A stretch of DNA of 64,000 nucleotides from Maridesulfovibrio sp. Its GTDB lineage: Bacteria > Desulfobacterota > Desulfovibrionia > Desulfovibrionales > Desulfovibrionaceae. The stretch covers positions 558,001 to 622,000 of the forward strand of contig NZ_OY781616.1 in assembly GCF_963677005.1 (NCBI RefSeq). Reading direction: 5' to 3'. The position numbers and the translations under genes are program-made. Shown in pieces: positions 1 to 64,000 of the stretch (position 1 is its first letter; each line of letters begins with the position of its first letter). The notes below the pieces were generated by a model, which did no database searches, had not been told where the DNA came from, and saw only the letters and a list, made by a program, of their open reading frames with translations.

Positions 1-360
1 ATCACCGCCCTCATCAGCACCCATTATATGGATGAGGCCGAGCGTTGCCACCGGCTTGCCTACATCGCCTACGGAGACCTGCTGGCAAAAGGAACTCTCG
101 AAGAACTGGTAAGGGATTCCGGTCTGAAAACATGGGTCCTCAAGGGGCCTGACCTGAATGTCCTGACCTCGAAACTGAGAGCTTCTGACGGCATCGATCA
201 GGTGGTGGCCTTCGGTAATACCCTGCACATAAGCGGTCGGGATAATAATCTTATCGAGAAGTCCATCCGGGAACTTTGCGGCCCGGATCACAGTTTCAGC
301 CCGGCTGAGACCAGCCTTGAAGAAGTGTTTATCGATCTTATGCGGGGGACGAATCCGTGA
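1..360 (+). CDS. ABC-2 type exporter ATP-binding subunit, C-terminal part
   Basis: The frame is open from the first base, so the 5' end lies outside the window. The visible part begins just before the switch histidine (LISTHYMDEAERC), the H-loop signature of ABC-2/drug-exporter ATPases. The roughly 90-residue C-terminal regulatory region typical of these proteins follows. Walker A, the signature motif and Walker B must lie upstream. It ends in a GTGA overlap with the permease gene, so the two are translationally coupled and should form one exporter. The substrate cannot be read from this fragment. Confidence 0.9.
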   Translation: MTALISTHYMDEAERCHRLAYIAYGDLLAKGTLEELVRDSGLKTWVLKGPDLNVLTSKLRASDGIDQVVAFGNTLHISGRDNNLIEKSIRELCGPDHSFSPAETSLEEVFIDLMRGTNP

Positions 361-1499
361 ACAGTGTACGCCTTTTTTCGTTCAGCCGTTTTATGGCCAT
401 GGCTCGCAAGGAATTTGTGCAGATGCGCCGGGACAGGCTGACTTTTGCCATGATGATCGGAATTCCGCTCATTCAGATAATCCTGTTCGGCTATGCCATC
501 AATTCCGACCCGCGCCATCTTCCCCTTGCCGTCCTTTCAGGGGACAACTCCAGATATTCCCGGTCTATTGTCGCCGGAATGCAGGCCAGTTCCTATTTTG
601 ACGTGAACCGTTTTCTCCATACCAGAGCGGAGGCATCCAGATTGCTGGAGCTCGGAGAAGTGCAGTTTGTATTGACCATTCCGGAACGGTTCGGCAGGGA
701 TCTGGAACGGGGTGAACATCCGGTCCTCCTGCTTGAAGCGGATGCCACGGACCCCATGGCCACAGGCAACGCGGTCAATTCCATGCGCGAGATTGTAAAT
801 CGGGCCTTAGCGCGCGAGTTGAAGGGAGCCCTGCAATCCCTTCTGCCGGAGGCGAGTGCGGTAGAGCTGCGTATTCACGCCGACTACAACCCCGAAGCCG
901 TAAGCCAGTACAACATCGTTCCCGGTCTGATGGGAGTTATCCTGACCCTGACTCTGGTCATGATCACCTCGCTGGCCATCACCCGCGAAACGGAACGCGG
1001 GACAATGGAAAATCTGCTGACCACACCCGTGCGGCCGCTTGAAGTGATGATGGGCAAAATCCTGCCTTACGTCATGGTCGGTTACATTCAGATGATGCTG
1101 ATCATGGCCGCGTCCGTATTTCTTTTTAATGTTCCTATAAACGGCAATCCGTTGATAGTTTTTACCTATTCTGCTGTTTTTATCGCCGCGAACCTCACTG
1201 TCGGAGTCACTGTTTCCACCATCGCGCGCAATCAGTTGCAGGCAGTGCAGATGTCCATATTCTTTTTTCTGCCGTCCCTCCTTCTTTCCGGTTTCATGTT
1301 CCCGTTCCGGGGAATGCCCCAATGGGCGCAGGTCCTTGGCTCCGTTCTCCCGCTTACCCATTATCTCCGGCTTGTGCGCGGGGTGCTGCTCAAGGGAACA
1401 GGTTGGGAAGACTCCCTCTATCATCTGTGGCCGATTGCCCTGTTCTGGCTGGTTGTGGTCATAGTCGGGTTGAAAAGATTCCGCCGTACACTCGATTGA
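357..1499 (+). CDS. ABC-2 type transporter permease (YhhJ/YbhR-like)
   Basis: Membrane subunit of an efflux ABC transporter, 380 residues, partner of the upstream ATPase. A first membrane segment lies near residues 30-50. It is followed by a large extracytoplasmic domain (about 55-190) and five further hydrophobic segments. The cytoplasmic motif ITRETERGTMENLLTTPV is the ABC-2 permease hallmark (E-R-G-T-x-E-x-L-x-x-T-P). The GTG start overlaps the ATPase stop by four bases. The family exports drugs or lipids or works with HlyD-type adaptors; such an adaptor would lie upstream, outside the window. Substrate unknown. Confidence 0.92.
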   Translation: MNSVRLFSFSRFMAMARKEFVQMRRDRLTFAMMIGIPLIQIILFGYAINSDPRHLPLAVLSGDNSRYSRSIVAGMQASSYFDVNRFLHTRAEASRLLELGEVQFVLTIPERFGRDLERGEHPVLLLEADATDPMATGNAVNSMREIVNRALARELKGALQSLLPEASAVELRIHADYNPEAVSQYNIVPGLMGVILTLTLVMITSLAITRETERGTMENLLTTPVRPLEVMMGKILPYVMVGYIQMMLIMAASVFLFNVPINGNPLIVFTYSAVFIAANLTVGVTVSTIARNQLQAVQMSIFFFLPSLLLSGFMFPFRGMPQWAQVLGSVLPLTHYLRLVRGVLLKGTGWEDSLYHLWPIALFWLVVVIVGLKRFRRTLD

Positions 1500-1557
1500 T
1501 AAATCCTGTGTGAGCCCCGTATAAATGCGGGCTGTTGTCTCCTCTGATCCAAAAGTT

Positions 1558-1601
1558 ACGGACTGTGGACCTGAATTAAGTAAAACAGGTCCGCAGTCCG
1601 T
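1558..1601. repeat. Near-perfect inverted repeat at the edge of the phage module
   Basis: Two 16-base arms (1558-1573 and 1586-1601) pair with one mismatch around a 12-base A/T-rich loop. It lies between the ABC permease stop and the first phage gene. No T-run follows the right arm on the plus strand, so a simple intrinsic terminator is not obvious. It may be a terminator remnant, a protein-binding site or the scar of the deletion that removed the packaging genes; the sequence does not decide. Confidence 0.55.
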
Positions 1602-1668
1602 ACTATTATGCATTTTCGAACGGGGGAACAGATGGGAACAGGACAGAAGAATAAAGGAGGTTTTCAGG

Positions 1669-2001
1669 ATGACACCGGATGCCGGTTTTCTGGAAGAGGA
1701 CAAACGGGAAGCGGATGAGATCAAGAAGGAGCAGCGCAGGGAGGCGGAGCAGTTTCTGTCCGATATGCGCAAGACCTTCGGAACTGCTCACGGAAAACGT
1801 ATTTTTACTTTTCTGCTCGAGCAGGGCGGAGTCAATGCGCCGCTCTTTTCCCGGGACGCTGATATGTATCGCAACGTGGCCGTTCATGATTTCGTGGTCG
1901 AAAACATCCTTTCGGCAGTGGTAACGGCTGATGAGGAAATCTATCTTTCGATCATTCGTGAACGGGCCGAAAAATTACGCCATCAGGAGGAGACTGAGTA
2001 A
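1669..2001 (+). CDS. Bbp19-like phage protein
   Basis: A 110-residue acidic/basic protein. The ATG at 1669 is chosen because AAAGGAGG lies at 1653-1660, whereas an in-frame ATG at 1525 has no ribosome site. The segment FLSDMRKTFGTAHGKRI and the motif FSRDADMYRNVAVHD resemble the Bbp19 family of Bordetella phage BPP-1 and related podoviruses. In those phages this gene lies just before the scaffold and capsid genes, as it does here. Its role in the virion or assembly is not known to me. The stop overlaps the next start (TAATG). This is the first surviving gene of the phage module. Confidence 0.75.
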   Translation: MTPDAGFLEEDKREADEIKKEQRREAEQFLSDMRKTFGTAHGKRIFTFLLEQGGVNAPLFSRDADMYRNVAVHDFVVENILSAVVTADEEIYLSIIRERAEKLRHQEETE

Positions 2002-2768
2002 TGGATGATTTTGCAGGGTCTGAAATGGTTCAGGCCATGGAGCAGGATCAGGACGTGTCGGCAAAGGATATCCCTGCGCCGGAAGGACTGTCCGCAGTAC
2101 ATGATGAGGCCGGGCAACCTGTTAAGGAGGGAGGTGAAGCAATAGGGAGGGTCTCCGGGGAAGCTTTCGGAAAAGCATCCGAGGGCGCAAATGAAGAAGG
2201 TGCCGTGGAAACAAAGCCGGAAAAAGCAGGGGAAGTACCGGGCAAATCCGAGTCGGCTTCTCCGGGAAAACGGTCCGGGCAGGCTGAAGAAAACACTTCA
2301 TCGGCAATTCCTCCTGCCCCGGAAGACTACAGGATTGATTACGGTCTGCCGGGCGGAGTTGATCCGCAGATTGACAGCCGCTTCCGGAATTTTGCCCATG
2401 AAAACGGCATTTCCGCTGAGCTGGCCCAGAAGCTGGTGGATTTCAGCAACCAACTGGAAACTGTGCGCATGGAGGAGCAGCATTATCAGGTGGAGGAATG
2501 GGAAAAACAGCTCCGTGCCATGCCCGGATGGCAGGGGCGCAACTACAGCCGCAATGTGGGCATTGCCCGGCAGGCCCTGCGAACCTTTGCCTCCCCTGAA
2601 CTGGCCGAACTTATCGGGACTTCCGGGTACGGAAATCATCCCGAAGTGGTCAAGGCCTTTTACAAAGTGGGGAAACGATTGTCCGAGGATTCCTATCTGG
2701 ACAGCTCTCGTAGAACCCCACGCAAGAAAACCATCGGCGAGATACTGTATCCCGATCAGCCTGTCTGA
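2001..2768 (+). CDS. Phage capsid scaffolding protein
   Basis: A 255-residue protein. The first ~105 residues are a low-complexity region rich in Glu, Gly, Ala, Ser and Lys. A helical C-terminal half follows, with the segments ISAELAQKLVDFSNQLE and LIGTSGYGNHPEVVKAF. The G-x-G-N-H-P-E-V-V motif near the C terminus is characteristic of scaffolding proteins of T7-like and BPP-1-like podoviruses, and the gene lies directly upstream of the major capsid gene. In such phages the protein templates procapsid assembly and leaves the head before maturation. It is translationally coupled to the upstream gene. Confidence 0.8.
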   Translation: MDDFAGSEMVQAMEQDQDVSAKDIPAPEGLSAVHDEAGQPVKEGGEAIGRVSGEAFGKASEGANEEGAVETKPEKAGEVPGKSESASPGKRSGQAEENTSSAIPPAPEDYRIDYGLPGGVDPQIDSRFRNFAHENGISAELAQKLVDFSNQLETVRMEEQHYQVEEWEKQLRAMPGWQGRNYSRNVGIARQALRTFASPELAELIGTSGYGNHPEVVKAFYKVGKRLSEDSYLDSSRRTPRKKTIGEILYPDQPV

Positions 2769-2835
2769 TTTTGTCTGACGGGCTTGTAGCCAAACTGAAC
2801 CCTGACTTAGGGGAAAGACAGAGTCATTCCGTATT

Positions 2836-2950
2836 TGATGCGCTTCGCGCGTTTGACAATCTGATTTCGCCGCCGCCGGCCAAAGGGGATAATCCCCTTT
2901 GGAATCCCTAATAGTTTAAGTTGGGTGTATTTTATGTAACCTGTCAAATT
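2836..2950 (+). repeat. Intergenic hairpin repeat, copy 1
   Basis: One of three copies of the same non-coding element in the window (others 19218-19355 and 25744-25869). It contains a GCGCTTCGCGC palindrome, a G/C-rich CCGCCGCCGGCC block and a perfect hairpin (ccaaagggga / tcccctttgg around TAA, 2880-2902), then an A/T-rich tail with TTATGTAA. It fills the gap between the scaffold and capsid genes. It occurs both inside the phage module and in the rnf operon, which suggests a genome-wide dispersed repeat. Confidence 0.8.
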
Positions 2951-3057
2951 ATAAATTAATTATTTGCTGTCCCTGCGGGCTGCATACAGATTTGAACGCT
3001 TGAAGCGTCATGATTCCAGAGCTCCCGGAGAGCCTTAATCATTAAGGAGAAACAACT

Positions 3058-4026
3058 ATGGGAATTCTTGGAACCAACGCTCTTACTCTTTCCGAATGGT
3101 CCAACCGTACCGACCCCAGTGGCAAGGTGGCTGAAATCACCGAAGTCCTTTCCATGACCAACGAGATTCTCGATGACGCGGCCTGGGTTGAAGGCAACCT
3201 GCCCACCGGACACAGGACCACGGTCCGTACCGATCTGCCTACCGTAAGCTGGCGCAAGCTCAACTACGGGGTCAAGCCGAGCAAGTCCCGCACCAAGCAG
3301 ATTGACGATACCTGCGGCATGCTCGAATCCTACGCTGAAATCGACAAGGCCCTGTGCGAACTCAACGGTGATTCCTCCAACTTCCGCACCTCCGAGGAAC
3401 GCGCGTTCCTTGAAGCAATGAACAAGGAATTTGCCGAGACTTTCATTTACGGGGATACTTCCCTTGAACCGGAAAAATTCCTCGGCCTCTCGCCGCGTTT
3501 CAATTCTCTGGAGTACAAGAACGTTATCAACTTCGGCGGAGCGGGTGACAACTGCACATCCATATGGATCGTCTGCTGGTCGGATCAGACCGTGCATTTC
3601 ACCTTTCCCAAGGGCAGCAACAGCGGGTTGAAACATACTGATCTCGGCGAAGTCACTCTCGAAGATGCCGGTGGAGGCAGATTTCAGGGCGTGAGAACCC
3701 ACTACAAATGGTCTCCCGGTCTGGTCGTGCGCGACTGGCGCTACGTGGTGCGCATCGCCTCCATCGATCCGGCCAACCTCGGCGGCAATTCCCTGCGCCA
3801 TTCGCTGATCGAAGGACTGAACATGATTCCCAATACGAACATGGGCAGAACCGTTATCTACTGCAACCAGTCCGTCAAAACCCAGCTGGATATCGAAGCG
3901 TCCGACAAGGACAACGTCATGCTCAGGACCGAAAACTGGGAAGGAAAACCCGTCACCACCTTCTGGGGTTGCCCCGTAAGGCGTGTTGATTCCATTCTTA
4001 ACACCGAGTCCGCGATTACCGCCTAG
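3058..4026 (+). CDS. Phage major capsid protein (BPP-1 Bbp17-like, HK97 fold family)
   Basis: A 322-residue protein with the diagnostic opening of this capsid family: short N terminus, then AEITEVLSMTNEILDDAAW, VEGNLPTGHRTTVRTDLP and GVKPSKSRTKQIDDTCG. It matches the size and motif order of the major capsid proteins of BPP-1-like podoviruses, which build the icosahedral shell on the scaffold and are reinforced by a cement protein, here the next gene. The ATG follows AAGGAG at 3043-3048. The frame is intact throughout, unlike the small gene further downstream, so the shell protein could still be made. Confidence 0.92.
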   Translation: MGILGTNALTLSEWSNRTDPSGKVAEITEVLSMTNEILDDAAWVEGNLPTGHRTTVRTDLPTVSWRKLNYGVKPSKSRTKQIDDTCGMLESYAEIDKALCELNGDSSNFRTSEERAFLEAMNKEFAETFIYGDTSLEPEKFLGLSPRFNSLEYKNVINFGGAGDNCTSIWIVCWSDQTVHFTFPKGSNSGLKHTDLGEVTLEDAGGGRFQGVRTHYKWSPGLVVRDWRYVVRIASIDPANLGGNSLRHSLIEGLNMIPNTNMGRTVIYCNQSVKTQLDIEASDKDNVMLRTENWEGKPVTTFWGCPVRRVDSILNTESAITA

Positions 4027-4056
4027 TTTAACTGAATAATTACCAGGAGAATAAAA

Positions 4057-4449
4057 ATGTTTTTGGATAATGAACTTTGTTTTTGCGAGGAGCAGTCCGT
4101 AACCGCCAGCGCGGTTTCCCAGAATGTGGTCTGCGTGGGCGAGGATTGCGGTTCCGGTTCTCCGGTACGTCTCAAGGTGCTGGTGGACGGGGAGGACTTC
4201 GCTGCTCTCACCAGTCTGCGTGTCGGAGTGCAGGCCTCTTCCACCGATGATTTCGCATTGTATGACACCCTTTTTGAATCCGGTTCCATTCCCGTGGCGG
4301 ATCTGAAACAGGGCTATACCTTCCCACTGCCTGCGCTGCCGGCCAGACACAGCGGTTATCTGAGGCTTTCCTTCACCGTTACCGGAGCAAATGCCACAGC
4401 TGGAAAGGTCAGCGGATACATCATTCTGGATGATCAGACCAACGTATAA
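4057..4449 (+). CDS. Capsid cement protein (Bbp16 family)
   Basis: A 130-residue beta-rich protein (FLDNELCFCEEQSVTASAVS at the start, SGYIILDDQTNV at the end). It resembles the Bbp16 cement protein of BPP-1, a jelly-roll protein that clamps neighbouring capsomers. It lies 30 bases behind the capsid gene with AGGAG upstream. Its C-terminal 57 codons are the source of the direct repeats found again at 7010-7180 and partly at 8633-8660, so its 3' end is the duplication point around which cargo genes have been inserted. Confidence 0.85.
   Translation: MFLDNELCFCEEQSVTASAVSQNVVCVGEDCGSGSPVRLKVLVDGEDFAALTSLRVGVQASSTDDFALYDTLFESGSIPVADLKQGYTFPLPALPARHSGYLRLSFTVTGANATAGKVSGYIILDDQTNV
4276..4446 (+). 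repeat. Direct repeat A, copy 1 (cement gene 3' end)
   Basis: About 171 bases of the cement coding sequence recur at 7010-7180 with only a few substitutions. The two copies lie at a constant offset of 2,734 bases. The last part (from 4420) also recurs at 8633. Downstream of the stop codon this copy diverges from the other two. Confidence 0.9.
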
Positions 4450-4460
4450 GGCGGTTGTGA

Positions 4461-4761
4461 TGAAATATATCTGCAAGGAAAATTGTTATGTGCGGAATCA
4501 GCAGGGCTGACTTCAGTCTTTCCGCAAGAACGATGCGGTGGATTATGCAGGGGGAACTGCTGTTCCCTCCATTTTGAACCTGTTGACGGTCTTGAGCGGT
4601 CTGCAGAGGGTATGCAACCGATAAAAAACGGAGATGCCGAAAAAGAGAAGCTGCGCGCGCGGCTCAGAAAACTTAGAGTCAACTGCCCGGCAAATGCCGG
4701 GCAGTTGACCATGCGCAGAAAGCTGCAGAATGTGTCGTCGGAACAAAATATACCCTTGTAA
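4461..4761 (+). pseudogene. Frameshifted small phage structural-region gene
   Basis: Three overlapping frames together read as one small protein. The ATG frame from 4461 gives MKYICKENCYVRNQQG and stops. A second frame gives QSFRKNDAVDYAGGTAVPS. A third gives HFEPVDGLERSAEGMQPI and runs on as NGDAEKEKLRARLRKL to a stop near 4761. This order resembles short conserved phage proteins that start with a membrane-like MKYI.. region and end in a coiled-coil tail. Two frameshifts therefore appear to have broken the gene; assembly errors are the alternative. It follows the cement gene by 12 bases. Confidence 0.6.
4678..4709. repeat. Perfect 15-bp hairpin inside the broken phage gene
   Basis: The arms 4678-4692 and 4695-4709 are perfectly complementary with a 2-base loop (AA). 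No T-run follows. It lies at the 3' end of the frameshifted gene, where an intact homologue would be expected to keep coding. Confidence 0.75.
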
Positions 4762-4790
4762 TGTCTCGAAATAATAGCCAGTTTTTTCAG

Positions 4791-4819
4791 GACCCCCGTA
4801 CCTTTATTGGGCGGGGGTC
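4791..4819 (+). terminator. Degenerate terminator hairpin, related to repeat B terminators
   Basis: The arms GACCCCCG (4791-4798) and CGGGGGTC (4812-4819) are the same as those of the terminators at 7263 and 8741, but here no T-run follows. It looks like the decayed original of the element duplicated downstream. Confidence 0.55.
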
Positions 4820-5348
4820 AATCATATGAAACTGATGTCCTATACCCGGTTCATGGCTGAAAGCAAAAGGTTAATCAAATGAACCACAATCCACGGTTCG
4901 CGCTGCCTTTTGTGCCGCGGCAGTCTCTTTTTACAGAGCGCAGAGTGTGTCAAAAACTGTTCATTGAGCCTGAGACCAGGCTATAGCATCTTTGAAATCG
5001 TAATTGCCGGGAAACGAGCCAGTAATGTCAGCCCCCACTCGCCTTTTATGTATTGACTAAAGTTGGCTAAACTTTTATTTGCAGCGATGATATTGTTTAT
5101 CAGGTGTGAAGTTGCTTTTTTGTCTTATTTTGACTTTGAAATGGTTTCGGCTCCACTGAACTTATACATCAGTGAAGCAGCAGGAAGACGGACACAGATC
5201 CTGTCGACTGAAGCTCCGACAACGGCTGTGCTGCCAATGCGGCACCTTGCGGTGACCCTTCATGCAGGATTTGTTGCGAATTAATTTAAACATGCATGTG
5301 TAAATAGTCAGGGCTTATTGTCCTTTCGAAGGAAAGAAGGAGTTTAAT
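4820..5348. other. Gap before the cargo genes, no gene recognised
   Basis: About 530 bases between the degenerate terminator and the first cargo gene. A 73-codon open frame at 5063-5284 has no ribosome site and no recognisable sequence. AAGGAAAGAAGGAG at the right end serves the gene at 5349. Confidence 0.5.
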
Positions 5349-5630
5349 ATGAAAGCAGTCAAATATCTTATTCTTGCAGTTGTATTGTCAGCAATACTTT
5401 TTCCAGCGGCCTGTTTTGCTGGAGAATGGTACCTGATCGACATGAACACCATGCAGTGTGTCCAAAATGACAAGGCAAATGCTTATGAGATGAAAAGAGC
5501 AGGGGTAAATGTACGCAAAGTTCATGAAGCCCTGGAAGGGGCCTATATAGTCAGCATATCGGGATCATCCCTGTTTGTTGCCGATTCCAGGGAAATGTGT
5601 GAGAAATTGCTAGAACTTATGAAAAAGTAA
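5349..5630 (+). CDS. Small secreted protein of unknown function (cargo gene 1)
   Basis: A 93-residue protein with a clear signal peptide (KYLILAVVLSAILFPAACFA, predicted cleavage after the second Ala before GEWYLID). The mature part has about 70 residues with two cysteines and a predicted alpha/beta character. GAAGGAG at 5337-5343 supports the ATG, and an intrinsic terminator follows. It is not a phage structural protein by appearance. It lies between the cement and tail tubular genes and is followed by a second exported protein, so it is best read as a moron or lysogenic-conversion gene. Function unknown. Confidence 0.75.
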   Translation: MKAVKYLILAVVLSAILFPAACFAGEWYLIDMNTMQCVQNDKANAYEMKRAGVNVRKVHEALEGAYIVSISGSSLFVADSREMCEKLLELMKK

Positions 5631-5646
5631 AAATCAGAATTATTGG

Positions 5647-5681
5647 AGGACAGGCCTTGTTGGGGCTTGTCCTCTTTTTTT
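5647..5681 (+). terminator. Intrinsic terminator after cargo gene 1
   Basis: A 10-bp stem (5647-5656 with 5664-5673, one G-U pair) is followed directly by seven T residues. It separates the two secreted cargo genes. Confidence 0.85.
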
Positions 5682-5714
5682 GCGTACCCCCTTAATCCTA
5701 CATGAGAAACTGCA

Positions 5715-6959
5715 ATGATATTTTTTATTGAAAAGAGAACTTTTTTCCTGCTATCGGTCTTGTGGCTTGTTTGCATGTTGCTGCCCTTGAAGGCTGACGC
5801 GAATCCGGGCGCGACCATAGCCGAAGTGAATGGTATGCTGAACTCCGTTGCGGGCAAGCAGTCCAAGGATCAGCTCCGGACCTTCTATCTTGTATTGAAA
5901 AAGCTGAATGAAGAAAGTGAACAGAACTATGCAATACTGGACAAGGCGATACGCATCGAGGTGTTTCTTCTTATATACGAGGAGCAGAAGGGAGAAGGAA
6001 GCGCCGTCCCGGACATCATCTCGCTGCATAACAAATTACGGAAAATTAATGCCCTCGGGGGCACGGAAATCCCTTTTACCAAATATTCTGACAGCAAGGA
6101 GTTCGAGAAGATCATCGGAAGAGTCCTCAATGAAATGCCCAATCAGGAGATTCTGGACCGGGGAATGCGCGTCCTCTACCGCACAGGAGACGGCTATTCC
6201 AGCCGTTACGCCATCCGGCAGGCCCTTCCTTATTTTGAACTGGCTGAAGCAAACGGGTTTGACGATACAGAGTTGTATCGCGCCTTCATAGACGTATATA
6301 ACACCAAGGCGTGCAAGGACGAACTCAAATCGATAATATACTGCCGTAAATTTCTTAATTCCGCTAACCGCAAAGGGTTGGACAGGGGATCGGTCCTCAG
6401 GACATTGGCGCTCAATCTTTTCACGACCACCCCTCCGGGGCAGTTGGCAAGGGGGAAGCTGGACGAGATCATTGCCATCATGGAAGACGCCAAGCGTCAT
6501 GGTGACCCGGAGGCCGCCTCCTACATTTCGCAGTTCAAAAGCCTCATGGCCGATCAGTCTTCGGGCGGAGGAGGGGCGCAGGGCGATCCCATTGCGCAAT
6601 TCGCCTCCTACATTCCCCTTAATAACGGACTAAGGACTTTCACGGAATTGGGACGTTGCTCCGCACTTGATGCCCGGGAAAGAAAAATATGCCAGGAAGC
6701 CACCTACGCCTATGACTTCGACCAGTTCTCCCTGGAGGGCAGGGCCAAGAACTACGTAAGCGTGATTACCATGCGCGATTGCTCATACCTGATGAAATAC
6801 GAGGGCAATGAAATGCTTGCTTGCGAAAGTATACTCCCTTATCTGGACAACCGTGAAGTCATGATCAAATGGGTCACATTGGGCGCCCTCGGTTATGTTG
6901 TTGACGTGAAGCGAAACAGAATATTCACCCACTCCGGCGAAGGAGGCTACGGATTCTGA
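5715..6959 (+). CDS. Exported alpha-helical protein of unknown function (cargo gene 2)
   Basis: A 414-residue protein with an N-terminal signal peptide (FFLLSVLWLVCMLLPLKADA). A mostly helical body follows; segments such as RQALPYFELAEANGFDDTEL and AIMEDAKRHGDPEAASYIS resemble Sel1/TPR repeats without fitting them cleanly. A Gly-rich linker near residue 280 precedes a C-terminal domain of about 130 residues with five cysteines. I do not recognise a family. It shares the insert with the preceding secreted protein and ends 14 bases before a 9-bp hairpin that abuts the second cement repeat. No ribosome site of good quality is visible before the ATG. Confidence 0.7.
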   Translation: MIFFIEKRTFFLLSVLWLVCMLLPLKADANPGATIAEVNGMLNSVAGKQSKDQLRTFYLVLKKLNEESEQNYAILDKAIRIEVFLLIYEEQKGEGSAVPDIISLHNKLRKINALGGTEIPFTKYSDSKEFEKIIGRVLNEMPNQEILDRGMRVLYRTGDGYSSRYAIRQALPYFELAEANGFDDTELYRAFIDVYNTKACKDELKSIIYCRKFLNSANRKGLDRGSVLRTLALNLFTTTPPGQLARGKLDEIIAIMEDAKRHGDPEAASYISQFKSLMADQSSGGGGAQGDPIAQFASYIPLNNGLRTFTELGRCSALDARERKICQEATYAYDFDQFSLEGRAKNYVSVITMRDCSYLMKYEGNEMLACESILPYLDNREVMIKWVTLGALGYVVDVKRNRIFTHSGEGGYGF

Positions 6960-6973
6960 TCTGCGGACGCAGA

Positions 6974-6997
6974 GCCGACCGAATTCTGTCGGTCGGC
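6974..6997. repeat. Hairpin at the junction of cargo block 1 and repeat A copy 2
   Basis: A perfect 9-bp stem (GCCGACCGA / TCGGTCGGC) with a 6-base loop, placed exactly between the end of cargo gene 2 and the start of the duplicated cement fragment. No T-run follows. Confidence 0.7.
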
Positions 6998-7009
6998 AGC
7001 ATGGCTTCT

Positions 7010-7183
7010 GAATCCGGTTCCATTCCCGTGGCGGATCTGAAACAGGGCTATGCCTTTCCTCTGCCAGCGCTGCCGGCCAGACACAGCGGTTATCTGAGGC
7101 TTTCCTTCACCGTTGCCGGAGCAAATGCCACAGCTGGAAAGGTCAGCGGATACATCATTCTGGATGATCAGACCAACCTGTAG
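7010..7183 (+). pseudogene. Truncated duplicate of the cement protein gene
   Basis: Codes for the last 57 residues of the cement protein (ESGSIPVADLKQGYAFPLPA onward, ending DDQTNL) in an intact frame up to the TAG stop. It lacks the first 73 residues. An ATG at 7001 could start a 60-residue product, but there is no ribosome site. It differs from the parent by few residues (T to A, V to L), so the duplication is fairly recent or kept similar by recombination. Confidence 0.85.
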
Positions 7184-7298
7184 GCCGGTGCTGCCTGTGC
7201 AATGTCTTATTAAATAGGCGATCTTCGGTCTGATTTTGATGTTGCATACTGTTTTGGACCCCCGTCATTTATCGGCGGGGGTCTTTTTTTGCTGGTTT
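7154..7298 (+). repeat. Direct repeat B, copy 1 (cement 3' tip plus terminator)
   Basis: About 145 bases that recur at 8633-8777 with about five differences. They cover the last codons of the cement fragment, a 75-base spacer and the terminator at 7263-7290. Repeats A and B overlap, so the three copies form a chain: full gene, long fragment plus terminator, short fragment plus terminator. Confidence 0.9.
7261..7290 (+). terminator. Intrinsic terminator (repeat B copy 1)
   Basis: CCCCCG / CGGGGG stem with a short TCATTTAT loop and seven T residues. It closes the phage-side copy and isolates the following methyltransferase gene. Confidence 0.85.
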
Positions 7299-7458
7299 GG
7301 TTATGTTTTCTGAAGTGTTGGAATTTCAGCTAAGCCATATTTTTTAAAGAAATCTAGGCTGCTTGCCATTCAAGGTCGTTTTTCTGTATCTTGTTGAAAC
7401 CACTTGAAATTTATAACGTAATTGTGCTACTAAATCCTAAGTCATGGAGAAAATTTAT

Positions 7459-8616
7459 ATGAGTGACATCAAAATCAGATATATTGACCATACAGGCGTA
7501 CCGAAGAACAGTAGAGTCTGCTTATATGGTGTTGGAAAGGGCGGAGCGGAATCCTTGCAACTTCTTCGTCAGATACGTCCTGATGTGGAGGTCGTCTTTT
7601 TTGCTGATACCTATAATTCTGGTTCATATGAAGGATTTGAAATTATAAGGCCTCAAAACCTTGTCGACCGACAGAACGAATTCGATCTTATCTTAGTCTG
7701 CTCCTGCTACTACACGGAGATAATTACAAATCTATATTCCGTTGGCATTAAGAATGCTGTCGGATTTTCGTGGCCTAAATTTTATAGCTACCTGTTTTTG
7801 CCGGATGAGTTGGGCCGACGGGCTGAAGAGATTAATTATATCATGAATGCTCTGCATTCAGATACGGATAGAGCCTTGTTTAAATTATTGTGCGAGGCGC
7901 GCGTAGCAGGTTCTGCACAGGTTGAACTGCTTTATGGTTCAGCAGGTAAGGAGTGTTTTGTTTTTAAAGAGTCGAGGTTGGAAAATAATTTTTCTGAACA
8001 TACAGCATCCAGTTATTTCGATTTTGTTGATCTTTCAATTGTAGAGTTCGCTGTACAAGCTGGAGTTTATAACGGCAGTGAAGCTTTATTTCTTACCGGG
8101 CAGGAACAGTTGAAAGTGGTTTATGGTTTTGAGCCTCAGGGTAACACTTTTTTTCCTCATGAAACACAACAATCCTTAAATGATTCAGGAAAATTTGTTT
8201 TGATTTCCAAAGGCTTGTGGAATAGTAACTCAGTTGCTGATTTCGCATTGGACGGTAGCGCCAGCTTTGTGAAGGGGCTTTCTGATGCACAGAATTCAAG
8301 TACAGTCCAACTTGTGGTCTTGGATGAAGAACTCAAAAAGCTTGCTATCCCCAGACTGGATTTGCTCATTGCCGATATTGAAAATGCGGAGATTCCTATG
8401 CTTGAAGGTGCCATGAAATGTATCGAGCAAGACCGCCCGCAATTAGCAATCTGTTTTTATCACTCCAAGGAGCAATTTCTTGGAATACCTTTGATGCTGA
8501 TGAAGCAACTGAAAGATTATATTTTCAAGATAGGTCATTATTCAAGGGGGTTGGGTGAGAGTGTCTTTTACGCCATACCTAAAGAAAAATATTCCGGGTT
8601 TCATAGTTGTTCATGA
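7459..8616 (+). CDS. FkbM family methyltransferase (cargo gene 3)
   Basis: A 385-residue protein, longer than the usual FkbM domain (about 250). Residues 1-110 form a Rossmann-like N-terminal region (SRVCLYGVGKGGAESL). The C-terminal half carries FkbM-type motifs: VVYGFEPQGNTF, LDLLIADIENAEIPMLEGA and GHYSRGLGESVFYAI. FkbM enzymes are SAM-dependent O-methyltransferases, often acting on surface sugars. The ATG at 7459 is preferred to 7444 because GGAGAAA lies eight bases upstream of it. The gene is visibly more A/T-rich than the flanking phage genes, which fits acquisition from elsewhere. It is enclosed by repeat B copies. Confidence 0.85.
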   Translation: MSDIKIRYIDHTGVPKNSRVCLYGVGKGGAESLQLLRQIRPDVEVVFFADTYNSGSYEGFEIIRPQNLVDRQNEFDLILVCSCYYTEIITNLYSVGIKNAVGFSWPKFYSYLFLPDELGRRAEEINYIMNALHSDTDRALFKLLCEARVAGSAQVELLYGSAGKECFVFKESRLENNFSEHTASSYFDFVDLSIVEFAVQAGVYNGSEALFLTGQEQLKVVYGFEPQGNTFFPHETQQSLNDSGKFVLISKGLWNSNSVADFALDGSASFVKGLSDAQNSSTVQLVVLDEELKKLAIPRLDLLIADIENAEIPMLEGAMKCIEQDRPQLAICFYHSKEQFLGIPLMLMKQLKDYIFKIGHYSRGLGESVFYAIPKEKYSGFHSCS

Positions 8617-8632
8617 TTGTTCTTATAGTTAA

Positions 8633-8777
8633 ATCATTCTGGATGATCAGACCAACCTGTAGGCCGGTGCTGCCTGTGCAATGTCTTATTAAATAGGCGA
8701 TCTTCGGTCTGGTTTTGATGTTGCAGACTGTTTTGGACCCTCGTCATTTATCGGCGGGGGTCTTTTTTTGCGGGTTT
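8633..8777 (+). repeat. Direct repeat B, copy 2
   Basis: Second copy of the cement 3' tip, spacer and terminator, at a constant offset of 1,479 bases from the first. Only the last 9 cement codons remain. It begins 17 bases after the FkbM stop codon. Confidence 0.9.
8741..8769 (+). terminator. Intrinsic terminator (repeat B copy 2)
   Basis: Same hairpin as at 7261-7290 with one C-to-T change in the left arm, followed by seven T residues. It isolates the methyltransferase from the tail genes. Confidence 0.8.
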
Positions 8778-8841
8778 TGTTTGCCTGACTGCATAGCGGC
8801 CCGGAGTTCCATCAGCTTTGTCCGGCAGCGCGTGTATTCGT

Positions 8842-8891
8842 CTTTTGCAAACGGTTCCGGGAATAACCGGAACCGGAAAATGCAAAAGGAG
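8842..8891 (+). promoter_or_regulatory. Hairpin that overlaps the ribosome-binding site of the tail tubular A gene
   Basis: An outer 8-bp stem (8842-8849 with 8881-8888) and an inner perfect 9-bp stem (8852-8860 with 8867-8875) form one long hairpin. The outer right arm includes the first half of the Shine-Dalgarno sequence AAAAGGAGAA (8884-8893). The structure could limit translation of the tail gene. Inference from base pairing only. Confidence 0.55.
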
Positions 8892-8897
8892 AAGAAT

Positions 8898-9491
8898 ATG
8901 GCTGTATCGGAAGTTAAAATCTGCAATCTTGCTCTGCGTAAATTGGGGGCGAGACTTATTGAATCGTTGAGCGACAGTTCGCAGGAGGCCGTGACCTGCA
9001 AACTCTTTTATGAACAGGTCCGAGACGCGGTTCTGCGGGAACATCCATGGAATTTCGCGGCCGCACGGACCCGTCTGGCCCTTCTGGCCGAGGTTCCGGC
9101 CTTCGGTTACGCCCATCAGTACCAGCTTCCTGTTGATTGCTTGCACCTGCGCCAATTGAATTCCGCAGATGATGAATTCGTGGTTGAGGGAGACAGGGTC
9201 CTTACTGACCGGGACGGTGCATCGGCCTTGTACACCAGAAAGATCACCAATCCGGTGCTTTTCGACCCTTCGTTCGTGATGGCCTTTTCGGCCCGTCTGT
9301 CAGCTGAAATGGCCGATGATATCACCGGATCGTCCAGCAAGGCCCGTGAGATGTGGACCCTTTACCTCAATGCCATGCAGTCGGCCCGGCTGGCTGATTC
9401 CGCCGAGGGCAGGGAGGACGAGATTCTCAATGACCCCTGGCTGGAAGCGCGGGGGCTTTACGGCACTGATTCGCCGGTATGGAGGGGGTAG
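8898..9491 (+). CDS. Phage tail tubular protein A (T7 gp11 / head-tail adaptor type)
   Basis: A 197-residue protein; the ATG at 8898 follows AAAAGGAGAA. It starts with VSEVKICNLALRKLGA, the opening typical of tail tubular A proteins of podoviruses, followed by VRDAVLREHPWNFAAARTRL and PAFGYAHQYQLPVDCLHLR. In T7-like particles a dodecamer of this protein joins the portal to the nozzle protein, here the next gene. Two bases separate the stop from the next start. The partner portal gene is absent from the window. Confidence 0.9.
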   Translation: MAVSEVKICNLALRKLGARLIESLSDSSQEAVTCKLFYEQVRDAVLREHPWNFAAARTRLALLAEVPAFGYAHQYQLPVDCLHLRQLNSADDEFVVEGDRVLTDRDGASALYTRKITNPVLFDPSFVMAFSARLSAEMADDITGSSSKAREMWTLYLNAMQSARLADSAEGREDEILNDPWLEARGLYGTDSPVWRG

Positions 9492-9493
9492 AT

Positions 9494-11590
9494 ATGTCCG
9501 TTTCCCTGATCATGACCAATTTCAGTGCCGGGGAACTTTCCCCCAGGCTGGGAGGGCGGGTTGATCTCGCCAAATATTCAAACGGGCTGGCCCTGCTTGA
9601 TAACATGTACACCCATCCCCACGGAGGGGCCTCCAGACGAACCGGACTTCGGTTCATCCGAGAATCCGTGGGACGGGAGCTTATGCCGGGCGGAAGCCTT
9701 GATTCCACAGCCGGTTGGACTCTTGGGGACGGCTGGACTGTCGCGGCCGGTAACGGAAGCTGTGACGGCACACAGAACGATCTGGCAGTGCTCAGCCGGG
9801 ATATCGGGCTGGTTGAAGACACGGTCTATGAAATCGGATTCACTGTGAGCGGCTACGCGGCCGGAGAGCTTGCCGTCTGTGCCGGAGACGGAACGGTCAG
9901 CGTGCCGGTGACAGCGGACGGGGTTTATACATTCAGATCACGGTGCGGAGCTTCGGCCACGGTGGAACTTCGGGCCGATGCCGATTTCATCGGGGCGGTG
10001 GAAGACCTTTCCGTACGCGAAACCGGGCCGAAAACCAGACTGATCCCGTTTGAATTTTCCACCGAGCAGGCCTACGTGCTGGCTTTTACCGACAGGAACA
10101 TGCGCGTGTTCAAAAACGGTGGCATTGTGGTGGATGCCGACGGGACACCCGTGGAGGTTGCAACTCCGTATAAGGAATCCGATCTTGCGGGAATACGCTT
10201 CACCCAATCTGCCGATGTCATGTATCTGGTGCATCCGGAGATACAACCCTACAAACTTTCACGCACTTCGCATGTGGACTGGTCGATGAATATCGTGCCG
10301 TTTTCCTCGGCTCCGTCGGATTGGAACAGCACCAATGGATACCCATCCTGCGTGACCTTTTTTGAGGAACGGCTCTGCTTTGCGGCCAGCCCGCAGAAAC
10401 CGCAGACCATCTGGATGAGCAAGAGCGGTGCGTATGAGGATTTCGGAGTCTCTTCGCCTGTGGTTGATGATGATGCCTGCACCTACACCCTTTCTGCTGA
10501 TCAGGTGAACGCGATTCGCTGGATGGTTAGCTCCAAGAAGCTGATCATGGGAACTTCCGGGGGCGAATGGTGGCTTTCCGGCGGTAGCAGTGCCGATATG
10601 GTCACCCCGAATTCGGTCATGGTCCGCCGTGAGACAACGCACGGCTCTGCGTCACTGCCTCCGGTGGTAGTCGGCGGAGTGATGATATTTCTGCAGCGTG
10701 AAGGGCGCACGGTCCGTGAACTTTCCTATTCCTTTGAGTCTGACGGTTATGTGGCTCCGGACCTGACCATCCTGGCCGAACACCTGACCCGAACAAATTC
10801 CATACTTGAATGGGCCTACCAGCAGTCCCCGGATTCCGTGATCTGGATGGTCCGCGATGACGGGCTGATGCTTGGCCTTACCTATCTGCGGGAGCATGAG
10901 GTAGTGGGCTTTCACAAGCACAGGACGGACGGAAAATTCCGCTCCGTATGTACCATTCCCGGACCGACACAGGAAGAGCTGTGGACAGTGGTCGAGCGGG
11001 AAGTGGGCGGTATTTCCCGTTGTTATATCGAACGGATGGAAAATCAGTTTTCGGGTGAAAGTTCCAGAGACGCTTTTTTTGTTGATAGCGGACTGAGCTA
11101 CGATCAGGAAACGGCGGACACGGTTTTCACCGGACTGGACCATCTTGAAGGGAAGACTGTTTCCGTTCTTGCGGACGGGGCAGTGCGTCCTGACGTAACG
11201 GTCATCAACGGGGCCATTACCCTGGCGGCTCCGGCCAGCGTGGTCCATGCCGGGCTTCCTTATGTCTCGGACATGAAAACCCTGCGGCTTGAAGGCGGTT
11301 CCATGAGCGGCGGGACCGCACAGGGACGCATGAAGCGCATCTCGCACGTGACCGTGCGGCTGTTCCAGTCCCTCGGATTGCAGGTGGGGTATGACGGGGA
11401 GCATCTTGAAAGGGCGCCGTTCCGCACCACTGCCGATCTGGTCGGAGGCCCTCCTTCGCTCTACAGCGGCGATTACGAGGTCAAATTCAACCGGGGGTAT
11501 GACCGCGACGGGCAGGTTCACATCCGGCAGGACCAGCCCCTGCCTCTGACCGTTCTGGCTCTGATCCCTGAAGTTTCGGTGTATTCATGA
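9494..11590 (+). CDS. Phage tail tubular protein B (nozzle)
   Basis: A 698-residue protein; the ATG at 9494 follows GGAGGGGG. The N terminus ITMNFSAGELSP-like (here IMTNFSAGELSPRLGGRVDL) and YSNGLALLDNMYTHPHGGAS is highly characteristic of tail tubular B / stabilisation proteins of T7-like and BPP-1-like phages. The protein forms the hexameric tip of the short tail. In this copy residues 60-170 look like an inserted carbohydrate-binding-like beta domain (TAGWTLGDGWTVAAGNGS). Its 3' end overlaps the next gene by four bases (ATGA). Confidence 0.92.
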   Translation: MSVSLIMTNFSAGELSPRLGGRVDLAKYSNGLALLDNMYTHPHGGASRRTGLRFIRESVGRELMPGGSLDSTAGWTLGDGWTVAAGNGSCDGTQNDLAVLSRDIGLVEDTVYEIGFTVSGYAAGELAVCAGDGTVSVPVTADGVYTFRSRCGASATVELRADADFIGAVEDLSVRETGPKTRLIPFEFSTEQAYVLAFTDRNMRVFKNGGIVVDADGTPVEVATPYKESDLAGIRFTQSADVMYLVHPEIQPYKLSRTSHVDWSMNIVPFSSAPSDWNSTNGYPSCVTFFEERLCFAASPQKPQTIWMSKSGAYEDFGVSSPVVDDDACTYTLSADQVNAIRWMVSSKKLIMGTSGGEWWLSGGSSADMVTPNSVMVRRETTHGSASLPPVVVGGVMIFLQREGRTVRELSYSFESDGYVAPDLTILAEHLTRTNSILEWAYQQSPDSVIWMVRDDGLMLGLTYLREHEVVGFHKHRTDGKFRSVCTIPGPTQEELWTVVEREVGGISRCYIERMENQFSGESSRDAFFVDSGLSYDQETADTVFTGLDHLEGKTVSVLADGAVRPDVTVINGAITLAAPASVVHAGLPYVSDMKTLRLEGGSMSGGTAQGRMKRISHVTVRLFQSLGLQVGYDGEHLERAPFRTTADLVGGPPSLYSGDYEVKFNRGYDRDGQVHIRQDQPLPLTVLALIPEVSVYS

Positions 11591-12081
11591 GTCTGGCGGA
11601 AAGAGCATGCGTGATAACCATAGGAATCCCTTCCATCCATGATCTGGAGACCGTTGCTGCTGATATCCGTGTTTCTGACAGGCGCGATATGCAGGGGCTG
11701 CATCCGGGCAAACCGGTCTATGAGATTCTTATGGGGGACGTGGCTCTTTCGAGGATGGTTTACGGACTTTATCTGCGTGGAAAAATTGCCGCGGTTTTCG
11801 GTGTGGTCCCGTCAGGGCCGGGAATCGGTACGCCGTGGCTTGCGGCTTCGACCTGTGTGGAGCGCAACAAACTGTCATTCGCAAGAATGTCGGTGCGAAT
11901 GCTGGACATGATTCAGAAACCTTTTCCGGTGCTGGACACATGGGTTTGCGCGGAAAATTCAATGAGTTTGCACTGGCACAGCTGGTGCGGGTTTGAATTT
12001 GCGAGCGAAACTGTCCGCATAGGTCGGGATCGGTTTTACCGGGCTGTGCGGATAGTAAATAAACAAAAGGAGAAAATATAG
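11587..12081 (+). CDS. Phage internal virion protein, T7 gp13-like (acetyltransferase fold)
   Basis: A 164-residue protein that resembles the T7 gp13-type proteins, which have an acetyltransferase-like fold. The segments are YEILMGDVALSRMVYGLYL, VFGVVPSGPGIGTPWLAAS and AENSMSLHWHSWCGFEFAS. In T7-like phages the gene lies between tail tubular B and the core protein gp14, and the protein is needed for particle assembly without remaining in the virion. The same gene order is seen here. The start overlaps the upstream stop (ATGA). Confidence 0.75.
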   Translation: MSLAERACVITIGIPSIHDLETVAADIRVSDRRDMQGLHPGKPVYEILMGDVALSRMVYGLYLRGKIAAVFGVVPSGPGIGTPWLAASTCVERNKLSFARMSVRMLDMIQKPFPVLDTWVCAENSMSLHWHSWCGFEFASETVRIGRDRFYRAVRIVNKQKEKI

Positions 12082-12876
12082 ATGGCATCAGGATTGGGAT
12101 ATATGGCAGTCAGTTCAGTTGCGAGTGTCGCCATAGGCGCCGCCACCAGGGCTGTTTCCGGGCAGAAAGGTTCCTGGGGCAACGTGGGGACGGACGCTTT
12201 TGGAGGAGCGCTGAGCGGCGCAGGCAGTTCGGTGATGAGTTCGGGAAGCAGCCTGATGAGCAGTTCCTCGGTAACTGCTGTCGGGAGTTCGTCCGGCAGT
12301 TCTGCAGGCTCGGCGACAGACAGTTCGGGAAGCCTGCTTGGGGGGCTTGGAAACAGCGGGTCGTATCTCGGTATGATGAGCCAGTTCGGACAGTCCGTCC
12401 TTGGCGGCAGTGAGCAGATCGGCGATGCCCAGTACAATTCCAGAATGACCGAGCTCAGGAACTACCGCACAGTCCAGCAGGGGGTATACGGCAGGGCCGC
12501 GAGTTACAAGGAAGCGGAAATAGTCAACAGGGAAGCTGAAATGGAATTGGCAGCCCTGCGCCGGGAGCTATACCGCAGGAACCATTCTCTGGGGGCCTAC
12601 CGGGGAGTTCGCCTTGACTCCGGTTCCATTGTCGATGCCCGTGAGGACCTGATCAAACAGGCTGATTATGATATGGAAATTGTAAAATATCAGGCTGAGG
12701 TCGATTCCGGACGCTACATTGATCAGGGTAATATGGCTGTATGGACTGCCGAGAGCGCATCCGTTCTCAACACCAATGATTCCAGCAAAGAGACGCAGGA
12801 AACCAGTTCCGCAGTCAGCAAATCGCTCTTGAATACCGGGATGAGCATGGCCGGAAGTCTTTTGAGCTCCAAGTAG
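12082..12876 (+). CDS. Phage internal virion core protein, T7 gp14-like
   Basis: A 264-residue protein with a Gly/Ser-rich N-terminal half (SGAGSSVMSSGSSLMSSSS) and a helical C-terminal half: NREAEMELAALRRELYRRNH, RGVRLDSGSIVDAREDLIKQ and MEIVKYQAEVDSGRYI. Length, position and helix pattern fit the gp14-type ejection proteins, which leave the head at infection and form part of the channel through the envelope. The usual large partners gp15 and gp16 (lytic transglycosylase) are missing between this gene and the fibre. AAAAGGAGAA precedes the ATG. Confidence 0.7.
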   Translation: MASGLGYMAVSSVASVAIGAATRAVSGQKGSWGNVGTDAFGGALSGAGSSVMSSGSSLMSSSSVTAVGSSSGSSAGSATDSSGSLLGGLGNSGSYLGMMSQFGQSVLGGSEQIGDAQYNSRMTELRNYRTVQQGVYGRAASYKEAEIVNREAEMELAALRRELYRRNHSLGAYRGVRLDSGSIVDAREDLIKQADYDMEIVKYQAEVDSGRYIDQGNMAVWTAESASVLNTNDSSKETQETSSAVSKSLLNTGMSMAGSLLSSK

Positions 12877-12941
12877 AATTTGGAATGTAAATGGAAATAG
12901 GACATTATATAAATATAAGGAAGTCATAACAGGAGACAGCT

Positions 12942-15900
12942 ATGACAGTTGTATCGAGCGGCAGCTCCATCACCTACGCCGGTGATGGAACGCAGGCCGA
13001 ATTTGATTTTAATTTCCGCATATTCGGCGAGGATGATCTTTGCGCAGTGGTGCGCAGTGATGCAGGGGATGAAACCGAACTGGCACCGGGCAGTGACTTT
13101 TCGATTGTATCCGGGGTGGGCAGCGATGCCGGAGGACGGATACGTTATCCTGTTTCAGGAACCCCGCTTGCGGTAGGGGAAACAATCACGTTGTACCGCA
13201 ATATTCCTTATACTCAGGAACTGGAGCTGGTGGATAACGATCCGTTTTCAGCGGCTCTCCTGAACGAGGCGTTTGACCGGGGAGTAATGCGCGACCAGCA
13301 GTTGCAGGAGCAACTGGACCGTGCTCTCAAGTACGAGATCACTACTCCGACAGAAGAGCAGCTTTCGCCGCAGGAGTTTATGCGCGTTATTCTGGAAACA
13401 GGCGATATGGTTTCCTCATCGCTGGCCGGATCGGAAGCCGCCAGGGATCAGGCCCTTGCAGCACAGGCCGCAGCTGAGGAATCCTTTTCCAATGCCCGGA
13501 CAGCCCGCAACGGGGCCGAAGCCGCACAGCTAGCGGCCGAAGAGGCCCGAGATTCCGCACAGGCCATAGCTCTGGGCGACCTTGCGGATCTTCGCAGTGC
13601 GACCCCGGTGCTTTCCGGCCCGGCGGAAGCGGACGAAGGAACCACGCTCACGGTACTTATCGCCGATCACGAGGAAGATGTGGAAACATCATACGATCTT
13701 GATGTGTCCGGCTTCGGTTTGGCAACCGTTTCCGGCAATGCCGTGACCTGGGTGCTCGGCAGTCTGGATGTGGATACCTCATGTTTTCTGGAGGTTGTGC
13801 GCCGCAGGAGGGGGGAACTGTATTCCGAAACTGCCCGGCATACCGTGCTGGTTAAAAATGTGGTGGCTCAGGACGGCCCGACATACTCTTTCGCCGACAC
13901 GACAGACGGCTACCCCGGTGCGACCATAGACGGCGATGGAGTCCATGCTCCTGCGCATACTCTCGGCGTGGACAACGACAATCAACTCGTTTCCGCACAG
14001 GCCGAAATTGTGCGCACCAGTGATGAATTGCCGTTAAACTCCGGTACATCGGCAACCACGATTGAGACGGATAGCAGTGCGAATGTGTCCGAGGGTGACG
14101 GGCTGCTCCTGCTGGTTGACGGAGAGAGTGTTGCGGCTGTTGCGGGGGCGGTTACGGGCGGGGCTGCTGATGAAACGGCATCGCTGGCATGGGTCGGAGC
14201 CGTGCAGTTGATTGATGGTTTTAGCTCCAACTACACCGTGCTGGACGGTGATGCCCCGCAGGGCGCTATACACTCAAAGGTGTTGTCCGGGGATTTTACC
14301 TTTTCGGCGTACCAGCTTTATAATTCTGGCGGCTCCGGCGGGGGAGATTGGTGCTTTGGATTCTTCGCCGCCGATGAGTTGGCAATGTTTGTGGACACCA
14401 GTTACTGCGGGAACGCTATTAATATGAATAACTGGTGGGCTCACAATGGGACAACAACTATAAATACTCCTGACGGGATCGTTAGCACGGGGGTTATTCC
14501 AGCAGGTGATGTTCTAAAATGGGAGAGAATTGACGGGATAGTTAAGTTCTATATAGACGGCGTGCTGGTATACACCGGAACAACACCATATACAGGCGAT
14601 ATCTGCTTACTTATCGGACAGTACTATGGTGGAACAGACTCATACGGAACAGCGCATTGGCGGGATATAACCGCTATTGTCGGTGGTAGCTTATCCATTG
14701 ACATCACCTCTGCAAGTTTGGCATCCGCTCCAACTAAAGCTTTTAAGTCCGCAAGTGCAATAACTCTGAACTCTGGTACATCGGCAACAGCGATAGTTAC
14801 GGACGGATCTGTCAGCATTTCCGAGGGTGACGGGCTGCTCCTGCTGGCAGACGGGGCGAGTGTGGCGGCTGTTGCGGGGGCAGTGACATTAGGATCAGAC
14901 ACTTTAATAAGCGGTGCAACCGGTACTATTATAACACAGATGAGCGATGCGGTAGACTATTTTTCTGTTACTCCTGAAAATGCCTTTGACGGAGATACTG
15001 GAATAACTACATATACCCAGGGCTCTACTATAGAAGATGCTTTTCCGGTGTATCTTGGAAAACTATGGAGTACACCCTATACAATTTCTAAAGTCGTAGT
15101 AACCCCACCGTCCAGTGGTTTTGTAGGATCACAGTTGAGTAGCGCCGCTACGTTGACCATAGCTGTGGAAGGTTCAAACGATGGTACTACTTGGATAGAA
15201 CTCCATTCTGACAACTACGACAATGATGGTACCGCAGTTACAATTACTGATATTATAAAAACATCACCATATCTTCGGCATCGAGTAAAACTTGATGCAG
15301 GTGATCTTGGTAGTGCTTTTCGTTGTTGGGTAGCTGAAATTGATTTTTACTATGCTATGTCAATAATCGACATCACTGCCGCTGGACTGTCCGTTGCTCC
15401 CACAAGCGCGGCCAAATTCAACGCTGCTCAACTCGCGCTAGGGGCCGGGGTTGCCGGTGAATATCTGGGGCCGGAGGTAGGACTGGAATTTGCTTCATCA
15501 GACCCCATCGAATCTAACGAATCCACATGGTTAACTGGCAACACATTGTCAACGTATATGGTTTCTGGGCTTTGTTTGCCCAACGGAGAAACCTTGAAAA
15601 GGGTCGGCACACATCAGAGAACGTGGGACTCTTACCCTGCTTATATCGCTCCTGTCCCTATGCGTCTCGGGGTTGCTAAAAAAGTTGCAGACGATGAATG
15701 GGACGTTATCACATGGTTTCAGCTGTTCAACCACGGCCTTACCGGTTTTGAGTACATAGAACTCACAGAACCATACACAGTTCCTGACGATGGTAACGAC
15801 TACAGAATTATAGGCATTGCAGATAGTACGCAGAACGTTGGTTACGGCTACATCTCTGCGTATGACGGGACAGGCGGAGAAAACAAGGCATATTACAATG

Positions 15901-16856
15901 CGTCCGGCACGGTTGCGAGTCCGTTAACCGGCTCCCTTGGAACAACAAGCGAAGGGTCAAACGTCTCGCTTGCCGTTGGGTATGAAACAACAGTAAGCGA
16001 GTCCACCGCATCCGCACTGGTTTTCACCTCCGCTGAATCCATAGCCCCCAAAATCTACACCGAAGGCGGCAAACACAATACGATAAAAATTGATGGCGTT
16101 GAGCATGCCGTTTCCGGGGTGAGTGAGGTGGACAACAGCAGTGCAACAACAACTGAAGAAACGGGGACAAAAACAGACGTAAGCGATACGGCCTTTTGGA
16201 GCGGAACGGGGCTGGTTGTCCCAAACGGCAGGACTGTTGCGGAAATCGGCATGGCAAATACGGGAAGTGCCGCAGTAGCCAAAGTTATTCTCTACCGTGT
16301 TGATACAGAAACAGCCGAACAGTCCACAGCATCCGGCAGCTACGAGACAGTTGCTTCAGTTGACATCTCGTACAGCGGAAGCGGCGATTATGAATATGTC
16401 GCTTTGGAAACTCCGTACTTGATACCGGAAGACGGCAAAGAATATAGGCTCGGGATGCTGCTTTCATCTGGAACTTTCTCCCGCAATGATGGGGCTTCCG
16501 GCATTCATTCTACGGCAGTTACCGGTGTTGTCGGCCAGACCTTTACGGCCGACCTTGATACCTACCAGCCTTTTGTCGGAGCTAAGACAAGCGACCCCCT
16601 GTTCGTTACTACCGCAACACTCGCTGAACCTCTTGCCGCCGCTCCTGCCGGGACCGAATCAGTCGTTATCCCGGATCGTTGCACCCTGATCCCGGATTCA
16701 CAGACTACGGAGGCCACCAGCGAGGGAGTTAAAACCACCGCGTCAGTAGTTTCGTTCGAGAACGATCCCGACCTCAAGCGGCTGGCTATGGCCGCGAACG
16801 GCCCGGACGGGCTGACCTTCAAGTCCGGCAAAATCTACATTCAGGAGAAACCATAA
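12942..16856 (+). CDS. Phage tail fibre protein with modular receptor-binding domains
   Basis: A 1,304-residue protein. Residues 1-130 match the T7-type fibre N-terminal domain that anchors to the tail (YAGDGTQAEFDFNFRIFGED, NIPYTQELELVDNDPFSAAL). A coiled-coil stem follows at about 155-215. Then come two copies of a linker module with EGDGLLLLxDGxSVAAVAGA (near 14090 and 14820), each followed by a different beta-sandwich: a concanavalin/SPRY-like domain (about 14200-14690) and an F5/8-C-like domain (about 14950-15360). The C-terminal third holds two related domains with GLCLPNGETLKRVG and GLVVPNGRTVAEIG. The 14.4-15.4 kb part is more A/T-rich, which suggests domain exchange. No C-type lectin end or variable repeat was seen. 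Confidence 0.88.
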   Translation: MTVVSSGSSITYAGDGTQAEFDFNFRIFGEDDLCAVVRSDAGDETELAPGSDFSIVSGVGSDAGGRIRYPVSGTPLAVGETITLYRNIPYTQELELVDNDPFSAALLNEAFDRGVMRDQQLQEQLDRALKYEITTPTEEQLSPQEFMRVILETGDMVSSSLAGSEAARDQALAAQAAAEESFSNARTARNGAEAAQLAAEEARDSAQAIALGDLADLRSATPVLSGPAEADEGTTLTVLIADHEEDVETSYDLDVSGFGLATVSGNAVTWVLGSLDVDTSCFLEVVRRRRGELYSETARHTVLVKNVVAQDGPTYSFADTTDGYPGATIDGDGVHAPAHTLGVDNDNQLVSAQAEIVRTSDELPLNSGTSATTIETDSSANVSEGDGLLLLVDGESVAAVAGAVTGGAADETASLAWVGAVQLIDGFSSNYTVLDGDAPQGAIHSKVLSGDFTFSAYQLYNSGGSGGGDWCFGFFAADELAMFVDTSYCGNAINMNNWWAHNGTTTINTPDGIVSTGVIPAGDVLKWERIDGIVKFYIDGVLVYTGTTPYTGDICLLIGQYYGGTDSYGTAHWRDITAIVGGSLSIDITSASLASAPTKAFKSASAITLNSGTSATAIVTDGSVSISEGDGLLLLADGASVAAVAGAVTLGSDTLISGATGTIITQMSDAVDYFSVTPENAFDGDTGITTYTQGSTIEDAFPVYLGKLWSTPYTISKVVVTPPSSGFVGSQLSSAATLTIAVEGSNDGTTWIELHSDNYDNDGTAVTITDIIKTSPYLRHRVKLDAGDLGSAFRCWVAEIDFYYAMSIIDITAAGLSVAPTSAAKFNAAQLALGAGVAGEYLGPEVGLEFASSDPIESNESTWLTGNTLSTYMVSGLCLPNGETLKRVGTHQRTWDSYPAYIAPVPMRLGVAKKVADDEWDVITWFQLFNHGLTGFEYIELTEPYTVPDDGNDYRIIGIADSTQNVGYGYISAYDGTGGENKAYYNASGTVASPLTGSLGTTSEGSNVSLAVGYETTVSESTASALVFTSAESIAPKIYTEGGKHNTIKIDGVEHAVSGVSEVDNSSATTTEETGTKTDVSDTAFWSGTGLVVPNGRTVAEIGMANTGSAAVAKVILYRVDTETAEQSTASGSYETVASVDISYSGSGDYEYVALETPYLIPEDGKEYRLGMLLSSGTFSRNDGASGIHSTAVTGVVGQTFTADLDTYQPFVGAKTSDPLFVTTATLAEPLAAAPAGTESVVIPDRCTLIPDSQTTEATSEGVKTTASVVSFENDPDLKRLAMAANGPDGLTFKSGKIYIQEKP

Positions 16857-17080
16857 TGAGCGAGATGAAACACATTGTCGATGAACGGCCGGGCGTGAGC
16901 ATCCACCGTGAGGTTCCGGCCAAACGTGCGTCCGCGGATTTCGATTTGACCCAGATGAGCGGTACAACCCGTGCGGCGTTTGTGCGGGTCTGCCGGGACG
17001 GCGGGGCCACGCCGGAGGATTACCGGCATGTTTTTGAATCCGTGCTTGGCGGGAATGTGGTGGCGGAGATTTTGCGGTAG
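16856..17080 (+). CDS. Small protein behind the tail fibre, unknown
   Basis: A 74-residue protein whose ATG overlaps the fibre stop (TAATG), so it is translated with it. It begins MSEMKHIVDERPGVSIHREV and ends with a helical segment DYRHVFESVLGGNVVAEILR. I do not recognise it. Genes in this position in other phages often encode fibre chaperones or late small proteins, but nothing in the sequence confirms that. It is the last gene of the phage module. Confidence 0.6.
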   Translation: MSEMKHIVDERPGVSIHREVPAKRASADFDLTQMSGTTRAAFVRVCRDGGATPEDYRHVFESVLGGNVVAEILR

Positions 17081-17148
17081 TTTTTTGTGACTGTCGGTGA
17101 AAATTGTTTCCGATCGTCTATCTGAAATTATTTGATTGTATTACTGGT

Positions 17149-17201
17149 AAAAAAGGCCGTAATTCTGCATGGTTCATTATGTAAGAGTTGCGGCCTTTTT
17201 C
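17149..17201 (+). terminator. Probable terminator at the end of the phage module
   Basis: AAAAAAGGCCG (17149-17159) pairs with CGGCCTTTTT (17191-17200) across a 31-base loop and ends in a T-run. The long loop makes it a moderate candidate. Confidence 0.55.
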
Positions 17202-17380
17202 TTCTCTGCCGATTACAGCCGCAGCCTTTGGTGGGGCTTAATATAAAAACAGGGTGTTTTGATATAAAATCATGGTTGCCATTCCGCTCCATGAGTTTTA
17301 TTTTCCCTTTTCCGATAATGTGGGGTGACCGTTACCCACGATGCTGCCTTTACACCTACACAATTCCGGATTTTGTTTTT
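17202..17380. other. Gap between phage module and bioF
   Basis: No gene. An open frame continues upstream of bioF to 17132 but does not look like the bioF N terminus. No tRNA, no integrase and no clear attachment site mark this edge of the phage module. Confidence 0.5.
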
Positions 17381-18556
17381 ATGTCTCCAAAAAGCATATA
17401 CCACTGTATTCAGGGCGAATTGGCTGATCTTGAAAAATCAGCATCTTTGCGTACCGTACCGGAAGTGGATAACGGTGCGGACAGATATCTCCGATTCAAG
17501 GGTGAGGACCTGTTGAACCTTGCGTCCAACGATTATCTTGGATTGGCGGGGGATTCCGTATTAAAAGAGGGAGCAACTGACGCAGTTGCGAAATACGGGT
17601 GCGGGGCGGCTGCCTCACGTCTGGTGACCGGCAATTTCGGAATTTACGATCAGCTGGAAAAAGAACTTGCCGAGTTCCATAACCGGGAAGATTCAATGGT
17701 TTTCAGTTCCGGGTATGCGGCCAATCTGGCCATAATGGATGCTTTTGCCGATAAGAAAACAGTTGTCTTTTCCGATAAACTGAATCACGCCAGCATACTG
17801 GATGGAATACGAATGTCCGGAGCAAGGCAGGTCCGCTATCGGCATAACGATATGGAGCATCTTGAAAAAAGGATGGCGGACCATGCAGACTGTGATTCCC
17901 GGATATTGATCACGGATACGATTTTCAGCATGGACGGCGACCTTGCGCACATGGAGCACATTGCCGACCTCTGCGACAGGTATGATACAATGCTGGTGGT
18001 GGATGAAGCGCACGCCGAAGGGGTGTTCGGTCAGGGACGCGGATTGTGTCGGGAAATGGGCGTCTCGGACAGAGTTGATCTGCATATGGGTGCTTTTTCC
18101 AAGGGATTGGGGTCCATGGGCGGAGCTGTTTCCGGCAGGCGTGAACTTGTTTCATACCTCCGTAACCGGGGACGTTCCTTTGTTTTTTCCACAGCACTTC
18201 CGCCTGCAGTGATCGGGGCCAGCCTTGCTGCCCTGCGGCTTGTCCGGTCAGATGATTCCCGCGGACGGAGACTGCTGGAAATGAGCCGGGAACTGAAGCT
18301 GTACTTGGAATCTCTGGGATTTGATTGCGGGATGACGCAAAGCCAGATCATACCGGTTATTCTGGGTGATAACGAGAGGACGCTGGGAGCACAGAAATTT
18401 CTGCTGACCAAGGGACTTTATGTGGCCGCCATCCGTCCTCCGACAGTTCCGCCGAACACCGCCAGACTGAGGCTTTCCATGCGGGCAGACTTCACCCGCA
18501 CCGACATTGATCTGATCAGAATGGCGTTTGAAGCATTGAAAGAGGAATTTCTTTGA
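17381..18556 (+). CDS. bioF: 8-amino-7-oxononanoate synthase
   Basis: A 391-residue PLP-dependent enzyme of the alpha-oxoamine synthase family; it condenses pimeloyl-ACP/CoA with L-alanine in biotin synthesis. The visible motifs are LLNLASNDYLGLAGD, GAAASRLVTGNFGIYDQLE, DSMVFSSGYAANLAIMD, VVDEAHAEGVFGQGRGL (the Asp that binds the pyridine nitrogen) and LHMGAFSKGLGSMGG (the PLP lysine). The ATG at 17381 gives the normal length; longer in-frame extensions do not look like BioF. It is followed by a carboxylesterase-like gene and bioC, so this is a biotin operon. bioA, bioB and bioD are not in the window. Confidence 0.93.
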   Translation: MSPKSIYHCIQGELADLEKSASLRTVPEVDNGADRYLRFKGEDLLNLASNDYLGLAGDSVLKEGATDAVAKYGCGAAASRLVTGNFGIYDQLEKELAEFHNREDSMVFSSGYAANLAIMDAFADKKTVVFSDKLNHASILDGIRMSGARQVRYRHNDMEHLEKRMADHADCDSRILITDTIFSMDGDLAHMEHIADLCDRYDTMLVVDEAHAEGVFGQGRGLCREMGVSDRVDLHMGAFSKGLGSMGGAVSGRRELVSYLRNRGRSFVFSTALPPAVIGASLAALRLVRSDDSRGRRLLEMSRELKLYLESLGFDCGMTQSQIIPVILGDNERTLGAQKFLLTKGLYVAAIRPPTVPPNTARLRLSMRADFTRTDIDLIRMAFEALKEEFL

Positions 18557-19188
18557 TGGACAGCTTCTTTGTCAGCGGCTGGGCCGGTGATCCTGCCCAG
18601 TATCCCGGCCTTCCGGCATCATTTAATTATCTGGTGCCGTTCAGCGGATTCAACCCGCAGAATCTTGCCGGGATGATAGACTCAGGCGGCGACCTTCTTG
18701 TGGGCTGGTCCACCGGTGCGCATATGCTGCTAAGGTTCTGTCCGCATCTTTTTTCGCGTTTCGGGAAAGTTGTTTTGGCTGCGCCTTTTCTGGCCTTTAC
18801 CGATTCCTTTCCCGAAAGATTGCTGCGCGGGATGATAAAGGGCATGGACGCTGGTCCGGCCGGGGTGGTGGCTGCCTTTCGTGCCAACTGCGCAGATCCT
18901 ACCTCTTCCGACTATGATCCGGAACAGACCGACAAATTGATTGAAGGGCTTGAGTTTCTTATTTCTTCTAAAATTGAATTTGACGAACAGGTCCGCATGG
19001 ACAATCTGATTCTGGTTTACGGCACGGCGGACCGGATAGTGCGGCGCAAGGCTTTCGACAGGGTCTGCAAGGCGGTTCAGCCTGCCGATATTGTTTTGCT
19101 TAATTGCGGGCACAAGATTCCCGAAAAGGACCTGCTCAATGTTATGGGATGTGTTTCTTGCCTTGGGTCCGTAAAACTTTTGATTTGA
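18556..19188 (+). CDS. Alpha/beta hydrolase of the BioG/BioH type (pimeloyl-ACP methyl ester esterase)
   Basis: A 210-residue hydrolase. The nucleophile elbow is GWSTG (Ser near residue 56), the acid is in YGTADRIV and the histidine is in NCGHKIPE, so a full Ser-Asp-His triad is visible. The ATG overlaps the bioF stop (TGATG). Its place between bioF and bioC strongly suggests that it removes the methyl group added by BioC, ending the pimelate chain assembly. It is shorter than BioH (about 256) and nearer BioG in size; I do not assign it to either. Confidence 0.75.
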   Translation: MDSFFVSGWAGDPAQYPGLPASFNYLVPFSGFNPQNLAGMIDSGGDLLVGWSTGAHMLLRFCPHLFSRFGKVVLAAPFLAFTDSFPERLLRGMIKGMDAGPAGVVAAFRANCADPTSSDYDPEQTDKLIEGLEFLISSKIEFDEQVRMDNLILVYGTADRIVRRKAFDRVCKAVQPADIVLLNCGHKIPEKDLLNVMGCVSCLGSVKLLI

Positions 19189-19217
19189 GAGGCCGCCTTC
19201 AATCCTTTTTTTGATTT

Positions 19218-19355
19218 ATTAGGGTTTCCAAAGGGGATTATCCATCTCTGCTCTCCATATCCCTAAGACTCGAAGCGAGCTTCTCGTCTAAGGGCTAGTG
19301 GGCCTTTGGCCGGCGGCGGCGAAATCAAATTATCAAAAGCGCAAAGCGCATCAAA
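19218..19355 (-). repeat. Intergenic hairpin repeat, copy 2 (reverse orientation)
   Basis: Same element as at 2836-2950, on the opposite strand. It carries an extra internal segment of about 60 bases between the two halves of the hairpin, with CGAAGCGAGCTTCTCG inside. The ends (GCGCTTTGCGC and the CCGCCGCCGGCC block) are well preserved. Confidence 0.75.
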
Positions 19356-19401
19356 TTAAATTTCTTAAGTGTTTTTTTGAGAAGTTAAGGAAAGAGCCAG
19401 G

Positions 19402-20154
19402 TTGAAGAAAAGAATTCGTCAGTGTTTCGGCAAAGCGGCCTCCAGCTACAGCGATGCAGCCTCTGTTCAGCGCGAGGTTGCGGCACGCTGCGCAAACTTC
19501 TGCCCTGAGGGTAACTATTCAAGGGTGCTGGATGTAGGGTCCGGGGTTGGTTTCCTGTATGCGGAGCTTGCTAAGCGTCTGAAGTTTGATGATTACGTGT
19601 CGCTTGATCTTGTTCGGCCCATGCTCATGGAGCAGCGCAAGGTCAACACGGCTTTTCTTTTGGCCGCGGATGGGGAGAATCTTCCTTTTTCCGGCGAAAG
19701 GTTCGATCTGCTGGTCAGTTCTTCGGCAATGCAGTGGTTTTCGGAGCCGGAAAGATCAATAGCGGATGCATTTCGGGTTCTTAAATCCGGGGGAAGGTTT
19801 TCAGTAGCTGTTTTCTGCCGCGGAACACTGGCCGAGCTGGCTGACGTCAGCCAAAGAACCGGATTCGGTTCGGTCAAGGAACTCAGGGACGAATCTTTTT
19901 ACCGGGATGTTTTTTCATCGTTGCAGGGTGTTAAGGCGGAATTTTCGTCCGCCGTGTATGAAACATATTTTTCTACTGTGAAAGAATTTTTGAAAAAGCA
20001 TAAAATGACCGGAGCTGTTGCTTCAGGAGGAAATATATCCTGGGGCAGGGAAAAATATCTCCGGTTTGTAGAGGAATACGAAAGACTGTACAGGGGAGAA
20101 GCGGGAATAAGGGCCACTTACCGGACTTTTTTCGCTTACGGTGAAAAGCTTTAG
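19402..20154 (+). CDS. bioC: Malonyl-ACP O-methyltransferase
   Basis: A 250-residue SAM methyltransferase that starts the pimeloyl pathway by methylating malonyl-ACP. The family opening is present (KKRIRQCFGKAASSYSDAAS), then motif I VLDVGSGVGFLYAELAKRL, the acidic ribose-binding segment YVSLDLVRPML, and LLVSSSAMQWFSEPERSIAD, the W-x-x-D/E-P stretch typical of BioC. The start is TTG at 19402 behind AAGGA; no ATG lies near the conserved N terminus. It is separated from the hydrolase gene by 213 bases filled with the dispersed repeat, so it may have its own promoter. Confidence 0.88.
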   Translation: MKKRIRQCFGKAASSYSDAASVQREVAARCANFCPEGNYSRVLDVGSGVGFLYAELAKRLKFDDYVSLDLVRPMLMEQRKVNTAFLLAADGENLPFSGERFDLLVSSSAMQWFSEPERSIADAFRVLKSGGRFSVAVFCRGTLAELADVSQRTGFGSVKELRDESFYRDVFSSLQGVKAEFSSAVYETYFSTVKEFLKKHKMTGAVASGGNISWGREKYLRFVEEYERLYRGEAGIRATYRTFFAYGEKL

Positions 20155-20252
20155 GGGAATTCTGCGGTATCCTTTCAAAGGGGCCGTTTAGGCTTTTCAG
20201 TCGTACAGATGGAGTTTTTGAGAGTAACTATGATGTATATCAGGAGATTTGT

Positions 20253-20933
20253 ATGTTAGTTGGGGACTGGATGACCGAAGAGGTCCTGACCATCCTGCCG
20301 GGTGCTCCTATTCTGGATGCAATGAAAATGATGAGAGACGCCGGAATCAGACAGATTCCCGTTGTGGAGGCTTCCGGACTCGTTGCCGGAATAGTTTCCG
20401 ACCGTGATGTCCGTGATGCGCTGCCGTCCAAATTTCTGCCCGGAGACAGCGCTTCAACCGTAGGGGAGGGCCTGCTGGGGTTGAAGGTCAAAGATATAAT
20501 GACCCATGACCCGATAGTTGTTGCCCCGGAAACGTGCATGGAAGTGGCTGCTGAACTGTTGCTTGAGAACAAGATAGGCGGGCTGCCCGTTGTGGACGAA
20601 TACGGAATAGCCGGAATTATTACTGAAGTTGATGTGTATCGCTTTCTGACCACGGTCACAGGGGTAAGCAAAGGAAGCTCACAGTTTGCATTTATTCTTG
20701 AAGACACCGCCTCAGCACTTGAGGAACTTCTTAATGACCTCTGGGCCCGCGGAGTCAGACTTTCTACCGTATTCACTTCATATGAAAGGGTTGATCCGGG
20801 GCAGCGTCGTGTCTTTGTATGGGTGCAGCGGCTTGATGACAGTACCGTGGAACAGCTTGTTCTGCACCTCAAGCGGGCATACGACCTGCTGTACCATGTT
20901 CATAGGGGAGTAACTCACAAGTCTGAATTCTGA
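20253..20933 (+). CDS. CBS-domain pair protein (AcuB-like)
   Basis: A 226-residue protein with two CBS domains: residues 1-65 (VGDWMTEEVLTILPGAPILD ... GIVSDRDVRDALPSK) and 80-135 (VKDIMTHDPIVVAPETCMEV ... GIITEVDVYRFL). A C-terminal ACT-like region of about 75 residues follows (SSQFAFILEDTASALEELL). CBS pairs bind adenine nucleotides and act as sensors. The layout equals that of AcuB-type proteins common in Desulfovibrio, but the target is unknown. AGGAGA precedes the ATG. It is monocistronic here. Confidence 0.85.
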   Translation: MLVGDWMTEEVLTILPGAPILDAMKMMRDAGIRQIPVVEASGLVAGIVSDRDVRDALPSKFLPGDSASTVGEGLLGLKVKDIMTHDPIVVAPETCMEVAAELLLENKIGGLPVVDEYGIAGIITEVDVYRFLTTVTGVSKGSSQFAFILEDTASALEELLNDLWARGVRLSTVFTSYERVDPGQRRVFVWVQRLDDSTVEQLVLHLKRAYDLLYHVHRGVTHKSEF

Positions 20934-21036
20934 TCGGACGTATGAGTTTGGAATCCGCCCGTATTCGTTTTTTTATTGCGGAGGTGGGGGAGGAAAATGT
21001 TTCAGCCCTTTTGGGCGATGATTGGTTTGCAGCAGT

Positions 21037-21071
21037 CTGCCTGCGGAAATGCCCGGCATTCCCGCAGGCAG
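21037..21071. terminator. Hairpin between convergent genes
   Basis: CTGCCTGCGG (21037-21046) and CCGCAGGCAG (21062-21071) form a long, G/C-rich, nearly symmetrical stem between the CBS gene and the minus-strand gene that ends at 21079. The T-runs are weak on both strands. Confidence 0.5.
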
Positions 21072-21078
21072 TTTGATA

Positions 21079-22071
21079 TCAGATGGTACGCGAGAGCAGG
21101 GTGCCGCCGCCGAGCGTGCCGAGCTGTGAAAAGAAGCCGCTGACCTGGCTGTGCACCTGCTTGGCCTGTGCGTCCTGCTGGTCCTGTATGGCGGCTGCTT
21201 TTTCAAGCAATGTGTTTATATTCTTATTCAATTCTGCAAGCTTGTTCTGTTCGGAATCTGTAAGATCCCTTTCTTTTGCTGTAAGCTTCAGGTCTTCAGC
21301 CTGTTTGTCCAAAGTGTGAAACAATTTTTTTTCAACGTTGCTCAGGCCGTGGGTTACCAGGCTGCCGACTATTTCTTCCATTTCGGTGATGATTGCATCG
21401 GCTTTTTCCTCTTCTGCCGGAGTCAGTTCCTTTTTTTTGGTCCCCATTATTTCGTCTATCTTATCATTCAGTTCATCGGCCTTGGCCTGTTCTTCTGCCG
21501 TAAGAGTTTTGGGGCCTTCTATGCCGAACAGCTCTTTAAGCTCCGCCTGTATTGATTCTTCTTTCTTTTTTTCCGCTGCGGTCAGGGTCTTGCCTTCAGG
21601 GTAATACAGTTTTTTCAGTTCCCATTTCAGGCTTTCGGCCCGGCGCCGTTCAGCTCCTTCCGGTTCCTTGGTAGGAAGGATGTGATAAAGTTCATCCAGT
21701 TCATTCTGTATTTCATCTATTTTGTCCTGCTCTTCCTGAGTGAGCTCCTTGGGCTCATCACTTATTCCATATAACTTGTTGAGTTCGCTCTTCAGTTGCC
21801 CCAGTCTTTCTTCCTCTTCCTTTCGAACGGAGGTTTCGTCTACTCCGTAAATGCCGTTCAGTTGCGAGTAGTATGAGTTTACCTGCTGCTGTTCGTCAGA
21901 TGTCAGGCCGAAGCTCATGGAGGCGAATTGCATCTGCAATTGCCTGCGGATCTGGGTGGGGCTCATGGAGCTGGATATAGTAGGTGTTTTCGAGGATGTG
22001 GAATTATTGGAAATATTGGTAAAATAGCTGCTTGCGGTACTGGTTCCACTTAATAGGGCGCTCGTATACAT
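21079..22071 (-). CDS. Repeat-rich coiled-coil protein, unknown
   Basis: A 330-residue protein. The N terminus is Ser/Thr/Asn-rich (SALLSGTSTASSYFTNISNN). A segment (SFGLTSDEQQQVNSYYSQLN) is followed by five or six copies of a helical unit of 35-45 residues. The consensus is L-T-x-E-E-x-x-K-x-D-E-I-x-x-E-L-x-E-L-y-G-I; examples are ELTQEEQDKIDEIQNELDEL, TLTAAEKKKEESIQAELKEL and TLTAEEQAKADELNDKIDEI. No signal peptide or membrane segment is seen. I do not recognise a family. The Ser/Thr-rich start resembles flagellar or type III export substrates, but that is only a hint. Start ATG behind AAGGTAAT. Confidence 0.75.
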   Translation of the reverse strand: MYTSALLSGTSTASSYFTNISNNSTSSKTPTISSSMSPTQIRRQLQMQFASMSFGLTSDEQQQVNSYYSQLNGIYGVDETSVRKEEEERLGQLKSELNKLYGISDEPKELTQEEQDKIDEIQNELDELYHILPTKEPEGAERRRAESLKWELKKLYYPEGKTLTAAEKKKEESIQAELKELFGIEGPKTLTAEEQAKADELNDKIDEIMGTKKKELTPAEEEKADAIITEMEEIVGSLVTHGLSNVEKKLFHTLDKQAEDLKLTAKERDLTDSEQNKLAELNKNINTLLEKAAAIQDQQDAQAKQVHSQVSGFFSQLGTLGGGTLLSRTI

Positions 22072-22404
22072 GATATTACCTTAAATTAGTCTTTTGTTTG
22101 TTAAGAAATATTTTCCCAAAAGATTATGTTTCTTAATTTAAGCAATATGTGTGCCGTTCGACAGGATTCTCATCTGTCGGCAGGTTGTGCTCTAGCGTAT
22201 TTTAGCTGTCTTATAAGGAAGGTGAGAGTGCGGCTTTAATTTCCGGTTGCACAGAGTTGCGTAAACCAATGTTTTGTGCGATGCAAAAAATAGATATTGG
22301 ATATAGGGCGAAATTTTTAAAAAAGGTTTATTCTCTTGATTTGAAAAAGTCCTTGCCGTATATTGAATTCCGTTTTTTAACACGACCATTTAGGAGGTTT
22401 TAAC
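22072..22404. other. Divergent intergenic region
   Basis: 333 A/T-rich bases between two divergent genes. It holds a promoter candidate for the right-hand gene (22336-22364) and AGGAGG just before its start. A 65-codon minus-strand frame here has no ribosome site or recognisable sequence. Confidence 0.5.
22336..22364 (+). promoter_or_regulatory. Sigma70-type promoter candidate
   Basis: TTGATT (22336-22341), 17 bases, TATATT (22359-22364), about 40 bases before the ATG of the membrane protein at 22405. Confidence 0.6.
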
Positions 22405-22866
22405 ATGAGCGCAGCAACTGAAAAGGTGCACCAGATGGAAGATTACCAGGCGAAATCTGAAGTAGAAGTTCTGGGCGACCAGATCGCAGCAGGTGTCGGC
22501 GACACCGCTCAGAAGGATATGGGCAAAGTGGCCATCATCATTTCCTTCATGGCAGTAGTTCTTCTCGTAGTATTTTTCTACGGACTTAATCAGAATCTCA
22601 GCAGCCTCACTTCTGAAGTGAAAGATCTTCAGAGCGTACGCGGTGAAGTGGCAGACCTTAATGCCCAGATGGCTGTTGTAGACGGTCGCATTGTGGAACT
22701 TGAAAAGCTTCCCCTCAAGACCAAAAATATCATAATGGACGGCATTCTCGACGAAATGAACCAGAAAGCAGCATATGTTGGTGCCCAGCTCAGCCCGGAA
22801 GAGCAGGCCAAACTTGCCAAGGTTCAGGAGCTCCTCAGGGACGTTCAGTCCGGCCTCCAGAAATAA
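22405..22866 (+). CDS. Small membrane protein with coiled coil, unknown
   Basis: A 153-residue protein. A 45-residue hydrophilic N terminus is followed by one membrane helix (VAIIISFMAVVLLVVFFYGL) and a heptad-rich segment (LSSLTSEVKDLQSVRGEVAD) that predicts a coiled coil. The topology is probably N-in with a periplasmic coiled coil. The gene is well expressed by its signals: a good promoter, a strong AGGAGG and a strong terminator. Function unknown. It is next to, but convergent with, the rnf operon. Confidence 0.8.
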   Translation: MSAATEKVHQMEDYQAKSEVEVLGDQIAAGVGDTAQKDMGKVAIIISFMAVVLLVVFFYGLNQNLSSLTSEVKDLQSVRGEVADLNAQMAVVDGRIVELEKLPLKTKNIIMDGILDEMNQKAAYVGAQLSPEEQAKLAKVQELLRDVQSGLQK

Positions 22867-22888
22867 TGCTTTGAGTGATCAAAGTTTT

Positions 22889-22920
22889 GGCGCAGCGGGC
22901 ATGCCCGCTGCGCCTTTTTT
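22889..22920 (+). terminator. Strong intrinsic terminator
   Basis: Perfect 12-bp stem (22889-22900 with 22903-22914) with a minimal AT loop, followed by six or more T residues. It ends the gene at 22405 and faces the end of rnfB. Confidence 0.92.
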
Positions 22921-22967
22921 ATTTCCAGTAATTGAATGAAAACCCAAAGTAAAATTCGTCCTGTTTC

Positions 22968-25082
22968 TTATTCCACCTTCTCTCCCACGCGCGAAGTGCG
23001 GATATCCTCAAGGGGAATGTCCCTGTCATAGCATATCAGTCCGCAGCGCAGGCACCGGGATGTTTCGTGTTTAAGCTCCTGTTCGCAAAGGCAGCCTTCC
23101 ACTTCATTAAAGGTCGATATTCTTTCATCCTCCCCGCACAGATGGGGAAGAGTTGAGCGTTTTTTCTGATTACAGCCGTCGACATCTTTGAAAAGGGTGT
23201 AAGGGATCAGGGTACGCATGAGGTTGCCTGCAACCGGTATTGATCCTGTTGTTAGCATGTAATGTATTGATCTTGCCGCGCGTCTCCCTGCCCCGACCGC
23301 TGAAATAACCAGTGAAGGACCGGAGAACGCATCACCGCCTGCAAAGACATACGGTACGGATGTCTGCAGGGTGTCCGGGTCGGCATTGATTGTACGCCAG
23401 CGGGTGAAATCCAGTTGACACTGCTCTTCTCCTTCCGTGTAAAAGCAGGTCAGTTCCGGTTTCTGGCCGATTGCCGAAATGATCGTATCGACCGGATAGC
23501 GCGTTTCGGAACCGGCTACTGGGACCGGACGGCGCCGACCGGAATCATCCGGTTCACCGAGCTCCATCGTTACACACTCCAGATGAGTTGCCCGTCCTGT
23601 TTTGTCCATTACCACTTTTGTAGGCGCAGCCAGGAAAATGAATTTTACCCCCTCTTCCGCTGCGGCGTCTATTTCTTCCGTGTTGGCGGGCATCTCGTTG
23701 CGGGTCCTGCGATAGAGCATGGTTACGTCACACCCGAGCCGGATGCTTGTCCTGGCCGCGTCTATTGCCGTGTTTCCACCTCCGACCACAATAACCTTCG
23801 GCCCGACATTGGGCGTCTGCCCCAGTCCCACAGCCGTAAGGAATTCCGTGCCGGAAACAACTCCCTGTGCTTCCTCCCCGTCAATTCGCAGGGAGCCGCT
23901 GGCCCAGGCTCCTATTCCCATGAAATAGGCTTCGAATCCTTCCTTCTCAAGACTTTCTATCGAGATGTCCACGCCGAATTTCTTTCCGTACCGAACCTCG
24001 ATCCCCAGATTCAGAATTCCGTCTATTTCCCAATCAAGATCTTTTTTGGGCAGACGGTATTCCGGAATGCCGTAGCGCAACTGTCCGCCAAGTCCCGGCA
24101 TGGATTCAAATATGGTCGGGCTGTGCCCAAGGCGGCGCAAAAAATTTGCGCACGAAAGGCCCGCAGGGCCTCCGCCGATGACAGCGACCTTGTGTCCGGT
24201 ATCCTTTGCGCAGGGAATTTCCGGTCGCAGGCCGTTCTTAAGTTCCCAGTCGGCCACGAAACGTTTGATCATGTTGATGCCTACAGGACGGTCCACATGT
24301 CCCCGGCGGCAGACCTCCTCGCACGGACGCGGACATACCCGGCCGCAGACCAGCAGCAGAGGATTGCGCTCGCGGATGATGCTCACCGCCCCGGCATAAT
24401 CGCCCCGGCCCGCTGCTTCGATATAGCGTGGAATGTTGATCTGGCCGGGACATTTCTGCTGGCACGGGGCCAGACAGTCGTTTATTTCTTCCTGATGAAG
24501 AAGCTTCGCGCTCATGGAAACAATGGAAAGCACCCCTCTGGGGCAGGCATCCACGCATTTGCGGCAGGCTCGGCAGGCCAGCGGGTCCACAACAGGCAGG
24601 CCTTCCTCTCCCATGTGAATGGCATCGAAAGGGCAGACCGCAACGCATGTACCCAGTCCCAGACATCCTTCCGGGCAGGTTTTTGCCCCATCGTAAAGCA
24701 GTGCCTGAGCCCGGCAGTCCCCGGCTCCTTCATAGTTGTAAAGCTCTTCGGCCCGCTGTCCGCCGGTGCAGTCACGGAAAGCCAGTTCCGGTTCCATATC
24801 CGGGACTTCAAGGCCCATCACGGCCCCGACCTTTTTGGCTGTTTCAACCCCGCCTATCACGCAGACCCCGGCACCGGACTTACCTTCCACCACCGCATTG
24901 GCCGCACCGGAACAACCCGCGTAGCCGCAGCCTCCGCAGTTCACCCCCGGCAGCACATTTTCCACCTGCGCTATGCGCGGGTCTTCTTCTACATGCAGAA
25001 TCTTCGAGGACGCAGCCAGAATGGCCGCGGCGGTAAATCCCAGTCCCATGAGAACGAGCAGTGATGAAATGATCATGGTCAT
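22968..25082 (-). CDS. rnfB: Rnf complex subunit B fused to a GltD/NfnB-like FAD-NAD(P) oxidoreductase
   Basis: A 704-residue protein; standard RnfB has about 190-330. In order: a membrane helix (1-24); the RnfB cluster NCGGCGYAGC (about 48); two ferredoxin clusters (CLGLGTCVAVCPF about 140, CRACRKCVDACPRG about 170); a GltD-type N-terminal Fe-S region (CLAPCQQKCPGQINIPRYIE, CGRVCPRPCEEVCRRG, about 203-270); an FAD site (VAVIGGGPAGLSCANFLRRL, about 300); an NAD(P) site (VIVVGGGNTAIDAARTSIRL, about 440); and a C-terminal Cys motif (CLRCGLICYD). RnfB receives electrons from ferredoxin; the extra half adds a flavin-pyridine nucleotide site like that of NfnB. Last gene of the rnf operon. Confidence 0.92.
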   Translation of the reverse strand: MTMIISSLLVLMGLGFTAAAILAASSKILHVEEDPRIAQVENVLPGVNCGGCGYAGCSGAANAVVEGKSGAGVCVIGGVETAKKVGAVMGLEVPDMEPELAFRDCTGGQRAEELYNYEGAGDCRAQALLYDGAKTCPEGCLGLGTCVAVCPFDAIHMGEEGLPVVDPLACRACRKCVDACPRGVLSIVSMSAKLLHQEEINDCLAPCQQKCPGQINIPRYIEAAGRGDYAGAVSIIRERNPLLLVCGRVCPRPCEEVCRRGHVDRPVGINMIKRFVADWELKNGLRPEIPCAKDTGHKVAVIGGGPAGLSCANFLRRLGHSPTIFESMPGLGGQLRYGIPEYRLPKKDLDWEIDGILNLGIEVRYGKKFGVDISIESLEKEGFEAYFMGIGAWASGSLRIDGEEAQGVVSGTEFLTAVGLGQTPNVGPKVIVVGGGNTAIDAARTSIRLGCDVTMLYRRTRNEMPANTEEIDAAAEEGVKFIFLAAPTKVVMDKTGRATHLECVTMELGEPDDSGRRRPVPVAGSETRYPVDTIISAIGQKPELTCFYTEGEEQCQLDFTRWRTINADPDTLQTSVPYVFAGGDAFSGPSLVISAVGAGRRAARSIHYMLTTGSIPVAGNLMRTLIPYTLFKDVDGCNQKKRSTLPHLCGEDERISTFNEVEGCLCEQELKHETSRCLRCGLICYDRDIPLEDIRTSRVGEKVE

Positions 25083-25097
25083 ACCTGTACGGTTAAA

Positions 25098-25673
25098 TTA
25101 AATCATGCCCTTGAATGCGAAAAAAGCGAGCGACATCAGCCCGGCCATTACCAGAGCGATAGGTGTGCCTTTCATGGCCTTGGGCACCCTGGAAACTTCA
25201 ATTCTCTCCCTTATGGATGAGAGCAGTACCAGAGCCAGCATGAAGCCGAGTCCCGAAGCAAAAGAAAAAGCCACAGTCTTTACGAATGTGAATTCCTCCC
25301 GTTGACAGATAATGGCTATGCCCATGACCGCGCAGTTGGTCGTGATCAGCGGCAGAAAAATGCCCAGTGCCTTGTACAGCGGAGGCACCACCTTTTTGAG
25401 GAACATCTCCACGAACTGCACGAGCGCGGCGATAACCAGTATGAAGGTCAGCGTCTGCAGGTATTCAAGTTTCAGCGGATCAAGTAGGTATTCCTGCACT
25501 GCCCACGTGATGGAAGCAGCCATGGTCGCCACGAATACCACAGCCCCGCCCATGCCCAGCGCAACCGAAATTCTCTTGGATGTGCCGATGAACGGGCAGT
25601 TGCCAAGATACTGCGCCAGTACGATGTTGTTTACGAATATGGCCGAGATAAAAAGCAGAAAATATTCCTTCAC
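25098..25673 (-). CDS. rnfA: Rnf complex membrane subunit A
   Basis: A 191-residue polytopic membrane protein with six hydrophobic segments. The opening YFLLFISAIFVNNIVLAQYL and GNCPFIGTSKRISVALGMGG are diagnostic of RnfA/NqrE; the two conserved cysteine regions (NCPFIG and TNCAVMGIAI) supply the Fe-S centre shared with RnfE within the membrane. It lies 15 bases before rnfB. The gap to rnfE upstream (344 bases) is unusually long for an rnf operon. Confidence 0.95.
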   Translation of the reverse strand: MKEYFLLFISAIFVNNIVLAQYLGNCPFIGTSKRISVALGMGGAVVFVATMAASITWAVQEYLLDPLKLEYLQTLTFILVIAALVQFVEMFLKKVVPPLYKALGIFLPLITTNCAVMGIAIICQREEFTFVKTVAFSFASGLGFMLALVLLSSIRERIEVSRVPKAMKGTPIALVMAGLMSLAFFAFKGMI

Positions 25674-25743
25674 CTTGTTTTACCCTCGCCTTTTGCTGTC
25701 CTGTGCGTTGTTTCAGCCTCCGGCGGCCCTGCCGGGGGGATTT

Positions 25744-25869
25744 TGTTGCGCTTCGCGCTTTTTGACGATTCGGGTTCGCCTCCGGCGGCCAAAGGGGATA
25801 ATCCCCTTTGGAATCCCTGACAGTTAAAATATATTAGTAGCCTAAATCGGTTGTTATGTAATTTGTCAT
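25744..25869 (+). repeat. Intergenic hairpin repeat, copy 3
   Basis: Shares GCGCTTCGCGC, the CCGGCGGCC block, the perfect ccaaagggga / tcccctttgg hairpin and the TTATGTAA tail with the copy at 2836-2950. It lies within the rnf operon, antiparallel to its transcription. Confidence 0.8.
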
Positions 25870-25936
25870 ATCCAAAAGTGATGACCTTGTTCCGTTCAAG
25901 GCCGCGAAGCTTATTGAAAGTTTTTGAAGAGTCCAG

Positions 25937-25960
25937 AGAAACTTTTTTCAAAAAGTTTCT
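25937..25960. repeat. Perfect 11-bp hairpin in the rnfE-rnfA gap
   Basis: AGAAACTTTTT and AAAAAGTTTCT flank a 2-base loop. No extended T-run follows it in the direction of rnf transcription. Confidence 0.7.
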
Positions 25961-26017
25961 TTGGCCCTCGGAGAGGCCCCCGGCAGGGCTCCCCGCGAGG
26001 TTTCCTGTATATTTAGG

Positions 26018-26683
26018 TTAACGGCTGCACATGCCGCAGGTCCGGCACTGGTGTTCCGGGTTGTCCAGGGCCTGTTGTCCTTTGCGCTTTGCTGCCCAGC
26101 TTGTGTACACGTTCATCAGCGCGAGTAGTATTCCGAGGCAGACAAAGGCTCCGGGCGCTTCGACCATGAACGAGAAGGGTTTGTAGCCTGCTGGCATGAC
26201 GGCTGCACCGAAAAGGGTGCCGTAGCCAAACACTTCACGCAGCCCGCCCAGCAGGGTCAGGGAAATGGTGAATCCCATGCCCATGCCCAGACCGTCCGCG
26301 GCCGAGAGCAGAACTGTGTTTTTGGATGCGAACGCTTCCGCGCGGCCGAGTATGATGCAGTTTACCACTATGAGCGGCACAAAGATGCCCAATTGCTGAT
26401 AGAGCGGGTAGGCATAGGCCTGCATGAGCAGTTCCACGGCCACCACAAGGGAGGCCGCGATGACGATGAAGCAGGCGATGCGCACTTTTGCCGGAATGAT
26501 TTTGCGGAAAACCGAAACCAGTATGTTGGACACGGTGAGCACAAAGATTACGGCCATGCCCATGCCGAATCCGTTGTCCGCAGTTTTGGTAACGGCCAGA
26601 GTGGGGCAAAGACCAAGCACCACTTTGAATGGCGGAAGTTCGGCCCATAAGCCTTTGGAGAATTCTTTCCATAACCTGATCAT
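26018..26683 (-). CDS. rnfE: Rnf complex membrane subunit E
   Basis: A 221-residue polytopic protein of the RnfE/NqrD family, paired with RnfA. The markers are PPFKVVLGLCPTLAVTKTAD, VVNCIILGRAEAFASKN and a central set of hydrophobic helices. The C-terminal tail ends in a cysteine cluster (HQCRTCGMCSR) that is not part of the core family and could bind a metal or form a disulfide. One base separates it from rnfG upstream, so the two are co-translated. Confidence 0.94.
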   Translation of the reverse strand: MIRLWKEFSKGLWAELPPFKVVLGLCPTLAVTKTADNGFGMGMAVIFVLTVSNILVSVFRKIIPAKVRIACFIVIAASLVVAVELLMQAYAYPLYQQLGIFVPLIVVNCIILGRAEAFASKNTVLLSAADGLGMGMGFTISLTLLGGLREVFGYGTLFGAAVMPAGYKPFSFMVEAPGAFVCLGILLALMNVYTSWAAKRKGQQALDNPEHQCRTCGMCSR

Positions 26684-26684
26684 G

Positions 26685-27272
26685 TTATGACCCCTGTTTC
26701 CATGCTGTTTTCAGCTGCGGTTGTATGCTGCCGAAGATGTTTATGGCTTTTTTTACCGCTTCGACCGATGCTGTGGAGGATATGGTCGCGCCTGCGATCG
26801 CGTCCACGTTTCCGCCTTTGGACTTCAGTTCAACGCTGAAAGGATGGTTGCGAAACTGGTTGGTAAATCCGTGACCGGCAACTCTTGCCCCGATTCCGGG
26901 GGTTTCCTTCATGGTGGTTATGCCGATTCCGGAGAGGTTGTTGCCGTCCATATTGAACCCGACCATGACTCCCACATCGCCTCCGAATCCTTTGGAGGAT
27001 GTTTCCAGAGCTATGGCGACCAGTCTGCCGTCCTTGATGGCCGGGAAGACGGTTACCTGCTGCTTTGTTCCGGGGATGGTTATCTTTTTGCGGTCCTTTA
27101 CCGGAGAATTGTCGAATCCGCCCAGAACATGTTCTATGGCCGGTCCCTGTACGTAGGTAAGCACCTGTTCTTCGATGCGGTTGCCGGTGGCATCCTTGAG
27201 TCCTGCCAGGGTAACGGCGGAGAGTCCGCAGAAAAAGGTCAGCACAACGATCATTCTGATTGCTTCTTTCAT
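26685..27272 (-). CDS. rnfG: Rnf complex FMN-binding subunit G
   Basis: A 195-residue protein: one N-terminal membrane anchor and a periplasmic FMN-binding domain. FMN is attached covalently to the threonine in the motif IAGATISSTASVEAV (usual form S-G-A-T-x-T/S-S). The stretch GITTMKETPGIGARVAGHGF is also typical. RnfG passes electrons within the membrane complex and in Desulfovibrio is the likely contact for the multiheme cytochrome. Located between rnfD and rnfE in the normal order. Confidence 0.94.
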   Translation of the reverse strand: MKEAIRMIVVLTFFCGLSAVTLAGLKDATGNRIEEQVLTYVQGPAIEHVLGGFDNSPVKDRKKITIPGTKQQVTVFPAIKDGRLVAIALETSSKGFGGDVGVMVGFNMDGNNLSGIGITTMKETPGIGARVAGHGFTNQFRNHPFSVELKSKGGNVDAIAGATISSTASVEAVKKAINIFGSIQPQLKTAWKQGS

Positions 27273-27275
27273 GGC

Positions 27276-28250
27276 TTACCTCCGCAGATAGATGCTTGTG
27301 ACCCCGCCGAAAGGTTTGGGACGTATTTTATCAAAGAGCGGGGTGGTGAGGTTGGCCAGCAGGACGGCGAAAGGCACTCCGTCCGGATAGATGCCGTAAG
27401 TCCTGATGATTACGACAAGTACACCGGCTGTAAGCCCGTAACAGATCATCGGAATGTGCCCGACCGGCGAAGAGGAGCTGTCCGTGGCCAGAAAAAATGC
27501 ACCGAAAAGGGTGGACCCGCAGAGAAGGTGATAAACGGGCGAGGCGTACTTCAACGGATCGGCAAGGTGCCAGATTGTGGCGGCAACGGCCACTCCGCAA
27601 ATAAAGGACAGCGGGATATCCGGGCGGACTGTCCTGCGTGCCAGAAGGAAGATTCCTCCAAGGATTATCGCTCCGGCCTGAGCCGCTCCGTTTCCTCCCA
27701 GCTGATAACCAAGCAGGAGTTTTTCAATCGAGTAGCCGTCGAGCGGGGTCGGGCCGAAATTTTTGAGCTGCCCGAGCGGGTAGGTAAGCTCGGAGGCGAG
27801 CATGGAGATGTTGAAATCCATCAAATCCGGCCAGGATACGGTAAGAATGGCCCAGCCGACCAGTGGCGCGCAAAGGGGGCTGCTTCCCAGACCTCCGAAA
27901 ATCATGCGTCCGATGATGACGGACAGACCGCTTCCGGTGGCAACCATCCACCACGGAGCCGAAGGAGGCAGCAGCATTCCCAGCAGCAGGCCGCTCAATA
28001 TGGTTGTGTAGTTGTCCGCTTCAATCTCGCGTTTCATCACGAAGAGGCTTGCGGTTTCGGTCAGGACAGCCACAGTGCAGGAAAGTGCCAGAACCCGGAC
28101 GGACTGCATCTGATAGTGCCATACGGCAAAGGCAATTGCCGGAAGCAGGGCCAGAATAGTCTCCAGAGCCGAGTTTCTGATGGTCCGGCCGCAATGTACG
28201 TGTGAGGGGGCCGAAACAGTGAGTACAGGTGATCCGCTTATCGGTTTCAT
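27276..28250 (-). CDS. rnfD: Rnf complex membrane subunit D
   Basis: A 324-residue membrane protein, family NqrB/RnfD, with about nine hydrophobic segments. It carries the covalent-FMN site in GAFFLATDSSSSPVGH (Thr of A-T-D) and the loop GDGYSIEKLLLGY-like (DGYSIEKLLLGYQLGGNGA). The ATG at 28250 is chosen because it overlaps the rnfC stop (ATGA); a longer upstream frame lies inside rnfC. It is thought to form the ion path together with RnfA, RnfE and RnfG. Confidence 0.94.
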   Translation of the reverse strand: MKPISGSPVLTVSAPSHVHCGRTIRNSALETILALLPAIAFAVWHYQMQSVRVLALSCTVAVLTETASLFVMKREIEADNYTTILSGLLLGMLLPPSAPWWMVATGSGLSVIIGRMIFGGLGSSPLCAPLVGWAILTVSWPDLMDFNISMLASELTYPLGQLKNFGPTPLDGYSIEKLLLGYQLGGNGAAQAGAIILGGIFLLARRTVRPDIPLSFICGVAVAATIWHLADPLKYASPVYHLLCGSTLFGAFFLATDSSSSPVGHIPMICYGLTAGVLVVIIRTYGIYPDGVPFAVLLANLTTPLFDKIRPKPFGGVTSIYLRR

Positions 28251-29404
28251 GCTTTTTCCCGCAGGTCTTCCAGTATCGGTTGTTGTGAAAGTTCCTTTTT
28301 GGCCAGCCTGATGTAGTGCAGAACCGGCCGCTGGGCCGTACACCAGTATGTGCACAGTCCGCATTCGAAGCAGGCTGCGATGTTGTATGAAAGAGTGTTC
28401 TCGAACAGTCCGAACTCCGCGTGCCGCGAGATCATGTTCGGCATCAGCCGCGCTGGGCATCTGATGACGCATTCCCCGCAGCCTACGCAGGGCGCATCCT
28501 TTATGGTCGGTTCCGGTCCGGACGGGATTACGCAGATACCTTGTGTTTCCGGCCCGATTCCGTGGTTTAGTGAATAGACCGCCTCGCCGGAGAGCGGACC
28601 GCCGAGGATGACCCGGTCGTTATCCGCAACTGAAAATCCGGCCATTTTGACCAGCAGCCCCACCGGAGTTCCCACCGGTGCCTGAAAAAGGGTGCTGCCG
28701 ACTTTGACCATAATGTCGCTGACCGGCTGTCTGCCGTGCAGGGTCCGTCCGATGCGATATAGCTCGGCAGCGTTTATTACGGATACTTCGGGGGGCATTT
28801 CCTGTCCGGTCACGGCCTTGACCACCATGGCGTTCAGCCCGTTGGGGTAGACCGGGGCAATCTCGTGGGAACTGCATCCCTGCAGAGTCCAGTTCATGCC
28901 TGCAGGGAGTGCCAGTGCGCATGCCTTGGGGACTAGTGCTTTTTTGAGGAAGGCGAGCCCTTCAAGCATGATGTCGTTGAATTCTTCGATGAGGAAGCGG
29001 TGTCCGTCCAGCCCGGATTCCGCAGGCACGGCGTTTATGATCAGGGTGTTTTCCGGCTTGAACGGGCGGGTGTCTATTCCGCCATGGCGCAGGGATTCCA
29101 GCATGCTGCCGGTATTTAGCGTGGAAAAATCCAGCGGCTGCGCCGTGCGTTCACCGTCTTCCTGTATGCGGATGAAATCTTTTTTTACATCAATTACTTT
29201 CCCGGAAATTGACGAATGCAGCGAGGGGAGTTTGCCGGCCGGGTCTTCGGCCATAGTCTGTCCTTTGGACGTGCTGTCTCCGACTTTTACCAGCGGACGG
29301 TATCCGGTCACGCACAGGCATATTTCAAAGGATGATATGTCCTGTTCGCGGATGTTCACTATGGGGCCCCTGTCACAGGGGGTGAGTGAGAATAGATGAT
29401 TCAT
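28247..29404 (-). CDS. rnfC: Rnf complex subunit C, divergent
   Basis: A 385-residue protein; an alternative GTG start is 15 bases upstream. Two [4Fe-4S] motifs near the C terminus (CVGCGECVIRCPARLMP and CFECGLCTYWCTAQRP) and the barrel-like N-terminal domain with VKVGDSTSKGQTMAE are typical of RnfC. The usual G-G-x-H-P opening and the N-G-A-E-C-E-P-Y motif of the FMN/NADH region are absent or changed (INAVPAESGLDG). It may therefore have lost or altered NADH binding, which is interesting because RnfB has gained an NAD(P) module. First membrane-complex gene after the cytochrome. Confidence 0.88.
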   Translation of the reverse strand: MNHLFSLTPCDRGPIVNIREQDISSFEICLCVTGYRPLVKVGDSTSKGQTMAEDPAGKLPSLHSSISGKVIDVKKDFIRIQEDGERTAQPLDFSTLNTGSMLESLRHGGIDTRPFKPENTLIINAVPAESGLDGHRFLIEEFNDIMLEGLAFLKKALVPKACALALPAGMNWTLQGCSSHEIAPVYPNGLNAMVVKAVTGQEMPPEVSVINAAELYRIGRTLHGRQPVSDIMVKVGSTLFQAPVGTPVGLLVKMAGFSVADNDRVILGGPLSGEAVYSLNHGIGPETQGICVIPSGPEPTIKDAPCVGCGECVIRCPARLMPNMISRHAEFGLFENTLSYNIAACFECGLCTYWCTAQRPVLHYIRLAKKELSQQPILEDLREKA

Positions 29405-29420
29405 GGCTGGGTCGTTCACC

Positions 29421-30167
29421 TTACTTTAAATGACATTTAGCGCAGTCGTCATCCATGTAGGGACCGCGTTTCAGTTCTTTGTGACAGTCCATGCACTGGT
29501 CGTGAAAAGCGCTTTCCCTGTTCAGCACGAGATCTTTACCCTTTTCCTGATGACACTGGGCGCATGGAGTATGGTCACCTGTGTAATCTTTCATGTTGCG
29601 CATCTTATGGCATGGCGTGCATCCTTTCAGGCCGTCCTTGAACATGTCGTCATGGCAGGTGATGCAGCGGTCATGGGCTGCGTTGCGTACGCTTGGAACG
29701 TCTTTTGTCCCGGCATTGGTGTGGCAGTTGCCGCATTTCTGGGGTTTTTGCTCTATGTCTGTCGGGTGATGGCAGGCAAGGCAATCGTCTTCGGCATATT
29801 CCTTGTGTGCCTCGTGATCGAAGCTGAGTCTGCCCAGTTCTGCATGGTGGCATTTTACGCAGTAGCTGTTGTCCGGAAAGGAGTTGATGTGTTCGCGAAC
29901 GTAATCGCGGTCAAAAGTCTGGGGATGGCAGGAGCCGCAGGGCAGTGGAGGCTGGGATTCTCCCTGCTGTTCGTGGTGGCATTTGCTGCAGGGAATATCG
30001 TAGTCGCGGTGATGGCTCAGGTGGGCGAAAATAACTTTTCCACCGCTGTTGCGGAAAAGTATGCGTACCGGTATTTTCTGTTTCTCTTCCGGTATCACAT
30101 ATCCGGCAACAGCCAGTCCCATCAGAATTGCGACAATTATGGTGACGGGGATAAATTTTCTGTTCAC
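29421..30167 (-). CDS. Decaheme cytochrome c of the rnf operon
   Basis: A 248-residue exported protein with an uncleaved or cleaved N-terminal signal anchor (FIPVTIIVAILMGLAVAGYV). Ten C-x-x-C-H haem motifs can be counted (CSKCH, CGSCH, CVKCH, CLACH, CGNCH, CITCH, CTPCH, CAQCH, CMDCH, CAKCH), many with a nearby second histidine, as in class III cytochromes. Such a gene heads rnf operons in Desulfovibrio and is expected to link the periplasmic cytochrome c pool with the Rnf complex. GTG start behind AAGGAGA. A promoter candidate lies 39-67 bases upstream. Confidence 0.95.
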   Translation of the reverse strand: MNRKFIPVTIIVAILMGLAVAGYVIPEEKQKIPVRILFRNSGGKVIFAHLSHHRDYDIPCSKCHHEQQGESQPPLPCGSCHPQTFDRDYVREHINSFPDNSYCVKCHHAELGRLSFDHEAHKEYAEDDCLACHHPTDIEQKPQKCGNCHTNAGTKDVPSVRNAAHDRCITCHDDMFKDGLKGCTPCHKMRNMKDYTGDHTPCAQCHQEKGKDLVLNRESAFHDQCMDCHKELKRGPYMDDDCAKCHLK

Positions 30168-30205
30168 CGGCTCTCCTTATTTTATAAAGAATCTTAGCTG
30201 TATAT

Positions 30206-30234
30206 TCTATATTTAACTGTTGAAAATTTGTCCA
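30206..30234 (-). promoter_or_regulatory. Promoter candidate for the rnf operon
   Basis: On the minus strand TGGACA (30234-30229), a 17-base spacer and TATAGA (30211-30206), about 40 bases before the cytochrome start. Confidence 0.6.
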
Positions 30235-30683
30235 GCACAAACTTTTACATGTGCAAAAAGGTACATGAACATATTCCGGTACGTAAAAACAGATTGTAAA
30301 GGGTGTTTGTGTTCGTTTTCGAAACAATATGGTGGTTAGTATATGGGTGCTTTTCGTTTTTGAACGAGTGTTGTGTTGTTTTTGAGTTATATGATTTGCC
30401 CAATTCCCAGTCGTGTATTTTTGTTGGTTTGTCTTCTGTTCATTGTTGTGTTTCAAATTGATTACAACTGTATTTCTATTACGCAGGAGGTGTTCTGCCG
30501 GGTATATCGTGCGATTTACCGGGTTGCTCCTGAAAAAGTCGGGAAGGGGAGTGTGTCTGGTTTTCGTAAATGTTTTAAATCTGTGACATAGTGGACACAT
30601 TCAACTGGTATTTACGCATGCAGGAACTGGAGAGTCCTTTTCCGGGGCCGGTAATAACATCAATAAAATATCAGGAGAACGTG
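30235..30683. other. Divergent A/T-rich region between rnf and the phosphatase
   Basis: About 450 bases without a convincing gene. Open frames on both strands (minus to 30600, plus from 30373) lack ribosome sites. It must carry the phosphatase promoter, and AGGAG lies at 30673-30677. No Pho-box-like tandem repeat was clear to me. Confidence 0.5.
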
Positions 30684-32192
30684 ATGAGAGTTTCCATCAG
30701 GAAAATGCTGCTGCTTCTGGTCTGTGCGCTGCTCGTTTCAGCAGTTTCAGCTCAGGCTAAAGAGAAGAAGGTTCGTGTCTACAAGGGAAAACCAGCCAAG
30801 TATATTTTTCTGTTCATCGGTGACGGAATGGCCATGCCTCAGAAGTCTGCCACCGAAGCCTACATCGGCAAGGAACTGGTCATGAATACTTTCCCCGCAC
30901 AGGGCATGACCACCACTTACGCTGCCGACAGATTCATTACCGGGTCTGCCGCTTCCGCTACCGCCATTGCCAGCGGACAGAAGACCAATATCGGAATGCT
31001 CGGTATGTCTCCCAGCCAGAAGCAGGTTAAATCCGTGGCTGAAATAGCCAGGTCGCAGGGTAAGAAGGTCGGCATTGTTTCGAGTGTGTCCATCGACCAC
31101 GCAACCCCGGCCGCTTTCTACTCCCATGTTCCCACTCGCGGGCAGTATTATGACATTGACGTTGCCATCTCCGAGAGCGGATTCGATTTCTTCGGCGGCG
31201 GAGGCCTCAAGGACCCGAACAACAAAAAGAAAAACAGCAGCAACTATAAAGGCAATGCTCTCGATCTGATCAAAAATGCAGGCTACAAGGTTGTTACTGA
31301 GAAAGACACTTTCAACGCCCTCAAGCCCGGTGACGGAAAAGTTATTGCCTGGAACGCATGGCTTCAGGACGGACAGGCACTGCCTTACACCATGGACAAG
31401 AGTCCCTCTGACATTTCGCTGCCTGAGTTTACCGGAAAGGCCATTGAAATGCTGGATAACCCCAATGGATTTTTCCTCATGGTCGAAGGCGGAAAGATTG
31501 ACTGGGCCTGCCATGCAAACGATGCTGCCGCTTTTATCCACAACACTGTTGATTTTGATGATTCCATTGCCAAGGCTGTTGAATTCGCCAAGAAACATCC
31601 CTCGGAAACTCTTATCGTAGTAACCGGGGACCACGAATGCGGCGGACTTACTCTCGGCTTTGCCGGAACCAAGTATTCCTCCCACTATGACTCCCTCAAG
31701 AATCAGGATGTTTCTTTTCAGAAGTTCACGGATGAAATCATTCCCCTCTGGAGAAAAGAGAATGCCGGAAAAGCCAGCTTCGAAGATTTCGAACCCACAA
31801 TCACCCACTTCTTCGGAATTGAATTTGACGGTGATCCCAAGAAGAACCCCATGGTCGTAAAAGACTATCAGCTCAAAATGCTGAAGGATGCTTACGAACG
31901 CACCATGAAGGGGGAAACTAAATTCAAGAATGCAGGTCTGAACAACCTTTATGGCGGTTATGATCCCCTGACCGTAACCATCACCCATGTTCTGGACAAC
32001 AACGCCGGTCTCGGCTGGACCTCTTTCAAGCACACCGGTGTTCCTGTAGCCACTTCCGCCATGGGCGTAGGCGCTTCTTCCTTTAACGGATACTACGATA
32101 ATATTGATATCGCTTACAAAATAATGTCAGTAATGGGCGTTACCCCTCAGATTTATTCCTTTAACGGAAAAGTTCGGGTTGCGGCCAACTAG
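30684..32192 (+). CDS. Alkaline phosphatase family protein, exported
   Basis: A 502-residue periplasmic enzyme with signal peptide KMLLLLVCALLVSAVSAQA. It belongs to the PhoA-type metallophosphatases: FLFIGDGMAMPQ (first metal Asp), ITGSAASATAIASGQKTN (catalytic Ser), SIDHATPAAFYSHV, FLMVEGGKIDWACHANDAA and VVTGDHECGGLT. The residue before the catalytic serine is Gly instead of the Asp of E. coli PhoA. The ATG at 30684 follows AGGAG; an in-frame GTG at 30591 would put 31 extra residues before the signal peptide. Likely role: phosphate release from organic esters. Confidence 0.9.
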   Translation: MRVSIRKMLLLLVCALLVSAVSAQAKEKKVRVYKGKPAKYIFLFIGDGMAMPQKSATEAYIGKELVMNTFPAQGMTTTYAADRFITGSAASATAIASGQKTNIGMLGMSPSQKQVKSVAEIARSQGKKVGIVSSVSIDHATPAAFYSHVPTRGQYYDIDVAISESGFDFFGGGGLKDPNNKKKNSSNYKGNALDLIKNAGYKVVTEKDTFNALKPGDGKVIAWNAWLQDGQALPYTMDKSPSDISLPEFTGKAIEMLDNPNGFFLMVEGGKIDWACHANDAAAFIHNTVDFDDSIAKAVEFAKKHPSETLIVVTGDHECGGLTLGFAGTKYSSHYDSLKNQDVSFQKFTDEIIPLWRKENAGKASFEDFEPTITHFFGIEFDGDPKKNPMVVKDYQLKMLKDAYERTMKGETKFKNAGLNNLYGGYDPLTVTITHVLDNNAGLGWTSFKHTGVPVATSAMGVGASSFNGYYDNIDIAYKIMSVMGVTPQIYSFNGKVRVAAN

Positions 32193-32297
32193 GCTGTTAT
32201 TTGAAATTGCAGTTACAAGGCAGGGCTCTATCCGGGCTCTGCCTTTTTCATCTCCGCCTGCGCGCAGATTTTGAATTGAATTACGAGAGATATGATT

Positions 32298-33425
32298 ATG
32301 CCGGGATTTTTCAAAAACAGAGAGTTTGTTCTGGTTGTTGTTTTTGCTGTGCTGACTGCAGTTCTTTTTTTTATTCCCTCTGATTTCGATAGACGGGTCG
32401 ATGACAATGCAGTCCGTTGCAAGGCCGAGGTTACAGCCGTGGACAATTCCGAGATTCACCAGTTCGGAATCGTCAAGACGGGGCTGCAACTGGTTACCAT
32501 GAAGATGCTGGACGGGCAGTTTGCAGGTAAGGAATTCAAGGGAACCAACGAACTCCTGGGCCAGATGGATAAGGACAAAATTTTTTCCATCGGAGACAAG
32601 GCTCTGGCCGTCCTTACCCTTAATGCAGACGGCAAGGTGATATTCGTCAATCCGCAGGATCACTACCGGATCGGACTGGAAGTACTCCTGCTTGGACTGT
32701 TTACAGTTCTACTGCTGATTTTCGGCGGCTGGACCGGGGCCAAGGCCATGTTCTCGTTCCTTTTCACCGCTCTTGTGCTCTGGAAACTGCTCCTGCCCGG
32801 ATTGCTGAACGGTGTTGATCCCGTATGGATGACCATGGCAATTGTGACCGTGCTGTGTGCCGTGATCATTTTTATGGTCGCAGGACTCAACCGCAAAGGG
32901 CTTGTGGCCTTTCTCGGTTCTTTCATGGGAGTTTTCACAAGCTGCCTGCTGGCGATTTATTTTACCGGCAGACTGCATCTGCACGGGGCGGTTATGCCGT
33001 TTGCCGAAACCCTCCTTTATTCCGGCTTCGCTCATCTTGATTTAACTAAAATTTATATTGCCGCGGTATTTCTGGCCTGTTCCGGGGCGGTAATGGACCT
33101 TGCCATGGATGTTTCCGCCTGTATGGACGAGGTGGTCATGGCCAACCCGGATATCTCCCGCATGGGAATACTTGCTTCCGGTCTGCGGGTGGGCAGGGCG
33201 GTGGTGGGCACCATGACAACAACGCTGCTTCTGGCCTATTCCGGCGGATTCATTACTCTGCTTATGGCTTTCATGGCTCAGGGTGTTCCGTTGGTGAACA
33301 CGTTCAACTTTGTCTATGTCTCCGCCGAGGTCCTCAAGACTCTGGTGGGCAGCTTCGGTCTGGTTACCGTGGCGCCTTTTACCGCTGTAGCAGGAGCAGT
33401 CATTTATATGCACAGGAAGTCCTAG
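32298..33425 (+). CDS. YibE/F family membrane protein
   Basis: A 375-residue protein. An N-terminal helix and an extracytoplasmic domain (to about residue 115) are followed by seven or eight membrane helices. The family markers are FGGWTGAKAMFSFLFTALVL, CSGAVMDLAMDVSACMDEVV, NPDISRMGILASGLRVGRAV and MAQGVPLVNTFNFVYVSAEV. The function of YibE/F proteins is not established. GAGAG spacing favours the ATG at 32298 over 32292. It follows the phosphatase by about 100 bases and may share its transcript. Confidence 0.85.
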   Translation: MPGFFKNREFVLVVVFAVLTAVLFFIPSDFDRRVDDNAVRCKAEVTAVDNSEIHQFGIVKTGLQLVTMKMLDGQFAGKEFKGTNELLGQMDKDKIFSIGDKALAVLTLNADGKVIFVNPQDHYRIGLEVLLLGLFTVLLLIFGGWTGAKAMFSFLFTALVLWKLLLPGLLNGVDPVWMTMAIVTVLCAVIIFMVAGLNRKGLVAFLGSFMGVFTSCLLAIYFTGRLHLHGAVMPFAETLLYSGFAHLDLTKIYIAAVFLACSGAVMDLAMDVSACMDEVVMANPDISRMGILASGLRVGRAVVGTMTTTLLLAYSGGFITLLMAFMAQGVPLVNTFNFVYVSAEVLKTLVGSFGLVTVAPFTAVAGAVIYMHRKS

Positions 33426-33538
33426 ATTTCGCGCACTCTGATATCACAACCCCGGACAGGCTTGTGGTTTATGCTGTTGCTGTGATATTTTCGTTTTAAA
33501 TTCAGTATGGTTCAATGTATTTAAAGGAAAATGTCATT

Positions 33539-34222
33539 ATGAAACAGCGGTCGGCTGCGATTCTTTTAATGGTTCTGTTTTTGTGTTGTTCCGGATGTGT
33601 TGCCGGGAAAAGCAAATATTCCGTTGCTGCCGGTGGAATTATCTCCATGCCTCAGGCCCGAAGCAGCCTTATCTCTTATCACGAGAGCGGGCAGTATTTT
33701 AAGGATGTGGAGATCAAAGCCGCGTCCGTGGCCGAAGCGTTGGAAAAGGCTCTGGCGGCCAGAGTAAAATACCCCGCTGTGATAATGTCGGTTGAGGACG
33801 TGCTTCTTTCCACGTATCCGGCAAGAAAGGAACAGGGCTTTTCAGTAAACAAGGAAGCCCGCAAGGCTCTTGAATCCCATATAATTCTGAGCGTTCTGCC
33901 TCCGGTCAGGGCATCCCTGCCGTTGTTCAGTTATCTGGCGGCCAAGAATATTCCCGTGTTTCTTGTTTCCAATCGTGCCGAGGATATGCGTATTTCGGTA
34001 ATGGAAAATCTTTCCAAGGTCGGGTTTTCCGGTTGGCGCGGGTTGTATATGCTGCCTGCAAGATATCCTGAGAACAAAAATTTCAGCGAGGAAGTCCGTA
34101 AAGGGCTGGTGAAGAGCGGATTCAATATCGTGGCCACAGTAGGTGCTGTTGAAGAAGATGTAGAAGGAGAGGCCGCCGGTAAAGCGGTTCTGTACCCTAA
34201 TTACATGTATGAGAAGCGCTGA
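33539..34222 (+). CDS. HAD acid-phosphatase-like lipoprotein without catalytic aspartates
   Basis: A 227-residue protein with a lipoprotein signal (LLMVLFLCCSGCVAGK, lipobox Cys). The body follows secreted HAD acid phosphatases: motif I position VIMSVEDVLLSTYP, motif II IPVFLVSNRAEDMR, and the C-terminal LYPNYMYE ending. Motif I, normally D-x-D-E-T, reads S-V-E-D-V, so the nucleophile and acid/base aspartates are lost, and the motif IV acids are not evident. It is probably a non-catalytic binding or structural protein. ATG at 33539 behind AAAGGAAA. Confidence 0.7.
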   Translation: MKQRSAAILLMVLFLCCSGCVAGKSKYSVAAGGIISMPQARSSLISYHESGQYFKDVEIKAASVAEALEKALAARVKYPAVIMSVEDVLLSTYPARKEQGFSVNKEARKALESHIILSVLPPVRASLPLFSYLAAKNIPVFLVSNRAEDMRISVMENLSKVGFSGWRGLYMLPARYPENKNFSEEVRKGLVKSGFNIVATVGAVEEDVEGEAAGKAVLYPNYMYEKR

Positions 34223-34280
34223 TTATACGGTGTGCTGATTTTTGGATGAGTCGATTTTTGTTTTCGGTGGGAATAAAAAT

Positions 34281-34314
34281 GCCTCCGGCATTCTTCCTAA
34301 TGGATGCCGGAGGC
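34281..34314. terminator. Bidirectional terminator
   Basis: Perfect 11-bp stem (34281-34291 with 34304-34314) between convergent genes. T-rich on the minus-strand side (ATTTTTA), weaker on the plus side. Confidence 0.75.
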
Positions 34315-34361
34315 TTAATAATAAGGTAAATGTGATGTGTTAGCCAGATTGCGTTGCTGGA

Positions 34362-35273
34362 TCAGGCCTTTCTGACAAATTTTGCAGCGCTGAGTCCGGC
34401 CACGCAGCCTTCGCCTACTGCTTTTGCCATCTGCAGCGGTGGTCCGCAGATGTCTCCGGCAGCGAATATTCCGGGTACGTTGGTGCGCTGCTGCTTGTCG
34501 GTTTCAATGAATTTCATGGAATCATCAAGCTTGATTCCCAGTTCAGATGCCAGGGACATTACACCCTTTGCTCCCAACTCGATGAATACTCCTGTGACGG
34601 CAAGTTTCTCTTCATTGTCCAGTACAAGTCCATCGACTCCGGTTGTTCCGGTAATCTCTGTTACCTCAACGCCTTCGTGTATGATGATGTTGTTTGCCTT
34701 GAGTCGCTCCATCAGTTCCGGGGCAAAGCTGAATTTTTTTGCTATGAGATGTATTTTAGAGGCCAGGTGCAGCAGGTGTAATGCTCCTGCTGCGGCTGCG
34801 CTTTCGCCGCCCACAATGGCCACCTCTTCGTTTTTGAAGAAATTGCCGTCACATTCAATGCAGTAGCTGACCCCTTTTCCGAAGAGTTCCTTTTCTCCGG
34901 GAACACCCAGCTTGTTGCGGGTTGTCCCTGTGCAGATGACTATTGATTTTGTTCTGAATTCTTTGGTCTCTGTGTCTACTTTAAAGACATTACCGTCCGG
35001 TGACATGAGGTCGGGAGGGGTGATTTTCAGCACGTCTTCGTCAAAGAAGGTTGCTCCGAAATTTTCAGCCTGCTGCATGCCTGTTTTCAGAATCTGTTCC
35101 CCTGAAATTTCAAGGGTGCAGCAGAAGTTTTCAATGTGCGCCCACCATAGACTGCTTTTGTCGTTCTTTCCGAGAATCAGTACCTTGAGCCCTTTTCTGG
35201 CGGAGTGGATTGCAGCTTGCAGACCTGCCGGGCCTGTTCCGAGAATGATGATATCGAAGTTGGTTTCAGTCAT
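34362..35273 (-). CDS. Thioredoxin-reductase-like flavoprotein
   Basis: A 303-residue protein of the class II pyridine nucleotide-disulfide family: FAD site IIILGTGPAGLQAAIHSARK, redox motif GVSYCIECDGNFF, NAD(P) site VAIVGGESAAAAGAL and GIFAAGDICGPPLQMAKAVG. The active-site pair is C-I-E-C rather than the usual C-A-T-C. There are extra cysteines in FCCTLEISGEQI. The second Rossmann motif has GGESAA where G-G-G-x-x-A is usual, so cofactor preference could differ. Desulfovibrio genomes carry several such paralogues, and no thioredoxin gene is adjacent. The ATG at 35273 is favoured over a TTG at 35306. Confidence 0.85.
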   Translation of the reverse strand: MTETNFDIIILGTGPAGLQAAIHSARKGLKVLILGKNDKSSLWWAHIENFCCTLEISGEQILKTGMQQAENFGATFFDEDVLKITPPDLMSPDGNVFKVDTETKEFRTKSIVICTGTTRNKLGVPGEKELFGKGVSYCIECDGNFFKNEEVAIVGGESAAAAGALHLLHLASKIHLIAKKFSFAPELMERLKANNIIIHEGVEVTEITGTTGVDGLVLDNEEKLAVTGVFIELGAKGVMSLASELGIKLDDSMKFIETDKQQRTNVPGIFAAGDICGPPLQMAKAVGEGCVAGLSAAKFVRKA

Positions 35274-35374
35274 TTTCAGCTTTCCGTTTAAAATGTTGGG
35301 TTTCAATATTACAGATAATAAATCCCATTATCGAAAAGGCAAGCGTTATCTGAACCAGTATCCCACAAACTCGG

Positions 35375-36139
35375 TCAAGAGTTAAGCTGTTCAATGATCA
35401 TCTTGTAAAGAGCTGTAATTCTGCTATTTTCAGGTAATTTTTCAAACAGCCGGTCAACGCAGCCGGACTGAAGCATCTGCTGTCTGGACCACGGAAAGTT
35501 GAGGTCGAATGCCCAGCTGAGGACCAGCAGTCTGAAATCATTTACGCACTTCATGTCCAGATAGTTGGCCTGAGCTTTGTGCTCCAGCGAAGTCAGGATT
35601 GTGCCGCTTACCTGGCTGGGATTGTCTTCCAATCCCATGAGGGCAACGGTGCTCGCCGGTCCGATATTATCCATCTGGTGCAATAAAATTCTGATGATAT
35701 CAATCTTGTCCGAGTCGCGGACAATTTCGGCTGCTGTGATAAATTTATCATTTGTAAGCTTGTCCGGGATATGCCTTCTGTTGTGGAGAGCAATAGCTGC
35801 CAGAACTGTTTTTCTTGCGTCCGGAGACATGAAGTCGAGAAGTTTTTCACGCAGAATGGTTCGCACTCCCAGAGTCCCGTGGTTGCAGGAATCGGCATCA
35901 CGGAACGTGCCGTATTTTTCGTACTGGGGGAATCTGCCGGTGTCGTGGTACAGGGCTGCGACCTGAACTGTTTCTGCAAATTCGCCTTCCAGTGTCAGGG
36001 ATTTGCATATCGCGCGGCTGTTTTCATAAACCTCAAACGAATGTTTGTATTTGAGTTCAAAGTTCCCGTCTTTTTCATACAGTCCGCGTTCAAGATACGG
36101 GGCTGTGTAACTTTTGAATATTTCAAGATATTGTTGCAT
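35375..36139 (-). CDS. HD-domain phosphohydrolase
   Basis: A 254-residue protein with a complete HD metal site: H in LKYKHSFEVYENS, the HD dyad in AALYHDTGRFPQY, further ligands in HNRRHIPD and the Asp in IVRDSDKIDIIRIL. The length and arrangement fit small standalone HD hydrolases that act on nucleotides or phosphorylated metabolites; the substrate is unknown. It sits five bases after the SHOCT-domain gene on the same strand, which suggests co-transcription. Confidence 0.85.
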   Translation of the reverse strand: MQQYLEIFKSYTAPYLERGLYEKDGNFELKYKHSFEVYENSRAICKSLTLEGEFAETVQVAALYHDTGRFPQYEKYGTFRDADSCNHGTLGVRTILREKLLDFMSPDARKTVLAAIALHNRRHIPDKLTNDKFITAAEIVRDSDKIDIIRILLHQMDNIGPASTVALMGLEDNPSQVSGTILTSLEHKAQANYLDMKCVNDFRLLVLSWAFDLNFPWSRQQMLQSGCVDRLFEKLPENSRITALYKMIIEQLNS

Positions 36140-36144
36140 GATCT

Positions 36145-36471
36145 TCAGGAGAGAATTCTTTTTTTCTTGTATTTATAGTCCAGTTCTGAAATTTCGCCGT
36201 TTTTCAGTTCCTCTTCAAGTTCCTGAAGGGCTTTTTCGCGCATTTCAGCTGCTTCCCGGTCAAGCTCGGGGTCTCTCAGTTTTCCATTGGGACCGAACAG
36301 GACTCTGAGAAATAACAGGATTGCTCCCAGAATTGCTGCCACAAAGAGCATTTTAAGGGCAGAGGCCCAGAAATCACCGTATCCCGGGCCAAAGGGCCAG
36401 TGATCCCAGTGCGGGTTGCTTTCATATCTGCCGAGTATGGACGATGCTATTGAAGAAACTGTTTCTATCAT
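36145..36471 (-). CDS. Small membrane protein with C-terminal SHOCT-like segment
   Basis: A 108-residue protein: one membrane helix (ALKMLFVAAILGAILLFLRV), a basic/acidic linker and the C-terminal EMREKALQELEEELKNGEIS followed by ELDYKYKKKRIL, the pattern of a SHOCT domain (short C-terminal oligomerisation-type helix pair, E-L-x-x-G-x-I-x-x-x-E-Y/F-x-x-x-K). Role unknown. First gene of a two-gene unit with the HD hydrolase. Confidence 0.75.
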   Translation of the reverse strand: MIETVSSIASSILGRYESNPHWDHWPFGPGYGDFWASALKMLFVAAILGAILLFLRVLFGPNGKLRDPELDREAAEMREKALQELEEELKNGEISELDYKYKKKRILS

Positions 36472-36624
36472 GAATTGATCCTGTTAAGGTTTTTGCGAAT
36501 AAGTACCCCTCATTTTATGTCTCCGCAAGAAGTTCCGGGGTCGTTTTTTTGTCACCATGCTTGTCATACTTATGCGGCTGTGCTTTAATTTAATGATCGG
36601 TATATTATAGTAATGGAGCATTAT

Positions 36625-37029
36625 ATGAAGATTCTGATTGTCGAGGATGAGGTTGCCAGCAGAAAGTTTTTGAACCGCGTTATGGAAAGTTACGGCGATT
36701 GTGATTGTGCCGCAGACGGAAATGAGGCGATCGGCATGTTCAAGGAAGCTCTTGAATCCGGGAACGGTTACGACCTGATCTGCATGGACATTATGATGCC
36801 GGAAATGAACGGGATTGAAGCTCTTGAAGGAATCCGGGAGTTGGAGCGGGGGCACGGGGTGGAATTCCGCAAAGAAGTGCGCGTGATAATGACAACCGCA
36901 CTGGATGATCCGGTCAACGTGGTGGACGCCTACTATCGAGGCGGTGCGTCAGTTTATCTTACAAAACCGGTTGATATTTCGGATATCCGCAATGCCATGA
37001 TCGAGCTTGGATTTTTGAAAAAAAATTAA
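36625..37029 (+). CDS. Stand-alone response-regulator receiver domain
   Basis: A 134-residue receiver domain with all key residues: the acidic pair in ILIVEDE, phospho-acceptor Asp in LICMDIMMPEMNG, Thr/Ser in RVIMTTALDD and Lys in VYLTKPVD. No output domain. The ATG at 36625 has GGAG eight bases upstream, unlike the ATG at 36613. Such CheY-like proteins signal through partners; an HPt protein is encoded 1.2 kb downstream. Confidence 0.9.
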   Translation: MKILIVEDEVASRKFLNRVMESYGDCDCAADGNEAIGMFKEALESGNGYDLICMDIMMPEMNGIEALEGIRELERGHGVEFRKEVRVIMTTALDDPVNVVDAYYRGGASVYLTKPVDISDIRNAMIELGFLKKN

Positions 37030-37080
37030 GAATAATATTCTGTTTGTCTGGACAGGGTCTGGTTCCGTAATTAGGTAATG

Positions 37081-37107
37081 TAGTGCGGCTTTGGCCGTAC
37101 TTTTTTT
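37081..37107 (+). terminator. Intrinsic terminator after the receiver gene
   Basis: Stem AGTGCGGC / GCCGTACT with a TTTG loop and seven T residues. Confidence 0.8.
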
Positions 37108-37131
37108 ACTTTAACTAATATGAGGTCCCAG

Positions 37132-38073
37132 ATGAAACTACTCGGGTACATGGTTCTTCCCCTCACCCTGATCTGTCTGCTCGTCTTTACGGTTGGCAAT
37201 GCAGACGCAAAAAGATTCGGTGGAGGGAGTTCCTTCGGCAGTAAGCCATCTTATTCCAATACTTACAGAAAACCCACGTATTCTCCGTCCTCCACCCAGC
37301 GGCAGGCTTCAGGTACCAATACAGGGCAGAGCGGCTTCGCCCGTCCCGGCATGGGGCTTTTCGGCGGACTGCTGGCCGGGACTTTTCTTGGTTCCATGTT
37401 TGGCGGTTACGGCGGAATGGGCGGTGGCGGAATATTCAATCTTCTGATTATAGGGTTGCTCGTTTATCTCGGCTTCAAGTTTTTCAGAAACCGCAGCCGT
37501 GGTTCCGATCAGATGTATCAGCAGGGTAATTACCAGCGTGGACCGGACCGTTCCGATAATAATAAGCAAAGTTATGATGCCGATCCTTTTGCCCGCCGTG
37601 AGAGTGCGGCCCGTAATGCATGGGATCATCTTTCTTCCACCCCTACGGCGCAAAAATCTTCGGGTTCGGATGCTTCCGGTGGACCGTCTGTAAATATTCC
37701 GGCCGGTTTTGACCAGGAAGAGTTTCTTGAAGGAGCCAAGGCCGTTTACACAAGATTGCAGAAGTCATGGGATAACAGGGATATGGATGACATAGCCCAA
37801 TTTGCCACTCCTGATGTTGTTGCGGAAATCCGTAAGCAGGCGCAGGAAGATCCAGGCCCTTCCCAGACCGATGTAATGATGGTCAACGCACGAGTTCTGG
37901 AAGTAAGGGACGAGTGCGGCAGAACAGCCGCAACAGTGTTTTACGACGTTCTTCTGCGTGAGGATCCTTCTTCCAGCCAGCCGTCACAGGTTCGTGAAGT
38001 CTGGCATTTTGTTAAGGATCCCGGTAAGGATGCAATGTGGAAGCTTGACGGAATTCAGCAACTGGAAAATTAG
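37132..38073 (+). CDS. Tim44-like domain protein, exported or membrane-anchored
   Basis: A 313-residue protein (313 from the second ATG, 317 from the ATG at 37120). Signal peptide LPLTLICLLVFTVGNADA; then a Gly/Ser/Tyr-rich part; a hydrophobic Gly-rich segment and helix (IFNLLIIGLLVYLGFKFF); and a C-terminal Tim44-like domain (about 195-310) with DQEEFLEGAKAVYTRLQKSW, DDIAQFATPDVVAEIR and EVWHFVKD. Tim44-like domains in bacteria are of uncertain function, perhaps binding other proteins at membranes. No close neighbours in the same unit. Confidence 0.82.
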   Translation: MKLLGYMVLPLTLICLLVFTVGNADAKRFGGGSSFGSKPSYSNTYRKPTYSPSSTQRQASGTNTGQSGFARPGMGLFGGLLAGTFLGSMFGGYGGMGGGGIFNLLIIGLLVYLGFKFFRNRSRGSDQMYQQGNYQRGPDRSDNNKQSYDADPFARRESAARNAWDHLSSTPTAQKSSGSDASGGPSVNIPAGFDQEEFLEGAKAVYTRLQKSWDNRDMDDIAQFATPDVVAEIRKQAQEDPGPSQTDVMMVNARVLEVRDECGRTAATVFYDVLLREDPSSSQPSQVREVWHFVKDPGKDAMWKLDGIQQLEN

Positions 38074-38097
38074 TTTCAGGTAATATCTGAAAGTCTT

Positions 38098-38135
38098 CAG
38101 GGCGCCGTTTTTTATGAAGACGGCGCCCTGTTTTA
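38098..38135 (+). terminator. Intrinsic terminator
   Basis: Perfect 11-bp stem (38098-38108 with 38120-38130) followed by TTTTATT. Ends the Tim44-like gene. Confidence 0.85.
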
Positions 38136-38242
38136 TTATTATATTAGGGAGTTGATAATTGACTTGCAATTTAAGTATTGTTTATTTGGATAGGTGTTTC
38201 CTGTACTTATTCAAAAAATTGTAGGTTTTCAGTGGAGTGTGT

Positions 38243-38545
38243 ATGACGGATAGAATAGTTGAAACAATAGATGCTGACCTCGAGGTATTGATCCCGTCAT
38301 TTATGGGAAATACCATGACAGAAATAGTCGGGTTGGAAAATGCTCTGAAGTCTGCTGATTTCAATATGCTGGGCCTGCTCGGCCATAATATCAAAGGGTC
38401 GGCCCTTAATTACGGCTTTGCGGTTTTGGCGGAGATAGGGCGTGGCATAGAGCTTGCCGCAGGGGTGGAAGATCTTGCACGTATTGAAGCATTAATTGCA
38501 GATCTGAAGGATTATATCGGGCGTGTGGAAGTAAGGTTCAAATAG
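38243..38545 (+). CDS. HPt (histidine phosphotransfer) domain protein
   Basis: A 100-residue four-helix HPt domain. The phospho-accepting histidine is in LLGHNIKGSALNYGF (family form H-x-x-K-G-S-x-x-N-x-G). The ATG at 38243 follows TGGAG at a normal distance; a GTG at 38237 is possible. It may pass phosphate to the lone receiver at 36625 or to a distant hybrid kinase. It converges with the HD-GYP gene. Confidence 0.87.
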   Translation: MTDRIVETIDADLEVLIPSFMGNTMTEIVGLENALKSADFNMLGLLGHNIKGSALNYGFAVLAEIGRGIELAAGVEDLARIEALIADLKDYIGRVEVRFK

Positions 38546-38555
38546 AATCTGGAGA

Positions 38556-39689
38556 CTACCAGAGAAATCTTTCCAGCTCCAATCTGAAAGTCTTCGGGTG
38601 GATACATTCAACTATTTCCAGTCTTTTTTCTGACGGTTTTGCCAGGTTCACGAATTCCGGGGTGATTGCTTTGAGGTGACTGCTGAATACTATTTTTACC
38701 TTGGGAAGCAAGGGCGCCTGGGGGGTATTTTCCACTACCACAGCGTAGCGTCCATCTGAAAGCCTGACAAAACAACCTGCCGGATAAATTCCTATACATT
38801 TTATGAAATTTTCCAGATAGCGCGGATGAAACGCCGTATTTGCCATGTTGTAGAGATGTTTGATCGCCGCATTCGGCGTGAGAGCCTCTCTATAGGGGCG
38901 GTCAGTTGTCATGGCGTCATATGAGTCGCAAATGGTTATTATGCGGGCGTATTGTGAAATATCGTTGCTTGAAAGTCCGCCGGGATACCCTGACCCGTCA
39001 TATTTTTCATGATGCTGTAAAACCGCGCTGATTATTTTATCAGAAATTCCCGGTTGCGTGGACAGGTAGTCATATCCGCATTTGGGGTGGCTCTTTATCT
39101 GTGCGAATTCTGTAGCATTTAATTTTCCGTTTTTCTGAAACAGTTCCTGCCTGATCCATATCTGGCCGACATTCATGAGCAATGCGGCAATGGAAAGTTC
39201 TTTTGTTGTTTCTCTGGATAGCCCGAGGTGGCGGCCAAGTATGGCGCTCAGGATTGCTGTGTTCAGGCTGTGAGTCAGGATATACCGGTCTGTCTGTGCC
39301 AGCACGGTCAGGCTGGCAGCTGAACTGCTGTTACGTTCTATGGAGTCCAGCAGCGGATCCACATCCTTGGCATAGATGTCTATTTCAAGCGGAGCCTTGC
39401 GTTGAATCGTATCATACATCTTCTGTATGCTTTTCAAGGCATTTCTGTACGCTTCGCGCGCGAATAGAATTTCTTCGGAATGAGATGTATGCGGGAAGCT
39501 GTCCCTGCGTTTTGTCTTTTCTGAATCGATAAGAACTTCATGTATGTGCAACCTTGCTATTGTTGCGAGGTCCTCTTTTGACGAAATGAAGTTGTTTGCG
39601 AGTTCTTGTGGCAGGCTCGGTGATCCAATGGCGGAACAGACTATGTACATTCCTTCTTGCAGATTCGCGGTTTTTATTTTTTCCAGCAT
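38556..39689 (-). CDS. HD-GYP domain protein with a degenerate HD dyad
   Basis: A 377-residue protein; the ATG at 39689 gives the usual family opening (MLEKIKTANLQEGMYIV). An N-terminal DUF3391-like part is followed by the HD-GYP domain. HSLNTAILSAILG keeps the first histidine, HHEKYDGSGYPGG is intact, and CDSYDAMTTDRPYREAL is typical. The dyad region reads ALLMNVGQIWI where active enzymes have H-D-x-G-K. Two metal ligands and the following Lys are thus replaced. HD-GYP proteins hydrolyse cyclic-di-GMP; this one is more likely a sensor or binding protein, although residual activity is not excluded. Confidence 0.85.
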   Translation of the reverse strand: MLEKIKTANLQEGMYIVCSAIGSPSLPQELANNFISSKEDLATIARLHIHEVLIDSEKTKRRDSFPHTSHSEEILFAREAYRNALKSIQKMYDTIQRKAPLEIDIYAKDVDPLLDSIERNSSSAASLTVLAQTDRYILTHSLNTAILSAILGRHLGLSRETTKELSIAALLMNVGQIWIRQELFQKNGKLNATEFAQIKSHPKCGYDYLSTQPGISDKIISAVLQHHEKYDGSGYPGGLSSNDISQYARIITICDSYDAMTTDRPYREALTPNAAIKHLYNMANTAFHPRYLENFIKCIGIYPAGCFVRLSDGRYAVVVENTPQAPLLPKVKIVFSSHLKAITPEFVNLAKPSEKRLEIVECIHPKTFRLELERFLW

Positions 39690-40117
39690 TTTTTTCCCGA
39701 AGCAGCCTGTTATGCGGTGTGTATAGAGTTTAAGAGTATCATTTAGAAAAATACACAATTCCTGATGTTTTGGGCAAGTGAAAAGTGCGTATGCCACGCT
39801 ACGCGGCTGTGGGATGTTACTCCGTCACTATACGCACTCAAATCTTTTTCGCAAGGCGACTCACTTCGCATATTTTATGAAATTTGTATCTTATTTTTAT
39901 TTACCCTCCGTTTGCGTTCTTCCTCTCTGGTTAGAATTTAATCACGTATGTTTATTTGTCCACCTGTCTGAGCGCTGTCCGCATGAGTTTTTAAGTATAA
40001 TGACCAATTGACTAATTGAGCAATGAACAACTTTGGGTTAAATAATGCTTGATTTAATGGATTGCATCGTATAATTTATTGATCAGTTGTTTAATTACTA
40101 ACAAGTGTGCAGGTGTT
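39690..40117. other. Long divergent A/T-rich region
   Basis: 428 bases between the HD-GYP gene and the MerR-type gene. It holds the inverted repeat at 39784-39838 and several TTGATCA/CAATTGA-like words near the right end (about 40000-40100) that could be regulator sites. No gene is seen. Confidence 0.5.
39784..39838. repeat. Inverted repeat with structured loop
   Basis: AGTGCGTAT (39784-39792) and ATACGCACT (39830-39838) are perfect complements. The 37-base loop contains a further possible stem (GCCACGCTACGCGGC). T-rich sequence follows on the plus strand (CTTTTTC). Could be a small RNA, a terminator or a binding site. Confidence 0.5.
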
Positions 40118-41059
40118 ATGTCCGGTCAGTATTTGAGTCTGAGGGAGGTTGGCAGGAGGTTGGGTATACCTCCTTCTACTGTGGTATATTATAAAGATAA
40201 ATATGCTAAGTATTTGCCTTCTTCTGGCGGTAAAGGACGCAGGCAGAGGTATTCTGTGGAAGCATTGGAAGTATTCAGGAGGATACGTGAAATGTATGGT
40301 ATGAACTGGTCAACTGATCAAATTGAAAATGAATTAAGTATTAAATTTGGTATGTTAATTAATTCAATCAATAGTGATCAACAATTGATTAATGATGCCG
40401 GGTTGGAGCCTTCTTCGGATATGCAGACGGTAATCAACGGTCTTTCCAACGTCCTTGGCAAGGTGTCCGACCTGTTATCCAATCAGGCTCTTTTTCAGGC
40501 GGAAATCCGTGATCTTCGTGATGAACTGGCTTCTTTGCGTAGTGAAAAGCGTAAATTGGCTGCGGATACAAACGAGCGTATTATGGATATGGCGATGGAA
40601 ATCGGCCGTCTTAAGCGTGACCGGGCCGAGTTGTTCAGAATTGTGCGCAATAAGGAAACCGGGCTGGGGACTGAAGAATCCGCCTTTCCTTCTGCCGGCT
40701 ATCTTGAACGTCCTCTCGTTATAATGAATGCCGAAGGGGAATATCTCGGCGTATCCGGCAAGAACAGGAAGCATTTTTCTCTGGAGGATTTTGTTGTACT
40801 TCTTGAAAACAGTGTTAATTCTCATCGCAGTGTCGATTTGAGGTGGAAGGGTGATAGCGGCCGGTGGGTGCTGGTTATCTCGGCCAGTGAAGAAGATCCG
40901 TCAGTAAAAAAGGAAATTGTCCTTGTGACCGAAGAAAATATTACTCCGAGTAAAAATACGGTTGTACGTATTATAAGTATGAATATAAATGACAAGGCTG
41001 TGCCTGATGCATTGTTATTCAGTCTTTTCAGACAGATACGCGACAGCTTCGACCGTTAG
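40118..41059 (+). CDS. MerR-type DNA-binding regulator with coiled coil and unknown C-terminal domain
   Basis: A 313-residue protein. Residues 1-75 form a winged helix of the MerR type (YLSLREVGRRLGIPPSTVVY, GRRQRYSVEALEVFRRIREM). A 40-residue low-G/C linker is followed by a coiled coil (about 115-185; SEKRKLAADTNERIMDMAME). The C-terminal domain of about 110 residues (RPLVIMNAEGEYLGVSG to LLFSLFRQIRDSFDR) is unknown to me. ATG at 40118 behind an AGGT ribosome site. It probably acts as a transcription regulator; the A/T-rich upstream region could be its own operator. Confidence 0.8.
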   Translation: MSGQYLSLREVGRRLGIPPSTVVYYKDKYAKYLPSSGGKGRRQRYSVEALEVFRRIREMYGMNWSTDQIENELSIKFGMLINSINSDQQLINDAGLEPSSDMQTVINGLSNVLGKVSDLLSNQALFQAEIRDLRDELASLRSEKRKLAADTNERIMDMAMEIGRLKRDRAELFRIVRNKETGLGTEESAFPSAGYLERPLVIMNAEGEYLGVSGKNRKHFSLEDFVVLLENSVNSHRSVDLRWKGDSGRWVLVISASEEDPSVKKEIVLVTEENITPSKNTVVRIISMNINDKAVPDALLFSLFRQIRDSFDR

Positions 41060-41158
41060 TCTCAGCGAATGAGAAATCTAGAAAAAGTCTTGATAAATCT
41101 GGCTTATATGGTTATTAAGTACGTGATATAAGTTGTGGAGTAGCCTAGGGAGGAAATT

Positions 41159-41587
41159 ATGCCGCAGGTTGCAGCCAGAATTACGCATGATCACGAACAA
41201 TGGCTCAAAAATTATTTCAAGACCAAAAGCGCCGGAGCGGAATTCATTTTGCCCTGGGCGGTCGATATGTTTTTCAAATCCATGCGTTCAGTCGCTCAGG
41301 AATTGAATGTAGCTGAACTGAAGACGGTTCTTGAAGCATACCGGGGCATGAAAATACTGCCCAACCAGTGTAAAAGTGCGTATCTTTATTTGCGTATAGA
41401 AGAGGCTTGTGAGACAGAAGACGTCCACACAATTCATGGAGTCAGCAGAGCGAATCTGGAGGCAAAGCTCAAACGGTTGTCTGATGTTCAGTCCACTGCG
41501 TTGATGATCTGGGCCTCCGCCTATTGGGTGAGCAAGGTGTGGAACGGGGTAAGTCTGGAAGAATATATAAAGCTGACCTGTAACTGA
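41159..41587 (+). CDS. Conserved-looking helical protein, unknown
   Basis: A 142-residue, predicted all-helical soluble protein (QVAARITHDHEQWLKNYFKT at the start, YWVSKVWNGVSLEEYIKL at the end). A strong GGGAGGAAA supports the ATG. It lies 100 bases behind the MerR-type gene on the same strand and may be co-regulated with it. No family recognised. Confidence 0.75.
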   Translation: MPQVAARITHDHEQWLKNYFKTKSAGAEFILPWAVDMFFKSMRSVAQELNVAELKTVLEAYRGMKILPNQCKSAYLYLRIEEACETEDVHTIHGVSRANLEAKLKRLSDVQSTALMIWASAYWVSKVWNGVSLEEYIKLTCN

Positions 41588-41617
41588 TTTTCCGGTACTG
41601 CATGCCGGTGAAATCAG
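41584..41617. terminator. Weak hairpin between convergent genes
   Basis: CTGATTTTCCGG pairs imperfectly with CCGGTGAAATCAG between the ends of the genes at 41587 and 41619. There is no T-run on either side. Confidence 0.35.
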
Positions 41618-41618
41618 G

Positions 41619-42035
41619 TTAATCTCGTCTGTTTTTTGTTATACCCGAAGTATCGAAAGCTATAAGCCCTCTCTTTCCTAGGTCCTTTAGAAAGGATGCC
41701 GTGGCAACCTCTGCCTCGCGCGGCAATACCTGATATTTATCCGCAAACCCGGCAGCGATTTTTTTTACGCTGTTGCGGCCGTCTATCATGTTCCAGACAA
41801 GAGTTCCCATTTCGTCCAGTTGTAGTCTTTTCATGGGCGGAGCACCTTCCTTCCACATGCCGAACCTTTTGGCCACATCGGCGAAAAGAGGTTTCAAGCG
41901 CAGCGGATAAGACAGCAGCACGAGTCCTCCATCCGTTTTACTTTCGCGCACTTCCCTGTTTTTTACCGGTTTGCAGGCCATGGCCTCACCACGGGTCATT
42001 TCCGGTGCAATTTTCTTTTTACTGAATAATTTCAT
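41619..42035 (-). CDS. PqqD-like protein
   Basis: A 138-residue protein. The C-terminal two thirds match the PqqD fold: MKRLQLDEMGTLVWNMIDG, SVKKIAAGFADKYQVLPREA and ASFLKDLGKRGLIAF. PqqD domains bind peptide substrates for modifying enzymes, but no radical-SAM or other RiPP enzyme is in the window. The start overlaps the end of the 298-residue gene upstream by 17 bases, so translation is coupled. Its position at the end of the FtsX/M28 cluster suggests a role with those membrane proteins. Confidence 0.8.
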   Translation of the reverse strand: MKLFSKKKIAPEMTRGEAMACKPVKNREVRESKTDGGLVLLSYPLRLKPLFADVAKRFGMWKEGAPPMKRLQLDEMGTLVWNMIDGRNSVKKIAAGFADKYQVLPREAEVATASFLKDLGKRGLIAFDTSGITKNRRD

Positions 42036-42915
42036 AATGATTGAAAATCAGTTTTACCCTGTCTTCCGGCTGTTCAATACGGGAACAGCTTTTTACAGCC
42101 AGAATCCGGTTGCTTTCCTGCGTGTAACGTACCTCTATCTGCGCGTAAGGTCTTTTCTTGCCGTTAAGTTTTGAAAGCGCGAGGGAGGCAACGGAGGGCT
42201 TGTTCTTCTGTCCGAACATACAGGTTGCGCCGGTTTCGTATTCCAGCTCCGCACGGGAAAGCCCAAGCTTGGAAATATCTTCCTTGAACAATTCCTGAGA
42301 GAATTCACTCAGGGAAGTGTTTTTGAGGATCACATCTGCTGGTCCGAAGCGGTAAAGTGAGACAGTTTCGTTGCTGTCGGCCAGATTGATAATGAAACGG
42401 CCCGGTTTGAACTCGAATGAATCAAGGGCGAATTCAGCAGGCATGGTGGCCTGCATGTCGTAAATTCGCCATACCGCCTCTTCGTCCCGGTTCTGGAAAC
42501 GAAGGCTTTCGAAAAATTTGATGGCCGCGTTGTCTATACAGTCATCGCATTTGCCGATGAACTGGACCAGCATTACCTGCGCCGCCTGTTTGCAATAGAA
42601 CATCACCCCCCTCCCGGCAGAGAGGTCCGACTGCCAGTAGAATGCCGTAGCATCGTATTCCTTCAAAGGGGCCTTCCACGAACCCGGCATCACCGTTGAT
42701 TCTATCTTGATTCCCGATGCGGATTCGACTTTTTTTGCCAGTTGGCGGAAGTATGTTTTTTCCTTGTATGATTTGCCCGCTTCGTACCAGCGGATTTCTA
42801 AGCATGGATATTCGCCGTTGTCCAATTGCAGGAATTTTTTATCTATTCCGCTTACTTCGAATGAGGACGGGATATCAAAACTTATACCGTCCCAGGCAAT
42901 TTTCTTGAGATTCAT
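42019..42915 (-). CDS. Protein of unknown function in the FtsX/M28 cluster
   Basis: A 298-residue protein without signal peptide or membrane helix. It begins NLKKIAWDGISFDIPSSFEV and seems to hold two similar alpha/beta halves. The second half restarts near residue 140 with the sequence RIYDMQATMPAEFALDSFEF, and both halves have the pattern F-D/x-x-P-x-x-F followed by a short beta run. This resembles DcrB/PsbP-like duplicated domains, a weak impression. It is coupled to the PqqD gene downstream. Confidence 0.7.
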   Translation of the reverse strand: MNLKKIAWDGISFDIPSSFEVSGIDKKFLQLDNGEYPCLEIRWYEAGKSYKEKTYFRQLAKKVESASGIKIESTVMPGSWKAPLKEYDATAFYWQSDLSAGRGVMFYCKQAAQVMLVQFIGKCDDCIDNAAIKFFESLRFQNRDEEAVWRIYDMQATMPAEFALDSFEFKPGRFIINLADSNETVSLYRFGPADVILKNTSLSEFSQELFKEDISKLGLSRAELEYETGATCMFGQKNKPSVASLALSKLNGKKRPYAQIEVRYTQESNRILAVKSCSRIEQPEDRVKLIFNHYEIIQ

Positions 42916-43033
42916 TATATATTCCTTGAGGAAATGCGCTGCGTCCTAAGGTTCCGGCGCAATAAAGTTTTACGTGCTGTCTGTTTTGTCTCATGGGATG
43001 ATCAGGCGACCTAAACCGGTCCGGAGACAAAAG

Positions 43034-43065
43034 AACCTGCATGAGTTTAACGTCTCATGCAGGTT
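43034..43065 (-). terminator. Hairpin terminator inside the cluster
   Basis: Perfect 12-bp stem (43034-43045 with 43054-43065). On the minus strand it is followed by CTTTTG. It lies between the 653-residue membrane protein gene and the 298-residue gene, so it may lower expression of the last two genes. Confidence 0.65.
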
Positions 43066-43094
43066 TGTCAAAACATCATAAGAAGAAAATAACG

Positions 43095-45056
43095 TCAATA
43101 GGCCATTTTCCCCAGTGACTTGAGAATCAGCGTACAACCCATTGCAAACATTCCTGTAAGACCCATGCCGCAGGAGAATCCCGCCAGCAGTACGGGAGCG
43201 TACTGCCGCCACATGGCACCGTATTTTTTCTGGAAGAAATATCTGCCGATCAACGCTCCGGCTACCTCCAGAATGAAACCGTGAGGCGTGCTCTGGCCCA
43301 ACCCTCTTACGACCCCGTATACCAGCAGTACCGGCAGTCCTAGGGCGTTGAGTATGGCGTAAAGCACAAGTCCAAGGCTTATCCCCCCCATGACCACCGG
43401 ACCGCTCAGGGCCTGAAAGAACAGGGAGTTTCCTTCGAGGGTGGAGGTCTGCATGAGCAGGGTGTTCAGAGCCTGCAGGTGCCACAACTCCTGTGCGTAG
43501 GGATAACTGGCTGACGGAATCGGCGCCAACTGCCAGATGAACTGGGAAAAGAGCAGGCTTGCGATCATGACAACCGGAAATACCACCAGCTCTGCCTTGA
43601 TGATGCCGCGTATGGATGTTCCGGTCAGTTCAATCTCGCGGAAATGCACGGTTGCTTCACCGTAGTTGTGGATCGGGATCGGGGCATACCATATTTCAAT
43701 GCCCTGATATCCGAAAAATTTTGCCCCGGCAATGAAGCTGGCTTCCCTTACCAGCGGCAGGCTCACGAACTGTCCGGCAATGCCTTCCATACGGGCGGTG
43801 ATATATGAGATCACCGGAGTGTAGATGAACCCGTAGAGCAGGAAGAATATCCAGGGGAAATTCGGGACCAGCAGCAGACTCATCCCCACATAGGCGAGCG
43901 TGGAGAATACGTAGATGGCAATGGAAACCCAGAAGTTGATATCGCCGCGGCCTTCTGGCGGTTCGAAAAGTTTACTCCATGATTCACGAGACTTGGCGTG
44001 TTCACCGCGGAACGATTTTACAACGTACCAGACGCCGATGATACCGATTGCCAGACCTAGGCCGATGGAGAAACTCATGTAGAAATCAAAGTTGTTGGCA
44101 AAGACCGTTTCAACGGTTTCCATGCCCGGATGCCAGCGGTGCAGAATGCCGTGTTCATACAGAACCGGGTTGGCCGCGAACGTGATGATGATTCCGATGA
44201 GTCCGCCGATGACTGCCCAGAAGGGCAGGACCATGCCGATGAAAAAGAGCCCGAGGTCGAACTGGATACCCGTCGCAACTGCCGGAAGAATTTTTTCCGT
44301 ATAGGGTGTTAGCTCTATCCACGGGATGGGGATAAGCCGAATCGGCTCCGTAAAAAGCAGTCCCGATACCGCCGGAAGCAGGACGTAGACCGTGCCGAAG
44401 GCCAGTCCGATAACTCCGCCGACGGAAAAGACGCGCCATTTCCAACTGGCCTGCTTTTCTTCCGTGGATTCGGCAAGGGCCATGGTTCCAAGAGCGCCGA
44501 CCGGAGCCATTGGGAAGGGGAGCTTTTCCACGTCCGAAGTTATGCGGTAAAGGGCGTATCCAAGGCCGAAATGGTCGATGCGCTGAATTATCTGCGCCCC
44601 GATCAGCAGCAGGATAGGTATGAGCCAGTCCCGGTGGAAAAATGTCCGCTCGATGAGCGAGTCGGAGCCCGGTTGCGGAGCCACCCATGCAGGGATGAAT
44701 TCCGTAAGACCCAGCATGCGGGCCGCGTCCGACTGCACAAGGTACTGCTGCCATAGCAGACCGGAAAACGGAGAAGCCAGCGCCGCCCCGGCCATATAGT
44801 AGAGCAGGAATATTTCCTGCTGCTTGAGTTCCGTGTAGGAGCGCTTGGCGATTTCGGCGAAAAGGATGATTGTAACCCAGCGCGCGGCCGGACCGATGCC
44901 CTGGCCGATCACCAGTTGCAGATACATGCTGCCGGGCATCATCAGGAAGCCGATGAATATGGCGCCTATTATGGTTTTCCAGTCGAATCCTTCCTCGAAA
45001 TGGGTAGGGGTCTTCAACAGGTCCCGATACTCTTGCAGCTCTTTATCGTCGTACAT
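43095..45056 (-). CDS. Large polytopic membrane protein, OPT-transporter-like
   Basis: A 653-residue protein with about 14-16 hydrophobic segments. The opening DWKTIIGAIFIGFLMMPGSM and LVIGQGIGPAARWVTIILFA, and the middle LPFPMAPVGALGTMALAES, recall oligopeptide-transporter (OPT) family proteins and the uncharacterised DUF6785/DUF6784-type proteins. The substrate is unknown. It is the second of two adjacent giant membrane proteins, about 40 bases apart, behind an ABC/FtsX set. Confidence 0.8.
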   Translation of the reverse strand: MYDDKELQEYRDLLKTPTHFEEGFDWKTIIGAIFIGFLMMPGSMYLQLVIGQGIGPAARWVTIILFAEIAKRSYTELKQQEIFLLYYMAGAALASPFSGLLWQQYLVQSDAARMLGLTEFIPAWVAPQPGSDSLIERTFFHRDWLIPILLLIGAQIIQRIDHFGLGYALYRITSDVEKLPFPMAPVGALGTMALAESTEEKQASWKWRVFSVGGVIGLAFGTVYVLLPAVSGLLFTEPIRLIPIPWIELTPYTEKILPAVATGIQFDLGLFFIGMVLPFWAVIGGLIGIIITFAANPVLYEHGILHRWHPGMETVETVFANNFDFYMSFSIGLGLAIGIIGVWYVVKSFRGEHAKSRESWSKLFEPPEGRGDINFWVSIAIYVFSTLAYVGMSLLLVPNFPWIFFLLYGFIYTPVISYITARMEGIAGQFVSLPLVREASFIAGAKFFGYQGIEIWYAPIPIHNYGEATVHFREIELTGTSIRGIIKAELVVFPVVMIASLLFSQFIWQLAPIPSASYPYAQELWHLQALNTLLMQTSTLEGNSLFFQALSGPVVMGGISLGLVLYAILNALGLPVLLVYGVVRGLGQSTPHGFILEVAGALIGRYFFQKKYGAMWRQYAPVLLAGFSCGMGLTGMFAMGCTLILKSLGKMAY

Positions 45057-45097
45057 AAACTATTTCCGTTTAATTGTGCCAGTAAGCCTGTTTTCCG

Positions 45098-47071
45098 TTA
45101 ACCGGGCAGAACCTGATAGCTTTGTCCTGCGTACAGTCCGTAAAGAGCCCACGCTCCGCCCATGAGAAAGTCACCCATTATAAGCCCGAAGAACAGATAG
45201 CGGACCCGTTTGAACAGCCCTACACCGCCATAACGCAGGGTCAGCTGGTTGCATATCCATCCGAGGAAGAAGCTGAACCAGAGAATTTTCATGGCCGAGC
45301 TGTATGCGGTCAGGTATCCGATCGGGTGCAGCGGCCACCACGGAAGTCTGTTGTAGGCCACGACCAGAGCAAACATGATTATCGCTCCGAGCGTAGCGAA
45401 GCTCGTCACCCAATGGCTTGATCTGTCCGGTTCCTGAATTATGCGGACCACGTTGTCATAGACAGTCATGGAGGTACGGGTTGCCCAGTCCAGCTGCAGT
45501 TCGCGGATGCCGTACTTGTAGCAGACCATAAGCATGGCTCCGAAGGATACGACCATGCCCAGTATCAGAATGACCGTTATGCCGGTCAGAAACATGCGTT
45601 TGTTGCGTATCCATTCGTTGATCTTGGAGCCGTGTACCAGCGAGGGCATGAGAGATTCACGCAGGTCCACGAAAAGAACCTTCTGGCAGATGGCTGCAAT
45701 GGCAATTCCTGCCGATCCGAAGAATTTGTTGCCGAAAACAGCGGTCAGGCCGTCTATTGGAGCGGCGGTAAGGGTAAAGTAGGCTATACCACCCTGGCAG
45801 ATCGCTTTTGAGGCTACCAGTGTGAAGATGAAAAAGGCCGTGAGTACGCAAAGAGCGACCAGCATGGACATGCCGAAATAGACACACCACGCGGTCAGGA
45901 GCGCCCCGGAGAGAATGAGCCCCCAGAAAGAGAAGCGCAGAGACATCCATTCCGCTTCCCCTTGAGTGGACTGCGCCCCGAAGGCCTCGCGCACGGTCTG
46001 GACCAGATGCTGCCGCGCCAGCCAGACAATGAAGCAGAAAAAGACCAGATACGCTCCGATCATCTGTGTTTCTTCCGGTCTGGTCAGGGTCGGTCCGAAG
46101 GTTATTCCGAGTGCCGAAGCCGGAATGTTCAGCCCGGCAACGTTCAGGATTCCGTAGAAAAGTCCTCCGAGCAGGAAGAAGAACCAGAAGCTGAAGGAAA
46201 TCTGGCGGGAGGCCAGAAAAGCGAATCCGACAAAGGCCGGATAGAAGTATATTTTCAGTTTGTAGAAACCTGAAAACAGGCCGGTTTTTGCAAAATACTG
46301 CCCGGCCAGAATAAGGGTCGGAACTTCCGGAACCGAAGGAATATAGAAGTGCAGACCGTTCAGCAGGTGCAGGCAGATGCAGAATATCAATCCGGACAGG
46401 AAAAACTTGTTGGTAAGAAATGCTCCGTAAAGCCCTTGATCAAGGGCTTCTTCCATGAATCTCGGCAACTGCAGCAGGGGGAAGTTAATGCGTTCGTTTT
46501 CCACCCATTGACGGCTGAATATGTTGGTCAGGCAGAGCATCATGAAGTAGCAGAGCAGGATGAATATTCCCCACCACATAAGCGGAGTGATCCACGCCGA
46601 CCACGGGATAGCGCTGAAAACATCCAGGTTGTCCATGAAGGGACCGCCCTTGATGCCGTTGTAAAGCTCTTCCACGGCCTTGGGGTCGGTCGGATGGAGT
46701 TGTGCCGGGATAATCGGCTGCAGAATTTCTTTCCACCTGTTGCCGATGGTGGCGAAATGGAACGGTGCTGTGAGGTTGATGAAGAATGTTCTGGCAAGCC
46801 CGGTGTAGGATATTCCGGAGACAATTACGGTCAGAATCCACACCGTCATGAGGTCCAGGCCGGTCATGAGCGGGCGGCTGCGCAATATTTTACGGTGCAG
46901 AGCCGAAAATGCGGTCAGCCAGGCCAGAATAAAGAACGGTGCCAGCGGAAAATGTCCTCCGGCCAGCGGTGTGGCATTCAGGTAAGCGTTGTTGAAGGGC
47001 GTAACGGCGCAGATTATCAGCCCGAAGAATATGCCCAGCACAATTGCCCGTTTGCGTATTTTACCTTGCAT
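45098..47071 (-). CDS. Large polytopic membrane protein (DUF6785-like)
   Basis: A 657-residue protein with about 14 hydrophobic segments. It has features of a family found next to the previous protein: TPFNNAYLNATPLAGGHFPL, NERINFPLLQLPRFMEEA, LTRPEETQMIGAYLVFF and LPWWPLHPIGYLTAYSSAM. The W-P-L-H-P-I-G and N-F-P-L motifs also occur in OPT-like proteins, so the two may form a heteromeric transporter. It lies 16 bases behind the M28-FtsX gene, so it should be in the same transcript. Confidence 0.8.
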   Translation of the reverse strand: MQGKIRKRAIVLGIFFGLIICAVTPFNNAYLNATPLAGGHFPLAPFFILAWLTAFSALHRKILRSRPLMTGLDLMTVWILTVIVSGISYTGLARTFFINLTAPFHFATIGNRWKEILQPIIPAQLHPTDPKAVEELYNGIKGGPFMDNLDVFSAIPWSAWITPLMWWGIFILLCYFMMLCLTNIFSRQWVENERINFPLLQLPRFMEEALDQGLYGAFLTNKFFLSGLIFCICLHLLNGLHFYIPSVPEVPTLILAGQYFAKTGLFSGFYKLKIYFYPAFVGFAFLASRQISFSFWFFFLLGGLFYGILNVAGLNIPASALGITFGPTLTRPEETQMIGAYLVFFCFIVWLARQHLVQTVREAFGAQSTQGEAEWMSLRFSFWGLILSGALLTAWCVYFGMSMLVALCVLTAFFIFTLVASKAICQGGIAYFTLTAAPIDGLTAVFGNKFFGSAGIAIAAICQKVLFVDLRESLMPSLVHGSKINEWIRNKRMFLTGITVILILGMVVSFGAMLMVCYKYGIRELQLDWATRTSMTVYDNVVRIIQEPDRSSHWVTSFATLGAIIMFALVVAYNRLPWWPLHPIGYLTAYSSAMKILWFSFFLGWICNQLTLRYGGVGLFKRVRYLFFGLIMGDFLMGGAWALYGLYAGQSYQVLPG

Positions 47072-47086
47072 TTGAAAATCCCTTAT

Positions 47087-50000
47087 TTACAGGTCCGCAA
47101 GAGTTTTCTTTGTATTAAGCCCCGTGAATCCGAAGGCCATCATTTCCGGTATCTTGTCGCGGAAGGACTGCTGTTTTTCCGGATCAAGCGAGCGCCAGAT
47201 GAGGAACTGCTTCCTGATGGCGTTGATGAAATCCTTGTTCAACCGTTTCCAGGCCCCGACTTCACCGGATTCTCTGGTGATTATCAGGACGGTCTCCAGA
47301 AATTGCGGATGGACCTTTGCCGGCCTGAATCGTAATTCAACCTGCTGTTTGACACCGAAATCGAAAGGTGCCAGCCAGACCCGGACGTTGAACCGAAAAC
47401 AGGTGATGTGATCCGGGCATCCGTCCAGCAGGTCGCAGGAGGACTTGGGAAGCGGTTCCTTGCCGAAGTTCACTTCTATTTCGGAAGTGGAGAACAGCCC
47501 GTGCGAGACGTCCGTATGGGCTTCGAGATATTCCAGCAGGAAACCTCCGGCATCCTTCTGTTCTTCATGCTTGAGCAGGAAGGGCAGGGTGGCTTCGATT
47601 GAATTCGTTTCGGTTTCCGGCATTTTCCACGATCTGTTGACATCGGGGATGGCTATGTTTGCAGCAACCTTCGAGGGGTAGATAACCGAGATAAGTGTTA
47701 CGGCTATGACCAGGATCATTGCCGCCACACCGGCCATGGATGAGTAGTTGGCGGTCATTCCGGCCCAGAGGGGAGTTCCGGCAAGCAGCCCGGAAGCGGT
47801 CTGGGCGATCAGGTATCCCACCACTACGCTGATCACCGCAAAGGCTATGGCCTCGGCTATGAAAAGGAAGGAAACGTGTGTCGGGGCCATACCGATGGAG
47901 GTATAGACCGCAATTTCCTTTTTGCGTTCATAGACACTGGTTATCATGGTGTTGAGCACAATAAGCGCGGAAATGATCAGCGGTATGATTATGTTGGGCA
48001 CTCCGGAGTAGTTCATGCTGTCGGATGCCTGGCAGATGTATGTTCCGCTGTTGTCGCAGCTGAATATGGGCAGTCCGTAACGGTCCACCAGCCTGTTGAC
48101 CGTGGACTGCGGAAATGTGCCTTTTACGGGGCCGATTGCCACGGCCTTGAGGCGTCCGCCCATGGACATGAGTGTGTCGTAGGGGATGATCGCGGTCACT
48201 TCTCCGGGAATGTGTGTGTAGCGTCCCTGGAAGGTATCAATATCCTCACCGGACTCAATGGCCTCCGCCTCCACTTCGCTGAGTTCCTGCGCCGCTGCGG
48301 AGGGAAAGATGACCGGCGTCATAGGTTCCCCGTCCAGATCCTGATGTTCGGTGAATTTATCGCCGTCAAAGATTCCGCTCAGTTTGAAATTGCAGCCCCA
48401 GACCTGAACGGTATCACCGGCCTTGGCGCCGAGCCTTTCTGCTGTTTTCCGCGAAAGCAGAATCTGGGCTTCAACACCGGGCACAAGCCAGCTCCCGTCG
48501 ACCATGATTTTGTCTATGCCGCTTACGGCCGGTTCTCTGCTGCTAAGCCCCACCAGCCCCTTGATTTCTTCATGCCTGCCTCCATAACTTACCGGAGTGA
48601 CGGCAGGGGTGGTCTTATCATCCAGTTCCATCCATGCGCGAGGGACGACAATGCCGCTTTCATCGAAGTCGTTGGTGACGATTCCGAAGGTCTCTCGCGG
48701 CAGGTCCTTCCAGCCCAGATTTTTCATGAACAGGCCGAAATACGGCTTGCTTTCGCTGAAAAGAACGTAAGTGTGTTCACGCAGGGACTTCACTGCCGTG
48801 AAACTCATGATGGTGAAGGTCAGAATGATCAGGGTCAGGCAGGTCAGGAATGTCCTGATTTTTCTGCGCCGCAGGTTGCTTACCCCGATAACGAAAGCGG
48901 AGGTGAAGGCCTTCCACTTGCTTATCTCGGAAGTCTGGGTCCTGTGGGCTCGCTGCTGCAGCAGGATCATTTCCTTTTCAAAGCGGAAGAAAATGATCAG
49001 CGAAACCATGACCGAAAGTCCGAGAATGAAGAAGGCCAGGATTACGACCATGGGGCTGTAGGTCAGCTGGAAGGCCGGGTGCACGGAGTAGATGACCGCG
49101 ATAACGGCTGAAAGTATGGCCAGAAATCCGATGATGCGTTTGTGAATGTCCGCAAAGGAGAAGAGCACCCTCTCCATGCAGTAGGCGAATGGAATGAACA
49201 GGGCTATGTAGAACAGAACGCCGACAAGGACGTCCTTCTGGGTCTGATCCACATCAAGGTAGACGCGGGAGGCCAGTGCCCAGGCCTTGCGCGAGTCCTT
49301 CATGAAATCATCGTAACGCCTTTCCTTCCATGCCGTTCTGGCATTTTCCAGCGCCGTTGTACCCATTTTTTCCAGATCGCGGATGCGTGTGTTCACGATT
49401 CCGTGGGATTCCAGATTGCTGATGCGGGGCTTGAGCAGGTTCCACATATCCGCTGCCGCACGGTGGTCGGTGCAGGGGATTATGGGCCAGTCGTCAAGGG
49501 CATAGCCGTTACCGGCAGGATTGCCCGGCTTGGAATGGATCAGAATCATCTTGCGGTTCAGCACCGTATCCGAAAGGGTCATCTTAAGTGGAACATTGGG
49601 CTCCAGAAAGACGCTTGCTATGGTGGAAGACCTTGTGTCTATGCGGCTGTACCAGAAATGCATGGGGGCCGCATCGCGCGTTCCGTCCAGAACCTCGACC
49701 TTGGTCATGTAGCGGAATGTCCTCGGTGTTAGCAGGTCGAACAGTGTTGTCTGGCGGCAGCCGAACATGACCAGCTTGGTTTCCATGTCCAGCCTGTGCA
49801 TTTTGACCCGGTAGGCGTTTTTGCCGGTCTGTTTTTTATCAATGGCCCAGATGATCCGCCCGTCATCGTTGTATTTGTATCCTTCGATGATTAGTTTGTG
49901 TTGGACCAGTTTTTTGGATGCCACGCCGCTGAACTGGAAATCTCCCTCGGAGTCGGCCATGGCGTAGAATCTGGTCATGCCCTGAAAGCCCATAAATATG

Positions 50001-51946
50001 GTTCCGGGTGCGGGCTGGTCAGCAAAAAGTTCTCCCTGACGGATGAATCTGGCCTTTCCGCTGAGGATGGAATAACCCTTGCGCGGTTTTTTGGTGGTCA
50101 GTTCTCCGGGGGTTTCGGAAATTTTTCTGATCAGTCCTTCGATCAGTTCGGCCTGTTTTCCGACACCGGTCCAGTTTATTTTATCAACCGTGTCGAACGG
50201 GGTGCCCCAGTATGCCCGGCCGTCGTTGACCGTGGCAAACGTGAAAGCCAGATCACCGGCCATGGTTGCGATCTCGCTGCTGAACTGGGGACGGTCAAGC
50301 AGCCATGTCTGCCAGGGACGGGTTCTGTCCGGGCGCAGGGTATCACGGTACATGCCTTCCGTTCCGGTTGTTTTTTCAACCTCCGGAACCGCGTCCCCCA
50401 GGATGTTGTTTATGATAGAGAAGGTGCGAGACAGGTTTACCCTCGGGCGCAGCGCATAGAACCAGCCTTCGCCGAATGCGCCGACTCCTTCTCCGTGGCT
50501 GGAAAGATAGAGCGAAACAGTGCAGACCATCTCTTTGGAACGGACTACCTTGCGCAGCTCGCGCGCACTTCGGATGGCTTCAAGCTGCTGTTTGATATCG
50601 TGCTTTACTTTATAAACCCTGTCCCGGACATGGGGGAAAAGGTCTTTGACCGCAGCCAGCTCTTCGGACGGAAGGGTGGAATAATCTGTCTTCCATGAAA
50701 TACGGCGGAGCAGCTTGCGCTTTGCATCAAGGCTTTCGATGTCCTGCGGGTTTGCATCTTCCTGCATGCGCAACTGCATCAGCTGCTTGCTTATGATGTC
50801 AACTTCGTCTTTGATCTGGTTTTTTAGGGCGGTATAGAGCAGTTCGTACAGTTCCGGATTCTCCACAGCCATTTCCGTGGCCAGCGGGTTGTCCATTTCA
50901 AGACCGTCCAGCACCATTGCTGCGTTGTCTTTCTTTTTACGCAGTTCGGCTTTTGCTTTTTTCAGGGTCTTGCTCTTGCCGGATACAGCTTCAACAAATT
51001 CGCGCATGCCGCGCAGCGACTGACCATGGCCGGTGGTTGCGAGCAGAAGTACCGATCTTTTGGGCGGATTGGCGGCAAGTTTTTTGCCTATTTCAATAAG
51101 GGAAGCCACGGAAAGAGCTTCGTCCGCGCCCGGTCCCTTACCAATAATGAAGGTTGAAGTGTCGTAGAACGCTTCTATTACAACCAACTGTTCCGCCATA
51201 TCCGGATCACTGCCTTCAATGAGGCAGTAGACATTTTCCGATTCTGTTCTTTCCCACCTGCTTTCGGAGTGGACGAATCCTGAATCCGCAAGCAGTTTTT
51301 GAGAGCCGTCGGCAATCAGTCCCAGATCTTCGCGGGCACTGGCTTCTGTCATGTAGTAGCGCGGAAAATCAAGCGGGGATAACTCCAGCTTTTCGTTGAA
51401 GAAACCTTTGGCGGTAATCCCTTTGTCAACATAGATAAGCGCTGCCGCGCCCAGACTGGCCGCATTGAGCCAGTTTTTGCCGGAATCAAGGTCCATGAGC
51501 ACAATGGCGTTTTTAACCGGCAGTCCGTTGAAATCGTCCAGATCTCCTTTGCCTACATATATTACCGGTCCCTTGACTCCGGCACGGGGTGTGGCCGGAG
51601 GCGTGATGGCATTGAATTTGGCAGCTTTGATGGAAGCCTTACGACCGTTGCCCAATGTGAAGGTCACGTCTCCGGAAACCATGGCCGGAGCCAGAAACAG
51701 ATGTTTACCGGTCTTGAATCTGCCTAGTTCCTTGAATCTTTTTTCAATATAGTCCGCAGCCTTCAAGCTGCCTTTCGAGCCGAAGGAGCGGTCTCCGATT
51801 GAGGATAGGTCGGTGATGGTCTGGCGGTAAGCATCCGTGGAGAAGGCTGCTTCAGCCCGGACCGAAAGCAGCAGCACCGCGAAAACGGTCAGCAGTGCAG
51901 CGAGCGATCGTAAAACAGGTCTTTTAATCTCTGCCGGCATGGACAT
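47087..51946 (-). CDS. FtsX-type permease fused to a degenerate M28 peptidase domain
   Basis: A 1,619-residue protein. A signal/anchor at 10-34 is followed by an M28-like domain with a PA-type insert (about 40-330). Then come a beta domain (about 640-740), a four-helix region with a first FtsX-type helix bundle (about 970-1110), an extracytoplasmic MacB-type domain, and the FtsX C-terminal bundle (IIPLIISALIVLNTMITSVY, ERKKEIAVYTSIGMAPTHVS). A C-terminal cytoplasmic extension of about 200 residues follows. The M28 metal ligands are mostly lost: AFYDTS has F260 for His, TTGHGQ has His-Gly (307-308) for Glu-Glu, WGTPFDTVD has Gly for the last His. D275 and D347 remain. ATG at 51946, 20 bases after the ATPase gene. 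Confidence 0.85.
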   Translation of the reverse strand: MSMPAEIKRPVLRSLAALLTVFAVLLLSVRAEAAFSTDAYRQTITDLSSIGDRSFGSKGSLKAADYIEKRFKELGRFKTGKHLFLAPAMVSGDVTFTLGNGRKASIKAAKFNAITPPATPRAGVKGPVIYVGKGDLDDFNGLPVKNAIVLMDLDSGKNWLNAASLGAAALIYVDKGITAKGFFNEKLELSPLDFPRYYMTEASAREDLGLIADGSQKLLADSGFVHSESRWERTESENVYCLIEGSDPDMAEQLVVIEAFYDTSTFIIGKGPGADEALSVASLIEIGKKLAANPPKRSVLLLATTGHGQSLRGMREFVEAVSGKSKTLKKAKAELRKKKDNAAMVLDGLEMDNPLATEMAVENPELYELLYTALKNQIKDEVDIISKQLMQLRMQEDANPQDIESLDAKRKLLRRISWKTDYSTLPSEELAAVKDLFPHVRDRVYKVKHDIKQQLEAIRSARELRKVVRSKEMVCTVSLYLSSHGEGVGAFGEGWFYALRPRVNLSRTFSIINNILGDAVPEVEKTTGTEGMYRDTLRPDRTRPWQTWLLDRPQFSSEIATMAGDLAFTFATVNDGRAYWGTPFDTVDKINWTGVGKQAELIEGLIRKISETPGELTTKKPRKGYSILSGKARFIRQGELFADQPAPGTIFMGFQGMTRFYAMADSEGDFQFSGVASKKLVQHKLIIEGYKYNDDGRIIWAIDKKQTGKNAYRVKMHRLDMETKLVMFGCRQTTLFDLLTPRTFRYMTKVEVLDGTRDAAPMHFWYSRIDTRSSTIASVFLEPNVPLKMTLSDTVLNRKMILIHSKPGNPAGNGYALDDWPIIPCTDHRAAADMWNLLKPRISNLESHGIVNTRIRDLEKMGTTALENARTAWKERRYDDFMKDSRKAWALASRVYLDVDQTQKDVLVGVLFYIALFIPFAYCMERVLFSFADIHKRIIGFLAILSAVIAVIYSVHPAFQLTYSPMVVILAFFILGLSVMVSLIIFFRFEKEMILLQQRAHRTQTSEISKWKAFTSAFVIGVSNLRRRKIRTFLTCLTLIILTFTIMSFTAVKSLREHTYVLFSESKPYFGLFMKNLGWKDLPRETFGIVTNDFDESGIVVPRAWMELDDKTTPAVTPVSYGGRHEEIKGLVGLSSREPAVSGIDKIMVDGSWLVPGVEAQILLSRKTAERLGAKAGDTVQVWGCNFKLSGIFDGDKFTEHQDLDGEPMTPVIFPSAAAQELSEVEAEAIESGEDIDTFQGRYTHIPGEVTAIIPYDTLMSMGGRLKAVAIGPVKGTFPQSTVNRLVDRYGLPIFSCDNSGTYICQASDSMNYSGVPNIIIPLIISALIVLNTMITSVYERKKEIAVYTSIGMAPTHVSFLFIAEAIAFAVISVVVGYLIAQTASGLLAGTPLWAGMTANYSSMAGVAAMILVIAVTLISVIYPSKVAANIAIPDVNRSWKMPETETNSIEATLPFLLKHEEQKDAGGFLLEYLEAHTDVSHGLFSTSEIEVNFGKEPLPKSSCDLLDGCPDHITCFRFNVRVWLAPFDFGVKQQVELRFRPAKVHPQFLETVLIITRESGEVGAWKRLNKDFINAIRKQFLIWRSLDPEKQQSFRDKIPEMMAFGFTGLNTKKTLADL

Positions 51947-51965
51947 CTTGTGCAAGCCTCCGGGA

Positions 51966-52700
51966 TCAGGCCATACGGATGCAGCCCACATCAATATTGA
52001 GCTGTTCGCGGTCTTCGATTTTCTTGATCATGCCGTCCTCGATCCAGACAACCCGGTCGGAGGCGTTGAGCATCTTGTAGTCATGCGTGGCTGTGATGAT
52101 GGTTACTCCGCGTTCCTTGCTGAGATCGTTCATGAGCTTGATGATTTCTTCGCCGGTGGAGAGGTCCAGGTTACCGGTGGGTTCGTCCGCGAGAATGATG
52201 GCCGGGTCGTTGGCCAGAGATCTGGCTATGGCGACCCTCTGCTGCTGACCTCCGGAAAGTTCCTGCGGTTTGTGGTTGTATCTCTTGTTGAGCCCGACCA
52301 GATCAAGCAGTTCTATTCCCTTGGCCACGGCAGCATCATTGTGCACCCCGGCGAAAATCATGGGCAGGGTGATGTTTTCCAGTGCGGTCATTACCTGTAT
52401 CAGGTTGAAGGTCTGAAAAATATAGCCGATCTTCCTGTTTCTGAGCCATGCGAGTTCAAAGGCGTCAAGCTGGGCGATATCCACTTCGTCAATGTAGACT
52501 TTTCCTTCCGAAGGCTTGTCGAGTCCTCCGATCATGTTGAACAGGGTGGATTTCCCTGAACCCGAAGGGCCCATGATGGACAGGTATTCCCCGGCGTAGA
52601 TTTCCAGATCAACTCCTTTGAGAGCCTGGACATCGGTATTGCCGAGTTTGAAATTTTTTTTGACTCCGGAAACCCGGACGATTGTGTGCTGATCGGCCAT
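51966..52700 (-). CDS. LolD/MacB-type ABC ATP-binding protein
   Basis: A 244-residue ATPase with every motif: Walker A GPSGSGKSTLFN, Q-loop YIFQTFNLI, signature LSGGQQQRVAIARSLA, Walker B IILADEPTGNLD and H-loop TATHD. The sequence is of the LolD/MacB/FtsE group, which drives FtsX-type permeases that move lipoproteins or peptides, or control cell-wall enzymes. Flanked by a short FtsX-type permease upstream and the large peptidase-permease downstream, it probably energises both as a heterodimer. Confidence 0.93.
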   Translation of the reverse strand: MADQHTIVRVSGVKKNFKLGNTDVQALKGVDLEIYAGEYLSIMGPSGSGKSTLFNMIGGLDKPSEGKVYIDEVDIAQLDAFELAWLRNRKIGYIFQTFNLIQVMTALENITLPMIFAGVHNDAAVAKGIELLDLVGLNKRYNHKPQELSGGQQQRVAIARSLANDPAIILADEPTGNLDLSTGEEIIKLMNDLSKERGVTIITATHDYKMLNASDRVVWIEDGMIKKIEDREQLNIDVGCIRMA

Positions 52701-52738
52701 ATCGTTCGCCTTTGTAATTTCTTTTGGTTGGAGGAAAT

Positions 52739-53416
52739 TTATTCTTCGACCCGCATGGCTTCAATCGGGCGCATGCGCGCGGCGATGAAGGCGGGATAGA
52801 TGACTCCGAGCAGACTCAGACCGAACCCGACACCGACGGAATAGGCCATGGACAGTCCAGTTTCGCCTACAGGCAGCATAGTCAGGGCGCTGAAACCGAA
52901 TCTGAGCATGCCGATGAGCAGGGCTATGACAGTGCCCAGCAGCGCCCCCAGAATGGAACCGGCCACTCCCTGCATGGAAGCTTCAAGCACGAAAAGGCGC
53001 AGCACGAAACTGTCCAGAGCCCCGAGGCATTTCATGGTGCCTATTTCCCTGAATCGTTCAGTCACGGCCATCAACTGGGCATTTATGATTCCGACAGTGC
53101 ATACCAGCAGTGAAAGGATGACGATCCAGCGTTCCTTGGCACTTCCCCCGGCCTCGTATCCGCTCCTTTCAAGCTCTTTTACCAATCCGGGGTCACCGGA
53201 GTGGTACAGTCCGCTGGAAATATCCGAACCGACCAGAATATAGGCGAGAAAGGAAACCGCCAGAATCAGGCTGGTTACTGTTACCATGTTGCGCAGAAAA
53301 CGCGACTTCAGACTTTTCAGACTGATTTCCAGCGACTTGTCGAACGGAAGCACCACCTGGGCCTCAATATCCATCGGCGAGTCCGGATCTTGGAATGGGA
53401 TTCTCTTTTGCGACAT
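52739..53416 (-). CDS. FtsX-type ABC permease, short form
   Basis: A 225-residue permease: about four membrane helices (MVTVTSLILAVSFLAYILVG near 45, then three from about 105 on). The C-terminal FtsX signature is AQLMAVTERFREIGTMKCLG and GVIYPAFIAARMRPIEAMR. The extracytoplasmic domain is only about 45 residues. ATG at 53416; a GTG at 53437 is an alternative. It is the first gene of the cluster and likely pairs with the large permease on one ATPase dimer. Confidence 0.85.
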   Translation of the reverse strand: MSQKRIPFQDPDSPMDIEAQVVLPFDKSLEISLKSLKSRFLRNMVTVTSLILAVSFLAYILVGSDISSGLYHSGDPGLVKELERSGYEAGGSAKERWIVILSLLVCTVGIINAQLMAVTERFREIGTMKCLGALDSFVLRLFVLEASMQGVAGSILGALLGTVIALLIGMLRFGFSALTMLPVGETGLSMAYSVGVGFGLSLLGVIYPAFIAARMRPIEAMRVEE

Positions 53417-53730
53417 AATATTTTCGTCGGTCAGCACCCGGAACAGTATCTGTTCCTGTATTAATGAATAAGTTCAGACCCCGGTTCATACAGGGCCTTC
53501 TGCTACTGTAACATTTTTGTTCAGTCCTGCTCTGTTACTGGGGCCGCGATTTTGGTTTTCACGACAGTATGTATATTAGATAGCTAAAATGTACTGAAAT
53601 GCAAAGAGAAAATGTGCTTGGTCAGTTACGGAACGATGAAATATTTTCATCGGGAGTGGGGATACTAATCCTGTGGGCGGAAGTTTTCGGTCTGTGCAGC
53701 ATGGGCAAGTCCGGGAGCTGCATTTGTGGG

Positions 53731-54519
53731 TCAGGATAACATTTCTCTGATATCTCTGATATGGAGCTCGGGAGTTTTTTTAATTTTTATAAGCAGGTAG
53801 TCTAGAAAGGCCAGTGCTGTCCTGTTCATTCTCTGGTGGTGCAGCATAAATCCGGCGTAATCGGTGCTGACCGCCTGTTTTATCTGTCTCTGCAGCTCGC
53901 TGATGCCCGCGGCCGGGGTTTTGGCCTTTACTGTGTGCAGGTCTATGTTGATAGGCAGGTCCGGAAGATTGTCCAGCGGGCAGGGAGAAACGTTGATGGA
54001 TCTGGATATGGCAACAAAGCCGAGTTCCGCCAGACTGTTCATTGTTTCGCTGCTGCAGCGGTTCCAGGGAGGAGTGAAGAAAGGGCAGAAGTTCTCGCCG
54101 AGCAGACGGCCCAGCTTTTCTCTGCCTCTGCTGAGTTCCGCGGTAACTCTGCTTTGATTTCTGGAAGGTCCGAATTCGAATTTCTTTCCCTGTTTTTCAC
54201 AATTTATGTGTCTGTATCCATGCTGGTGAAGGCACCACAGGCTCATATCTTTTCCTAGTACGCGGAAAAGCTCATTCATGCGCTGTTCGTTGACCCAGGC
54301 CGGAACAACAGCCAGAGACAGTGGCGCTTCGTGCTTTTTGAACACTTCGATCATTTCGGAAAACTGTCTGCCGGGATAGCCTATGTCATCGGCGCGAAAG
54401 AAAACATCGCAGCCGCCGGCAGGAACAGCTGTTTCCAGCTCTTTCCACCAGGTGTCGAAAGCTTCAATCAGTAAAGGAAGCGGGGTCTTCCATATGGACG
54501 CGACTGGTCTGTACGACAT
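53731..54519 (-). CDS. Polysaccharide deacetylase-like protein (NodB fold)
   Basis: A 262-residue protein without a signal peptide. The first motif VFFRADDIGYPGRQFSEMI has the D-D pair of NodB-type deacetylases, the metal histidines are in LWCLHQHGYRHIN, and PFFTPPWNRCSSE is the R-x-x-P/F-P-P-W-type third motif. HHQRMNRTALAFLDYL gives the late His. It likely removes an acetyl group from a sugar of the glycan built by the adjacent transferases. The start overlaps the end of the next glycosyltransferase gene. Confidence 0.82.
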   Translation of the reverse strand: MSYRPVASIWKTPLPLLIEAFDTWWKELETAVPAGGCDVFFRADDIGYPGRQFSEMIEVFKKHEAPLSLAVVPAWVNEQRMNELFRVLGKDMSLWCLHQHGYRHINCEKQGKKFEFGPSRNQSRVTAELSRGREKLGRLLGENFCPFFTPPWNRCSSETMNSLAELGFVAISRSINVSPCPLDNLPDLPINIDLHTVKAKTPAAGISELQRQIKQAVSTDYAGFMLHHQRMNRTALAFLDYLLIKIKKTPELHIRDIREMLS

Positions 54520-55682
54520 TAATTGTTTCCGGCTTTTCTTATGATCTCTGCAGAGTTGCCTGCGCCGTTAAGGTCTATACCATGATCAGGTGAAGTTCGA
54601 TTACGAATCAGCAGGTTGTTTATAATATCTTCCATTCGGGAGATGGCAAGGTCTTCCTGTTTCAGGATATCCAGACGTATATGCCGGGAAATCTTTTCGG
54701 CGCGCATTGTCTGTTCGCGGTTGAAGGAAAAAGGGTACACCGCAGCCGGAATTCCGGAAGCAAGTATGTCCATGCAGGTGTTGTATCCGGCCATGGACAC
54801 CATGGCATCACCGGCCATGAGCAGGTTGGTGAAGTCCGGGGCAAAGCGCTTGATCTTTATTCGGGTATTTTTTTCTGCCCTGTTACAGAGATTTTCGTAT
54901 GCATCACTGTCCAGAAAAGGTCCGGTGAGCATCAGCAGCCTTGCATGCTGCGATTTTATGCTTGAAAAACCGTCAAGCACTGCGCTCATGAGTTCTCCAC
55001 CGACCTTTCCGCCGCCTGCACTGGCGATGAGCAGCTTGTCTTCCCCGGTAAGTCCCATTTTGTCGCGAATTTCGCGTCGCGCTCCCTTTAATGGTTTGCG
55101 GGCGGCAAATCCGGTATAACGGCAGGGAATTTCTATCTTTTCCATATTGCCGAATGTTTCTTCAAGCGAGGCGATGGCGGGGTCGGAATGGATAAGGAGC
55201 ATGTCAAAATATTTATTCAGGTATTTGATGACCCGTGCTTCGTGTTTGCCTCCGTCATCTCGTTCGACAAGGATATCCCGCAGAGAGCAGACCACCTTGA
55301 CGTGGCCGAATCTGTCTTCCTTTATTGCATCTAATAGCGGGATAAGCTCAAAGCGGAAAGCCTTGCGTCCGAAGGGGAACAGTTCGATGAGAAAAACATC
55401 CGGACGTTCCTTTTCAAATATTCTGAAGAGTGTTTCCGTGCGTTCGGCCTTTACCTCTTCCAGATCCCGGTCCGGTTCGGTGGGCATGAGCGCCCCGAAA
55501 TGTTCGTCCATGGCCAGCCCCGGCAACTGGCAGTATTTTATATTTGAAGGGATTTCCTGATCCGGACGTTCGCCTCCGGCTACGAAGATGACCTTTTCTC
55601 GTTCAAGTGCACGGGCTATTTCCAGGCTGCGAAAAAAATGTCCCATCCCTAAGACATGCTGGCAATAATGGACGATTTTCAC
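54519..55682 (-). CDS. MurG-like glycosyltransferase 1
   Basis: A 387-residue GT-B enzyme of the GT28-like type. N-terminal donor/acceptor loop HYCQHVLGMGHFFRSLEIAR (G-x-G-H), linker, then SAGGGKVGGELMSAVLDGF and the UDP-binding region MAGDAMVSMAGYNTCMDILA. It belongs to the same family as the proteins at 58919 and 60345. A role in a surface glycan is likely; the exact sugar is unknown. First gene read after a 156-base gap from the histidine phosphatase. Confidence 0.85.
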   Translation of the reverse strand: MKIVHYCQHVLGMGHFFRSLEIARALEREKVIFVAGGERPDQEIPSNIKYCQLPGLAMDEHFGALMPTEPDRDLEEVKAERTETLFRIFEKERPDVFLIELFPFGRKAFRFELIPLLDAIKEDRFGHVKVVCSLRDILVERDDGGKHEARVIKYLNKYFDMLLIHSDPAIASLEETFGNMEKIEIPCRYTGFAARKPLKGARREIRDKMGLTGEDKLLIASAGGGKVGGELMSAVLDGFSSIKSQHARLLMLTGPFLDSDAYENLCNRAEKNTRIKIKRFAPDFTNLLMAGDAMVSMAGYNTCMDILASGIPAAVYPFSFNREQTMRAEKISRHIRLDILKQEDLAISRMEDIINNLLIRNRTSPDHGIDLNGAGNSAEIIRKAGNN

Positions 55683-55838
55683 TTTTGTTCCTGTTTAGGT
55701 GTTCCAGTTTTTAAAATTCCTGGATCAGACTTTGCGCTGAATATTCTGGGACCGCATCCCTGGCTGGCAATGCCTGTTGCGAGCCGTTGAAGATATTAAA
55801 ATAATACAATGAAAGCGCAACTGTAAACCGGAACCTGA

Positions 55839-56456
55839 TTATAATGTCTCATTCAGCCTGTCAATCGAGAGGGTTCCGTCCCATTTCAACCAGTGCAGCC
55901 TCCGCCGCTTGATGAGCTTCGGCTTGTCTGCCTTGAAGTCGTGGTTTGCCAGCTTGTAGATGATGGTCTTCATTATCCCTTCGTGTACCACGACAAGTAC
56001 ACGCGGTTCCTTTTTGTCCACCATGCGGGCAATTTCTACGGCACCTTCCTGCAGAGAACTGATTCCTCTGCTTGATGCCTCCATGCGGCTTTCGCCTTCG
56101 TCCGGGCGGAACTTCCATCCTTTTGCTATTTCCGCATCCAGCCTTCCGGGGAAGCGGGCATGCAGTTCGTCTGTCGTCAGCCCTGACCATGAACCCCAAT
56201 CCTGTTCCCGCAGCCCCTTTAAGCGCAGGGCAGGCAGTTTCAGTCCTTCAGTTATGATGTCTGCTGTTTCAATAGCCCTGCCGAGGTCGCTGGTAATGAC
56301 TGCGTCAAAGGAGGACGGATCAATTGTCTGCCTCCATCCGGCCGCAAGCTCGCGGCCATAGGCCGTCAGAGGAGAATCCATATGCCCCTGAATCCTGTTC
56401 TGTTCATTCCATTCGGTTACAGAATGCCTGATGATCGCTAGGCTGACTGTCTTCAT
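55839..56456 (-). CDS. Histidine phosphatase (phosphoglycerate-mutase-like)
   Basis: A 205-residue enzyme of the branch with catalytic His in LAIIRHSVTEWNEQ (form R-H). Other sites are VITSDLGRAIETADII, KGLREQDWGSWSG and VLVVVHEGIMKTIIY with the second His. The fold acts on small phosphoesters or sugar phosphates. Within this locus it could dephosphorylate a sugar intermediate, but it may equally act elsewhere. Coupled by 12 bases to the GT4 gene upstream. Confidence 0.85.
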   Translation of the reverse strand: MKTVSLAIIRHSVTEWNEQNRIQGHMDSPLTAYGRELAAGWRQTIDPSSFDAVITSDLGRAIETADIITEGLKLPALRLKGLREQDWGSWSGLTTDELHARFPGRLDAEIAKGWKFRPDEGESRMEASSRGISSLQEGAVEIARMVDKKEPRVLVVVHEGIMKTIIYKLANHDFKADKPKLIKRRRLHWLKWDGTLSIDRLNETL

Positions 56457-56468
56457 TCCGGCCTCCGG

Positions 56469-57575
56469 TTATATGAGTTTCAGCAGTTGCTTTTCTACCT
56501 GTGCAAGGTTGGACCTGAGGTCAAATATACGTTTGATTCGTTTGGGAGCCGCTTTTTTCATGCGTTCCCGCAACTCCGTGTTGCGGACGATTTCCGTTAT
56601 GTTCTCTGCCAGAGCCTGAATGTCTCCCTGAGGTGAGAGCAGACCTGTCTCCATGTGAGCTACAGCTTCGCTTGGGCCTCGCGTAGAGTAGGCCACCACC
56701 GGAAGACCTGCGCACTGCGCCTCAAGATAAACCATTCCAAGGGCTTCGTTTATTCCCGGAAACGCAAAGACATCCGCCGCACTGTAATAGCGGAACAGTT
56801 CTTTTCTGGGGATGCTTCCGAGAAAAACGATTTTTTCTCCGGCGACTTTCTCAGCCAGTTTTTCCAGCCGTGCCCGGGCTTCCCCTTCTCCAGCTATCAG
56901 CAGGCGCATATCCGGGGTATCTCCGGCAGCTGTTCCGAAAGCTTGTATAAGATCGGTTATGCTTTCGGCTTTTACATCTTCACGCAGCATTGCAACTGAT
57001 ATGAGGGTGGTCGTTTTGCCCAGTCCCAACTGGCTGCGGACATCCTTCCTGCTGTGCGGGCAGAAAGAAAAATCGTCCGTATTTATGCCGGGGTAAGTCC
57101 TTGATAGTTTTTCAGGTATTATAATTCTGGATAAATTGCAAAAATCTATTTCTTTGTTGGCGAATACATGGGCCGAGTATAGGAGGGCCTTCTTGTTTGC
57201 CATGTAGCCTGGCCATGTCCTGAAATTTCGTCTGTACTTGGTGGCGAAAACACCCTGGTATATTACGTAGGGAATGCCGAGCCGCTGAGATATTTCCGGC
57301 CCGTATAGGTCTGGGGATTTGTGGTAACTGTGGTAGGTTATCCATAGGTCCGGACGGAATTTTTCCATCCTTTCCAGTATCCTTCCATATTCAAAAAATA
57401 CGGAAGGCCATCTTCCGGGGGATTCTATTATTTTCCAAAGGCGTTCGCGGCTGGCGATTTCTACCCGGTGTCCGCTGTCGATCAGGAAATCGCGCAATCC
57501 CCGTGCGATCATGAGATCGCCGGAAGGGACAGGATGATCCACGGGTTTATGTGGTGCAAAAAACGCTATCCGCAT
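56469..57575 (-). CDS. Glycosyltransferase family 4 enzyme 1
   Basis: A 368-residue GT-B enzyme. N terminus IAFFAPHKPVDHPVPSGDLM (G-D), acceptor domain, then the GT4 donor site: LLIAGEGEARARLEKLAEKV, IVFLGSIPRKELFRYYSAAD and VFAFPGINEALGMVYLEAQC with the E-x(7)-E motif (EALGMVYLE). Sugar-nucleotide dependent; the substrate is unknown. Co-oriented with the neighbouring transferases in one putative operon. Confidence 0.88.
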   Translation of the reverse strand: MRIAFFAPHKPVDHPVPSGDLMIARGLRDFLIDSGHRVEIASRERLWKIIESPGRWPSVFFEYGRILERMEKFRPDLWITYHSYHKSPDLYGPEISQRLGIPYVIYQGVFATKYRRNFRTWPGYMANKKALLYSAHVFANKEIDFCNLSRIIIPEKLSRTYPGINTDDFSFCPHSRKDVRSQLGLGKTTTLISVAMLREDVKAESITDLIQAFGTAAGDTPDMRLLIAGEGEARARLEKLAEKVAGEKIVFLGSIPRKELFRYYSAADVFAFPGINEALGMVYLEAQCAGLPVVAYSTRGPSEAVAHMETGLLSPQGDIQALAENITEIVRNTELRERMKKAAPKRIKRIFDLRSNLAQVEKQLLKLI

Positions 57576-57647
57576 TGAATAAAGCCATGGTTAAATTTTC
57601 CGGAGCGGATGCGGATCGGCCGGTTTTTGCCCGGCCTGCATCGCAGA

Positions 57648-58913
57648 TCAACCGGCCTTTATGCCGTAGAGTTCGTAGACATCGGCCAGTTTGTTGATCC
57701 AGTATTTGTTGTCGAAAATTTCGTGTACCCGTTCTTTCGCAGCCGGAATTACCGCCTGCCGCAGTTCCTGATCGGTGAGCATTTTTTCCATGGCTTCTGC
57801 CATTGAAGCATGATCTCCCGGTTCTACAAGCAGCCCGGTTTTGCCGTTTTCAATGAGTTCCGGTATGCCGGAAACCGTAGTTGCCACCACCGGTACGGAC
57901 ATGGCCATGGATTCCGCCAGAACGTTGGGAATGCCGTCGCGATCACCGTTTGAAGCTATTTCGCATCCAAGGGCGAACAGATCGGCCTTGCGGTAAAGCT
58001 CAAGCACTTCTTCGTGAGTTTTGGTACCGAGCCATGTGCATCGGTTTTCAATGCCAAGCTCCTTGAGCATGTTCAGGGTCTGTTCCCGTTCATCCCCGTC
58101 ACCCACTATTTTATAGGAAAACTCAACGCCTTTTTCATCCAGTTCTTTGAGCGCCCTGAAGACCGTGGGCAATCCTTTTTTGGCAGTAAAGCGCGCAACG
58201 GTGAAAATTTCGTAAGGGCTGCCGCAGACCGGTTGCTTCCCGGAGCTGAACAGGTCAAGGTCAATGCCGTGGTAAACCTTGTGGATCGGTTTTCCTTCCG
58301 GGGCTATGGATTGCAGGTAGTTGCAGTTGTACCCCGTGCAGGTAACCGCGAATTTGGCCTCGGAGATTTTGGCGGTAATCTTTTCCGGCTTCTGGGTGTA
58401 GATGTCCTTGGCGTGGGCGGTGAAGCTGAACGGCAGCCCGGACAGCCTGCTCGCATTTCTGGCAACGGAGCAGGGGGAATGGGCGAAATGAGCGTGAAAG
58501 TGAAAAATATCCGAGCCGGGAAGTATCTTTTCTACAATGAATTCAGCCTGCAGCATGTGTTTGAATGACGCTTCGCTGCCCGTATCCGCATATGTTTTCC
58601 AGATGCTGTCAATACGTTTGGTGAATTCCGCGTCCTGACCGTAGCGGGGATCTCTGAGTCCGGCATCGAATTCCGGTGAACCGAATAATTGCTCCAGGCA
58701 GCCTTCCAGAGTTGAAGGAAGGTAGGATACTGCGGCCTTTATTTCCGAAATTGACTTGTGGGCGAAGTTTTCCCTCGGGCGGCGCATGGAAATGATGTGT
58801 ATCTTAACACCGCGTTGTTCCAGCAGTCTGATTTCATTTGAGATGAATGTTTCGGAAATTCGGGGATACCCCTTGAGAATCATCGCAAGGACAGGTTGTT
58901 TCATTGTATTCAT
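57648..58913 (-). CDS. Glycosyltransferase family 4 enzyme 2 (WcaL-like)
   Basis: A 421-residue GT-B enzyme with the opening LKGYPRISETFISNEIRLLE, typical of the WcaL/colanic-acid subgroup, FTAHAKDIYTQKPEKITAKI, and the donor motif FALGCEIASNGDRDGIPNVL (E of D-G-I-P-N-V-L). The most likely start is the ATG at 58913, overlapping no gene; a TTG at 58928 overlaps the upstream stop. It probably adds a sugar to the same surface glycan. Confidence 0.87.
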   Translation of the reverse strand: MNTMKQPVLAMILKGYPRISETFISNEIRLLEQRGVKIHIISMRRPRENFAHKSISEIKAAVSYLPSTLEGCLEQLFGSPEFDAGLRDPRYGQDAEFTKRIDSIWKTYADTGSEASFKHMLQAEFIVEKILPGSDIFHFHAHFAHSPCSVARNASRLSGLPFSFTAHAKDIYTQKPEKITAKISEAKFAVTCTGYNCNYLQSIAPEGKPIHKVYHGIDLDLFSSGKQPVCGSPYEIFTVARFTAKKGLPTVFRALKELDEKGVEFSYKIVGDGDEREQTLNMLKELGIENRCTWLGTKTHEEVLELYRKADLFALGCEIASNGDRDGIPNVLAESMAMSVPVVATTVSGIPELIENGKTGLLVEPGDHASMAEAMEKMLTDQELRQAVIPAAKERVHEIFDNKYWINKLADVYELYGIKAG

Positions 58914-58918
58914 GTTGT

Positions 58919-60088
58919 TTATCTGCAATTTTTTTTGAAGTAGTCAACGCGCTGATGCATAACATCCAGACCGGTGAATTTGAAATTCTGTATCGCGTCC
59001 CTGATTTTTTCGGAATTGTTGAGCAGGGTGTCCACCTTCTCCATTATGGAGTCCGGGCCGAGTTCATGCCAGGGCAGGAAGTCTGCCAGATTCTGTTTTT
59101 TAAGTACCTGCGCCCGGATAGTCTGTTCAAGTCTGGGCGTTTCGCGGGGAATGATAAGGGCCACTTTCTTATGGGAAAGGATTTCGCAGAAGGTGTTGTA
59201 GCCTCCCATGCAGACCACAAGATCCGCGTTGCTGAACAGTTTCTCCATTCTTCTGTAAAAATGGTAGAAAGTCACGGACAGGTCTTTGGCTCTGGCGGAC
59301 AGGTCATGACGCTGTTCCTTGGACATGAAGGGGCCGGTGACCATTATGGTTCGGAAATTCTGCGGTCCGTATTTTTCCAGAGCCTTGAGATAGGCATCCA
59401 TCATGGGATAACCGTCTCCGCCGCCTCCGGCTGTGATGACTACCAGCTTTTTTCCGTTTTTCCGTTTTTCCGGTGTGGACCGGCGGTGGACCTTTCTGGG
59501 AATGTACCCGGTAAAGACCATTTTACTGCTGACTGACTCCGGTATGCCGTATTCCACAATGGGGTCGTAATATTCACGGTGGCCGTAAACCCATATTTCG
59601 GAGTACAGCTTATCCAGCACATCATATATGCCTTTGTCGGTCCAGTCCTGCACAGTGCTTTCCGCGTCATCCATAATGTCGCGCAGACCGAGAATTGTGC
59701 GGGTTTTCCCGTTTTCCTTCATCCATTCCAGGGTCGGCATGATTTCATGCTTCAGTCCTCTGGGTGCCTTGTCTACTATGAACAGGTCCGGCTCAAAGCT
59801 TCTGGCTGTGGCGTCTATGATCGACTGGCGTATGGCCATGGCATGTACCGGCTCTATCTTTATAGAGTGAGGCACATAAATGTCATTGGCCTGTTTGATC
59901 ATGCCTGGAACACGTACAAAATCTATCTGCTCTGGAAATTCGAATCGTCCTACTATGGGAGAGCCGGTAAGAATAAGGATGTTTACACCCTTGCATTTGA
60001 GCTGTGACGCGATAGCCATCGTGCGCCGGATATGCCCCAGACCGTATGTGTCATGGGAATACATCAAGATATTGAAAGTGCTGTCCAT
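58919..60088 (-). CDS. MurG-like glycosyltransferase 2
   Basis: A 389-residue GT-B enzyme. N-terminal YSHDTYGLGHIRRTMAIASQ with the G-x-G-H-x-x-R loop; VITAGGGGDGYPMMDAYLKA and VCMGGYNTFCEILSHKKVAL in the C-terminal domain. It is of the same family as the proteins at 54519 and 60345, similar in length and layout. Leading gene of the minus-strand transferase unit, divergent from the third paralogue. Confidence 0.86.
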   Translation of the reverse strand: MDSTFNILMYSHDTYGLGHIRRTMAIASQLKCKGVNILILTGSPIVGRFEFPEQIDFVRVPGMIKQANDIYVPHSIKIEPVHAMAIRQSIIDATARSFEPDLFIVDKAPRGLKHEIMPTLEWMKENGKTRTILGLRDIMDDAESTVQDWTDKGIYDVLDKLYSEIWVYGHREYYDPIVEYGIPESVSSKMVFTGYIPRKVHRRSTPEKRKNGKKLVVITAGGGGDGYPMMDAYLKALEKYGPQNFRTIMVTGPFMSKEQRHDLSARAKDLSVTFYHFYRRMEKLFSNADLVVCMGGYNTFCEILSHKKVALIIPRETPRLEQTIRAQVLKKQNLADFLPWHELGPDSIMEKVDTLLNNSEKIRDAIQNFKFTGLDVMHQRVDYFKKNCR

Positions 60089-60344
60089 TTAACGTTCCGG
60101 GACCTGGTTAGATTGTCTGCGTTTTAGTGATATCCGAATATATTTGTCTTGCATCGCTATGAACCATGGAATATCTAACGAAAAGGAATCCATCTGTAAA
60201 TCTTTAAAAAAGTCCGCATACTCGTGATAATTTCTATTATTTTTTTCAAGTGGAAGCAATCCCTTTTCCCTTTTTAAATCTGTATTGTCTTATGATGTTA
60301 ACTTTTGTAATAATTTATGTTCTTGATGATATAAGGTTTTGTTG
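60089..60344. other. Divergent promoter region of the glycan genes
   Basis: 256 A/T-rich bases between two related, divergent glycosyltransferase genes. No gene. AAGG lies about 11 bases before the right-hand start. Promoters for both directions must lie here, but none stands out. Confidence 0.45.
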
Positions 60345-61508
60345 ATGAGTTTTATAACAGATCTTATAATATATGCACATGACGGACGCGGCCTCGGACA
60401 CGTCAGCAGAAGTGTCGCCATAGGGCTTGCAGTGCGCAGGCTGTTTCCGGAAATGTCCGTACTGCTGCTTACCGGAAGCAGGTCTGTGGCCGAACTGGTG
60501 GGGAAGGGCGATCTGGATTGGATCAAACTGCCCGCGTACAGGACGGTTGTTTCAAATGGAATTTCTGCCGGAGCCATGGGACCATCTAATATAGATGATC
60601 AGGTGCTCGGGGAAATGAGAGCCCGGTCAATAAGGGACATTCTTGAAATTTACAGGCCGAAAGTCTTTCTGGCCGATCATACTCCGCAGGGCAAGCACAG
60701 TGAGCTTCTGCCGTCACATGACGTTTCACCGGAAACTACCCGTGTTCTTGGCGTGCGCGCCGTGGTCGGTGATGTAGACAAGGTCTGGTCTGATTCTTCT
60801 GCCGAGGTCTTTCGCAAATCATACAGCAATATTCTGTGGTATGGTGATTCTTCCGTTACCGGCAGGGGGGAGATTGCTGCCTTGAGCAGATGTTACGGTG
60901 CCAGTCCTCATGAAACCGGATACGTTTCCCGTCTGTCGGAAATTGACCGGATTCAGCCTTTATGTATTTCTGATAAGCCTCTTGCTGGGGTTATTTCAGT
61001 TCCGTGGTCCGGCAGCGGGACTTTGAACATGCTGGGGAAACTTGGTGAGGTTCTGAAACGTATCGGCCCCGAGTATGGTTTGTGGAAAATTTATACGGAT
61101 TTATACAAACCGGAAGCGGCTGAAATCGAATCATTGTTTTCAGGAGTGGAACATGTCCGCCTTGTTCAGTTGGGGACCGGGTTTCTTGATGATCTCAGCC
61201 GTTCCCGCGCAGCTGTCATTTACGGAGGATACAACAGCCTGACCGATGTCATGGTCAGCAGGGTCCCGTCTGTGGTTCTGCTGCGGGGAATGAAGGACGG
61301 AGAACAGGAACAGCACGCAAGGCTGCTGGCGCGAAGCTCCTCGTTTGTCAGCGAAGTCTTTCCTGACGCTGGCGTTGGAGCAGATGATCTTGAGCAGGCA
61401 TTGCGCACATGTCTTGAACAAAGAAACGGGACTGATTCAGTCAATCTGGACGGAGCCGCGAATGCCGCTCGTTTTCTGGCTGATCTGGTCGGGGAGGCTG
61501 CGTGCTGA
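60345..61508 (+). CDS. MurG-like glycosyltransferase 3
   Basis: A 387-residue GT-B enzyme. It opens IIYAHDGRGLGHVSRSVAIG and has the C-terminal donor signature VIYGGYNSLTDVMVSRVPSV. The layout is shared with the two minus-strand paralogues. The ATG at 60345 is preferred to TTG codons just before it. Its stop overlaps the methyltransferase start, so the two enzymes probably act in sequence. Confidence 0.86.
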   Translation: MSFITDLIIYAHDGRGLGHVSRSVAIGLAVRRLFPEMSVLLLTGSRSVAELVGKGDLDWIKLPAYRTVVSNGISAGAMGPSNIDDQVLGEMRARSIRDILEIYRPKVFLADHTPQGKHSELLPSHDVSPETTRVLGVRAVVGDVDKVWSDSSAEVFRKSYSNILWYGDSSVTGRGEIAALSRCYGASPHETGYVSRLSEIDRIQPLCISDKPLAGVISVPWSGSGTLNMLGKLGEVLKRIGPEYGLWKIYTDLYKPEAAEIESLFSGVEHVRLVQLGTGFLDDLSRSRAAVIYGGYNSLTDVMVSRVPSVVLLRGMKDGEQEQHARLLARSSSFVSEVFPDAGVGADDLEQALRTCLEQRNGTDSVNLDGAANAARFLADLVGEAAC

Positions 61509-62212
61509 CAGCAAGCCCGGAAATGCGCAGCCGTCTGCGCTCGATAACAAAATATCTTTCGCGTCATGAACTGGGCCAGTGGGAGAAGATTCTGTCCCCG
61601 TTGAGCAGGGATCTTTCTATTCTGGAAGTCGGGTGCGGGCGCGGAACTAAAACAGATTTTCTGCGTTCGATCGGATTTACGGACATTCTCGGTGTCGAGA
61701 AAAACGAGCATCAGGTACGGGAGTGTCGGGACCGGGGTTTGAATGTGGTCTCGCTGAGCGATTTTGATTCAAACCATGGTGATGAACGGTTCGACCTGCT
61801 TATCCTTTCTCATATAGTTGAACATTTCGATTCCGGCAGTGTGGTCGATTTTATCGATGGATACCTGAAGTTTCTGCGGCCAGGCGGTCTGCTGCTGGTG
61901 GCAACCCCTATTCTCCATCCTCATTTCTGGCATGACCTTGATCACTGCAAGCCGTATTATCCGCAGGGGATTAGGAATTTCTACAGCGGGGCAGGGCAGC
62001 AGGTCGGCTATTTTTCGCAGTACTGTCTGAAGCTGAAGGATATCCGGTATCGGCGGAGTCCGTTTCGCATCAAGAACAGCCGCAGTCTGCTGCTGAAGAA
62101 GAACGATCTCCCGGTTCTGCTGTTCAATGCGGCAAGTGCGGCACTGGCCCGATTATCTTTTCATTTGATCGGCTACAAATCCGGTTGGGTAGGGCTGTAC
62201 AAGCTTAAATGA
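61502..62212 (+). CDS. SAM-dependent methyltransferase
   Basis: A 236-residue class I methyltransferase. Motif I is ILEVGCGRGTKTDFLRSIGF, followed by ILGVEKNEHQVRECRD (acidic residue), then FDLLILSHIVEHFDSG (motif IV/V) and FLRPGGLLLVATPILHPH. The GTG start with GGGGAGG five bases upstream overlaps the transferase stop by seven bases. Probably methylates a sugar or lipid-linked glycan made by the neighbouring enzymes. Confidence 0.85.
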   Translation: MLTASPEMRSRLRSITKYLSRHELGQWEKILSPLSRDLSILEVGCGRGTKTDFLRSIGFTDILGVEKNEHQVRECRDRGLNVVSLSDFDSNHGDERFDLLILSHIVEHFDSGSVVDFIDGYLKFLRPGGLLLVATPILHPHFWHDLDHCKPYYPQGIRNFYSGAGQQVGYFSQYCLKLKDIRYRRSPFRIKNSRSLLLKKNDLPVLLFNAASAALARLSFHLIGYKSGWVGLYKLK

Positions 62213-62375
62213 AAGGTTGTTCTGCCTGAGTGATGGAGAACATATCTGTTGCATGTTTAAAATTTTTATAAAAAGAGCTTGCATCCTTTTTGCCGATGAA
62301 CTATCTCTTTTTGAAAATAACTTTTTTGAGAAAATTTAGAGAAAAACTGAAATGATACTATCTTCCCTAGATCAC
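62213..62375. other. Upstream region of the ilvB leader
   Basis: 163 A/T-rich bases ahead of the leader peptide. TTGCAT at about 62279 with a TATCTC 17 bases on is a weak promoter candidate. No gene is seen. Confidence 0.4.
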
Positions 62376-62471
62376 ATGAATGCAGTCGTCGCAACCGTCG
62401 CCAACGTGGTGATGGTCGTGGTTACCGTCGTGGTCGTGAGAGGCTTAAAAGGGCCGGAGGGAAGATTGTAA
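62376..62471 (+). CDS. Valine-rich leader peptide of ilvB
   Basis: A 31-residue peptide that is too short for standard gene finders: MNAVVATVANVVMVVVTVVV, then VRGLKGPEGRL and a TAA stop. Twelve of the first 21 residues are valine. It ends 29 bases before the attenuator hairpin and 93 bases before the ilvB start. The make-up parallels the E. coli ilvBN leader peptide (IlvL of the AHAS I operon), where ribosome stalling at Val codons under valine-tRNA shortage prevents termination. No database evidence was used. Confidence 0.88.
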   Translation: MNAVVATVANVVMVVVTVVVVRGLKGPEGRL

Positions 62472-62514
62472 ACAACAGTTTACTAATCAGGTGCAGTTGT
62501 AACCCCCACCGGCC
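62452..62514 (+). promoter_or_regulatory. Antiterminator pairing of the ilvB attenuator
   Basis: GGCCGGAGGG (62452-62461), inside the end of the leader coding region, can pair with CCCACCGGCC (62505-62514) with one mismatch. This pairing would take the left arm of the terminator. A ribosome stalled at the Val codons (to 62438) leaves it free; one that reaches the stop at 62471 covers it. Confidence 0.7.
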
Positions 62515-62533
62515 ATGCCGGTGGGGGTTTTTT
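62501..62533 (+). terminator. Attenuator terminator of ilvB
   Basis: Perfect 13-bp stem (62501-62513 with 62517-62529), CAT loop, six T residues (62528-62533). It stands between the leader peptide and the ilvB start. Confidence 0.93.
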
Positions 62534-62564
62534 GTTTTCATCAGGAAATAAAGAGGGTGCAGGA

Positions 62565-64000
62565 ATGGAAATCAGTGGTGCAAAACTTGTTGTTAAACTT
62601 TTGGAGCGGCAGGGGATAGAAATTATCTGTGGGATCCCCGGCGGCTCCAATCTGCCGATTTATGATGCTCTCAAGGACAGTCCCATAAAACATGTCCTTG
62701 CCAGACACGAACAGGGAGCAGGGTTCATGGCTCAGGGAATGGCCAGAACCACCGGAAAGGCTGCCGTATGTATGGGAACATCCGGTCCGGGGGTTACCAA
62801 TCTTCTTACCGCCATTGCGGATGCGAGGCTTGATTCAATACCGATGGTAGCCATTACCGGTCAGGTTTCCAGCTCCATGATCGGCACGGATGCTTTTCAG
62901 GAGGTGGATACCTACGGCCTTACCATACCGATTACCAAGCACAATTTTCTGGTTCAGTCCGCAGCCGATCTTGTGGACATAATCCCGGAAGCATTCCGTC
63001 TGGCCGAGTCCGGGCGTCCCGGACCTGTCGTAATAGACATTCCGAAGGATGTGCAGAAGGAAATGGTCGATATTTCCGCATGGCCGATGCCGGGAGCCAG
63101 AGATAAGCATGTTGAGTGTGATGATGAACTCCTCGGAAGAGCTCAGAAAATGATCGAGTCAGCTCGCAGGCCGGTTATCTATGCAGGTGGAGGCGTTGTA
63201 GCCGCCGGCTGCTCAGATGATCTCATAAAACTCTCCCGCAGAAACTCCATTCCGGTGGTTACCACGCTCATGGGGTTGGGGGCCTTCCCGCACGGAGATG
63301 TCAATTATCTGGGAATGCTTGGGATGCACGGCTCAAGGGCCACCAACATGATTCTGGAGGAAGCGGACCTCATAATCGCGCTTGGAGTTCGCTTTGATGA
63401 TCGCGCGGTGGGCAAGGCCTGTGAATTCTGCAGGCAGGCCGACATTCTGCACATTGATATCGATCGTTCCGAGATAGGCAAGATAAAATCTTCGAATCTC
63501 TCCATTGTAGCGGATGTTGGGCAGGCTCTGCACAAGCTGGCAGACAGGGTTGAATCTTCTATCCGTATAGGTTGGAGCGCCAGAGTTTCCTCCCTGCGCA
63601 TGATGTATCCGGACGTGCTGCCGGACACCGATGATACGTTTCATCCCAGAAATCTGGTCCGGGTCATGGGAGAATCGCTGCCGGATGATGCCATAATAAC
63701 TACTGATGTCGGCCAGCATCAGATGTGGGTTGCGCAGAGTTATCCTTTCCGAACTCCCCGGACCCTGCTTACTTCAGGAGGACTCGGGACCATGGGATTC
63801 GGTCTGCCCAGTGCCATAGGCGCAGCTCTGGCAATGCCGGAGCGCAAGGTTGTCTGCGTCAGCGGGGACGGTTCGTTTCTGATGAATATTCAGGAACTGG
63901 CTACGCTTGTGGAACAGCGGCTCAGTGTTAAGATTCTCATCATGAACAACAACCGGCTGGGGCTTGTACATCAGCAGCAGGAACTGTTTTTCGAGGAGCG
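62565..64000 (+). CDS. ilvB: Acetolactate synthase large subunit, IlvB type (3' end outside window)
   Basis: At least 478 codons are present; the frame is open to the last base. It makes acetolactate/acetohydroxybutyrate from pyruvate in branched-chain amino acid synthesis. Visible: ThDP-activating Glu in ARHEQGAGFMAQGMAR, AVCMGTSGPGVTNLLTAIAD, TGQVSSSMIGTDAFQEVD, the FAD-binding middle domain, and VVCVSGDGSFLMNIQELATL with the ThDP G-D-G motif. The late motif LGLVHQQQELFFEE resembles AHAS isozyme I (IlvB) of enteric bacteria. The ATG has GAGGG upstream. The small subunit would be downstream, outside the window. Confidence 0.94.
   Translation, partial: MEISGAKLVVKLLERQGIEIICGIPGGSNLPIYDALKDSPIKHVLARHEQGAGFMAQGMARTTGKAAVCMGTSGPGVTNLLTAIADARLDSIPMVAITGQVSSSMIGTDAFQEVDTYGLTIPITKHNFLVQSAADLVDIIPEAFRLAESGRPGPVVIDIPKDVQKEMVDISAWPMPGARDKHVECDDELLGRAQKMIESARRPVIYAGGGVVAAGCSDDLIKLSRRNSIPVVTTLMGLGAFPHGDVNYLGMLGMHGSRATNMILEEADLIIALGVRFDDRAVGKACEFCRQADILHIDIDRSEIGKIKSSNLSIVADVGQALHKLADRVESSIRIGWSARVSSLRMMYPDVLPDTDDTFHPRNLVRVMGESLPDDAIITTDVGQHQMWVAQSYPFRTPRTLLTSGGLGTMGFGLPSAIGAALAMPERKVVCVSGDGSFLMNIQELATLVEQRLSVKILIMNNNRLGLVHQQQELFFEE

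What the first reader, a model, noticed from the sequence alone, without database searches (positions are those of the whole stretch)
4276..8777. Cargo slots in a virion module bordered by duplicated cement-gene ends
The cement gene 3' end (4276-4446) recurs at 7010-7180, and the last 28 bases with 120 bases of downstream sequence and a terminator recur at 7154-7298 and 8633-8777. Between the copies sit non-phage genes: two exported proteins (block 1) and an FkbM-like methyltransferase (block 2). The repeats keep constant offsets over their length. This layout allows gain, loss or exchange of cargo by homologous recombination without breaking the cement gene. I infer a recombination-driven moron site; I do not know of a description of such a chain of repeats at this place.
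Basis: partly seen in the sequence, partly recalled or inferred. Interest (0 to 1): 0.75.

Follow-up and report, generated by a model that had tools for sequence, protein, structure and literature searches.

The report
Cargo slot in a domesticated phage
A genus of sulfate-reducing bacteria carries, as part of its own genomes, the genes for a phage-like particle that looks like a gene transfer agent, and the gap between its capsid and tail genes is a slot in which different species hold different passenger genes, in one group toxin-like genes that stand behind the same promoter-like motif as the particle's own operons.

Summary
The repeats are real: 184 nt at 95% and 152 nt at 96%. But the module is no ordinary prophage. 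All 17 held genomes of the genus (probably Maridesulfovibrio) carry its capsid, cement, portal and large terminase genes (capsid gene interrupted in G016). It lies beside bioF in the 15 genomes whose contig reaches that far; portal and terminase lie elsewhere, up to about 1.1 Mb away. The genes track rpoB, with dN/dS up to 0.09. I read it as a gene-transfer-agent-like element. The cement-tail gap is 62-4,445 bp in 16 genomes; other junctions inside the module are at most 315 bp. Cargo differs by clade. In 14 of 16 genomes a 28-bp palindrome stands 95-103 bp before the tail operon; not in this one or G002. It also precedes other particle operons and genus-specific Rhs genes (32 of 40 sites in six genomes) and, in one clade, slot cassettes. 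The slot is thus an inter-operon gap. Particles, DNA transfer and toxin delivery are untested.

The parts
1566..1593 (.). 28-bp promoter-like palindrome (P) before the head operon
   Evidence: 2 mismatches to the genus pattern; best scoring site of the window; starts 106 bp before the estimated start of the first head gene
1672..2001 (+). first gene of the head operon (phrog_528); start taken at the ATG after P (my choice; the longest frame starts at 1525)
   Evidence: PHROG 8e-12 for the longer frame
2001..2768 (+). scaffold/protease-like protein (phrog_458)
   Evidence: PHROG 3e-34
3058..4026 (+). major capsid protein, GP7 family
   Evidence: Pfam 8e-125; in 17 of 17 genus genomes, interrupted in G016
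4057..4449 (+). cement protein, Bbp16 family
   Evidence: Pfam 3e-16; in 17 of 17 genus genomes
4272..4455 (+). reference copy of the cement 3' repeat
4460..4743 (+). remains of the small post-cement gene that 15 relatives keep (60-95 aa); broken here by an in-frame stop and a frameshift
4790..4820 (+). hairpin resembling the terminators of copies 2 and 3, without a T run
   Evidence: local score 44, 0 of 500 shuffles reach it; best of 200 other window pieces 38
5349..5630 (+). cargo block 1a: small protein with signal-like N-terminus
   Evidence: no Pfam/PHROG match; not in the other 16 slots; G+C 42%
5715..6959 (+). cargo block 1b: 414-aa protein with signal-like N-terminus
   Evidence: no Pfam match over cut-off, no PHROG; not in the other 16 slots
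7006..7302 (+). repeat copy 2: cement 3' end with stop codon (7006-7183), spacer, terminator-like hairpin (7256-7284)
7444..8616 (+). cargo block 2: FkbM-family methyltransferase
   Evidence: Pfam PF05050 2e-10; G+C 41%, GC3 0.39, against 55% and 0.70 for the capsid gene
8630..8781 (+). repeat copy 3: last bases of cement, spacer, terminator-like hairpin (8735-8763)
8797..8824 (.). possible decayed P, 28 nt, at the place where relatives have P before the tail operon
   Evidence: score -16, within the noise of the scan; only the position speaks for it
8898..9491 (+). tail tubular A-like protein (phrog_394), first gene of the tail operon
   Evidence: PHROG 9e-52
9479..11590 (+). tail tubular B-like protein (phrog_376)
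   Evidence: PHROG 2e-212
11587..12081 (+). internal virion protein (phrog_308)
   Evidence: PHROG 2e-20
12082..12876 (+). possible internal virion protein
   Evidence: PHROG_418 0.0096
12942..16856 (+). tail fibre-like protein; own P in relatives, none found here
   Evidence: syntenic in relatives; P 93-98 bp before it in 14 relatives
17132..18556 (+). host bioF, right neighbour of the module
   Evidence: in 15 of 17 genomes; the contigs of G006 and G009 end before it

Best explanation
The interval is the cargo slot of a gene-transfer-agent-like element: a domesticated short-tailed phage whose genes are spread over several unlinked loci of the host genome. Shown by sequence: genus-wide presence, synteny beside bioF, separate holin-terminase-portal locus, co-divergence with the host, purifying selection, a shared 28-bp palindrome in front of operons, and a uniquely variable gap between cement and tail genes. 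Inferred: the palindrome is the binding site of a regulator that controls the loci together; the capsid operon ends in a terminator and the tail operon restarts at its own palindrome promoter, so DNA inserted in between harms neither. Inferred for this genome: cargo arrived by homologous recombination with DNA from a close relative, with a crossover in the cement 3' end or terminator region, which left a partial cement end plus terminator after each cargo block.
For: Capsid 17/17, cement 17/17, portal 17/17, terminase 17/17. Synteny with bioF in 15/15 reachable. Portal about 14 kb from the capsid gene in G000, about 1.0 Mb in G016 and 1.1 Mb in G011. Holin family PF11351 (GTA_holin_3TM) 5e-27, portal PF12236 4e-195, terminase phrog_38 1e-59. 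Trees: 8 of 14 splits shared with rpoB for each of two gene sets (random maximum 3 and 2), Mantel rho 0.86 and 0.89, 0 of 2000 permutations; dN/dS 0.00-0.09, also in the computable pairs with this genome. Slot 62-4,445 bp against at most 315 bp elsewhere in the module. Palindrome 95-103 bp before the tail gene in 14 of 16 genomes; 32 of 40 sites in six genomes precede particle, 505-aa or Rhs genes, 18 of them core particle genes known beforehand; reversed control pattern 0 in 17 genomes; 17 of 25 Rhs N-domain matches in four further genomes have it 98-123 bp upstream. Repeats confirmed.
Against: No particle, packaged DNA or transfer was tested. No small terminase was identified. In this genome the palindrome is clear only before the head operon (and one Rhs gene, and a primase-like neighbourhood); candidates before tail and holin genes score within the noise of the scan and none was found before the fibre gene, and a small gene is broken, so the element may be losing function here. 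One of its two Rhs N-domain genes has no palindrome. In G016 the capsid gene is interrupted by about 25 kb. G002, the most divergent member, has no matching palindrome in the module and no Rhs N-domain. Cement-end repeats are seen in one genome only. The likeness of the resident hairpin to the copies is modest. Eight of 40 palindrome sites have no recognised gene after them, and 14 of the 32 others precede the 505-aa and Rhs genes that I first met at such sites, so that part of the count is circular.
Confidence: 0.7

Rival explanations
1. An ordinary defective prophage remnant that happens to persist, with recombination scars and passenger genes.
For: A broken small gene and no clear palindrome before the tail operon in this genome; the capsid gene is interrupted in G016; defective prophages resemble gene transfer agents (PMC11841831, passage).
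Against: 17 of 17 genomes, same neighbourhood, trees like rpoB, dN/dS about as low as rpoB, and an unlinked terminase-portal locus conserved in parallel.
Confidence: 0.15
2. The slot is only a neutral landing site: insertions between two operons are tolerated and neither cargo nor palindrome copies have a role in the particle's life.
For: Clade-B cargo (sensor kinases, Usp proteins, partly on the opposite strand) has no evident link to phage biology and no palindrome of its own.
Against: In clade C slot cassettes are preceded by their own palindrome, and the same palindrome precedes Rhs genes elsewhere.
Confidence: 0.4
3. The palindromes or terminators are sites of a dedicated cassette recombinase, as in integrons.
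For: Copies flank cassettes in G007 and G013, and one copy is inverted in G005.
Against: The palindrome lies at a fixed distance before core operons that hold no cassettes (fibre, head, holin); no recombinase was noticed by eye among the slot ORFs (no search was made); this genome's repeats are cement ends, not palindromes.
Confidence: 0.05
4. An intact temperate phage of the phiV10 kind.
For: Capsid protein 51% identical to that of phiV10, 55% to the best-listed phage record.
Against: Module and terminase-portal locus are far apart in several genomes; no integrase was noticed in the module or in locus 2 by reading the ORFs (no search was made); the terminase is only 22-25% identical to the phage terminases listed.
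Confidence: 0.03

Closest known systems
Gene transfer agents (RcGTA, BaGTA, VSH-1/BhGTA, VTA, Dd1)
   Same: Structural and packaging genes of phage origin, vertical inheritance, several loci (PMC11841831 and PMC9662315, passages); a holin of the Pfam family GTA_holin_3TM.
   Different: Short-tailed phage type with a GP7 capsid; shared palindrome; genus-specific Rhs genes behind the same palindrome; a cargo slot after the capsid operon. Production and transfer untested.
Dd1 of Desulfovibrio desulfuricans ATCC 27774
   Same: Related bacteria. Genes between Ddes_0703 and Ddes_0715 are tabulated as part of a putative GTA island in PMC5701242 (passage), and Ddes_0720 as a predicted small terminase in PMC6854486 (passage).
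   Different: Those sequences were not at hand. Three genomes of genus g40, which may be Desulfovibrio in the strict sense (a guess), have an unsplit portal-capsid-tail cluster 26-42% identical; whether that is Dd1 was not shown.
Bordetella phage BPP-1 / phiV10-type short-tailed phages
   Same: GP7 capsid and Bbp16-type cement proteins.
   Different: Here no contiguous phage genome; terminase and portal are elsewhere. That Bbp16 is BPP-1's cement protein is recalled.
Morons of temperate phages
   Same: Extra genes between conserved phage genes, followed by terminator-like sites, odd base composition.
   Different: Sits in an element fixed in the genus; cargo is shared across clades; some cassettes carry the element's own palindrome.
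T7 terminator between gene 10 (capsid) and gene 11 (tail tubular A), recalled
   Same: Same place: transcription is cut back between capsid and tail genes.
   Different: Here the gap also holds cargo. The comparison is from memory.
Rhs polymorphic toxins with orphan tips
   Same: YD-shell core, exchangeable tips such as Tlde1, small immunity-like genes next door ('immunity' by position only).
   Different: Own N-terminal domain found only in this genus within the family (16 of 17; 0 of 271), palindrome shared with the particle genes, and present in genomes without a match to the T6SS gene VipB.

Membership tests
Gene transfer agent | phage-derived capsid, portal, terminase and tail genes kept in all members of a lineage | tested here: met
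   17 of 17 genomes for capsid (split in G016), cement, portal, terminase; tail gene A in the 16 whose contig reaches it
Gene transfer agent | vertical inheritance with the host | tested here: met
   trees and Mantel test against rpoB
Gene transfer agent | purifying selection on structural genes | tested here: met
   dN/dS 0.00-0.09 in the pairs where it could be computed
Gene transfer agent | often encoded at several loci | tested here: met
   head-tail module and terminase-portal locus in 17 genomes; the 505-aa gene at a third place in five resolved genomes
Gene transfer agent | no genes for own integration or replication next to the structural genes | tested here: inconclusive
   none noticed in the module or locus 2 by reading ORFs; no family search for them was made
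Gene transfer agent | particles that pack random host DNA, too little to hold all the element's genes | not testable with these tools
   needs purified particles
Gene transfer agent | transfer of host markers to recipients | not testable with these tools
   needs an experiment
Dd1 type | homology to the Ddes_0703-0720 genes | not tested
   sequences not at hand
Moron | extra gene between two genes that are adjacent in relatives | tested here: met
   cement and tail gene A are 62 bp apart in G002; 530 and 563 bp, with only the small gene between, in G012 and G014
Moron | own promoter and terminator | tested here: inconclusive
   terminator-like sites after cargo in this genome; promoter scan not above shuffles (8 against 6.5)
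Integron-like cassette array | dedicated integrase and attachment sites | tested here: inconclusive
   the repeated palindrome is a fixed feature of core operons without cassettes, which speaks against an attachment site; an integrase was not searched for

The most novel reading that the evidence does not exclude
A toxin-linked gene transfer agent: one palindrome-binding regulator turns on capsid, tail, fibre, holin-terminase-portal and internal virion genes together with genus-specific Rhs toxins, so that the cells that lyse to release DNA-carrying particles also release or load toxins against cells without the matching immunity. The cement-tail slot is then a cassette bay where toxin-immunity pairs are placed under the particle's own promoter, and the particle may spread the slot's contents between kin.
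Probability: 0.3. Interest if true: 0.92.

Novelty: new variant of a known kind. Interest (0 to 1): 0.74.

Why it matters
Gene transfer agents are hard to recognise because they are scattered and look like dead prophages. Here a shared palindrome ties the scattered loci together and makes the element's parts list directly testable. If the Rhs link holds, DNA transfer and kin-selective killing would be under one switch. The slot shows how a domesticated particle can pick up host genes without harm to its operons.

Tried and rejected
Cement-end repeats as a genus-wide exchange system: rejected, only this genome has them.

Prophage reading: set aside because of 17 of 17 presence, synteny, unlinked loci and low dN/dS.

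Terminase search with a viral relative's protein (L006): 0 of 17, without a positive control; the true terminase was found next to the portal instead.

The spacer of copies 2 and 3 as a relative's spacer: no match in other slots beyond the cement end at E below 0.1.

T6SS as the delivery route of the Rhs proteins: unlikely in G000, G003, G005, G006 and G007, which have the Rhs N-terminal domain but no VipB match (the control genome E. coli rings). The other 11 of 17 genomes do have VipB, so the route stays open there.

Fold search with the Rhs N-terminal domain gave nothing at E 0.001 (model pLDDT 69), and its sequence no phage record. The 505-aa protein's model (pLDDT 78, pTM 0.45) matched 32 viral predicted structures at E up to 0.001, several named for lysin, lysozyme or transglycosylase domains, but with TM-scores of at most 0.44; no solved structure matched at that level. 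Whether G000 has the 505-aa gene was not tested.

After a check of the report against the calls I ran and changed these points: the tail-operon palindrome count is now given as 14 of 16, not 14 of 14; the partly circular nature of the 32 of 40 count is stated; the integron test is inconclusive, not failed.

Papers: PMC6006170, PMC9662315, PMC12946183, PMC12724379, PMC11841831, PMC6854486, PMC11409702 and PMC5701242 were seen as passages only; others as search listings. Statements that something is not in print rest on searches, in open-licence papers only; one paper search was left unused.
Full report
What was claimed and what is there. The repeats are real and far beyond chance: 184 nt at 95% identity with offset 2734 and 152 nt at 96% with offset 1479; longest exact match 79 nt against at most 14 nt in 100 shuffles. 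The cement gene is Bbp16 (Pfam), the gene before it a GP7 major capsid protein, block 2 an FkbM methyltransferase. The block-1 proteins match no family above cut-off. Copy 2 of the cement end differs from the resident gene at 10 of 184 positions and stays open to its stop codon. The resident cement gene is followed by the remains of a small gene that relatives keep intact, and then by a hairpin that resembles the terminators of copies 2 and 3 but has no T run (modest support, 44 against 38 for the best of 200 other pieces).

The module is not a prophage. The phage genes begin after an ABC transporter gene and end before bioF. A search of 98 genomes found the capsid gene in 30, among them all 17 genomes of the genus, the window's included (split in G016), and the cement gene likewise in those 17. 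In the genus the order is head genes, cement, gap, tail genes, fibre, bioF, as far as the contigs reach (G009 ends inside the gap, G006 inside the fibre gene). A portal gene was found in 17 of 17 at a separate place: about 14 kb from the capsid gene in the window's genome, about 1.0 Mb in G016 and 1.1 Mb in G011. Beside it lie a large terminase (17 of 17) and a holin of the GTA_holin_3TM family (compared in 13 genomes, one of them cut before the holin and terminase). The genus is probably Maridesulfovibrio: two genomes coincide in contig length and position with records titled Desulfovibrio sp., and G016's length equals, from memory, that of the salexigens type strain.

Inheritance and selection. 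Trees of head-tail genes and of portal plus terminase each share 8 of 14 splits with rpoB (random maximum 3 and 2). Distances correlate with rpoB distances at rho 0.86 and 0.89, with 0 of 2000 permutations as high. dN/dS of capsid, cement, two tail genes, portal and terminase is 0.00-0.09 over eight genome pairs, rpoB 0.01-0.04, bioF 0.07-0.11. Left out: G016's split capsid gene, the terminase of G006 and G009, genes beyond contig ends, and cells not computable because of saturation; rpoB was a partial frame of about 1,150 codons. In the computable pairs the window's genome shows no relaxation.

The slot. In 16 genomes the gap from cement to tail gene A is 62 to 4,445 bp; every other junction inside the module is at most 315 bp (G009 not measurable). 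Contents by clade, the clades being those of the trees: G002 nothing; G012 and G014 only the small gene; clade B (G001, G003, G004, G008, G010, G011, G016) a membrane histidine kinase (intact in five, a remnant in G010), a Usp protein on the opposite strand (four), a second kinase (G003); clade C (G005, G006, G007, G009, G013, G015) Rhs genes or fragments in four, two related proteins without a Pfam match in G007 and G013, small immunity-like neighbours, a Tlde1 tip in G005, and a chemoreceptor in G009 and G015. Toxin and immunity roles are inferred from family and position. The three cargo genes of the window's genome are in none of the other slots. So cargo is replaced over the life of clades, and the cement-end repeats are private to this genome.

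The palindrome. Just before the tail operon of most relatives lies a 28-bp inverted repeat followed about 10 nt later by a -10-like box (consensus of 49 sites). At up to 3 mismatches it starts 95-103 bp before the tail gene in 14 of the 16 genomes whose contig holds that gene (not in G000 or G002), 93-98 bp before the fibre gene in the same 14, and before the head operon in 15 of 17 (not G002 or G009). Genome-wide the pattern at 2 mismatches gives 2 to 13 forward-strand matches per genome, and 0 for the reversed control in all 17. In six genomes that I resolved, 32 of 40 sites have the start of a head, tail, fibre, holin, 505-aa or Rhs gene 29-164 bp downstream: 18 core particle genes, 5 times the 505-aa gene, 9 Rhs genes. 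The last two kinds were first met at such sites, so that part is circular. An independent look: in four other genomes 17 of 25 matches of the Rhs N-terminal domain have the palindrome 98-123 bp upstream (G006 4 of 5, G009 5 of 7, G013 6 of 11, G015 2 of 2; one G006 sequence was among the nine used to build the query). The 505-aa protein resembles large internal virion or lysin proteins of short-tailed phages by weak sequence and fold matches. The Rhs N-terminal domain is in 16 of 17 genus genomes and 0 of 271 other genomes of the family. In clade C, genes inside the slot have their own copy upstream (G013 two, G006, G007, G009 and G015 one each; one inverted, degenerate copy in G005). In the window's genome the palindrome is clear before the head operon, before one of two Rhs genes and beside a primase-like gene. 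The candidates before tail and holin genes keep the 28-nt spacing and the expected place but score -16 and -2, while shuffled windows reached 6; none was found before the fibre gene.

How it most likely works. Shown: position, variability, repeats, palindrome placement. Inferred: one regulator controls the dispersed operons; capsid transcription ends at the terminator after cement; tail transcription restarts at the palindrome. Between these two points foreign DNA does no harm, which makes a slot. In this genome each cargo block is followed by a partial cement end or its last bases plus the terminator region, as expected if incoming DNA from a close relative recombined in the cement end. The low G+C of the FkbM block (41%, GC3 0.39) against 55% and 0.70 for the capsid gene marks it as foreign; block 1b (51%, GC3 0.63) is not unusual. 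In T7 a terminator sits at the same capsid-tail boundary (recalled).

Comparison with what is known. A review states that gene transfer agents are vertically inherited, often multi-locus and hard to tell from prophage remnants (PMC11841831, passages). Of the Desulfovibrio agent Dd1, a putative island and a predicted small terminase are in print (PMC5701242 and PMC6854486, passages). I found no paper holding both Maridesulfovibrio and gene transfer agent (0 papers); five papers hold gene transfer agent, Rhs and toxin, seen as a listing only, none of which ties them in its title or the start of its abstract. The membership claim stays at 'like a gene transfer agent' because packaging and transfer cannot be tested here.

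Verdict. The larger finding is a genus-wide, multi-locus, probably co-regulated phage-derived element with a cargo slot and a possible link to Rhs toxins.

Noticed in passing
G016 (L081:4555 to L082:9462): The capsid gene of this element is interrupted by about 25 kb that, by eye from the translations, carries type I restriction-modification-like genes and a serine-recombinase-like gene.
   Followed up: partly
family genomes of genus g38 (G053, G108-G114): The homologous terminase matches in two or more blocks in most of these eight genomes, inside open frames of about 570-715 aa, as if a stretch (an intein?) were inserted near residue 245.
   Followed up: no
genus g21 (G036, G219-G227): Ten genomes carry the terminase at 63-69% identity but are not among the 92 genomes with a capsid match, so the terminase may be paired with another capsid there.
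   Followed up: no
genus g40 (L165, L166, L167): An unsplit portal-scaffold-capsid-tail cluster 26-42% identical; a candidate for the Dd1 agent.
   Followed up: partly
window 12942-16856: The fibre-like protein holds recurring internal segments, seen by eye; mainly its N-terminal part is well conserved in relatives.
   Followed up: no
L131 and L147: A palindrome site with 1-2 mismatches lies beside a primase-like gene (by eye) in both G016 and G000; its role is unclear.
   Followed up: no
L129, L134, L135, L141: Four palindrome sites without a recognised particle gene downstream; possible further members of the regulon or chance.
   Followed up: partly
G002 slot: The most divergent genome has an unrelated hairpin in its 62-bp gap between cement and tail gene, so a hairpin may be kept there even where the palindrome is not.
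   Followed up: no
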